A stretch of DNA of 22,903 nt from IMG/VR virus record IMGVR_UViG_3300025543_000233, positions 1 through 22,903 of that record, one strand, 5' to 3'. Shown here one piece after another: positions 1 through 22,903 of this stretch. The position numbers were made by a program, and so were the translations under genes. Numbering within the stretch: position 1 is the first letter of the stretch; every line of letters begins with the position of its first letter. The notes below the pieces were generated by a model. It was not told where the DNA came from. It ran no database searches and saw only the letters and a program-made list of their open reading frames with translations. The DNA comes from a virus.

Positions 1-99
1 ACAATATCCATTTTTATCAGCACTACTAATTCTTATATATTTACTAAATACTGTATCAAGTTTCTTTACAAGTTTACTTCTTGAAAGTTTTTTAGGCAC
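1..99 (-). CDS. ninG: NinG-like recombination protein, N-terminal part (cut by window edge)
   Basis: Only the first 33 codons are in the window, running off the left edge. Translation from a GTG at 99 gives a lysine-rich start and then LDTVFSKYIR followed by ADKNGYC. This resembles the N-terminus of NinG/Rap proteins, where a helix with a 'Y-I-R-L-R-x-A-D-x-x-G-Y-C' pattern precedes the Cys/His metal-binding region. NinG family members act in phage recombination on branched DNA. The GTG overlaps the end of the preceding gene (stop at 92-94) by eight bases, as in the other coupled junctions here. The catalytic and metal-binding parts lie outside the window, so the family call rests on a short stretch. 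The position suggests the replication/recombination region begins here, after the lysis genes. Confidence 0.6.
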   Translation of the reverse strand, partial: MPKKLSRSKLVKKLDTVFSKYIRISSADKNGYC

Positions 100-340
100 T
101 TGTTAAATCTTTTTCATTCATATGTGCTTCTAATATATAACCATCTAAAGGACTTATAATAGATATAGCTTTGTATATTTTTCTACTAACAGCTTTTACT
201 TTTTTCTTATCTGTAGTTGTAGAATCAATACCTAAATTACAATACATATGAGCATCTTCCATTAGTAGTTCATCTACTTTTCTTTTAGTAGACCAGGTTT
301 TATAACCTTGTATTTTTCTAATTTTATCTTCTGTAATCAT
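92..340 (-). CDS. Conserved small phage protein of unknown function
   Basis: An 82-residue, charged, soluble protein starting at an ATG at 340. The central part (KVDELLMEDAHMYCNLGIDS, then a Lys-rich helix and SRKIYKAI) matches a pattern I recall from hypothetical proteins of marine and flavobacterial phages, in which an 'xYxNLGxDS' segment is followed by a helix ending in 'IYxAI'. No catalytic motif or membrane segment is visible. A gene-free stretch of about 100 bases with a promoter-like sequence lies upstream, and the next gene (NinG-like) overlaps its stop codon. It may therefore be the first gene of a separate transcription unit facing the recombination genes. Its function is unknown. 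Confidence 0.7.
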   Translation of the reverse strand: MITEDKIRKIQGYKTWSTKRKVDELLMEDAHMYCNLGIDSTTTDKKKVKAVSRKIYKAISIISPLDGYILEAHMNEKDLTSA

Positions 341-383
341 TATTTATATTTATACAAATATTATTTACATTCCCACTACCCAC

Positions 384-415
384 CAAAGTTACACGCTTTT
401 ATTTTAAGATGTAAA
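384..415 (-). promoter_or_regulatory. Candidate Bacteroidetes-type promoter before gene 340-92
   Basis: On the minus strand, TTTA (412-415), a 20-base spacer and TAACTTTG (384-391) fit the Bacteroidetes primary sigma consensus TTTG-N19..21-TAnnTTTG with one mismatch in the upstream box. It lies about 44 bases before the ATG at 340, in the only sizeable gap (341-440) of this end of the window. This match was found by eye and has no experimental support. Confidence 0.4.
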
Positions 416-440
416 CCTTTTTTAAAATTAGTTTTGCACA

Positions 441-572
441 TTACCTGCCTTGTCCACGATATTTCTTAACGTAGTTTTTAGAAGATTTAAGTTTAGATTG
501 TTTGTTTTTACTATGTATACCCTTACGCTTAACCTTAACTTTTTTATAGTTAATAACTATTTGCTTTGCCAT
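441..572 (-). CDS. Small basic conserved phage protein (43 aa)
   Basis: A short gene encoding 43 residues, of which more than a third are Lys or Arg. The sequence begins MAKQIVINYKKVKVKRKG and ends NYVKKYRGQGR. The C-terminal K-x-Y-R-G-Q-G-R pattern is one I recall from very small proteins in marine phage genomes. The ATG shares a base with the stop of the upstream gene (TAATG at 570-574), so translation is probably coupled. The high positive charge suggests nucleic-acid or membrane-surface binding, but no function is known. It is the last gene of the lysis cluster before the 341-440 gap. Confidence 0.7.
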   Translation of the reverse strand: MAKQIVINYKKVKVKRKGIHSKNKQSKLKSSKNYVKKYRGQGR

Positions 573-862
573 TACTTTTTATTTTTTAGTAATTGTTCAA
601 CTTTATATTTTGTAACAGCGTTTTCAAGTTTCATTATGTTTATTTCATCTACTGCTTTTTGTACTTCTTTAGGAGGTTCAAAATTATTAACCCATCTGTA
701 ATTAGCTTGTACCTTTTCATCCATTTTAGAAACTTGAATTTTTAACATTTCTATTTCTGCTGTAAGGTTAAACCAAATACTTGCAACTGTAACCACACCT
801 ATTATCATACCTAAAAGTGCTTTAATATCTAAACTAATTTTTGAACTTTCAGATATATTCAT
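572..862 (-). CDS. Membrane-anchored coiled-coil protein, possible lysis accessory
   Basis: A 96-residue protein with a short polar N-terminus, one hydrophobic segment (about residues 13-33, ending IGVVTVASIWF) and then a long charged helix with heptad-like hydrophobic spacing. The topology, N-terminal anchor with an outward or periplasmic coiled coil, resembles inner-membrane spanins (Rz type) and holin-associated coiled-coil proteins, but no sequence signature settles this. It begins inside the stop codon of the holin gene (TAATG at 860-864) and ends inside the start of the 43-residue basic gene, placing it in the lysis operon. An outer-membrane partner with a lipobox was not found nearby, which weakens the spanin reading. 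Confidence 0.65.
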   Translation of the reverse strand: MNISESSKISLDIKALLGMIIGVVTVASIWFNLTAEIEMLKIQVSKMDEKVQANYRWVNNFEPPKEVQKAVDEINIMKLENAVTKYKVEQLLKNKK

Positions 863-1278
863 TACTGATGGTTTTTATTACCCATTACCTTCTCGTAAGA
901 CCTACCTCCAAAATATCCTGCAAAAACCACGAATAATAACTCCTTTACTACTGATAAACCATCTATCTGCATATACCAACCAATAACAAAAGCAACTGTA
1001 AGAAATATTAATGTAAGTGGTCTTACGTTTGATGGCAACCATCCACTTCTTGCATCAGCTACCCACCTTCTTGTAACACCATCTATTTCGGCACGTTCTA
1101 TATCAAGTTTTTTAAGTGCAACTTGTTTATCCTCATCACTCATTTCAGAACCACCTATAATAGCTTGTATAACGCTTCCTGCTAATGTATCACCAGCTAC
1201 TGCACCAACTACATCAGGTATTTTATTCAGTAAGAACTGACCTACTTTAGTATCCTTAAATTTCTTTTTTTCAGCCAA
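862..1278 (-). CDS. 3TM-type phage holin
   Basis: A 138-residue protein starting at TTG (1276-1278). TAA, TAG and TAA lie just upstream in frame, so no earlier start is possible. The N-terminal half is amphipathic and glycine/alanine rich. The segment around RRWVADARSGWLPSNVRP, followed by a hydrophobic helix (LTLIFLTVAFVIGWYMQ) and a second one (ELLFVVFAGYFGGRSYEK), matches the layout of the 3TM holin family first described from gene transfer agents. Holins assemble in the inner membrane and control release of the endolysin, whose likely gene lies just upstream (1750-1361). The TTG overlaps the 3' end of a tiny membrane ORF (1342-1271). Confidence 0.8.
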   Translation of the reverse strand: MAEKKKFKDTKVGQFLLNKIPDVVGAVAGDTLAGSVIQAIIGGSEMSDEDKQVALKKLDIERAEIDGVTRRWVADARSGWLPSNVRPLTLIFLTVAFVIGWYMQIDGLSVVKELLFVVFAGYFGGRSYEKVMGNKNHQ

Positions 1279-1342
1279 AGGTTTTTACTATTAAATATTC
1301 TAATATACGGAATGCAATATAACCAGTTATTAATTGTTCCAT
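1271..1342 (-). CDS. Tiny single-span membrane peptide (23 aa)
   Basis: ATG at 1342 opens a 23-residue reading frame, MEQLITGYIAFRILEYLIVK plus three residues, which is nearly all one hydrophobic helix. It fills the space between the endolysin and the holin, and its stop overlaps the holin's TTG start region (1271-1278). Tight fit and membrane character suggest a real lysis-cassette peptide, perhaps a holin modulator, or a leader peptide whose translation delivers ribosomes to the weak TTG. It is too short to prove by composition. Confidence 0.45.
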   Translation of the reverse strand: MEQLITGYIAFRILEYLIVKTFG

Positions 1343-1360
1343 AGTGTGCTACCTACCGTG

Positions 1361-1750
1361 TTAGTATGTCCAAATAACATTTGGTGGTTTAGTTCCCCCC
1401 ATATCAGTTCCATCTGAATCAACGTGTATAAAGTTTTTGTTGCCATCAATTCCAATTCTGTTAAATCCTGATTTAAGCAAGGCATCAACAATAATGAATC
1501 TTGTAGATGAACCGACTGCTGCAATATCTGCTGCTTTTCCAACAAGATGGGAAGAGTTTTTACTTGCTTTATATCCTCTATCCAAAAGATCTTGAAGATA
1601 ATTTTGAGTACGATAACCTGAAGTAATTTTGAAAGGTATGTTTGCAATTTCTCGTGCCTTTTCTAATTTTAATAAAAAATCTTTGCACATATTAACACCA
1701 CTACCTTTGTGGTCAGGCGAAGAAAATTCATCTAACGTAAAGTATTTCAT
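1361..1750 (-). CDS. Endolysin, M15-type peptidase
   Basis: A 129-residue zinc peptidase of the Peptidase_M15 (D,D-/L,D-carboxypeptidase-like) type that would cut peptide cross-links of peptidoglycan at lysis. The expected zinc ligands are visible: His68 and Asp75 in SSHLVGKAADI and His109 in FIHVD. The S-G-Y-R-T segment (44-48) is the typical substrate-side motif. The length is that of a minimal single-domain enzyme with no cell-wall binding domain and no signal peptide, so export depends on the neighbouring holin. Its ATG overlaps the stop of the upstream 59-residue gene (ATGA at 1747-1750). Confidence 0.88.
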   Translation of the reverse strand: MKYFTLDEFSSPDHKGSGVNMCKDFLLKLEKAREIANIPFKITSGYRTQNYLQDLLDRGYKASKNSSHLVGKAADIAAVGSSTRFIIVDALLKSGFNRIGIDGNKNFIHVDSDGTDMGGTKPPNVIWTY

Positions 1751-1926
1751 TTTTTAATCTTTTCAATTTCTTGCTTTATATCACTAACTACTTCATTAAA
1801 CTTATCTTCTAAAGCATCAGGTATACCATCTTTATCTTTATCGGTAAAAAGTCCATAAATAGTTAAAGCCATCATTATGGCAGTTAAAAACATTATTACT
1901 GAAATTATAATTATAAAAGTTTCCAT
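1747..1926 (-). CDS. Small membrane protein with DxDxDG calcium-type loop (59 aa)
   Basis: A 59-residue protein with an N-terminal hydrophobic helix (residues 3-27). It is followed directly by the loop DKDKDGIPD (29-37), which fits the D-x-D-x-D-G-x-x-D calcium-binding pattern of thrombospondin type 3/dockerin-like repeats, and then an acidic and lysine-rich helix. The anchor probably places the loop just outside the membrane. Start and stop are interlocked with neighbours: it begins two bases after the CDGSH-like peptide and ends in an ATGA overlap with the endolysin. A role in lysis or divalent-cation sensing is only a guess. Confidence 0.7.
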   Translation of the reverse strand: METFIIIISVIMFLTAIMMALTIYGLFTDKDKDGIPDALEDKFNEVVSDIKQEIEKIKK

Positions 1927-1928
1927 AT

Positions 1929-2009
1929 TTATTTATTTAAATGGCTACCATCACAGTAACCTTCTGGGTTATTTGTGCATCCACACTCGCATTTAGGTTT
2001 ATTTTCCAT
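1929..2009 (-). CDS. 26-residue CDGSH-like cysteine/histidine peptide
   Basis: A 26-residue reading frame with Cys7-x-Cys9, Thr12, Pro15 and then Cys19-Asp-Gly-Ser-His23. This closely follows the CDGSH iron-sulfur signature (C-x-C-x2-[S/T]-x3-P-x-C-D-G-[S/A/T]-H), with one additional residue between the second and third Cys, an earlier Pro and an extra Cys11. Three Cys and one His are the ligands of 2Fe-2S clusters in the family; zinc binding is an alternative. The ATG lies inside the end of the upstream gene (stop at 1999) and the stop is two bases before the next ATG, so the frame fits the operon exactly. It may be one of the shortest proteins with this signature. Confidence 0.65.
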   Translation of the reverse strand: MENKPKCECGCTNNPEGYCDGSHLNK

Positions 2010-2403
2010 TTCTATTGTTTTTATCGTCAAAGTCCATTGCTGCCTTAAGGATTATTTTGTCCATCATATTATCTTGATTTTGCAGCATTTCTCTTTGTAA
2101 GTTAATTACCATTTCTTCTAATCTATCTTTTGCATCTACAAGCATTTGTATTTGATGGTCTTTTTTTTCTAATGTTGCTTTTAATGCATTTACATCGTCT
2201 GGTCTTGTTCCACTTATAGCAGAAATTAAAACAGGTATTGAAGCAGCAATTGATCCAATTAACATTAGCACGATCTCTTTGTTAGATTCTAAAACAGGAA
2301 ACTGTACAAAAGTTATTATTATTCCAACTATAAACAGAAATACAAAAAGACTTCCTGCATAGCTACGTATCTCTTTTGCTACTCCGTTTTTAGGTAACAT
2401 CAT
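1999..2403 (-). CDS. Two-span membrane protein with coiled coil, possible holin or spanin-like
   Basis: A 134-residue protein with two hydrophobic segments (about residues 17-35 and 43-64) joined by a short polar turn, then a long charged helix rich in Glu, Lys, Gln and Met (about 72-125). A helical hairpin with a cytoplasmic or periplasmic coiled coil is common among phage lysis accessory proteins, but no named family is evident. It starts at ATGATG, where the first ATG overlaps the TGA of the upstream two-span protein. The final codons overlap the start of the CDGSH-like peptide. With the 3TM holin downstream, the phage may have more than one holin-like protein. Confidence 0.65.
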   Translation of the reverse strand: MMLPKNGVAKEIRSYAGSLFVFLFIVGIIITFVQFPVLESNKEIVLMLIGSIAASIPVLISAISGTRPDDVNALKATLEKKDHQIQMLVDAKDRLEEMVINLQREMLQNQDNMMDKIILKAAMDFDDKNNRNGK

Positions 2404-2543
2404 TGCTTTAGTTTTTTACTAATACCGATAATTGTGTACCCTATCGCCAACAATAAACTAATACTTTGTAAATAGGGATTTGCTTCGCTTACACTAATTC
2501 CAAGTGCAAAAATATTAATCACATATAGTTTCAAATCTTCCAC
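2400..2543 (-). CDS. Small two-span membrane protein, holin-like (47 aa)
   Basis: GTG at 2543, two bases after the stop of the upstream gene, opens a 47-residue frame starting MEDLKLYVINIFALGISVS. A second hydrophobic helix (about 28-41) ends in a basic tail ISKKLKQ. Small proteins with the same 'ExKLYxxNxxALxxS ... GYT' layout recur in marine phage genomes near lysis genes. A short two-helix hairpin with a positive C-terminus is typical of class II holins. Its TGA overlaps the next ATG (2400-2403), so it is coupled to the 134-residue membrane protein. It starts with GTG and has no Shine-Dalgarno sequence. Confidence 0.65.
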   Translation of the reverse strand: MEDLKLYVINIFALGISVSEANPYLQSISLLLAIGYTIIGISKKLKQ

Positions 2544-2545
2544 AA

Positions 2546-2902
2546 TTAATCAGAATCCCAAGTTTTATTTTCTTCATTCCAAATATAAATCAATCCGTCA
2601 TCAGGGTAGGGTGTTGGGGGTTGCCAATCAAAATTAGAATCTAATGACCAAGAATTATACGGTTGTGGACAAACAAAAACATCATTTATTTTATCGTAAG
2701 TGTAATTAAGTCCTGCATATTGTTTGCGAAAATTATTGTTATATGATGTTTGAATCCAAGTAGCTGAACCAAATAAACTATTTAAAAAATCTACTCCTTT
2801 AGATTCTTTTTCAATACCGTTTTCATCAAGTAGAATAGAATTATTAACTACAACTACTTGTTCTACTATATTATTTTCATTTATTTTTGCAAAGTGTGCC
2901 AT
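2546..2902 (-). CDS. Conserved marine-phage structural-region protein
   Basis: A 118-residue protein starting MAHFAKINENNIVEQVVVV, with internal W-x-Q-T-S-Y-x-x-N-F-R-K-x-Y-A-G, G-x-x-Y-D, and a C-terminus of P-Q-P-Y-x-S-W...P-x-P-Y-P-D-D-G. This set is one I know from cyanophages and other marine phages, where it usually lies next to tail fibre genes. Function is not established. The position after the fibre/adhesin genes and before the lysis cassette suggests a tail-fibre-associated or late accessory protein. The many aromatic residues and the lack of a membrane segment fit a small beta-rich structural protein. Confidence 0.8.
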   Translation of the reverse strand: MAHFAKINENNIVEQVVVVNNSILLDENGIEKESKGVDFLNSLFGSATWIQTSYNNNFRKQYAGLNYTYDKINDVFVCPQPYNSWSLDSNFDWQPPTPYPDDGLIYIWNEENKTWDSD

Positions 2903-2905
2903 ATT

Positions 2906-3805
2906 TTATGCTGTGTAAGAACCGCTTCCGTTAAATTTTAAAATTGTGTCAGTTCCATCAGTTGTTACGGTTGGACTTCCTGAAGTTGTTCCTGAATAAT
3001 TAGCAGTTGGCATCCTTAAAACAACAATACCTGAACCACCACTTGAACCTATTCCAGACCAAGATGAACCGCCACCGCCACCGCCAGTATTAGTAGTTCC
3101 AGCATCTCCTGCGTCTACACCTGCTGTTCTTCCTCCAGCACCGCCTACGCCACTGCCTCCTTCTGTTTCATTTCCTCCAGAAGAGCCATAGTTACCGCCA
3201 CCGCCACCTCCTGAATAAAAATTATTTAAAGCATCAATATTAACTTGTAATCCTGCTCCTCCATCTCCATCGGTTGCACCGCTTCCATAATTATTTCCTA
3301 CTGCACCAGCTCCGCCACCGCCACCTCCTCCAGTTAGACTAGATGAACTTGCACCTTGTCCTCCTGCATAACCTTGACCTGATGGTGATGCTGCACCTCC
3401 TGCTCCTATTGAACCTACTGAAGGCTCAAGCCCTGCACTTCCTCCACCTGAACCTCCTGATGAACCAGCTTGACTAGCAGCATAATACCCTCCGCCACCG
3501 CCACCAGCAGATACTATTGTAGCAAATGTACTATCTCCTCCGTTTCCACCTTGATTATTACTTGATGCTGCTCCACTTCCACCAACTGTTATTGTATATG
3601 TTGTTCCTGTTGATAAAGCAATTTTAGATTCATTAGATGTTCCTCCACCAGAGGATGATCCAAATGAAGTTCTTAATCCACCAGCACCTCCACCACCTGC
3701 TCTAAAACTTCCAGCTCCAGCACCTCCACCAGCTACAACTAAAAAATCAACCTCTACTGCTGATGCTGGTCTTGCAATAGATAAAAAACGCCTTCCTAAA
3801 CTCAT
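2906..3805 (-). CDS. Glycine-rich tail fibre tip / adhesin
   Basis: A 299-residue protein with an N-terminal anchor (MSLGRRFLSIARPASA), a beta strand with the hallmark V-x-F-L-V-V-A-G-G-G, and then about 220 residues with many runs of four to six glycines. It closes with S-G-I-V-V-L-R-M-P and a short beta domain ending T-I-L-K-F-N-G-S-G-S-Y-T-A. This architecture is that of glycine-rich phage adhesins, where glycine runs can form packed polyglycine II helices (as in the S16 gp38 tip). It probably contacts the host receptor. On the plus strand the region appears as CCTCCACC-type low complexity, a consequence of the glycine codons. The variable loops between glycine runs would be expected to set host range. 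Confidence 0.75.
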   Translation of the reverse strand: MSLGRRFLSIARPASAVEVDFLVVAGGGAGAGSFRAGGGGAGGLRTSFGSSSGGGTSNESKIALSTGTTYTITVGGSGAASSNNQGGNGGDSTFATIVSAGGGGGGYYAASQAGSSGGSGGGSAGLEPSVGSIGAGGAASPSGQGYAGGQGASSSSLTGGGGGGGAGAVGNNYGSGATDGDGGAGLQVNIDALNNFYSGGGGGGNYGSSGGNETEGGSGVGGAGGRTAGVDAGDAGTTNTGGGGGGSSWSGIGSSGGSGIVVLRMPTANYSGTTSGSPTVTTDGTDTILKFNGSGSYTA

Positions 3806-3815
3806 ATTTTAAAAT

Positions 3816-4397
3816 TTATATATCACTACTATCGGAAACAAACGTTCCTAAAGAATAAAAGAATATTGGGTTAGTAGCTGAATCGTCTACGCACTCAATT
3901 TGTAAAATGTTACTACTACTACCGTTATCTTCATAGTCAACTCCTCCTATTTTATTAAATACATTTGTAGAACTACCTTGACCTGCTAGATTTAAAGTTT
4001 GGTTACCTTTTAATGGAAAAATAGTAATCATTTGCCCTTTCTTATAATTACTTAAATTTATAGTATAAGCTCCTGTTAAATCACCGCTTAATTTAAAACT
4101 TGAGCCTAATTCACAATTAAAAGCTACTGTTCCTGTCAAAGTTGTAATTGAAACTATTTCTTTATATCGGTTTTCTAATTTAGCGTTTGTAACTCCATCA
4201 TCTAAAAGAGATATTGTTACTTCTCCTGTAGCTGAATCTCGTGCTATTGGTGCTGTTGCTGTTATACTACCTACATCTCCTGCATCGTCTGTATACAGTT
4301 CGGTAAAGTTGTCGTTTACCTTATCAAAGGCATCCCTGATAGGATCACCAGTACCATCGTTCGCTGTAGTACCAATATTTATTACTTGTTTAGCCAT
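3816..4397 (-). CDS. Tail fibre protein
   Basis: A 193-residue protein whose N-terminus (INIGTTANDGTGDPIRDAFD, then K-V-N-D-N-F-T-E-L-Y) is a well-known phage fibre attachment motif found at the start of many tail fibre or tail spike proteins. The remainder is beta-rich, with repeated T/S-I-x-L strands and a C-terminal domain resembling small trimeric fibre knobs. It is short for a complete fibre and may be a linker or short fibre onto which the adjacent glycine-rich protein attaches. The start ATG at 4397 is eleven bases after the upstream gene. There is no chaperone gene of recognisable type nearby. Confidence 0.75.
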   Translation of the reverse strand: MAKQVINIGTTANDGTGDPIRDAFDKVNDNFTELYTDDAGDVGSITATAPIARDSATGEVTISLLDDGVTNAKLENRYKEIVSITTLTGTVAFNCELGSSFKLSGDLTGAYTINLSNYKKGQMITIFPLKGNQTLNLAGQGSSTNVFNKIGGVDYEDNGSSSNILQIECVDDSATNPIFFYSLGTFVSDSSDI

Positions 4398-4408
4398 TTT
4401 TTAATATT

Positions 4409-4624
4409 TTATTTTTGTGTTGCATCTGCTCTATATAATGTTGTATCAGCTAAAAATGCTGTACCAGATATTTGCGTTAAATCTGCTGTTATAGGGAAAG
4501 TTGCCCAACAACTTGGTGCTGATATATCAGGTATAAATTCAGTTGTAAAAGCACTATCTGTACCCCAAGCAGAATTGGTTACCATTTCACAATATACTTT
4601 TCCCCAATTTATGTTATTAGCCAT
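4409..4624 (-). CDS. Small structural-region protein of unknown function
   Basis: A 71-residue protein beginning MANNINWGKVYCEMVTNSAWG, with two cysteines, several Trp and Thr and no charged clusters or membrane segment. The MANNINWGKxYC start recurs in small proteins of flavobacterial phages next to adaptor and fibre genes. It lies between the adaptor with its overlapping mini-ORF and the tail fibre. A role in virion assembly is plausible from context but cannot be shown from the sequence. Confidence 0.65.
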   Translation of the reverse strand: MANNINWGKVYCEMVTNSAWGTDSAFTTEFIPDISAPSCWATFPITADLTQISGTAFLADTTLYRADATQK

Positions 4625-4634
4625 ACTTATATAA

Positions 4635-4736
4635 TTACTTTTTAACGTTTTTGTTATACATTTTTTCTAAATAGTTTTTTAACTTAACTATATTTTGTTG
4701 TTTAGGTTTGTATCTTACTTTTATTATAGTACCCAT
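4635..4736 (-). CDS. Small basic ORF overlapping the adaptor gene (33 aa)
   Basis: An ATG at 4736, inside the last codons of the adaptor gene (4724), opens a frame of 33 residues beginning MGTIIKVRYKPKQQNIVKLK and ending in a lysine-rich tail. It occupies what would otherwise be a 99-base gap and ends eleven bases before the next ATG (4624). The codon composition matches the neighbours and the ATG-inside-stop arrangement is the same as at other junctions. No function can be named. The alternative is a chance open frame in AT-rich intergenic DNA. Confidence 0.5.
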   Translation of the reverse strand: MGTIIKVRYKPKQQNIVKLKNYLEKMYNKNVKK

Positions 4737-5227
4737 CCAGAAAAATTAGCATCCTTATCAGGATATACGTTATCGTTATTATTAGTGTAGTATTCAGCAT
4801 ATCTTTCTGCTGCATAAAAACTAAAATGTTCTATCATTCTATCGGTATAGTATTGTGCTGTTGTACGTTCTTTTTCAATTAAAAAATCTACTTCTGTTTT
4901 AGATACGTTTTCAGCGTTTTCACTACTATGTTTATAAACACCTTTATTAGATACCGTGTATGCAGCAAATGGTAGATACTCAACCATTGCCCAATGTACT
5001 AAACAAGGCTTAATATGGTTTTCTACTAACGTTGCGTAATGCCCTGCTAAATTACCAGCTATAATATCTGTACTTATTTTATCATATAGCTTTGTACCTA
5101 TATAATTTTGTATATGTATGTTTTGGGCAATCTTAACGTATTGTATAAACTTGTCAGTATCTACTCCACCTGATACATTAGTGTATTTTACAATATCTTT
5201 ACGAGTAACAAATAATGCTTCAGCCAT
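4724..5227 (-). CDS. Head-tail adaptor (connector) protein
   Basis: A 167-residue mainly helical protein directly after the portal gene (two bases apart). Features include F-I-Q-Y-V-K-I-A-Q-N-I-H-I-Q-N-Y-I-G-T, an I-K-P-C-L-V-H-W-A-M-V-E-Y-L-P-F helix and a C-terminal Y-T-D-R helix. This pattern is common to Bacteroidetes phage proteins that follow the portal or capsid gene, and the all-helical size matches gp6/gp15-type connectors that bind under the portal ring. The exact family is inferred from layout and recollection. Starts at ATG 5227 and ends overlapping a small basic ORF. Confidence 0.6.
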   Translation of the reverse strand: MAEALFVTRKDIVKYTNVSGGVDTDKFIQYVKIAQNIHIQNYIGTKLYDKISTDIIAGNLAGHYATLVENHIKPCLVHWAMVEYLPFAAYTVSNKGVYKHSSENAENVSKTEVDFLIEKERTTAQYYTDRMIEHFSFYAAERYAEYYTNNNDNVYPDKDANFSGWVL

Positions 5228-5229
5228 AA

Positions 5230-7155
5230 CTATCGTGGTGTTGTAAAGTTTTTAGGTTTTATAAATCCCCTATTTTTCATATCTCTTGGTCTTTTTGCAA
5301 CTTTAGCATCATTAGTTTCAGGTTTAAAACCTTCTTTCTTTGCCTTATTTACACTTATTTCTGCATTTGGGTTAGTAGCATCTGGTTTTACACCTTTAGC
5401 CATATACGTTTTACGCATCCAAAAATGCCTACACGATCCGCCTCCTTTGTAGAGCCAGATGTCGTAAGTTGCAGCACCACCTTTACCCCAACCAGCGTTA
5501 ACAGGTTGTTTACTCATTTGCATTATATCTTCTTTACGGTATATTTTTTTAGCTGATACCATTTTTCTGCAAAACTCCCTGCTATTAGCTGAAACTGTTA
5601 ATGGTGCATATTGATAACGTACTTTAAACTTCATATCATCAGCTTCACCATCTTGTTCGCTTTTGGCATTTGATCTTGCACTACCTGTAGATGCTAAACC
5701 TACCATTTTATCTAATGCTTCTTCTTGGTCGTAGTCTACTTTACGTTCATCTACTAAATCCCAATTTTCTAAATCTTCATCTTCACCAAACTCATCAAGC
5801 AAATCAAATACTTTATCGTCTGTTTCAGCACTTAAATTACTTTGCTTGTGTTCTTCACAAGGCATATACCATATCTTGCCTTCGTATTCGTGTTCGTGGT
5901 AACCTTCACAACCTATGTTTTTAGCACCTTCTATTGCCATTTCTTTTGTTGCGTATGCTAACCTATCATCTATAATAGCAAAGTCTTTATCTACTACTTG
6001 GCTTTTTAGGGTTAACTCCTTTTTTATACCTGTTTCTTCTTCACGTGCTTCGTCTGTTATTGCATTATCTGTATCTATAAATGCTAATGGTTGAAGTGTT
6101 TTAAAATATAGCTTTAAGCTAATACCGTTAACAGCCAATATATCATCTATACAGTCCGTTATTAAGTCTTGGTAGGGTTTTATAGTAATATTGTCAAAAA
6201 GTAGCGCAGCGGTCTTTATTTCGTCTGCATTTGATCCTAAACCATTGTTTTCGGTACGTATACCCAATAATAAAGGTGAGGTTACCCTATGTGCTACTAT
6301 TAACTTATTACTACATTCATTTGATAAATACTCATAGTGTTGTGGTGCATCGTTTAATGGTATGTCATCAACTGTTGTTTTGCTTTCTGCATTGTTATTA
6401 AATGCAATTACTACTTTTTCACCTCTTGCACCTGTAAGTTTTGACATTACATCATTCTTAACCTGCATTTGCTTTTCACGGTCTGGTACACCATTGTTAA
6501 AGTTTACAACCTTCGTGCCACTAAAACCATTCTGTACATCGTTAATAAGGTAATCACTTACTTCGCTTTCTAATTCAGCATAAGCTAAACCACCTTGATA
6601 ATCTACAGGACAATAATAATCGTACCCACTAACATACTTTTTAACTATTTTTATTTCTGGTTCTTTACCGTTACCAAATCCAAATGCTGCTATGCGTTGA
6701 GGTTTATCTTTTGGTTTTATCTTTGTCCAATCAGGTGCATAATAATATCCTTCTATCTCGCCATCTTCATTACATTTTTCTGCACGTAGTGTTTGACGTG
6801 GAAAATGTTCTGCTTTATATACCCTATCATCTTTGTAAAGCACTTGAAAAGAACCTTCACCTAATAGTTTTAAATCTAATACAACCTTTTTTAAACAAGT
6901 GTTGCTTATAATAGAACGCATTGCAGCATACTCGTTAGTTTTAGTGTTGCTATCTAAAGCATCTAACCCTTTACCGTATATCATATTAGATACACCGTTA
7001 ATTATAGCGTTGTTAGTTGTAGATTCTGTATAAAGTTTTATTAAATAAGAATAGTAATCATTATCCTCTCCATAATTTACCCAATCTTTCTGTTTATCCT
7101 CACTTATTTTTGGTCGGTTGTAAGAAGCTAAATTTACTATATGTAAGTTATCCAT
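5230..7155 (-). CDS. Portal protein with extra C-terminal Cys/His domain
   Basis: A 641-residue portal, longer than many HK97-type portals. The N-terminal two thirds show portal features: an early Y-x-R-P...K-D-W-V-x-Y-G-x-D-N-D-Y segment, N-A-I-I-N-G-V-S-N-M-I-Y-G-K-G, and the V-T-S-P-L-L-L-G-I-R...G-L-G-S-N-A-D-E segment at about 280-300 typical of the clip/wing region. Twelve such subunits form the DNA entry ring and terminase docking site. From about residue 508 there is a separate domain with F-C-R-K-M (528 on), K-x-Y-R-K-E-D-I, a glycine patch and C575-R-H-F-W, followed by a very basic tail. This may be a minor head (MuF-like) fusion. Its ATG shares a base with the upstream stop (TAATG). 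Confidence 0.85.
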   Translation of the reverse strand: MDNLHIVNLASYNRPKISEDKQKDWVNYGEDNDYYSYLIKLYTESTTNNAIINGVSNMIYGKGLDALDSNTKTNEYAAMRSIISNTCLKKVVLDLKLLGEGSFQVLYKDDRVYKAEHFPRQTLRAEKCNEDGEIEGYYYAPDWTKIKPKDKPQRIAAFGFGNGKEPEIKIVKKYVSGYDYYCPVDYQGGLAYAELESEVSDYLINDVQNGFSGTKVVNFNNGVPDREKQMQVKNDVMSKLTGARGEKVVIAFNNNAESKTTVDDIPLNDAPQHYEYLSNECSNKLIVAHRVTSPLLLGIRTENNGLGSNADEIKTAALLFDNITIKPYQDLITDCIDDILAVNGISLKLYFKTLQPLAFIDTDNAITDEAREEETGIKKELTLKSQVVDKDFAIIDDRLAYATKEMAIEGAKNIGCEGYHEHEYEGKIWYMPCEEHKQSNLSAETDDKVFDLLDEFGEDEDLENWDLVDERKVDYDQEEALDKMVGLASTGSARSNAKSEQDGEADDMKFKVRYQYAPLTVSANSREFCRKMVSAKKIYRKEDIMQMSKQPVNAGWGKGGAATYDIWLYKGGGSCRHFWMRKTYMAKGVKPDATNPNAEISVNKAKKEGFKPETNDAKVAKRPRDMKNRGFIKPKNFTTPR

Positions 7156-7499
7156 TATATTGTGATAAATTCGTTTGTAGTGCTATTAGAAGTATACTCA
7201 CCTTCGTTTATTGTGTAAGCTGGTAAATCTGTTTGGTTTGTACAGTATATTTTATCCATAAATACAACTGAACTACCTGAAAGTATTTTAAGTGTGTAAT
7301 AAATATCTTGTTTTACAGGAAATACAGCATTAAACCTATTGTAATATAAGTTTTGTGATATACTTGTTGTTGCTTGACTGTACACTTCTTTGTTTTGCGT
7401 TTCGTCTGTTATCTTAACCGTGTAAGATGCGTTTGCAGTAAATTCTCTTGGTATAAAATCAATATTTTGTGCTGAACCACTTTCTTGTAATACTATCAT
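7155..7499 (-). CDS. Small structural-region protein, gene preceding portal
   Basis: The ATG at 7499 gives 114 residues starting MIVLQESGSAQNIDFIPREF, a beta-rich protein with K-I-T-D-E-T-Q-N-K-E-V and Y-T-L-K-I-L-S-G segments. An upstream in-frame ATG at 7565 would translate through a rho-independent terminator and the promoter-like motif, so 7499 is the better start. The TTATTGTA box is five bases before this ATG. The stop overlaps the portal start. The beta-sandwich-like pattern suggests a small capsid or tail-associated protein (perhaps carbohydrate- or decoration-type), but no family is recognised. Confidence 0.7.
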   Translation of the reverse strand: MIVLQESGSAQNIDFIPREFTANASYTVKITDETQNKEVYSQATTSISQNLYYNRFNAVFPVKQDIYYTLKILSGSSVVFMDKIYCTNQTDLPAYTINEGEYTSNSTTNEFITI

Positions 7500-7504
7500 A
7501 TATA

Positions 7505-7531
7505 TACAATAAAAAAGTATGAAATTTGTTA
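7505..7531 (-). promoter_or_regulatory. Two-box motif (putative phage promoter), copy 1
   Basis: On the minus strand TAACAAA (7525-7531), 12 bases, TTATTGTA (7505-7512), then five bases to the ATG at 7499. The same two boxes with the same 12-base spacing occur before genes 10206, 11613 and 20638. This copy lies 10 bases beyond the T-tract of a terminator, as expected for a promoter restarting transcription. Confidence 0.65.
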
Positions 7532-7548
7532 TTATTAAAACAAAAAAA

Positions 7549-7567
7549 GGGCAGCATATTGCCACCC
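7549..7567 (-). terminator. Rho-independent terminator after tail tube gene
   Basis: Minus strand GGGTGGCA-ATA-TGCTGCCC forms an 8-bp stem with two G-U pairs and a three-base loop, followed by seven T (7542-7548). It is 24 bases past the stop of the gene ending at 7592, so it should end the capsid/tail tube transcripts. Confidence 0.8.
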
Positions 7568-7591
7568 TTAATTTACCAAATAAAAACCCTA

Positions 7592-8167
7592 TTAAGAATT
7601 TGTACCTAAAGTAATTGTTACAGTTCCATCTAAACCAGCGTAATCTGTTACACTAAATGGGAAGTCTATATCTTTTGTATCAGAATCCATAAAGTTAGCA
7701 GGAGCAATTTCTGTTGCTGCCATCGTTAATGTATATCCTGATAAATCACCCATTGCAGCACCTGTGGAAATTGTTCCACCTGTTACTTCTGCACCGTGTT
7801 CTAATCCCATCATAAACACATTACCATTATAATCTTCTACAGCAACGTGTGGTCTACCGTAAGCTAACAGTTTTAACTCTTTATTATCTTCTTTAGTAAG
7901 TTTTTTCAAAGTTAATGTTAAAGTCTGCTCAACAAAAGTTGTACCATTTTCACGTGAAGAAGTAATCGTTTGTTCAAAACTACTATTTCCTTTTAATTCG
8001 TATTTAAATGCTGTTAAACTACCAGAACTTCCTGTCATATTTGTAATTTCATCATTACTTAAAGTTACCGTACCTAAATCACCAAAATCTACGAAATAAA
8101 CATTTTTTAATCCCCCTACAACATCTTTGCAAGGTTCTTTTCTACCAAGTGTTAAATCACAAGCCAT
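7592..8167 (-). CDS. Probable major tail (tail tube) protein
   Basis: A 191-residue beta-rich protein beginning MACDLTLGRKEPCKDVVGGL and continuing K-N-V-Y-F-V-D-F-G. It contains a strand/turn segment L-E-H-G-A-E-V-T-G-G-T-I-S-T-G-A-A-M-G-D-L-S-G-Y-T-L-T of the kind seen in long-tail tube proteins, where a variant or G-G turn precedes the last sheet. The same opening occurs in major tail proteins of Bacteroidetes phages as I recall them. Its own terminators upstream (8192-8220) and downstream (7549-7567) suit a protein made in many copies. It lies by the capsid gene rather than by the tape measure gene, which is unusual. A second capsid or decoration protein is the main alternative. Confidence 0.6.
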   Translation of the reverse strand: MACDLTLGRKEPCKDVVGGLKNVYFVDFGDLGTVTLSNDEITNMTGSSGSLTAFKYELKGNSSFEQTITSSRENGTTFVEQTLTLTLKKLTKEDNKELKLLAYGRPHVAVEDYNGNVFMMGLEHGAEVTGGTISTGAAMGDLSGYTLTMAATEIAPANFMDSDTKDIDFPFSVTDYAGLDGTVTITLGTNS

Positions 8168-8191
8168 ATTTATATATTTTTAATAAAAAAA

Positions 8192-8220
8192 GGTGAGTAG
8201 GCACTACTGGCTTACCCACC
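8192..8220 (-). terminator. Rho-independent terminator after capsid gene
   Basis: Minus strand GGTGGGTA ... TACTCACC gives an 8-bp stem with one G-U pair around a 13-base loop, followed by seven T (8185-8191). It lies 22 bases after the major capsid stop (8243) and 18 bases before the next gene's T-tract-adjacent start at 8167. Confidence 0.8.
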
Positions 8221-8242
8221 TAATTTATTGGTTAATTATCTA

Positions 8243-9169
8243 TTAAGAATAAAGTACGATATCACTACCGATGCCATACTGTACACCTGCTGTAAATCTC
8301 ATTACCACTCTTACGTTTTGTGAACCGTCTATATCAGCCATATCAATAACTTTTACTTCGTTGTGGTCTGCTAAAAGACCAGTACCAAAGAATAAGTTAG
8401 ATTTTTCTGCTGCTACCATTTTGTTGTCAGATAATCCATTTGCTACAGCAATTTTAATACCATCAAAAGAAAGTCCACCACCGTTGTACCATTGTGTACC
8501 TTTATCATCTGTACCTGCTGCACCAAGATTACTTGCAAATCCACCTAATGCTCTTACATATGCTCTTGCTACGTTTTGTGAAACATAAATAAACATATCC
8601 TCTGAAGTATAGAGCGAAGAACCAATAGCATCAACTACAAGTCCTATTTTTGATATTACATTTGAAGAATCAACTGCTGCTCCACCACCTACATCAGTAA
8701 CATCTGCATCAGCTAAAAGTAATTCAGTAAAACCACCAAATTGTCCTGCTGTTGCAGCAGCACCATTCCAGATAGATTGTTCTGTACGTTGTGCTACTTT
8801 AGAAGCTACGTGACCTATTAAAAAGTCAGCAAAAGAAGGAGGTAAGCTATCAAAAGCACTATATCCCATTTGTACAGCTTCCCAATCATTGTGAAAGTCT
8901 GCTTTACATAGTTGTAAATTTACTTGCTGAAAATCAGGTTGTAAAATACGTTCTGTAAGTGTTAAAGTTGAAGTAGGATCAAAATCACAAGTTGCATCTT
9001 TTACGATGTCATCACTTGCTACTTTTTTAATCACTTCTTTAAATTTAATGTTTGGCTTAATGGTAATTAATCCATTGTCCAAAGTTGAACCACTTAAAAG
9101 TGCAGCAGAAATGTATTGCCCTGCAAATTCACCAGCATAAGTAGTAGTTATAGAATTAGTTGTTGCCAT
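8243..9169 (-). CDS. Major capsid protein
   Basis: A 308-residue protein of suitable size and composition for an HK97-fold capsid subunit. The N-terminal arm is Ser/Thr/Ala rich (MATTNSITTTYAGEFAG) and is followed by an E-loop-like charged stretch (F-K-E-V-I-K-K-V). A long central spine helix region (S-F-A-D-F-L-I-G-H-V-A-S-K-V-A-Q-R-T-E-Q-S-I-W-N-G) leads to a C-terminal domain ending G-V-Q-Y-G-I-G-S-D-I-V-L-Y-S. It follows protease, scaffold and decoration genes as expected, and has its own strong terminator, consistent with heavy transcription. The spine-helix pattern (helix with E-x-x-I/L-W-N-G) is typical of Bacteroidetes phage capsid proteins. No delta-domain cleavage site is obvious, so processing may involve the separate scaffold. 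Confidence 0.8.
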   Translation of the reverse strand: MATTNSITTTYAGEFAGQYISAALLSGSTLDNGLITIKPNIKFKEVIKKVASDDIVKDATCDFDPTSTLTLTERILQPDFQQVNLQLCKADFHNDWEAVQMGYSAFDSLPPSFADFLIGHVASKVAQRTEQSIWNGAAATAGQFGGFTELLLADADVTDVGGGAAVDSSNVISKIGLVVDAIGSSLYTSEDMFIYVSQNVARAYVRALGGFASNLGAAGTDDKGTQWYNGGGLSFDGIKIAVANGLSDNKMVAAEKSNLFFGTGLLADHNEVKVIDMADIDGSQNVRVVMRFTAGVQYGIGSDIVLYS

Positions 9170-9194
9170 TTTATTTTATTTATAAGTTTATTTA

Positions 9195-9602
9195 TTAAGA
9201 TTCACTTGCCCATACACCATCACCACCAGTTAAATACCAGTCAGTAAGTGCTACAGCTTTAAGTGTACACCAATCGCCTTTATTTGCAGTTGCTTTTGTG
9301 TTAATCCAATCTTTATCATCTACACCACCAGAAGATACTGAACCTACAGTACCGTGAATTGCATCAGTTGAAGCAGGTGAAAGTGTAATAATGTTATTAC
9401 CATCAGCACCTGTATTACGAAATGTAAATTCCATTCCAATGTTTTCAGATGTAATAGCTGGTAAAGTCATTACTTTAGCATCTGTTGCTATGTTAAATTC
9501 CGTACCTGCTTTGTTTACAGGAATATCTTGAGTAGTAGTCAAAGTTTCTTGCTCTGATCTTGCTCTCAACACATCATTTGAAGTTGTTATTGTTGTTGAC
9601 AT
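9195..9602 (-). CDS. Probable head decoration / fibre-type protein
   Basis: A 135-residue protein with a disordered Ser/Thr-rich N-terminus, then a beta domain: T-L-P-A-I-T-S-E-N-I-G-M-E-F-T-F-R-N-T-G-A-D-G-N-N and later K-G-D-W-C-T-L-K-A...W-Y-L-T-G-G-D-G-V-W. This 'TLP ... G...F.N.G ... KGDW..L.A....WY' arrangement is seen in small beta domains attached to capsids and in fibre knobs. Position between scaffold and major capsid genes suggests a capsid decoration protein. A tail or head fibre module is the alternative. Confidence 0.5.
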   Translation of the reverse strand: MSTTITTSNDVLRARSEQETLTTTQDIPVNKAGTEFNIATDAKVMTLPAITSENIGMEFTFRNTGADGNNIITLSPASTDAIHGTVGSVSSGGVDDKDWINTKATANKGDWCTLKAVALTDWYLTGGDGVWASES

Positions 9603-9609
9603 TATTTAT

Positions 9610-10206
9610 TTATTTAAAATTTGATATTTTATTTAAAACTCTATCTAATGTAGTATTCCCTCTTTTTTGTGAATACAAATTTAAATTAGGTTTGTTTTCT
9701 TTTTCAGGGTTATGAGTAACCTTTTGTACTGGTTCGCTTAATTCTTCTTTTTCAGCGTAAACAGTCTTTGTAGTTGTTTCTTCTGATTTAACAGAATTTT
9801 CACCTACAGGTTCTTCAGCCATTTCTTCTTCTTTAGGTTCAAGCATTGATTTAATTTCTTCAACCATTTCTTTAACCTCTTGAAGTTCTTCTTTAGTAGC
9901 GTAGTTCATTTCTTCTTTTTCAGCTTCTACTTCTTCTTCAGATTCAACTGCACCGATTGAAGCAATAATACCTTCTTCTTCTACAATTAATGATTCACCG
10001 TCTACAAGTTTGTATTCACCTACTGGCATTGCTACTTTTTCATCTTCGGTAACAATAAATATTTCGTTTCCAGCTTCAAAATTTTCGCTTTCAATAATTG
10101 CACCGTTTTCAAGTTCGGCTTGTGCCAACTTTACTTCTTTAGGTTCTTCAGATAACTCTACCCCAAGAACCTCTTTTACTTTGTTTAACATATCTGTTGC
10201 TTTCAT
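9610..10206 (-). CDS. Acidic coiled-coil protein, probable capsid scaffold
   Basis: A 198-residue, very acidic protein with a compact N-terminal beta region (I-F-I-V-T-E-D-E-K-V-A-M-P-V-G-E-Y-K-L) and long Glu-rich helices (about residues 85-130). A basic C-terminus ends T-L-D-R-V-L-N-K-I-S-N-F-K. A charged elongated middle with a short basic, capsid-binding C-terminus is the design of phage scaffolding proteins. The location between the protease and the capsid gene fits. The recurring 'N-G-A-I-I-E ... G-x-x-I-F-I-V-T-E-D-E' N-terminal segment is one I recall from marine phages. The protease at 11613 would be expected to remove it after assembly. Confidence 0.65.
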   Translation of the reverse strand: MKATDMLNKVKEVLGVELSEEPKEVKLAQAELENGAIIESENFEAGNEIFIVTEDEKVAMPVGEYKLVDGESLIVEEEGIIASIGAVESEEEVEAEKEEMNYATKEELQEVKEMVEEIKSMLEPKEEEMAEEPVGENSVKSEETTTKTVYAEKEELSEPVQKVTHNPEKENKPNLNLYSQKRGNTTLDRVLNKISNFK

Positions 10207-10212
10207 ATATAA

Positions 10213-10239
10213 TACAATAAATTAATAAATAGTTTGTTA
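10213..10239 (-). promoter_or_regulatory. Two-box motif (putative phage promoter), copy 2
   Basis: TAACAAA (10233-10239), a 12-base spacer, TTATTGTA (10213-10220), then six bases to ATG 10206 of the scaffold-like gene. The box pair lies in the 38-base gap after the gene ending at 10245. Confidence 0.65.
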
Positions 10240-10244
10240 CATTT

Positions 10245-10607
10245 TTAGTTTGCTGCTTGACACGCTGCACAATCGTTATATAATGTTACAGCACTAAAAT
10301 GATGACCGTGTGCGTTTTGGTCTTGGCTTAATACGGTATAACAACCATCGTGGTTATTGTGATCAGCATTTATATAATATACATTGCCTATTACTAATTG
10401 TGTAGAACCGTAAAAGTGCTTTTTTTGGCTATGTCCACACTTTTGTACTCTGTAACCGTATTCTCCTGCACTTGGTGTTTCTATTGTTGCTGTTACATTT
10501 CCTACGCCTTGTGCTTGGAAGCTACCATCGCAACATTCTATAGAATATGTATCATCTTTACATAAGCAACCTCTACGACCTGATTGTGGACTTGGTATTC
10601 TACTCAT
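10245..10607 (-). CDS. Cysteine/histidine-rich small structural-region protein
   Basis: A 120-residue protein with eight Cys and several His. It starts MSRIPSPQSGRRGCLCKDDT and continues Y-S-I-E-C-C-D-G-S-F-Q-A-Q-G. A second region contains C-G-H-S-Q-K-K-H-F-Y-G-S and H-N-N-H-D-G-C-Y-T-V-L, with a terminal C-A-A-C. The G-R-x-G-C-L-C-x-D-x-T-Y-S-x-x-C-C-D-G-S segment recurs in structural proteins of marine Bacteroidetes and related phages. Several of these residues could coordinate a metal, or form disulfides in a virion surface protein. It is encoded between the protease and the scaffold, with one base to the protease gene, so a head role is likely but unproved. Confidence 0.65.
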   Translation of the reverse strand: MSRIPSPQSGRRGCLCKDDTYSIECCDGSFQAQGVGNVTATIETPSAGEYGYRVQKCGHSQKKHFYGSTQLVIGNVYYINADHNNHDGCYTVLSQDQNAHGHHFSAVTLYNDCAACQAAN

Positions 10608-10608
10608 A

Positions 10609-11613
10609 TTATTTTATTGGTACGCAATTAGGTACTTTTTTACCGTTTTTCATTTTAAACCCTATCATTTCATAACCACTATAACAAGGTTTTTTTAATT
10701 CTTCTTCTATTAAATCAAGTTCTTTTAGTTTAGCACCTGCCCAACGTAAACCAGCTTTACCACCCCACAATAAATAAGATATAGTACCACACGCTTTACT
10801 ATCACTTTCATCGTAATCTTCTTGCGCCCTACTTAAATAGCTAAACATCCTTTTAATTGTTTCAGTTGTTATTGGTTTCCCTTGTGCTAATTGTTGCGCT
10901 CTTACTTTTCCTACTTGTGTTGCACACTTGTTGTTCACCTTTTCGTTTAATTCAATACCTCTTTTAGCATTATTTTTTACACCACTTGGATAATCAGAAT
11001 AAGATTCTAAATTTTCTTCTTTTAGTATATGCTTTAATTCATCAACTAATTCGTTAGCCATTTCCTCCTGTTCAGACATCTGATCTTTTACAGGTTCGTT
11101 AGGTCTTTGTAATTTATCAGCAAAGTAACCTTCTATACTAAATCCTTTTACTTCACCATCTTTTACTTTTTTCCAAACATCATCGTTATTAACTTTCATA
11201 GATACCATCCAAGTACCAATAGGTACGTTTAAATCGTACATTCTACTTTTATCTTGTTCACTTTCTACTATCCAACTTTCTACAGCAGTTAAACCTTTAA
11301 GTTCTAATTGGTGTTCTAATGTAGAGTTGTTTTGGTTTCCTTTTATAAAAAATAATTCACTTGCTTTACGTACAGTTGCTTGACTAAAGTAGATATAATA
11401 TTCTTGTTCGCCATTTTTACGATAGATAGGTTTGTTAGGTATTAAGGCTGCACCCATAAGGATACGTTTTTCTTTATCTACTTCTGCAAGTTTAAACTCT
11501 TGGTTTTTAAGTGCTATAAAGTTTTCTTCTATTGCTGGGTTTTCTACTACTGATATTGCTTCAATTCCAGAAACCTCATCGTTTTCATCTATAAAAAGTT
11601 CTACTATGTCCAT
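10609..11613 (-). CDS. XkdF-like prohead protease fused to a helical domain and Cys tail
   Basis: A 334-residue protein with three parts. The N-terminal region (about 1-180) has the outline of the XkdF/prohead protease family: L-M-G-A-A-L-I-P-N-K-P-I-Y-R, a loop with E-H-Q-L-E, V-E-S-W-I-V-E-S and G-T-W-M-V-S-M-K-V...V-K-G-F-S-I-E-G-Y-F, the last being the usual end of the core, with S/H residues as likely catalytic. A middle helical part (about 205-300) contains Y-P-S-G-V-K-N-N-A-K-R-G-I-E-L-N and V-G-K-V-R-A-Q-Q-L-A-Q-G-K-P-I...W-G-G-K-A-G-L-R-W-A, a module I have seen in other phage proteins. The C-terminus is G-Y-E-M-I-G-F-K-M-K-N-G-K-K-V-P-N-C-V-P. It probably matures the prohead. Confidence 0.7.
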   Translation of the reverse strand: MDIVELFIDENDEVSGIEAISVVENPAIEENFIALKNQEFKLAEVDKEKRILMGAALIPNKPIYRKNGEQEYYIYFSQATVRKASELFFIKGNQNNSTLEHQLELKGLTAVESWIVESEQDKSRMYDLNVPIGTWMVSMKVNNDDVWKKVKDGEVKGFSIEGYFADKLQRPNEPVKDQMSEQEEMANELVDELKHILKEENLESYSDYPSGVKNNAKRGIELNEKVNNKCATQVGKVRAQQLAQGKPITTETIKRMFSYLSRAQEDYDESDSKACGTISYLLWGGKAGLRWAGAKLKELDLIEEELKKPCYSGYEMIGFKMKNGKKVPNCVPIK

Positions 11614-11618
11614 ATTAT

Positions 11619-11645
11619 TACAATAATTATTTGTCTATTTTGTTA
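11619..11645 (-). promoter_or_regulatory. Two-box motif (putative phage promoter), copy 3
   Basis: TAACAAA (11639-11645), exactly 12 bases, TTATTGTA (11619-11626), then five bases to ATG 11613 of the protease gene. The upstream box overlaps the TAA stop of the tape measure gene (11643-11645). It is a candidate start for the head module. Confidence 0.65.
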
Positions 11646-13163
11646 TCCAATTGATGCACCTTCTACTATATTACGTTCTAATGCTTGTGCGTTAGTTACT
11701 TCGTTACTTACTACAAATGCTTTTATAGGTTTTTCTTCTTGTTCGCCTATTGTTTGCGCTAATTGGTTTTCAGGTGCTGCTCCTACTACGTTAAAACTTG
11801 GTGCTTGAGGTGCTGAAGCCTCACCTCTTGAACCTGCCATACCACCTCCTTTTGGTGTTTTAACACCTATTATCTTTTTAACCGTTTGAATACCTGATGC
11901 TAATATACCTGCTGCTGATATTGCTTTTTGTATTGAACCGAATGGTTCTGGTATTACTGATGGTGTAGCTAATATTTGACTAAACCCTAAATAACTATTA
12001 ATAGTTGCTTGTGCTATAGCTGCTGCTTTTCCTGCTGCACTATTTTCGCCTAACAAAGCTGCTACACCACCTAACGCTTGTGCAGTTAAGTCTAACTTTT
12101 GTTGTGCTGTTAACTCATCTTCTGCTTGTTCTTGTTTTGACGTTTGTGTTTTTAAATTGCTTAAATCAGCAACAGATATCTTTTGTTGTTCTATGCCTTT
12201 AGCCTGTATTTGGTTTATAGCATCACTTTGTTTTTGTATTGCATCAAGTTCTGCTTTACGTTCTGCTGCTTTTTTATCAGCTTCCATTTTACGCAACCCT
12301 GCTGCAACACCTAATAATTCTTTGTTTTTAAGTATGCGTTGTTCTTCAAGACCAATTACGTTAGCTATTAATTGTGCTTCTTCATCTAAATCTTCTTTTT
12401 TTGATCCACTGAAGGTATTTTCTTGAATTTTTATATCTCGCCTTGTTTCTGCTAATTTTACTTCTTTTGCTGTAATTTCATCTTCTAATGATGCTGCTTT
12501 TTCTAAAAATGCAATACGTTGTTCTGCTGTAAATTTATCTACTTCTGCTGCTTTTGTTTTTAGTTTGTTTATTTCAACATTTGTTTTTGCCCTTTCAATT
12601 AAAAGTTCTCTTTCAAGTTTATTAGCATCTGCTATTTTATCAGCAAGTTCACCAGCTATTTTTATTTCTTTTTGTGTTTCTTTTCCAAAGTTTTTAACCC
12701 TATTGCTAAATTCATCAAACGCTTCACCTGCTGCTTTTAAATCCCTATCAACAAAAACAGCTATTATTATATTCCCTAAACTTGAAAATATATCTGTAAC
12801 ATTACCAGCAATAATACCAAGTTGTTTTAATATTTTTGCAAATTTGTTTTGCCCTGCTTCACTTGATGTGAAGGCTGCTGTTAAAGCTGTAACTGCTATT
12901 ATTAGAGCACCAATACCTGTAGCTATGATTGCACCTCTTAATGTTTTAAAACCACCAATAACACCTTTTAATGTACCTGTAAAACCTTTAAACTTTGTGA
13001 TAGCACCACCAGTTACAGAATCTAATTGGTTACCCATTTCTTCAGTATTAGCAGTAACTTGTTTTGTTTCTTCGCTAACCTCTTGTATTGAATCTTGTAA
13101 GTCTTCAGCGTTATCTATTGCGCTTTTGGTTTTTAACTCAACGTCAATTACTACCTTTTCCAT
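11643..13163 (-). CDS. Tape measure protein
   Basis: A 506-residue protein, long-helical and Ala/Lys/Glu/Gln rich, with three hydrophobic segments early (about residues 60-150, such as AIIATGIGALIIAVTALTAA). Coiled-coil stretches (about 150-370) are followed by an Ala/Gly-rich later part with A-A-I-A-Q-A-T-I-N-S-Y-L-G-F-S-Q-I-L. The order of N-terminal glycine/hydrophobic segments, coiled coil and C-terminal A-T-x-x-S/A-Y motif is typical for tape measure proteins. At about 0.15 nm per residue it would set a tail near 76 nm, short for a siphovirus. It is the last gene of the tail block and ends at the promoter-like motif before the protease. Confidence 0.85.
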   Translation of the reverse strand: MEKVVIDVELKTKSAIDNAEDLQDSIQEVSEETKQVTANTEEMGNQLDSVTGGAITKFKGFTGTLKGVIGGFKTLRGAIIATGIGALIIAVTALTAAFTSSEAGQNKFAKILKQLGIIAGNVTDIFSSLGNIIIAVFVDRDLKAAGEAFDEFSNRVKNFGKETQKEIKIAGELADKIADANKLERELLIERAKTNVEINKLKTKAAEVDKFTAEQRIAFLEKAASLEDEITAKEVKLAETRRDIKIQENTFSGSKKEDLDEEAQLIANVIGLEEQRILKNKELLGVAAGLRKMEADKKAAERKAELDAIQKQSDAINQIQAKGIEQQKISVADLSNLKTQTSKQEQAEDELTAQQKLDLTAQALGGVAALLGENSAAGKAAAIAQATINSYLGFSQILATPSVIPEPFGSIQKAISAAGILASGIQTVKKIIGVKTPKGGGMAGSRGEASAPQAPSFNVVGAAPENQLAQTIGEQEEKPIKAFVVSNEVTNAQALERNIVEGASIG

Positions 13164-13300
13164 AATCCATTTTTATATTGTTCGTATCCTTCTTTTATTG
13201 ATTCAGGAAACTTATTTTTACCCATAGCTATATCTATATATTTTCCGTTCCATTTTTCGCTTCTTGCAAATTCTAATAAATCTAATATATTCTGTATCAT
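13151..13300 (-). CDS. Small tail-region protein (49 aa)
   Basis: The preferred start is the ATG at 13300, ten bases after the end of the tail-tip gene. An earlier ATG at 13342 would overlap that gene by 32 bases and add 14 residues. The 49-residue protein reads MIQNILDLLEFARSEKWNGK, then Y-I-D-I-A-M-G-K-N-K-F-P-E-S-I. It overlaps the tape measure start by 13 bases, so it is translationally coupled. No function is recognised. Presumably it is a small assembly or tip-associated factor. Confidence 0.6.
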   Translation of the reverse strand: MIQNILDLLEFARSEKWNGKYIDIAMGKNKFPESIKEGYEQYKNGLWKR

Positions 13301-13310
13301 ATCTTTTTGT

Positions 13311-16300
13311 TTAAGATGTACTTTGTAAATCACCATTTGCATCCCCTATTGAATATGTTCCAGAAGTAGCAAGTGAACCAGTAACTGTACCACCTTTTAT
13401 CATTACTACAGGGTATGTATTTAAGAACATTACATACTTAACTTTTGCGTTAGTTTTATTTGTCATATTAAACATACTTGAATTGTTTGCACCAAATCTA
13501 TCTAACGCTTTAAAAGTGTGTGATATATCATAATATGTATCTACTGCTGGTAATGCTGTACTTGTTAACCATTCTATTATTTCTTTAGCAGTATCTACTG
13601 TTAAATTATTAATTTGATAAATTATAAAACCTTCTTGATCTTCACCACCATAATTTTTGAAGTTAGCTTTGAAAAACCCTAAAGGTGATGTATCTGTTAA
13701 GTATCCTGTACTACCTGCAACTCCTACAAGGTTTTCGCCATTTGCATTGTTATATTGACTTACTGCTGATGGTACAGTAGATGCACTTACAACACTACTA
13801 ATAACATCTGCTTTATCGTTTTGTACATCGGTGTTAGTTCTTGCATAGAATCTATAATAAAGTATAGCAGGGTGTGTTAAACCTGCTTTCTCGTAAGTGC
13901 TTTTTACAGATAAACCGTTATCTAATAAAACTTTAATTACTGCTAACGTAGGTGTAAACGGTACAGTAGTAACATCACCAAATGCTTTTAACGTATCAAT
14001 GTCATCTGTAGAACTTAAATTAGTTAATGATGTAGAATATAAATAACCATACTCATCTAATTTTTGTGTATTACCTACTTTACCTATTGCAGTTATTTGA
14101 TGACTGAAGAATACTTTTGTTGTTGTGGATACAGGTATTTGATCTACTTCTATTGTAGGAGGTGTAACTGTTAAACTTGTGTTTGTAAATACACTTGCTG
14201 GGTTGTTTACTGTTGCACTTGGTATACCTGTTTTTATACTTGGTAATGTAAATTGGCTATCGTTTCCTGAATCTACTTTAACATCTATTGTATCAGCAGT
14301 AATTGTATTAGTATCAGCAGTTAAACCATTATCTTGTAATACTTTTAACGTTTTAAATACAGGTTCTTCAAATATGTTTGTTAATTCTAAACTACTTTGT
14401 TCTGTTTCAAAGTTTGTAGATATTTTGTTAATTCTATATTCGTTATTATTTAATATAAACTTATCAGCTAAATCTAATTTAAAAATAATGTTCATTGGTA
14501 AATACGCTTTTACGCTTGTAAGTCTTTTGCGTAAATCAAACATATCTTTTACATACGTTTCATAATATGTTTTAAATAAACTTTTATTATTTACTTGCCT
14601 TGAAAACTCATCAAATTCTGCATTAAAGTTTAAACTTTGTTTACCTGCTAAATACGTACTACCTTTATCTTCACAATTTAAGGGGATATATGGGTTTGCT
14701 ACAGATTCACCAGAAGTATTAGCTAAATTTAAAGTTCGTATTGTTGCAGTAGATTTTGTAGCATAAAATATAAGTGGTTTTCCAAGATATGGGCTTTGGC
14801 TTTCATCTACAGAATAACCGTATTGCACACCACTATCATTAACGCTTACTACATTATTAGCTTGTATAAATAAGTGTTCATATTTAAAATGCTCAAAGGG
14901 TAGTTCTATATTATATACCTTACCATCATATTTGTTAGGTGCTTCGTAATCTAACGCACCCCATTTAGTATTTGCTATTTGGTAATGGTTGTTTGCTAAA
15001 AAACTATCTGTACCTTCATAAGCAAAATCTATTTCTTTAAATGGCAATACAGCATCTGTAATTGTTTCTGTTTTATCTATAAATGGTGTTATATCGTGTA
15101 CGGTTGTACTACTTGCATAAAAGTTATCTAAAGTTTTTACTTGTATAATACCATTGTTATCTTGAAATGCTGTAAGGTTAAACATTTTAAATATACCTGT
15201 AAGAAAGTCTATTACTTTTATGTCTGGTACTAATTGTAATGGGTTAGCAGGATCGTCAGAAGTTTTTGCAGCAGTTAATTGAAATGAGCCTTTTGGTCTT
15301 GATAGTAATGTACCATCTTTATCTACTATTAATTCTACTGTTATTGTATAACTTGATACAGCTTCTGTTTCTATAAAAAATGTAAATACACCATCTTCGT
15401 GATCTAACCAATCTTTATATTTTAGTGTGCCTGTTTGCCCTAAAGAAGTAGTACCTGTTAAACCTTCAAATCTTTGAAACTCTTGTCCATCCTTTTTAAT
15501 AACCAAAGTGTAAACAGCAGCACCTGATGGCACTACTATTACATTCATTCTCCTAAATATTTTAGAATGGTTTTTGCCTTTATAATAATCCCTTGCAATT
15601 ATATCATCTAAAAAAGAAGAATAACTTGCATTTTTAAATCCTGTAAAAAATTGTTTTTTATCAACTACGTTTGTAATGTTTTTACCTTGATATTGTGCAT
15701 CTTGGTTTGTTTGGAAATCACCTTCTTTGTTGTGCATCCACATATACAAATTAAAGAAAGCAGTATTTGTACTATTAAAGAAGTCTGTACTAAATGTTAA
15801 ACCATATTCTATTTCTATTGCTTGTATTATAGCAAGTAATCTAATTGCAGGTTTTAATTGGCTATAAGGCACACCGTAGTTTGTACTCGTACCTGCTGCT
15901 GGGTTTATGTTTTTAATAGTATCAGTATTTACTACTGCTGAATTACTATCAAATAAAAGTCTTGCAGTATGTGTTATTAAAGGTACTATTACTGCATCAG
16001 TCATTGTACCTGTAGGTGTAACAACATCTAAACCGTTTGCCATATATGTAGATATGTTTGTATCAGTCCAATCAAAAGAATACTTGCCTAACTGATCTAA
16101 AGCACTTAACTTATCTTCACCTACTACATCTTTTAGGTTTATAGTATCACCATAAAAAGTTAGCTTGTATGTATGTGGTTCGTTGTTTTTAAGCTGTACA
16201 CCTTCAAGTTTTATTTTACCTTTTTTAAATAGCTTATAGTTGAGGTATAATTCAGATGGTGTTTTTTTACGTGCATCAAAACCTTCTATATTAAAATTAT

Positions 16301-16478
16301 AAAAGTGTTGAAATATTTTGTTGTTTATTTTAGAAGCAGGTACATTAAAGGTTTGTGTAAAAGGTACAAACACTTTTTGTATATCTTTTATGTCTTGTAT
16401 TGATTGTGTTAATACAATGCTTTCATCCTTAAACAGTTCAACCTGTTGACCATCAAAATATATTTGTAGTTGTAGCAT
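13311..16478 (-). CDS. Large tail-tip / baseplate hub protein
   Basis: A 1055-residue protein starting MLQLQIYFDGQQVELFKDES, followed by I-V-L-T-Q-S-I-Q-D-I-K-D-I-Q-K-V-F-V-P-F-T-Q-T-F-N-V-P-A-S-K-I-N-N-K. This stretch is characteristic of a large tail protein in Bacteroidetes phages, next to the tape measure gene. The first 650 residues look beta-rich and hub-like (F-K-E-I-D-F-A-Y-E-G...Y-G-Y-S-V-D-E). From about residue 760 there are Ig/FN3-like stretches (D-E-Y-G-Y-L-Y-S-T-S). It likely forms the tail tip that holds the tape measure end and links to fibres. The start shares one base with the upstream stop (TAATG at 16476-16480). The exact equivalent (distal tail versus hub) is not settled by sequence. 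Confidence 0.7.
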   Translation of the reverse strand: MLQLQIYFDGQQVELFKDESIVLTQSIQDIKDIQKVFVPFTQTFNVPASKINNKIFQHFYNFNIEGFDARKKTPSELYLNYKLFKKGKIKLEGVQLKNNEPHTYKLTFYGDTINLKDVVGEDKLSALDQLGKYSFDWTDTNISTYMANGLDVVTPTGTMTDAVIVPLITHTARLLFDSNSAVVNTDTIKNINPAAGTSTNYGVPYSQLKPAIRLLAIIQAIEIEYGLTFSTDFFNSTNTAFFNLYMWMHNKEGDFQTNQDAQYQGKNITNVVDKKQFFTGFKNASYSSFLDDIIARDYYKGKNHSKIFRRMNVIVVPSGAAVYTLVIKKDGQEFQRFEGLTGTTSLGQTGTLKYKDWLDHEDGVFTFFIETEAVSSYTITVELIVDKDGTLLSRPKGSFQLTAAKTSDDPANPLQLVPDIKVIDFLTGIFKMFNLTAFQDNNGIIQVKTLDNFYASSTTVHDITPFIDKTETITDAVLPFKEIDFAYEGTDSFLANNHYQIANTKWGALDYEAPNKYDGKVYNIELPFEHFKYEHLFIQANNVVSVNDSGVQYGYSVDESQSPYLGKPLIFYATKSTATIRTLNLANTSGESVANPYIPLNCEDKGSTYLAGKQSLNFNAEFDEFSRQVNNKSLFKTYYETYVKDMFDLRKRLTSVKAYLPMNIIFKLDLADKFILNNNEYRINKISTNFETEQSSLELTNIFEEPVFKTLKVLQDNGLTADTNTITADTIDVKVDSGNDSQFTLPSIKTGIPSATVNNPASVFTNTSLTVTPPTIEVDQIPVSTTTKVFFSHQITAIGKVGNTQKLDEYGYLYSTSLTNLSSTDDIDTLKAFGDVTTVPFTPTLAVIKVLLDNGLSVKSTYEKAGLTHPAILYYRFYARTNTDVQNDKADVISSVVSASTVPSAVSQYNNANGENLVGVAGSTGYLTDTSPLGFFKANFKNYGGEDQEGFIIYQINNLTVDTAKEIIEWLTSTALPAVDTYYDISHTFKALDRFGANNSSMFNMTNKTNAKVKYVMFLNTYPVVMIKGGTVTGSLATSGTYSIGDANGDLQSTS

Positions 16479-17458
16479 TATCTAACATTATTAATTCTAT
16501 CAAACGCAAAATCAAACTCTACTGTATAATTTATTAGTTTGTCATTTAAAGAAGTTTTGTATTGTAATGATTTAGATTTAGGTATTACTGCAAGTGTTTT
16601 GTTTTCATATCTTATATAAACGTTTTCACTATAAAATAGTTCTTCTATTGTTTGGTTCATAATCTCACTCACAAAACCAGTATTCATAGTTAAAGAAGTT
16701 TGTGCATTTACATTTATTCTACCCCTTTGGTTATCGTAAGTGTTATAGTTTGATGAGGTGTTTGTTATTATATTCTTTTTAAATAACTCATCTGTTACGT
16801 TTGTTACTTCGCTTGTTTTCTTAAAGAAATATAAATCTTGAAATGCACCGAACTTGTTGATAAAGGTTATTTTAAATGGTGTGTATTTAGGTTCACAAAT
16901 ATTAGATATTGTTATTGTTTTTTTAAGTGTAGTATCATCTGTATCAAAAACTTGTATTGATGATTTATCTGCTGGTATTGTAACGTATTGTATTTTTTGG
17001 TTTGTATTACCGTTATCTGTTATTTGTGTTGTTACACCATCTATTATAACTTTACCTACACCTTCTGCAAATATTGGCAACTTACCTGCTGTACCTTCTG
17101 GTAAATATATATTAGTTGAACTTATCAATGCGTGTCTATCTAATTCAGGGTTAGTGCCTTCTTCAAAATAACCATATCCATCTAATGCAACGTAAGTTGT
17201 TACAATAGGGTTTGTTTCAAAAGGTTCATCACTATCATCAAAAGAACTTACAACCGTTCTAACATATCTTGCAATAGAATTGTAATCATCATTAAATGTA
17301 ATGGTAAAATAATCTCTTACAAGTTCTGCTATTTCTAAAGTTATATTTGTTTGTCCACTTATAACACTTTTATTTATTGTATATGCAGGTGATACAGGTT
17401 GATCGGATTCTGTACCATCCCATACATATAAATCTACTACTACGCTTTTTAAACTCAT
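16478..17458 (-). CDS. Tail tip-associated protein, possible distal tail protein
   Basis: A 326-residue, beta-rich protein beginning MSLKSVVVDLYVWDGTESDQ, with F-I-N-K-F-G-A-F-Q-D-L-Y-F-F-K-K-T-S-E-V-T and V-N-A-Q-T-S-L-T-M-N-T-G-F-V-S-E-I-M-N. The C-terminus ends in Y-T-V-E-F-D-F-A-F-D-R-I-N-N-V-R. The 'F-I-N-x-x-G-A-x-x-x-x-x-F' segment recurs in structural proteins of Bacteroidetes phages immediately upstream of the large tail-tip gene. It probably binds the tail tip or forms the distal collar. It lies four bases after the repeat-containing protein and overlaps the start of the tail-tip gene. Confidence 0.6.
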   Translation of the reverse strand: MSLKSVVVDLYVWDGTESDQPVSPAYTINKSVISGQTNITLEIAELVRDYFTITFNDDYNSIARYVRTVVSSFDDSDEPFETNPIVTTYVALDGYGYFEEGTNPELDRHALISSTNIYLPEGTAGKLPIFAEGVGKVIIDGVTTQITDNGNTNQKIQYVTIPADKSSIQVFDTDDTTLKKTITISNICEPKYTPFKITFINKFGAFQDLYFFKKTSEVTNVTDELFKKNIITNTSSNYNTYDNQRGRINVNAQTSLTMNTGFVSEIMNQTIEELFYSENVYIRYENKTLAVIPKSKSLQYKTSLNDKLINYTVEFDFAFDRINNVR

Positions 17459-17462
17459 AATT

Positions 17463-18944
17463 TTATACTATTACACCAACACCACCTCCTGTTGTATCAC
17501 AAGAAACTATTGCTAATTCACTTACTATTCCTGTACTTTCTATTTTTATAACATAATAACTACCAACACCTGCACCAACCGAACTAACAACAAATGCAGT
17601 AAATACACCGTAGTATAAACCTTTACCATCAAAAGCTACATCACCTTGACAAACTTGGCTATTTAGTAATGCTCCTAAACTTGCTGCTGTTGAGGTTATT
17701 AATTTAGGTGTTCCATAAGTTGCATCACAATGACCTTCTTGTGTTGATTTAGCAGAACTTAAATAAAATTGATTTGTACCACATATACTTACCGTTGCTG
17801 GTTGTGTCATTGTTACACTACAATCTATTGTTGATCCTGCATTTGCATATCCTGATGGTATTTCTATTTGATATACAACAGTTCTTGAAGTATCAGTTGC
17901 TACATCTGTAAAAGGTGTTGTAGGTGCTGTAAAACTTTTAACCGTACCTAATGATGCTGTACCTAAAAATATAGCACCATTTCTTGCTATTGCTTGACCT
18001 GTTAAATTAGCTAATGAACAAGTAAATGTAGGTGCTGCTGTACCAGGTTGTGAAAAGGTTGCAGAACATTCTACCGTAGCACTTGCGTTAGAATAACCTG
18101 ATGGTACTGTAATATTAAAAAACAATGTAACGTTTTGTGCGTTTGTACCTGAATTTGCTGCTACACTTGTTATTGCACCTCCACCAGATGTAGCCATTAT
18201 TTTTGTTATCGTACCTATTGTTGATGGGTTTGTTATTACACCTGCTTGACTAATACCTCCACCTTGTAAAGCTGGGTTTGTAGGTGCAGTACAACTAAAT
18301 GCAGTAGTACTATCTGTAACTGTAACAGCTATGCTTTGTGTTGCTTCACAAGTTGCTGGGTAGCTATTATCCCTACCAATACCATAAACTGTTGTTGATC
18401 CTGCTATAACGTTTGGTGATAATGTTAATACACTACCACTTAATGCTGCTGTTACTAATGTAGGGTTTAGGTTAGAAGCATCGTATGTTGTTTCACCTGT
18501 AAAGAATCCTGCTAAATCAATATCTACACTTGAACCACCTACACTTAAACTTTGCCCACCAATAGAACCTGATGTTGTTACTGTTGTTGTACATACAGTA
18601 GGCTGTACTACAGAACTTGTTGTACCTGCTTGTGTTGCAGTAACAGGGCATTCAAAAAATATATCACTTGTATTTGCATAACCTGTAGGTATAAGCAGTT
18701 TAATTTTAATGGTTCTTGATGTATCAGTACCTTCTGCTGGGAATTTGTTATTTGCAAAATCACCATCATCACTCGATATAGAATCTATAACCCCAACTGC
18801 TGGACTTGGCAAAGTAATAATACCTTGATTATCTACTGCAAAACCTACTAACCCTGCTACCGTACAATCAAAGTTTGGTAATGGAGGACTTGGTTCTACA
18901 AGGTGTAAATAAAATGGACTTCTAACGTTTATTTTTGTACTCAT
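17463..18944 (-). CDS. Repeat-containing beta-rich tail protein
   Basis: A 493-residue Ser/Thr/Gly-rich protein with three related units at about residues 24-107, 215-302 and 306-385. Each opens with F-x-C, has a central hydrophobic G-x-I segment and ends with I-P-S/T-G-Y-A/S-N followed by C-x-V/A-T-x-x-Q-P/A-G/A-T. Each unit therefore carries a cysteine pair. Between the first and second lies a different Ig-like region (about 125-210). The C-terminal 105 residues contain four more Cys and a glycine-rich end (TTGGGVGVIV). Such surface repeats suit a tail decoration or receptor-binding protein; a tail fibre is the alternative. Start shares a base with the upstream stop (TAATG). Confidence 0.65.
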   Translation of the reverse strand: MSTKINVRSPFYLHLVEPSPPLPNFDCTVAGLVGFAVDNQGIITLPSPAVGVIDSISSDDGDFANNKFPAEGTDTSRTIKIKLLIPTGYANTSDIFFECPVTATQAGTTSSVVQPTVCTTTVTTSGSIGGQSLSVGGSSVDIDLAGFFTGETTYDASNLNPTLVTAALSGSVLTLSPNVIAGSTTVYGIGRDNSYPATCEATQSIAVTVTDSTTAFSCTAPTNPALQGGGISQAGVITNPSTIGTITKIMATSGGGAITSVAANSGTNAQNVTLFFNITVPSGYSNASATVECSATFSQPGTAAPTFTCSLANLTGQAIARNGAIFLGTASLGTVKSFTAPTTPFTDVATDTSRTVVYQIEIPSGYANAGSTIDCSVTMTQPATVSICGTNQFYLSSAKSTQEGHCDATYGTPKLITSTAASLGALLNSQVCQGDVAFDGKGLYYGVFTAFVVSSVGAGVGSYYVIKIESTGIVSELAIVSCDTTGGGVGVIV

Positions 18945-19456
18945 TATTTTCTAAATAAATTGTTTATGTCTTCACCAAAAGCAAATGCTAAATCATCAGG
19001 TAATTTTTTAAATGCTTGTTCAAATGGTTTAGTAAAGAACAAACTTGGTTTTAATCCTTTTCTGTATATACTTCTTGCTATTAAAAACCCTATTGTATTA
19101 TAGTTGCCTTTTTTAAACTTACCTTCTTTATCTCTTAACCTTATGTTTTTGCTTTTTGCCCATTGTGCTAACGGTTTAATTGGGGGCATTTTGTTTGTAT
19201 ATGAAAATGGTGTATCGTATTTGTTTTCTGTTCCACTAACACCACGATCTTGGTACATACCGTAATCTTCCATTTCAAAAGATAAGGTGTTTTTTTTGTT
19301 ATCTAAAAAATAAGCAAGGCTTTTATATAGTTGACCATCTGATGAGGTTGTACCCTTACCTTTTTTTGATTTGTTTTTAGATAATCTTGTTCTTGCTTGT
19401 TGTACTACAAACTTACCAAACTTATTAAGTTCTTTATTTATGTTTTCTAACTGCAT
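18944..19456 (-). CDS. HK97 gp10-like tail completion / neck protein
   Basis: A 170-residue basic protein with an N-terminal helix (MQLENINKELNKFGKFVVQQ), then S-S-D-G-Q-L-Y-K-S-L-A-Y and M-P-P-I-K-P-L-A-Q-W-A-K-S-K-N-I. It ends with G-L-K-P-S-L-F-F-T-K-P-F-E-Q-A-F. These elements (an S-G-x-L-x-x-S strand, an L-x-x-W-A-x-x-x-x-I helix and F-F...P-F) fit the HK97 gp10-like family, which acts at the head-tail junction or tail terminus. It overlaps the upstream tail completion gene by 10 bases, which is consistent with the pair of terminator-type proteins often encoded side by side. Confidence 0.65.
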   Translation of the reverse strand: MQLENINKELNKFGKFVVQQARTRLSKNKSKKGKGTTSSDGQLYKSLAYFLDNKKNTLSFEMEDYGMYQDRGVSGTENKYDTPFSYTNKMPPIKPLAQWAKSKNIRLRDKEGKFKKGNYNTIGFLIARSIYRKGLKPSLFFTKPFEQAFKKLPDDLAFAFGEDINNLFRK

Positions 19457-19905
19457 ATTGTCATATCGTTTTGTACTAATACGTCAAAGGTTGCTGACCA
19501 CCCTGCTAACTTGTTTTCAAACCTATCTACAAATGGTTCACAACTTACATCACCCTGTACTTGGTAGAGGTTAGTATATAGATCACCACGTTGTAAGATG
19601 TTTATTATTCTTGTTAGTAATCCTAATTGTGTATTTAGTACATCTTGTTCGTTATCGTTTCCTACAAATATGTCAGTTGTTTCTGCTTTGCTTATATCTA
19701 CAATATCCATTGATAATATAGAAATGTTAAACGTTAATGTTTTAGTTCCTACAGTTGTGTTGTTTACAATTATATGGCTTAATGGGAATATAGTTTGCTT
19801 GTTTAAATCTACATCATCTAAACTACCAAATGTAACCGTGTTAACAAATGGTTCTGCTGCAAGTGCTGTTTTTAATTGTTCCGTTACGTTGTAAAAACCT
19901 TTCAT
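19447..19905 (-). CDS. Tail terminator-like / tail completion protein
   Basis: A 152-residue protein of alpha/beta character, starting MKGFYNVTEQLKTALAAEPF. It has a strand-rich middle with L-S-M-D-I-V-D and then D-N-E-Q-D-V-L-N-T-Q-L-G-L-L-T-R-I-I-N-I-L helix, G-D-V-S-C-E-P-F-V-D-R-F-E-N-K-L-A-G-W and a C-terminal beta strand ending in M-T-I-C-S. The helix plus 'E-P-F-x-x-x-x-x-N-x-L-A-G-W' segment is common to proteins encoded next to gp10-like genes in Bacteroidetes phages, and the size matches tail terminators. Its ATG overlaps the stop of the -1 frame of the upstream chaperone (ATGA at 19902-19905), which supports that frame being translated. Confidence 0.55.
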   Translation of the reverse strand: MKGFYNVTEQLKTALAAEPFVNTVTFGSLDDVDLNKQTIFPLSHIIVNNTTVGTKTLTFNISILSMDIVDISKAETTDIFVGNDNEQDVLNTQLGLLTRIINILQRGDLYTNLYQVQGDVSCEPFVDRFENKLAGWSATFDVLVQNDMTICS

Positions 19906-20638
19906 CGTTTTTTAATTAACTTCTTTTCTAATTCTACTTTATCTTTTTCAAATGACAAATACATTAAACATTGGTGGACATTAAGCTGGGTAACCTCGTC
20001 AAACTTGGTAGCATCTCCTTTAGCAATACCATAGACTGACTGATACCAGCCCCACTTTGTCCCAAACGTTCCCTCTGTTGAATAGTCAAGTTCTTGGGTA
20101 ACTCCTTCTGTAAATAGTTCAGGATAGTTTGCGTTAACTCGTTGCTTAAATGATAAAAAAAAACCATAGAACCAAACACAATATCTAAAGGCATATACTT
20201 TAGGTTGTCGTTCATACCTTTGTATTCTTCTATATTGTACTTGTTACCTTTCTTAAATTTAATTGGTCTGTATAACACGCTCATTGCTTTGTGCATATTA
20301 TCCCAATTGCCCAAGTTCTCATCCAGATCAATAAACTCACCTAAAGACATATCATCAAGTACAGGTATAAATCCATACTCTACATTGCCTAAAGTAAACG
20401 TAGGTACTAAACTATGCTTCTTATCAAATATCTTGTTGAGGTGTACTACTATCTCTTGTACTGATTTGTATTTTATGTTTGCAACATCCTTTAAGTTAAG
20501 GCTGCAAAATATCTCTACCATCTTTTGTAGTAAAAATGTAGATTCTTTATTTTCTTCTGTATTTAACTTTTCAAATCTTTGGTATTGATCTAAAGTTATT
20601 TCTTTAAGTGAATCAGGTACGTTTATTTCAACTTTCAT
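19902..20638 (-). CDS. Tail assembly chaperone, predicted -1 frameshift product (245 aa)
   Basis: If ribosomes slip -1 within the T-run (20155-20163), the product keeps the first 161 residues and continues for 84 more: L-S-F-K-Q-R-V-N-A-N-Y-P-E-L-F-T-E-G-V-T..., then F-G-T-K-W-G-W-Y-Q-S-V-Y-G-I-A-K-G-D and K-F-D-E-V-T-Q-L-N-V-H-Q-C-L-M-Y-L-S-F-E-K-D-K-V-E-L-E. The aromatic K-W-G-W-Y and terminal charged helix resemble the second domain of tail chaperones (lambda GT-type), and the frame has no usable start codon of its own before its last 30 codons. It ends in an ATGA overlap with the next gene. An undercounted T (ten instead of nine) would instead join the frames permanently. Confidence 0.7.
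19964..20638 (-). CDS. Tail assembly chaperone, 0-frame product
   Basis: A 224-residue protein from ATG 20638. An earlier in-frame ATG at 20689 would translate the terminator hairpin and the two-box motif, so 20638 is preferred. It begins MKVEINVPDSLKEITLDQYQ, is charged and helical, and contains F-G-S-M-V-F-F-Y-H-L-S-N-E-L (about 154-167), a pattern I associate with tail assembly chaperones of Bacteroidetes phages. It is the first gene of the tail block, the place of G/GT-type chaperones in other siphoviruses. At residues 159-161 it crosses a run of nine T, where a -1 shift would yield a different C-terminus. The last 63 codons of this frame are read also in the -1 frame. Confidence 0.7.
   Translation of the reverse strand: MKVEINVPDSLKEITLDQYQRFEKLNTEENKESTFLLQKMVEIFCSLNLKDVANIKYKSVQEIVVHLNKIFDKKHSLVPTFTLGNVEYGFIPVLDDMSLGEFIDLDENLGNWDNMHKAMSVLYRPIKFKKGNKYNIEEYKGMNDNLKYMPLDIVFGSMVFFYHLSNELTQTILNYLQKELPKNLTIQQRERLGQSGAGISQSMVLLKEMLPSLTRLPSLMSTNV
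20155..20163 (-). other. Putative -1 slippery site (nine T)
   Basis: In the 0 frame the sequence is GTT TTT TTT TAT, so P- and A-site tRNAs can re-pair perfectly after moving back one base. It lies at codons 159-162 of the chaperone. The -1 frame remains open from here to 19902. Downstream stimulatory RNA structure was not assessed. Confidence 0.65.
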
Positions 20639-20643
20639 ATTAA

Positions 20644-20670
20644 TACAATAAATTAATTGGTGTTTTGTAT
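20644..20670 (-). promoter_or_regulatory. Two-box motif (putative phage promoter), copy 4
   Basis: ATACAAA (20664-20670), 12-base spacer, TTATTGTA (20644-20651), then five bases to ATG 20638 of the tail chaperone. It abuts the T-tract (20671-20681) of the preceding terminator. In this copy ATACAA and TTGTAT also form a perfect inverted repeat 16 bases apart. Confidence 0.65.
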
Positions 20671-20681
20671 AAAAAGAAAAA

Positions 20682-20699
20682 GGTAACATTTCTGCTACC
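20682..20699 (-). terminator. Rho-independent terminator before tail module
   Basis: Minus strand GGTAGCA-GAAA-TGTTACC is a 7-bp stem with one G-U pair and a GAAA tetraloop, followed by TTTTTCTTTTT (20671-20681). It ends the small-gene unit 28 bases past the stop at 20728. Confidence 0.8.
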
Positions 20700-20727
20700 T
20701 AATTCTCAACCCAAACCAAATGAAAAG

Positions 20728-20934
20728 TTATTGCTTCAATATAAACCTTTTATACGAATACCTGTATGCTTCTTCTATTGTTTTTTCCAGATGTATGCTG
20801 TTTTGTTTGTACAGCTTCTTGCCTTTTAGTATTTGACCTTTATAGTCTATATCTAAATAAACATCCGATTTAGCACCACGTTTAGATGGTCGTTGTACTA
20901 TGTATATATTTTCGTACCAACACGCTTCTTGCAT
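20728..20934 (-). CDS. Small unknown protein (68 aa)
   Basis: The ATG at 20934, one base after the stop of the upstream gene, gives a 68-residue protein beginning MQEACWYENIYIVQRPSKRG with many aromatic and basic residues and a C-terminal helix (T-I-E-E-A-Y-R-Y-S-Y-K-R-F). An alternative ATG at 20949 would overlap the upstream gene by 14 bases and add M-K-L-F-K. A short beta strand pair (S-D-V-Y-L-D-I-D-Y-K-G-Q) followed by a helix suggests a compact DNA-binding or regulatory fold, but there is no recognisable family. It is the last of four small genes between terminase and tail. Confidence 0.55.
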   Translation of the reverse strand: MQEACWYENIYIVQRPSKRGAKSDVYLDIDYKGQILKGKKLYKQNSIHLEKTIEEAYRYSYKRFILKQ

Positions 20935-20935
20935 C

Positions 20936-21121
20936 TTAAAAAGTTTCAACTATTTTATCTGTTATATCGTTTGCCCATAAGATGAAATATAAGAACATAT
21001 ACATTGATACCCAAGCTAAAATAACAAAACCTGCTGCTTGTGCTATAATCCTTCTAACGTTCTTTCTGTTTTCTTTTTTAGTTAATTCTTTAATCATTAT
21101 ATACTCTACTTTGTTTTCCAT
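20936..21121 (-). CDS. Small single-span membrane protein (61 aa)
   Basis: A 61-residue protein with a basic N-terminal half (MENKVEYIMIKELTKKENRK, N-V-R-R-I) and one hydrophobic helix (about residues 25-50, with A-A-G-F-V-I-L-A-W-V-S-M-Y-M-F-L-Y-F-I-L-W-A). Positive residues before the helix suggest the N-terminus stays in the cytoplasm. A second possible start at M9 lies at 21097. It has no recognisable family. The gene lies between two hairpins and probably belongs to a unit of host-takeover or accessory genes. Confidence 0.55.
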   Translation of the reverse strand: MENKVEYIMIKELTKKENRKNVRRIIAQAAGFVILAWVSMYMFLYFILWANDITDKIVETF

Positions 21122-21146
21122 AATATAATTATTGGTTAATAAAAAA

Positions 21147-21162
21147 GGGGTATTGCTACCCC
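21147..21162 (-). terminator. Rho-independent terminator after small gene 21356-21171
   Basis: Minus strand GGGGTA-GCAA-TACCCC is a perfect 6-bp stem with a GNRA-type GCAA loop followed by six T (21141-21146). It lies eight bases past the stop at 21171. Confidence 0.8.
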
Positions 21163-21170
21163 CTGTGTTT

Positions 21171-21356
21171 TTATCTAATTGATTGCATCATTTCTGTAAC
21201 ACCATCTTGGAATAATACTGCTCTTTTATAAGCATCTTTTCCTTCAAATATTTTTTCTCTAATATTATCTCCAAACTTTATAATTAATTTGTAAGATGTT
21301 CTTTCAGCGTTTGATAATAATCTTGTAGATGTTGACCTGTCTTTGTACTTTTTCAT
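21171..21356 (-). CDS. Small unknown basic protein (61 aa)
   Basis: A 61-residue protein, MKKYKDRSTSTRLLSNAERT followed by a strand K-L-I-I-K-F-G-D and a helix. The pattern S-x-K-x-I-I-K-F-G-D-x-x-x-x-K-x-F looks like a short alpha/beta protein. The ATG at 21356 follows an A-rich leader beyond a weak hairpin. There is no known family or catalytic residue visible. A terminator follows directly. Confidence 0.55.
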   Translation of the reverse strand: MKKYKDRSTSTRLLSNAERTSYKLIIKFGDNIREKIFEGKDAYKRAVLFQDGVTEMMQSIR

Positions 21357-21378
21357 TTTGTTTTGTTTTAGATTAAAA

Positions 21379-21394
21379 GGAGCATTTCTGCTCC
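21379..21394 (-). terminator. Weak terminator-like hairpin after gene 21638-21408
   Basis: Minus strand GGAGCA-GAAA-TGCTCC is a perfect 6-bp stem with a GAAA loop, but only four T follow (21375-21378). Read on the plus strand it is followed by TTG and then eight T, so it could terminate better in that direction. Confidence 0.5.
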
Positions 21395-21407
21395 CTTGTT
21401 TTTTTTA

Positions 21408-21638
21408 TTAGAATGTTTTTATAATTTCGTTCTCTTCAACTGAAAAACCATTACAACCATAACCACCATTATGTCCACGAGTATTGTATCGGTATTCAAA
21501 TCCATCCCAATCGTTTTTTACGTGATTAAATAAAGGCTTTTTATATACACTATGAATTTTTCTTGTGTAAACTTGATTGGTAAAATAACCTGTTTTTTTC
21601 TTAAATTGAATTTTTTGACCTACTTCTAAATTTTTCAT
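21408..21638 (-). CDS. Small unknown protein (76 aa)
   Basis: A 76-residue protein starting MKNLEVGQKIQFKKKTGYFT, rich in Tyr, Lys, Asn and Gly, with a likely SH3-like five-strand layout: L-E-V-G-Q-K-I-Q-F, then I-H-S-V-Y, F-E-Y-R-Y and G-Y-G-C-N-G-F. Such short beta-barrel proteins often bind RNA, DNA or protein partners. It follows the terminase gene after an 82-base gap with promoter-like sequence, so it starts a new transcription unit. No function is recognisable. Confidence 0.6.
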   Translation of the reverse strand: MKNLEVGQKIQFKKKTGYFTNQVYTRKIHSVYKKPLFNHVKNDWDGFEYRYNTRGHNGGYGCNGFSVEENEIIKTF

Positions 21639-21639
21639 T

Positions 21640-21704
21640 TGATATAATTTTAATTAAACTTTGTTTTACTTTGTAAATATACAACTATTTATTTAATTAA
21701 CAAA
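21640..21704 (-). promoter_or_regulatory. Promoter-like region after terminase
   Basis: Two overlapping signals lie in this AT-rich gap on the minus strand. The first is TTTG (21701-21704), 19 bases, TATATTTA (21674-21681), near the Bacteroidetes consensus. The second is AAACAAA (21660-21666), 12 bases, TTATATCA (21640-21647), a weak relative of the two-box motif one base before the ATG at 21638. Either could drive the small-gene unit. Confidence 0.4.
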
Positions 21705-21720
21705 TAATAAACAATTTATT

Positions 21721-22887
21721 TTAATATATGTAGTATTCGCCTTTGTTAGGGTTTTCTAATTGGTCTGTTAATACGTACCTCAAACTATCTATGCAATCTG
21801 GATGTTCACCTGATGGTTTATTTAAGGTATTACCATCTTTATCCTTTGCCCATATGTAACCTTGTAGTTCTCTTTTTAAGTTCCTGCTTCTTGATGTAAT
21901 GTATATTTCATTTTGGTTTATTAGGTTTATACCAAAGTTTACACTATCTCTACCTTTTGTACACGGATATATATTATGCCCATCCCTACGCAAAGTTTCA
22001 ATACTCTTTGGTTCTGCTGAATCTGCAATTAAGTTTTCTGTTATATTATTTTGTCGTAAGAACATAGATAAATCCCTTAATACTGTATTTGATTTGTAAA
22101 ATACCTCATCTGCTATGTAAGCATCATTCCATTTATATAGAGATACAATAACTGTAGGATCAGTATAACCAAAATCAACACCGTGTGCTAACAAACGTGC
22201 TTCTTGTGGTATGTTATCTATTTCTTTCCAATCAGGAATACATACACCTTCTAAAGAACCTGTTTCACCAAGTCCGTACACCCTCCACCAATTTGACCAA
22301 TACGTTGAGGTTTTGCCTTTATCTCTTGCTTTCTCTATTTCTTTAACAATGCTTACAGGTAGTACTTCGTTATCCTTGTAGGTTAGTGTTATGTAATCAA
22401 CATCTTCTTTGCCTACTAATTCTTTATCTACCCAAAAGATATTAGAAGGGTTATAGTCTAACCAAACGTTTCCACTTGTTCTTACTGCTAATTGGTTGTA
22501 AGCATCAAAGGGTACATTGTTGCACTCGTTAATGTATAAATCAGTTCTTCTTGCTCCACGTAGTTTGTCAGGTTGATCTGTACTAAAAAACTCTATATAA
22601 CTGCCATTTGTAAATGTGTATTTTAAGATACTTTTATTAAGCTGTATATCCTTATACCTATTTAAACCTTTTAACAGTTGGCAGAAGTCCTTAAAAGCAC
22701 CTCTACGTAAGTGTGGTATTGATTCACTTACTACGCTTATTTCTTTACCTTCGTTTTTAATGGCATAATCTATAAGTATAAGCAGGATGCAAATGGTTTT
22801 ACCTGCTGATGTACCACCTCTTACAATGCGTACCCTCTTATCAAGTTTACGTAGCTTATTTAGTGCTTGTGTTGTTTGTACTTGCAT
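21721..22887 (-). CDS. terL: Terminase large subunit
   Basis: A 388-residue DNA-packaging motor starting MQVQTTQALNKLRKLDKRVR. The ATPase domain has Walker A R-G-G-T-S-A-G-K-T (residues 23-31), Walker B L-Y-I-N-E (117-121) and a D-Y-N-P-S coupling motif (144-148). The nuclease domain has G-V-D-F-G-Y-T-D-P-T with Asp238, L-I-A-D-S with Asp289, and D-C-I-D-S with Asp367 near the end, as in RNase H-fold terminases of the Terminase_3/PBSX type. It cuts concatemers and drives DNA into the prohead through the portal, here encoded about 14.5 kb away. The frame stays open to the window edge (no stop upstream), so an earlier start is possible. No small subunit is in the window. Confidence 0.93.
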   Translation of the reverse strand: MQVQTTQALNKLRKLDKRVRIVRGGTSAGKTICILLILIDYAIKNEGKEISVVSESIPHLRRGAFKDFCQLLKGLNRYKDIQLNKSILKYTFTNGSYIEFFSTDQPDKLRGARRTDLYINECNNVPFDAYNQLAVRTSGNVWLDYNPSNIFWVDKELVGKEDVDYITLTYKDNEVLPVSIVKEIEKARDKGKTSTYWSNWWRVYGLGETGSLEGVCIPDWKEIDNIPQEARLLAHGVDFGYTDPTVIVSLYKWNDAYIADEVFYKSNTVLRDLSMFLRQNNITENLIADSAEPKSIETLRRDGHNIYPCTKGRDSVNFGINLINQNEIYITSRSRNLKRELQGYIWAKDKDGNTLNKPSGEHPDCIDSLRYVLTDQLENPNKGEYYIY

Positions 22888-22903
22888 TAATGATTTAAAG
22901 TAA

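Follow-up and report, generated by a model that had tools for sequence, protein, structure and literature searches.

One of the closest known systems to the phage peptide described here is the CISD/NEET group of proteins (PF09360), which includes 3tbm RsCISD, 3tbn MmCISD, 3tbo PcCISD, 6avj CISD3 and mitoNEET. CDGSH domains share the consensus C-X-C-X2-(S/T)-X3-P-X-C-D-G-(S/A/T)-H, and they were initially annotated as zinc fingers (PMC5859297). In CISDs, the residues that hold the cluster or shape its site are C2, C4, (S/T)7, P11, C13, D14, G15, (S/T/A)16 and H17, and a beta-sandwich together with paired modules has been called required for CDGSH proteins (PMC3174974). PcCISD, at 53 residues, is the smallest of the solved CISDs described (PMC3174974).

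Another close system is found in other phages, which carry CDGSH micropeptides and fusions of canonical spacing, such as MKKCTCGKSNSQPTCDGSHNKKSS, KOW-CDGSH and WYL_2-CDGSH. These resemble the peptide described here in occurring either free-standing (24–50 aa) or as a terminal tag and in having the same ligands, but they differ in their x8 spacing and in the presence of the lid Pro. The KOW-CDGSH form is seen in L381, L373, L390 and similar loci as 71-aa phage proteins in which a KOW-like stretch at the N-terminus is combined with a canonical CDGSH module at the C-terminus; one of these proteins scored 40.5 bits against PF09360. A literature search found no description of CDGSH proteins of phages.

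The window analysed here is the whole 22,903-nucleotide stretch of the viral record IMGVR_UViG_3300025543_000233. The portal protein of the window phage has its nearest GenBank phage counterparts in Nonlabens phages P12024S and P12024L (39.7% identity), so that the host is likely to be a marine flavobacterium. The original prediction, which was made from the letters of the window, described a 26-residue CDGSH-like reading frame with one extra residue and an additional Cys, interlocked with its neighbours at both ends, and the sequence bears this out (Table 1). The motif reads C7-x-C9-x2-T12-x2-P15-x3-C19-D-G-S-H23, with Cys11 as the additional Cys. The gene starts inside the 134-aa gene, whose stop codon occupies 2001-1999, so that the two overlap by 11 nt, and its own stop lies 2 nt ahead of the ATG (1926) of the 59-aa gene. 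The flanking genes had been taken for lysis-cassette genes; those that libraries name as lysis genes, the M15 endolysin and the phrog_3427 holin, lie further downstream, and the 134-aa upstream neighbour was named as a holin by no library.

Table 1. Coordinates of the micropeptide gene, its module and its neighbours in the window
Feature	Position	Strand	Basis or remark
CDGSH-like micropeptide gene, 26 aa, MENKPKCECGCTNNPEGYCDGSHLNK	1929..2009	minus	ATG 2009-2007, TAA 1931-1929
CDGSH-like module C7-E-C9-G-C-T12-N-N-P-E-G17-Y-C19-D-G-S-H23	1941..1991	minus	conservation among relatives
Proposed metal/cluster ligands	C7 1991-1989, C9 1985-1983, C19 1955-1953, H23 1943-1941	minus	
Upstream partner gene, 134 aa, two predicted TM segments and charged tail	1999..2403	minus	unnamed by any library
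Downstream small membrane protein, 59 aa, one TM	1747..1926	minus	phrog_27828, E 1.6e-5
M15 peptidase endolysin, 129 aa	1361..1750	minus	PF08291 E 4.7e-10; phrog_894 endolysin E 1.5e-21
Holin-like protein, 138 aa	862..1278	minus	phrog_3427 holin, E 1.4e-11

The micropeptide of the window has no match in Pfam, PHROG or NCBIfam, and scans for Rfam families, tRNAs, promoters and terminators found nothing that explains the stretch. The 59-aa membrane protein (1747-1926) contains DKDKDGIPD, a Ca-loop-like motif, and the cassette of locus L177 includes a 94-aa protein with the Ca-loop-like DINGDGKAD. Elsewhere in the window, a 120-aa protein (10245-10607) contains CLCKDDTYSIECCDGSF, which looks like the motif (C-x-C ... 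CCDGSF) but has no His, and the protein has no Pfam or PHROG match. The XkdF-type prohead protease of the window (10609-11613; PF14550, E 8.3e-17) is without a CDGSH-like module.

Several comparisons connect the micropeptide to CDGSH proteins. When the PDB was searched with a profile built from 27 members of the phage family, with hits accepted to E 10, all eight matches were CDGSH proteins (best 3tbm, E 0.005), and an hhalign comparison with aligned canonical CDGSH proteins of phages gave 95.5% with E 1.6e-8. Ten sequences were scanned against Pfam, nine of them free-standing members and the tenth a 75-residue piece taken from a fused member; zf-CDGSH aligned to seven of the nine at the expected position, with E values between 5.8e-4 and 0.21, and the PF09360 cut-off of 29.5 bits was reached by no member tested (best 20.5 bits, with no match for the window peptide). 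Proteins of the WYL_2 type carry the longer loop in L399 and L423 and the canonical loop in L281 and L295. These proteins are 52–58% identical outside the module, their homology persists with the module masked (E down to 2e-33), and the module occupies the same C-terminal place. Because homologous WYL_2 carriers hold either version, the extra loop residue looks like an indel in a homologous module. As judged from this short module, the phage family shares ancestry with CISDs, and the profile search, the hhalign comparison and the WYL_2 carriers together uphold the CDGSH-like identity first proposed for the motif, the cofactor itself being putative.

The phage module keeps the ligand order C-x-C ... 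C-D-G-[ST]-H, the [ST] after C-x-C-G, and the D, G and [STA] of the signature. Unlike in CISDs, the stretch from the second to the third Cys is one residue longer, and the lid Pro is replaced by a Gly that is followed by a variable residue. The phage peptides are also without the hydrophobic Phi1, which pairs modules in solved CISDs, the Phi12 pairing surface is not kept in the family, and there is no N-strand, P motif or beta-sandwich dimerisation module, for which 26 aa would be too short. In size, the phage peptides span 22–50 aa compared to 53 aa in PcCISD. Because these tested features are missing, the micropeptide falls outside the CISD definition; it is nevertheless a relative of CISDs, and its mode of action is probably like that of the CISD binding loop.

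The family to which the micropeptide belongs, described by the pattern C-x-C-G-x-[ST]-x4-G-x-C-D-G-[ST]-H, is large and phage-borne. Its Tyr form, C-x-C-G-x6-G-Y-C-D-G-x-H, occurs in at least 119 stretches among 2.9 million viral contigs, in which the reversed Tyr-form motif had no match (0) and a control pattern with a loop one residue longer had one. Of the Tyr-form matches listed, 117 are ORFs of 24–44 aa counted from the nearest ATG; in three of these (L240, L266 and L268) the module is part of a longer open frame, a 109-aa protein without a Pfam match, where it is preceded by a domain that resembles DUF397. Among 144 distinct proteins with [ST]6 and Gly11, 109 have 50 aa or fewer, the shortest having 22 aa, a length seen for example in L398 (MAQCVCGKTKDENGNCDGSHNS). 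The family consists mostly of free-standing peptides of 22–50 residues, with at most one match per record in the 26 records searched whole, and small members have a median of six residues ahead of the motif and three behind. In a subgroup of members of 38–43 aa (L161, L164, L165, L168, L172, L173, L188, L200, L229, L245, L253, L260 and L265), the C-terminal tail is conserved as LFDMNNLPFPYL or a close variant.

A tblastn search with the window peptide found no relative in 50,697 GenBank phage records, a search that distant copies could escape; in its positive control, a 26-aa query found a 65% identical relative. Two further tblastn searches, with consensus-like queries taken from no actual locus, found nothing, either in plasmids (26-aa query) or in phages (28-aa query).

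Position by position, the C, C, G, G, C, D and H of the module are invariant or near-invariant. Gly4, Cys, Asp, Gly15 and His were fixed in the search patterns and are uninformative in the pattern-chosen set, and for this reason their conservation was judged from the neighbour-selected set described below. Two positions that were free in the gathering patterns are strongly constrained, position 6 being S/T in 117 and position 16 S/T/A in 118 of 122 distinct motifs. When the patterns left Gly11 and Tyr12 free, Gly11 was present in 67 of the 75 open matches, and position 12 varied, with Leu, Asn, Phe and His among the residues found. Tyr precedes the third Cys in 77 of 109 small members, with Asn, Leu, His, Thr or others elsewhere, while the residue before the first Cys (Phi1) is hydrophobic in just eight of the 109 and is mostly Lys, Gln or Pro. 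Cys11 of the window peptide is kept in close relatives only, and Asn, Lys, Gln or Tyr is found elsewhere.

The neighbour-selected set consists of 80 loci gathered by means of the 134-aa neighbour alone, which means that the motif played no part in their selection. The micropeptide is present in 50 of them, 48 with the strict motif and two (L033 and L034) with one shared variant, CKCGYTNNAEGYCDSSH, which reads CDSSH instead of CDGSH and retains all four ligands. The D and G are conserved in this set, with this one change of G to Ser, and the Cys, Cys, Cys and His are kept in all 23 distinct cores. Of the 30 loci without the micropeptide, one belongs to a contig that ends at the 134-aa gene; in the other 29, neither a copy nor a remnant nor a loose-motif match was seen, and in most of them the usual next gene directly follows the 134-aa gene. 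The stop codon of the gene upstream is no more than 14 nt away from the micropeptide start in 91 of 93 loci.

The comparison of synonymous and non-synonymous change that the original prediction had proposed was made on the 23 distinct 51-nt cores, which gave pN 0.116 and pS 0.745 (ratio 0.156), against pN/pS values of 1.60 and 1.33 in the other two sense frames. One antisense frame gave 0.32, as expected for a frame whose third positions face codon third positions. Since the reading frame is conserved in relatives and has a low pN/pS, and since the reversed-motif control is empty, the sequence comparisons indicate that it is a real gene under purifying selection and not a product of chance, in agreement with the earlier view that chance was unlikely. 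The Cys and His residues, whose loss had been named as counting against the prediction, are kept in all copies seen in relatives, and none of these copies had a broken frame, the 29 loci being simply without the gene. The sequence evidence also shows the gene to be optional and mobile.

We infer that the micropeptide is a free-standing minimal CDGSH-type metal-binding module, with a probability of about 0.7 for this explanation as a whole, including its putative metal binding, cofactor, late expression and docking. Such a module would descend from, or share ancestry with, the 17-residue CDGSH binding loop, without the surrounding beta-sandwich. C7, C9, C19 and H23 would hold one cofactor, most likely [2Fe-2S] and otherwise Zn2+, and through translational coupling inside the lysis operon the peptide would probably be made late in infection. 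It may serve as an accessory, interchangeable module, used alone or as a terminal tag, for example on the XkdF-type prohead protease, whose metal centre would dock onto a phage or host partner, the peptide itself presumably being no lysis protein. Docking on a partner is suggested because phages carry the module alone or as a terminal tag. Poor AlphaFold models, with pLDDT of 60 and 43, were obtained for a member of 43 aa and a fused member of 109 aa.

With regard to the cofactor, [2Fe-2S] is cautiously preferred over Zn2+ because all CISD site residues but P11 are kept, though the sandwich and Phi1 are missing. It is a real if lesser possibility that the loop instead binds structural Zn2+ through its Cys3His set, as a tiny zinc knuckle for nucleic acid or protein with no Fe-S cluster. 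Cys3His sets commonly bind Zn2+, many members are Lys-rich near the motif, and a naked loop would leave a [2Fe-2S] cluster exposed, more so than in CISDs because the lid Pro and the hydrophobic Phi1 are missing. The first annotation of CDGSH domains as zinc fingers also speaks for zinc (PMC5859297). However, the conserved [ST]6, D14, G15 and [STA]16 are the residues that shape the CISD [2Fe-2S] site, the median net charge of members is +1, which is little for a nucleic-acid binder, and the homologous canonical domains with solved structures bind iron-sulfur. As a tentative proposal, held with some doubt, phages, many of them marine, may encode a large family of peptides of 22–28 residues that each hold a [2Fe-2S] cluster (Cys3His) without a beta-sandwich. 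Such peptides would act as plug-in modules for redox or metal functions, on their own or as tags on virion-assembly proteins.

The genomic context of the module bears on whether it acts in lysis. In 77 of the 102 distinct loci listed, an M15 endolysin or a member of the 138-aa holin cluster lies within 2.5 kb, with at least five gene orders; this is no figure for the whole family, because only Tyr-pattern and neighbour-selected loci were counted. In one group of loci, the holin is a GTA-type 3-TM protein. In other phages, the module gene adjoins terminase subunits (L178), GroEL (L181) or PhoH (L247), and the longer-loop module ends XkdF-type Peptidase_S78_2 prohead proteases in L427, L468, L416 and L435. 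In the 29-kb record G022, the protease carries the module and there is no micropeptide gene besides. Canonical-loop CDGSH genes were found near the M15/holin genes of this group in one of 112 viral loci, a comparison that is confounded by phage lineage. Thus the Tyr clade is often found in lysis cassettes, and the wider family is found elsewhere too.

Like holins, spanins and pinholins, the micropeptide has a lysis-cassette position and, presumably, is co-expressed with the cassette; unlike them, it is soluble and Cys-rich, with no TM segment in a TM-window scan and no lipobox in its sequence. Its proximity to M15 and holin genes, and the interlocking of its start and stop with lysis genes, would fit a redox or metal sensor that times lysis through the neighbouring membrane proteins. 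This is nevertheless improbable, since other members have terminase, GroEL or PhoH genes as neighbours or form part of a prohead protease, 29 related loci are without the micropeptide, and the enrichment partly reflects the shared ancestry of one phage group. The suggestion in the original prediction that the peptide could influence lysis timing, membrane state or metal availability is unsupported, as the module also occurs in non-lysis settings and many similar phages are without it although the rest of their cassette is present. The idea of a lysis-specific module was dropped in view of the terminase, GroEL and PhoH neighbours and the fusions to prohead protease and WYL_2 proteins. A docking or plug-in role is more likely than that of a lysis timer.

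It is very improbable that the reading frame merely passes ribosomes between its flanking genes and encodes an inert peptide. Most loci have tight overlaps at either end of the frame, which would suit such a coupling spacer, but strong purifying selection on specific residues (pN/pS 0.16) contradicts it, the peptide recurs at other junctions and in unrelated operons, and the flanking genes are mostly joined directly in relatives without the micropeptide. A chance ORF with a look-alike motif, which its 26 codons and the missing Pfam and PHROG matches of the window peptide might suggest, is refuted by the conservation, the pattern controls and the profile matches.

The minimal metal-binding module favoured here belongs to a widespread family of phage peptides of 22–50 residues that is apparently undescribed. 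If the cofactor is bound by the peptide alone, few natural metal-cluster proteins would be smaller, and the same would be true among natural iron-sulfur proteins if peptides of 22–28 residues hold [2Fe-2S]. Free-standing peptides with the CISD ligands and site residues would provide a direct test of the minimal protein for a [2Fe-2S] or Zn site, in contrast to CDGSH proteins, for which pairing of modules on a beta-sandwich has been considered necessary (PMC3174974). They would also show that phages carry a mobile metal module that has been overlooked by gene callers and family libraries.

Follow-up and report, generated by a model that had tools for sequence, protein, structure and literature searches.

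Analysis of a 22,903-nt stretch of viral DNA (IMG/VR record IMGVR_UViG_3300025543_000233; hereafter the window) and of its relatives uncovered a 25-base two-part signal that marks most late-gene blocks of a phage group. The signal is probably the late promoter of this group, read by a phage-encoded ECF-type sigma factor and giving rise to largely leaderless mRNAs, a reading that draws on sequence comparison. The phages are uncultured and marine, and their host is probably a member of the Bacteroidota.

A sequence-only reading of the window had described four minus-strand copies of the signal, each with exactly 12 bases between an ACAAA box and the 8-mer TTATTGTA, ahead of the start codons at 20638, 11613, 10206 and 7499. 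All four are real, with the 12-base gap in 4/4 and the ATG 5, 5, 6 and 5 bases behind, and a scan of both strands of the window found no further exact match to WWACAAA-N12-TTATTGTA. A fifth copy, with TAATTATA as its downstream box, had been overlooked. The promoters predicted in the window are as follows:

20644-20670, minus strand: ATACAAA-N12-TTATTGTA, late promoter copy with its transcript start predicted at 20638, the A of the ATG
11619-11645, minus strand: TAACAAA-N12-TTATTGTA, late promoter copy upstream of the head maturation protease gene; predicted start at 11613
10213-10239, minus strand: TAACAAA-N12-TTATTGTA, late promoter copy upstream of the probable scaffold gene, whose ATG at 10206 follows 6 bases later
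7505-7531, minus strand: TAACAAA-N12-TTATTGTA, late promoter copy upstream of the gene of a 114-aa protein that precedes the portal gene; predicted start at 7499
4630-4656, minus strand: fifth copy, TAACAAA-N12-TAATTATA; ATG at 4624, 5 bases behind
21673-21704, minus strand: TTTG-N19-TATATTTAC, a host-type promoter rather than a sixth copy; kept in relatives

Across 1000 Markov shuffles of the window the exact motif occurred 0.006 times on average (maximum 1) against the four observed, and the motif with an ATG behind it 0.001 times. These shuffles, together with the fixed gap in relatives, rule out a chance origin of the four copies. Loose matching is useless for this motif because allowing three mismatches gives no enrichment in the window (26 found vs. 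23.6 expected). In G003, G004, and G019 the gene behind the 20644-20670 copy has retained this promoter, which takes a variant form in most relatives, and the fifth copy likewise precedes the same gene in most of them (G003, G004, G007, G009, G014, G015, G017, G018, and G019). A less perfect version that had been proposed at 21640-21666 scores below the threshold and is not a member of the motif. The host-type promoter at 21673-21704, which shares its gap with this rejected site, probably drives the gene at 21638, then with a leader of ~35 bases; the same sequence type is found after TerL in G003, G004, G011, G014, G015, G016, and G018. The host -7 element TANNTTTG is approximately matched by this site and absent from all five copies. 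E. coli-type sigma-70 promoters occur in the window at the expected number (88 vs. 89).

The surroundings of the copies contain two intrinsic terminators and several identifiable late genes, all on the minus strand:

20681-20700, minus strand: intrinsic terminator whose T-tail abuts the 20644-20670 promoter
19964-20638, minus strand: 224-aa protein (phrog_32199, unknown function), first gene behind the 20644 promoter
10609-11613, minus strand: head maturation protease (Peptidase_S78_2, XkdF-like)
9610-10206, minus strand: probable scaffold, matching the C-terminal part of phrog_24921
8243-9169, minus strand: probable major capsid protein, used for phylogenetic contrast
7547-7569, minus strand: intrinsic terminator, with its stem upstream of the 7505-7531 promoter
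7155-7499, minus strand: ORF of 114 aa with no function assigned, preceding the portal gene
5230-7155, minus strand: portal protein (phrog_33693, E 1e-105)
4409-4624, minus strand: 71-aa protein with no function assigned, behind the fifth promoter

Both terminator stems are where two of the copies had been described as sitting directly behind terminators. The protease and portal labels given earlier are confirmed and the scaffold label is plausible, the N-terminal part of phrog_24921 matching the protease and its C-terminal part the probable scaffold, while a tail module beginning at 20638 is without support, since that gene belongs to a PHROG of unknown function.

Among the ~160 related IMG/VR loci listed, ACAAA-N12-TTATTGTA has at least 111 matches, whereas each of the other gaps between 5 and 24 has 0-4, so the spacing first seen in the window is conserved across the group. 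Relatives carry about 4-7 strong sites each, which precede the same seven orthologous gene families. Placement is far from random: in 14 genomes, 80 of the 92 strong sites are late-strand sites closely followed by a gene (59 with an ATG 5-7 bases behind), and none of the nine strong sites on the opposite strand precedes one. The motif is found upstream of structural genes and is rare elsewhere in the genome, as are late promoters of the phiEco32 type. A blind scan of IMG/VR for the pattern followed by an ATG recovered at least 72 new loci, 70 of those listed being relatives of the phage group. In some relatives, ACAAA is kept, the other half is replaced by GTTAT, and the -10-like box is spaced differently (class B promoters). 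Each of the 11 promoters read from G011 and G015 carries TTATTATA/TAATTATA or a one-base variant, indicating a concerted change.

The inverted ACAA and TTGT of the two boxes, together with one copy that reads ATACAA-N16-TTGTAT, would also suit an operator with ACAA-N16-TTGT half-sites for a dimeric repressor or activator. However, about 81-89% of sites have A directly before ACAAA, a position at which a palindrome calls for T; every gene-linked strong site points at its gene (80/80); and class B retains one half while exchanging the other. The symmetry is not kept in relatives, which leaves the operator, raised earlier as an alternative, highly improbable. Scarcely any probability attaches to an RNA element in the 5′ leader, such as a hairpin or a translation signal. 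The motif does adjoin start codons, and an A at -3 and -6 suits flavobacterial translation starts (PMC6847099), which could give the bases beside the ATG a role in translation as well. Against this, the four copies have no stable fold (MFE -0.1 to -0.6 kcal/mol, z 0.16 to 0.85), contrary to the hairpin once suggested; the same motif lies 25-31 bases before the ATG of the small-terminase gene and 18 bases before that of some scaffold genes; and two copies directly behind terminators leave little room for an upstream promoter. Late-gene context, conservation, rigid gap, fixed direction, and the lack of a hairpin fold all support a promoter.

Sites displaced from their genes help to place the transcript start. 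Of 58 sites whose gene begins 10 or more bases downstream, 46 have a T-purine step at bases 5-6 behind the box, and 29 have one at the next best position. Because this step is kept exactly where the ATG begins at other sites, the predicted start at most late operons coincides with the A of the ATG. The signal adjoins the start codon closely enough that the mRNA probably starts with that codon. With such a start, the T and A in TATTGTA would lie at -12 and -11, matching the host consensus (PMC6847099). Most host mRNAs carry a leader (over 10 nt in 87%; mean 33 nt; PMC6847099). The leaderless mRNAs proposed from the window are supported to this extent and are not universal, the small-terminase operon and some others having a predicted short leader. 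A variant compatible with the preferred reading, possible but clearly the weaker prospect, has the same phage-sigma promoters start several bases off the ATG and so yield very short leaders. The choice of start can wobble by 1-3 bases, scaffold sites lie 6-7 bases from the ATG, and the -10-like box of class B is spaced differently; the displaced sites argue against this variant, as does a motif-to-ATG gap of exactly 5 in 88 of the 107 distinct sites that are followed by an ATG at a distance of 5-8 bases. Leaderless late mRNAs are predicted to be the rule in these phages, whose probable host phylum makes no use of Shine-Dalgarno sequences, and the box would offer gene finders a landmark that fixes the true start codon.

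The earlier suggestion of a phage-specific reader now has a candidate. Almost every near-complete relative encodes an ECF-like sigma factor of ~180 aa, and the gene is present in 8/8 checked contigs of 29-33 kb that were found through the DNA motif alone. A cognate sigma factor is encoded in the same phage in nearly all near-complete relatives; the exception, G012, has class B promoters and no recognisable sigma factor, and its contig resembles a join of two phages. In the relatives the gene lies upstream of the terminase genes, at a distance of about 5 kb, and the window contig, a 22.9-kb fragment, ends before the place expected for it; the window's own phage presumably carries it as well.

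The protein matches PHROG 1740, "RNA polymerase sigma factor" (E 3e-10). With the Pfam domains Sigma70_r2 and r4_2 it scores below the cut-offs, so Pfam alone would miss it, while the homologue in Nonlabens phage P12024S scores above. Sequence-profile searches of the PDB gave no sigma chain above chance. An AlphaFold model (pLDDT 79, pTM 0.42) predicts two helical domains joined by a low-confidence linker, and its top Foldseek hits are all ECF sigma factors in initiation complexes (E. coli sigmaE, M. tuberculosis sigmaL and sigmaH). The C-terminal part superposes on sigmaE region 4 bound to -35 DNA at 1.8 Å (TM 0.77-0.79). In this predicted structure, sigma2 and sigma4 domains are present without region 1.1 or sigma3, the ECF layout. 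Together, the PHROGs match, the fold, and homology to an annotated isolate protein indicate that it is likely an ECF-like sigma factor.

A close relative of the sigma factor is found in no cultured phage. The G004 protein has no match among 50,697 records, and the class B sigma factor is matched only by Nonlabens phages P12024S and P12024L, weakly. In bacterial genomes there are three matches (29-47% identity), all on short contigs of Bacteroidetes MAGs and possibly of phage origin. P12024S, the only cultured relative found (capsid protein related at 31%), encodes near its terminase genes a sigma-70 region 2 protein (gp33; NC_018271) that is very distant from the sigma factors of this group (E about 1e-8 to the profile). 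No such motif was recognised upstream of its corresponding genes, and a simple class B search was without match. The literature covered describes neither the motif nor leaderless late promoters for phages of this kind, which is weak evidence of novelty because most subscription journals lie outside this coverage.

Promoter class was mapped on capsid and sigma trees of 31 genomes. It requires seven changes on the capsid tree, where class B accounts for four, all forced by well-supported branches, and four changes on the sigma tree, where class B accounts for one (support 93/89). On these trees, the first with some weak branches and the second with long ones (G049, G051, and G058), promoter class fits the sigma tree better than that of the neighbouring capsid gene; another sigma-linked regulator could give the same pattern. 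Such matched sigma-promoter pairs, of at least two classes, offer natural material for the study of how ECF specificity evolves.

In other phages, transcription is often set by activators. Here, a promoter that owes its specificity to a phage activator or a modified polymerase working with the host sigma, the sigma-like protein serving other genes, would be compatible with a -10 part that keeps T-12 and A-11 at the host distance, and we consider it improbable. The host sigma-ABfr consensus is TTTG/TANNTTTG, and its -7 element contains a nearly invariant TTTG (PMC6847099) that has no counterpart in TTATTGTA. In addition, promoter class tracks the sigma tree, and both boxes are sharply conserved and the gap between them is rigid, the pattern that a single sigma touching the two would produce.

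Under the preferred reading, the phage-encoded ECF-type sigma, consisting of sigma2 and sigma4 only, would replace the host primary sigma on what we take to be host core RNA polymerase. Sigma4 would read (W)WACAAA and sigma2 TTATTGTA, with transcription starting 6 bases after the latter; we infer this binding of the motif by the phage sigma from sequence. At most late operons the start base would be the A of the ATG, leaving a leaderless mRNA (nearly so at a gap of 6-7), while the later gene start of the small-terminase operon and some others would leave a leader some 10-30 bases long. Host-type TTTG/TANNTTT(G/A) promoters would serve early or accessory genes. This would give an abundant uncultured phage group a readable late-gene switch of one sigma gene and 5-7 promoters per genome. 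The chances seem about even for a stronger claim: that a large group of marine Bacteroidota phages makes most late proteins from strictly leaderless mRNAs, with the -10 element of its own ECF-sigma promoter fused to the start codon in a phylum without Shine-Dalgarno sequences and normally with leaders, and that specificity is switched by the sigma and all promoters together.

Phages phiEco32 and 7-11 (PMC4331800) likewise have a sigma factor distantly related to the housekeeping family, structural genes on its late promoters, early genes on host promoters, and a similar -10-like core (tAATGTAtA there, TTATTGTAt in this group). Unlike in those phages, which belong to another lineage and infect another phylum, the upstream box here is strongly conserved, the 12-base gap is rigid, the box abuts the start codon, and no anti-sigma factor was identified in the group. 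Bacterial ECF sigmas (E. coli sigmaE, M. tuberculosis sigmaL and sigmaH) share the sigma2-sigma4 layout, the size of ~180 aa, and the fold matched in initiation complexes, and the AAC of the upstream box resembles ECF -35 boxes. The phage protein differs from them in being phage-encoded, with 13-19% identity in structural alignments, an A/T-rich -10, and no anti-sigma identified. The sigma-ABfr promoters of Bacteroidota (PMC6847099) differ in both boxes, although the distance from T-12 A-11 to the start can agree, and host-type copies resembling them occur elsewhere in these phages.

The window comprises an entire IMG/VR virus record of 22,903 bases and seems to be one part of a ~30–34 kb phage genome. 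In the window, the terminase large subunit is at the right edge, and the structural genes are on the minus strand, reading leftwards. The sequence-only reading had proposed a two-box phage promoter, and its four WWACAAA-N12-TTATTGTA copies were recovered at the coordinates claimed, against a mean of 0.006 exact matches expected from 1000 first-order shuffles. No excess of the motif was found in the window when three mismatches were allowed, so the signal resides in the exact form. A matrix re-estimated from relatives, together with the site's retention before the same gene there, added a fifth copy, while a weaker copy suggested at 21640-21666 proved not to belong to the motif, the same gap containing a host-type promoter.

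Promoter elements in the window
20644-20670, minus strand: motif copy, 5 bases before the ATG at 20638
11619-11645, minus strand: motif copy, 5 bases before the ATG at 11613
10213-10239, minus strand: motif copy, 6 bases before the ATG at 10206
7505-7531, minus strand: motif copy, 5 bases before the ATG at 7499
4630-4656, minus strand: fifth copy, before the 71-aa gene at 4624
21673-21704, minus strand: host-type promoter TTTG-N19-TATATTTAC, directly behind the terminase gene and nearly identical in several relatives

The host-type element, which is followed by a ~35-base leader in which ACAAA is repeated, would provide a second system for transcribing small late-region genes. The window also encodes a very glycine/serine-rich protein of 299 aa (2906-3805, minus strand), which probably serves in the virion as a tail-fibre-like or adhesive component.

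Two protein searches (capsid and terminase) retrieved at least 160 related stretches of metagenomic contigs. Among those listed, ACAAA-N{k}-TTATTGTA occurred 111 times at k = 12, in 80 distinct contexts, and 0–4 times at each other k from 5 to 24. The consensus of 44 diverse copies is TAACAAA, a spacer that is merely A/T-rich, TTATTGTA, and T as the final base preceding the ATG. Strong sites, called per genome with the re-estimated matrix at 5% false discovery, precede the same seven gene families in relatives: the small terminase, the 224-aa gene (20638), the protease, a small gene missing from the window, the scaffold, the 114-aa gene before the portal, and the 71-aa gene (4624). Across 14 genomes, 80 of 92 strong box matches lay on the late strand directly before a gene, 59 of these 80 with an ATG 5–7 bases behind, while none of nine opposite-strand matches lay directly before a gene; the anticipated conservation and placement before late genes, rather than at random, thus both held. 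A blind scan of IMG/VR contigs for TAACAAA-N12-TTATTGTA-N5-ATG, using no protein information, returned at least 118 stretches; 70 of 72 new loci among the matches listed encode proteins of this phage group. Two other readings were rejected: a hairpin, given that RNA of the copies forms no stable fold, and an operator, given that the inverted ACAA/TTGT is not conserved as a palindrome.

If the T and A of TATTGTA are assigned to −12 and −11, following the host element determined for F. johnsoniae (PMC6847099), and an ATG lies five bases behind the box, +1 would coincide with the A of that ATG. An independent test comes from displaced sites, whose genes begin 10 or more bases further away and where no start codon constrains bases 5–6 after the box; T then purine occupied these bases in 46 of 58 sites (next best position, 29). 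This pattern predicts leaderless mRNAs for most late operons, nearly leaderless ones for the scaffold operon and, for the small-terminase operon, a leader of ~20–26 bases. In F. johnsoniae, leaders exceed 10 bases in 87% of predicted mRNAs (PMC6847099).

At orthologous positions, promoters of the relatives form two main classes, A (TAACAAA-N12-TTATTGTA-N5-ATG) and B (an ACAAA-like box, 13–14 bases, GTTAT, 6 bases, ATG), with the upstream box ~30 bases before the ATG in both. Ahead of the protease and the 114-aa gene, two contigs (G051, locus L446; G058, locus L466) carry promoters that fit neither class, labeled class C; the sigmas of both contigs lie on long branches.

A candidate reader of the motif is a phage sigma factor. 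Nonlabens phage P12024S, the only cultured relative by capsid among the matches listed, encodes a protein annotated as sigma-70 region 2 near its terminase. All near-complete class A contigs that were examined encode a homologue, as do class B contigs G005, G006, G013, G020, G022, G024, G050, and G052 and all eight long contigs (29–33 kb) checked from the blind scan. The homologue matches PHROG 1740 ‘RNA polymerase sigma factor’ (3e-10) and, weakly, Pfam. Its AlphaFold model (19-row alignment; pLDDT 79, pTM 0.42) has two helical domains and a low-confidence linker (78–97); the best solved-structure matches are the E. coli sigmaE and M. tuberculosis sigmaL and sigmaH chains of initiation complexes, and its C-terminal domain superposes at 1.8 Å on sigmaE region 4 bound to −35 DNA. 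The window lacks a sigma gene, as expected of a contig that ends at the terminase: sigma lies ~5 kb upstream of that gene in G004, which has a terminase 100% identical to the window's. G012 has class B promoters and no recognisable sigma. This 49,843-base contig (L188-L190) contains two unrelated terminase/portal/protease/tail modules (~3–25 kb and 36–48 kb) and was probably assembled by wrongly joining two phages. G048 (L472, L487) has two sigma-profile matches, one full length and one spanning profile positions 83–166 alone, and the sigma frames of L478 (G073) and L486 (G049) each contain one internal stop (TAA and TGA), for which sequencing error, decay, or a frame problem are candidate causes.

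All promoters read in G011 and G015 have A in place of the G of TTATTGTA, a coordinated change of the kind that a single trans-acting reader would be expected to impose. The tree comparison covered the 31 genomes for which capsid, sigma, and promoter were all available. Promoter class requires seven changes on the capsid tree, which contains weak branches, with four for class B forced by well-supported ones; the sigma tree requires four and places class B on one side of a single branch (93/89). G004 and G048 have capsids nested within class B capsids, with class A promoters and sigmas; G049 shows the reverse, although its sigma branch is very long. Thus, promoter class tracks sigma and not the adjacent capsid gene, although a second regulator linked to sigma may lie behind the pattern.

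The sigma factor of phage phiEco32 is of the ECF type. Both phiEco32 and 7-11 encode their own sigma factor and have late promoters before structural genes, with the phiEco32 consensus tAATGTAtA (PMC4331800) resembling TTATTGTAt here. The kind of system is thus known and the present one is a variant; what is new is the rigid upstream box, the −10 fused to the start codon, the phage group, the probable host phylum, and the sigma–promoter classes. The host is probably a member of the Bacteroidota, judging from host-type promoters, the Nonlabens phage relative, and Bacteroidetes MAG matches. Near-identical sigmas (G003 and G004, 96%) are paired with capsids of different clades, and capsid genes appear to have been swapped between members (MCP loci L005-L084, G001-G058).

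What the first reader, a model, noticed from the sequence alone, without database searches (positions are those of the whole stretch)
19902..20164. Programmed -1 frameshift in the tail assembly chaperone with a 190-base dual-coding region
The 0 frame passes through GTT TTT TTT TAT. The -1 frame is open from upstream (last stop TAA about 75 bases before the run) to 19902, giving 84 extra residues that look like a true domain (K-W-G-W-Y, K-F-D-E-V-T, terminal charged helix). It contains no ATG, GTG or TTG before its last 30 codons, so it needs the shift to be made. Its stop overlaps the next gene's start (ATGA). Tail chaperones of many long-tailed phages use a -1 shift (lambda G/GT). Here the shift is placed early, so both the 63-residue 0-frame tail and the 84-residue -1 tail would be made from the same DNA, whereas in lambda the slip lies near the end of G. 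The T-run of nine is also the kind of place where sequencing can lose a base.
Basis: partly seen in the sequence, partly recalled or inferred. Interest (0 to 1): 0.8.

Follow-up and report, generated by a model that had tools for sequence, protein, structure and literature searches.

The report
Phage tail-chaperone frameshift with dual-coded tail
A gene in this uncultured phage changes reading frame at an invariant run of nine T's, so that the same roughly 190 bases encode two different protein endings; hundreds of related phages keep the switch, which makes it a real but variant form of the known frameshift in phage tail-assembly genes.

Summary
The minus-strand gene (20638 to 19964 in frame 0, 19902 in frame -1) carries T9 with an in-phase T_TTT_TTT. 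In relatives the frame relation is -1 in 460 of 461 loci holding both domains, and every run checked has at least nine T's, so T9 is not a lost base. Distant single-frame phage proteins align end to end with the trans-frame product (hhalign E 4e-13). In 82 disjoint sister pairs, 351 changes silent in frame -1 should have made 15 stops in frame 0; none occurred. The mirror test: 18.5 expected, none seen. Constraint on the 0-frame tail beyond staying open is weak. The long overlap (about 190 nt; lambda and P2 15-18) is a clade trait; the Nonlabens phage clade has about 50-80 nt. Most likely this is a G/GT-like tail assembly chaperone pair made by ribosomal -1 slippage. Chaperone function is inferred: no Pfam hit, PHROGs of unknown function, but a single-frame homologue lies close upstream of an annotated tape measure gene. 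Transcriptional slippage on T9 is a live rival: runs are never shorter than nine, no conserved RNA structure was found, and A/T runs of nine or more are avoided elsewhere.

The parts
19964..20638 (-). 0-frame CDS (224 aa): N-terminal domain (residues 1-161) plus 63-residue alternative tail
   Evidence: start supported by alignment of relatives; phrog_32199, unknown function, E 4e-16
20155..20163 (-). T9 run; in-phase T_TTT_TTT heptamer at 20162-20156
   Evidence: run of at least 9 in all distinct relatives examined
19902..20156 (-). -1 frame extension (84 aa plus stop), FGTKWGWY...FEKDKVELEKKLIKK domain
   Evidence: conserved to about 30% identity; in the same frame as the N domain in Duneviridae-type homologues
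19964..20155 (-). dual-coded stretch (189 nt of 0-frame sense codons plus stop)
19447..19905 (-). next gene (152 aa), start ATGA overlapping the -1 stop; phrog_30964, unknown function
18944..19456 (-). second gene downstream (170 aa), phrog_29822; one relative hits 'tail completion or Neck1 protein' weakly (E 0.004)
21721..22887 (-). terminase large subunit, upstream of the gene
   Evidence: Pfam Terminase_3 E 2e-14

Best explanation
This is a programmed -1 frame change in a phage tail-assembly chaperone gene that works like lambda G/GT. Most translation stays in frame and gives a 224-residue protein (G-like). A fraction slips back one base at T_TTT_TTT and gives a 245-residue protein with a different C-terminal domain (GT-like). 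Shown here: the two frames, their invariant relation, selection keeping both open, and single-frame homologues of the fused product. Inferred: that the shift is ribosomal, that both proteins are made, and that they act as tail-assembly chaperones. Unlike lambda, the slip lies 190 bases before the 0-frame stop, so three quarters of the -1 domain is dual-coded.
For: -1 relation in 460 of 461 loci with both domains. TTT TTT preceded by T in 217/217 distinct sequences. No 0-frame stop among 351 -1-silent changes (15.2 expected) and no -1 stop among 240 0-silent changes (18.5 expected) in 82 disjoint sister pairs. Chance that the 0 frame stays open given the -1 protein is mostly 0.001-0.07 per sequence in representatives with the long overlap. 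The trans-frame profile aligns over 227 columns with single-frame proteins of Flavobacterium, Cellulophaga, Polaribacter and Microcystis phages (E 4e-13); the 0-frame profile aligns only to about 15 residues past the junction. In Cellulophaga phage Ingeline_1 that single-frame gene lies about 1 kb upstream of an annotated tape measure gene. Apart from a TTG formed by the run itself in 43 of 102 relatives, most have no start codon in the -1 frame until its last quarter.
Against: No Pfam or NCBIfam hit, and PHROGs of unknown function. Fold match to an annotated tail chaperone is weak (BFVD E 0.18). In the window the gene sits near the terminase, not beside an identified tape measure gene. No conserved downstream RNA stimulator. 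The run is never shorter than nine T's, although seven would suffice for tandem tRNA slippage.
Confidence: 0.68

Rival explanations
1. Transcriptional slippage: RNA polymerase adds one U while copying the run of nine, so a fraction of mRNAs carries the fused frame. The protein products are the same as for ribosomal slippage.
For: Run length is 9, 10 or 12 in all 217 distinct relatives and never 7-8. Where a flank changes, the other side keeps nine (TTT TTT TTT CTG; GCT TTT TTT TTG). Bacterial polymerase slips efficiently at nine A/T, with T. thermophilus dnaX as a used case (review PMC5009743). A/T runs of 9 or more are avoided elsewhere (2 seen, about 39 expected), and T7-8 avoidance hardly depends on phase. 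No RNA stimulator found.
Against: The flanking T's are largely explained by amino-acid constraint: V/L/I/F before, and T-initial codons plus Leu/Phe in the -1 frame after. The in-phase heptamer is always present. Known tail chaperones, including P2 with only T6G, use ribosomal slippage. Avoidance of long runs could also reflect replication indels.
Confidence: 0.28
2. Sequencing or assembly error, or a true single-frame gene with T10.
For: One contig, L410, has T10 and a single frame. Homopolymers are error-prone.
Against: 460 of 461 loci from many metagenomes and isolate phages show the -1 relation. Other T10 relatives keep the -1 relation because the extra T replaces the first base of the preceding codon or lies in the following codon.
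Confidence: 0.01
3. Two separate overlapping genes, the second started internally, as annotated for P12024L genes 40 and 41.
For: The isolate record annotates a separate 55-residue ORF. 43 of 102 relatives have a TTG made by the run itself.
Against: No other usable start before the last quarter of the -1 frame in most relatives. The run would have no reason to be invariant. Single-frame homologues carry both domains in one protein.
Confidence: 0.03
4. A sub-question compatible with the best explanation: the 0-frame tail is only a by-product, kept open so that ribosomes cover the mRNA or so that the product is not truncated too early, and is not a functional domain.
For: 0-frame sequence conservation is barely above a null matched for nucleotide divergence (BLOSUM 1.26 against 1.19). 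The Inhavirus clade does with about 25 residues or fewer.
Against: A length of about 50-67 residues is kept in nearly all other relatives. AlphaFold models a helical hairpin there, at low to middling confidence, pLDDT about 63-69 over most of it.
Confidence: 0.4

Closest known systems
Lambda G/GT tail assembly chaperones
   Same: Two products with a shared N-terminus by -1 slip at an in-phase XXXYYYZ; longer form adds a C-terminal domain
   Different: Lambda slips at GGGAAAG 15 nt before the G stop; here 190 nt, so most of the extension is dual-coded; no detectable sequence similarity; gene lies near the terminase
P2 E / E+E'
   Same: T-run slip site (T_TTT_TTG), -1 extension reaching the next gene's start
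   Different: 18 nt from slip to the E stop (annotation); run of six T's, not nine
Inhavirus P12024L/S genes 40 and 41 (phrog_32199 / phrog_38404)
   Same: Homologous N domain and -1 domain, same T9 in the same phase
   Different: 0 frame ends about 25 codons after the slip; annotated as two hypothetical proteins
Duneviridae-type single-frame proteins (Flavobacterium 23T and laban6-1, Cellulophaga Ingeline)
   Same: Same end-to-end architecture as the trans-frame product (hhalign E 4e-13)
   Different: One continuous frame, no shift needed; only about 17% identity
Thermus thermophilus dnaX T9 (transcriptional slippage)
   Same: Nine-T run used to reach another frame
   Different: Cellular gene; mechanism there shown at transcription (PMC5009743)

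Membership tests
G/GT-type tail assembly chaperone pair | Second ORF in the -1 frame reachable only by a shift, with a conserved slippery heptamer | tested here: met
G/GT-type tail assembly chaperone pair | Both frames under selection | tested here: met
   (0 stops against 15.2 and 18.5 expected)
G/GT-type tail assembly chaperone pair | Gene lies just upstream of the tape measure gene | tested here: inconclusive
   In the window it lies after the terminase and several kb before a candidate tape measure gene (11643-13163, PHROG of unknown function, my reading only); a single-frame homologue lies about 1 kb upstream of an annotated tape measure gene
G/GT-type tail assembly chaperone pair | Sequence or fold similarity to known chaperones | tested here: inconclusive
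   No Pfam/NCBIfam hit; BFVD hit to an annotated chaperone only E 0.18
G/GT-type tail assembly chaperone pair | Slip close to the 3' end of G (short overlap); typical rather than strictly defining | tested here: not met
   190 nt here, 15 in lambda and 18 in P2
G/GT-type tail assembly chaperone pair | Products bind tape measure and tail tube proteins, are absent from virions, and are made in a set ratio | not testable with these tools
   needs protein experiments
Ribosomal -1 frameshift | Shift happens on the ribosome | not testable with these tools
   T9 also fits polymerase slippage
Ribosomal -1 frameshift | Downstream stimulatory RNA structure (optional, not required) | tested here: not met
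   no consensus pairs, z-scores near 0; pseudoknots were not modelled
Transcriptional slippage site | Homopolymer of about nine or more A/T | tested here: met
   run at least 9 in all distinct relatives
Transcriptional slippage site | mRNAs of mixed length at the run | not testable with these tools
   needs RNA sequencing

The most novel reading that the evidence does not exclude
The switch works at transcription: the nine-T run makes the phage's mRNAs heterogeneous, giving the two chaperone forms in a set ratio without ribosomal slippage, while the phages avoid such runs everywhere else. To my knowledge this would be a first for a phage tail chaperone.
Probability: 0.28. Interest if true: 0.7.

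Novelty: new variant of a known kind. Interest (0 to 1): 0.52.

Why it matters
It turns two families of unknown function, widespread in environmental phages and annotated as separate genes in isolates, into one likely tail-assembly chaperone pair. It also offers a long, deeply sampled dual-coded stretch in phage DNA. Because single-frame and shifted versions of the same protein both exist, comparing them can show what the frame change is for.

Tried and rejected
Lost base (T10): rejected by hundreds of relatives. Conserved RNA structure downstream: none found (pseudoknots not modelled). Nei-Gojobori dS contrast between the overlap and the -1-only part: not used as proof, because the -1-only part is rich in two-fold codons and composition-matched nulls show no extra silent-site suppression in the overlap. 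Flavobacterium phage 6H gp10 looked like a short-overlap version with T_TTT_TTC, but the shift there runs into a stop and close relatives have one continuous ORF, so that lead was dropped. -1 domain alone against Duneviridae proteins: not significant; only the whole fusion is. Fold search against PDB: no useful match for the N domain; VIA matches were to common helical hairpins. Viral fold search with the -1 domain: nothing, and the model is poor. The neighbouring 152-residue gene could not be assigned.

Full report
What is there. The gene lies on the minus strand. Its 0 frame runs from ATG 20638 to the stop at 19964 and gives 224 residues. At 20163-20155 it reads GTT TTT TTT TAT (nine T's). 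The -1 frame continues from TTA at 20156 to a stop at 19902 (84 residues), overlapping the ATG of the next gene as ATGA. The window is an IMG/VR record of 22,903 bases with a terminase; portal-like, capsid-like and tail-like genes are my reading of the ORF list.

Conservation. Searches of IMG/VR and GTDB genomes gave several hundred relatives. In the first 102 distinct complete sequences the run is T9, in the same phase, in every one, down to 26% identity in isolate phages P12024L/S. In 217 distinct sequences the run is 9 (192), 10 (24) or 12 (1), with TTT TTT in all and a T before it in all. In the widest set both domains are found in 461 loci and the relation is -1 in 460. The exception, L410, has T10 and a single frame. 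L191 in that table is a clipped hit; its run is nine.

Both frames are kept open. With the -1 protein fixed and silent codons drawn at random, the 0 frame stays open for its observed length with probability mostly 0.001-0.07 per sequence. Between 82 disjoint sister pairs there are 351 changes silent in the -1 frame; 15.2 should have created a 0-frame stop and none did. The mirror test gives 18.5 expected -1 stops and none seen. Sequences were required to have an overlap of at least 140 nt, which leaves out the few short-overlap ones, so the first count is slightly favoured by the choice of data. Beyond openness, 0-frame residue similarity is only a little above a null matched for nucleotide divergence (1.26 against 1.19, sd 0.02, pairs not independent). 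A looser null gives a larger excess (1.22 against 0.61), but it ignores shared ancestry. Codon-position and dN/dS figures agree that the -1 frame is the more strongly constrained of the two in the overlap, with the caution given under Tried and rejected.

The overlap. It is 189 nt of sense codons here, median 171 nt in 217 relatives, and about 50-80 nt in the Inhavirus clade. Lambda and P2 have 15 and 18 nt; in four other model phages the -1 frame is open for at most 25-112 nt before the 0 stop. So long dual coding is a clade feature, not a rule of the family.

What the fused product is. The trans-frame profile aligns over 227 columns, through the junction, with single-frame proteins of 259-301 residues in Flavobacterium, Cellulophaga, Polaribacter and Microcystis phages (probability 98%, E 4e-13). 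The 0-frame profile aligns only to about 15 residues past the junction. In Cellulophaga phage Ingeline_1 this gene is followed by two genes and then an annotated TP901-type tape measure gene. This supports a tail-assembly role and shows that the two domains belong in one protein. The -1 domain alone is not significantly similar. AlphaFold models the N domain well (pLDDT about 80-95), the 0-frame tail as a weak helical hairpin, and the -1 domain poorly.

How it most likely works. In lambda, gpG and gpGT bind the tape measure protein and the T part recruits tail tube subunits (review PMC5009743). By analogy the 0-frame product would be the abundant chaperone and the -1 product the rarer linker. 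Ribosomes that shift end on the next gene's start codon, which would couple its translation to shifting; ribosomes that do not shift stop 62-95 nt earlier in most relatives. This coupling is inference.

Mechanism of the frame change. The heptamer T_TTT_TTT fits tandem tRNA slippage. However, the run is never shorter than nine, the length at which bacterial RNA polymerase slips efficiently (PMC5009743). In 522 genes of 126 non-redundant relatives, A/T runs of nine or more occur twice where about 39 are expected from synonymous-codon shuffles. T7-8 runs are avoided in phase (ratio 0.27) and out of phase (0.39) alike. No conserved structure lies downstream. The flanking T's can also be explained by protein constraint, so I favour ribosomal slippage at roughly two to one.

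Literature. No paper in the searched library was found to link this family or Bacteroidota phages to a tail-chaperone frameshift; the library is partial.

Noticed in passing
window 20636-20654, 11611-11629, about 10200-10226 (minus strand): An AT-rich element (about TTATTGTATTAATATG) ends in the start codon of three genes of the window and is conserved before the start in most close relatives of the frameshift gene; it may be a phage promoter or initiation signal.
   Followed up: partly
L410:3030-3039: One contig has T10 and fuses the two frames, while its close relatives have T9; either an assembly error or a real indel.
   Followed up: partly
L484:10352-10927 (Flavobacterium phage 6H gp10): The gene is interrupted relative to close relatives (23T, FPSV-F7), with a diverged C-terminus; possibly a sequencing error or a real truncation.
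   Followed up: partly
related loci, 522 genes: A/T runs of nine or more are strongly avoided in genes of these phages (2 seen, about 39 expected), largely regardless of phase.
   Followed up: partly
L003:4001-4695 and L004:3001-3695: Nonlabens phages P12024L/S annotate the two parts as separate hypothetical proteins; they are better read as one frameshifted gene.
   Followed up: yes
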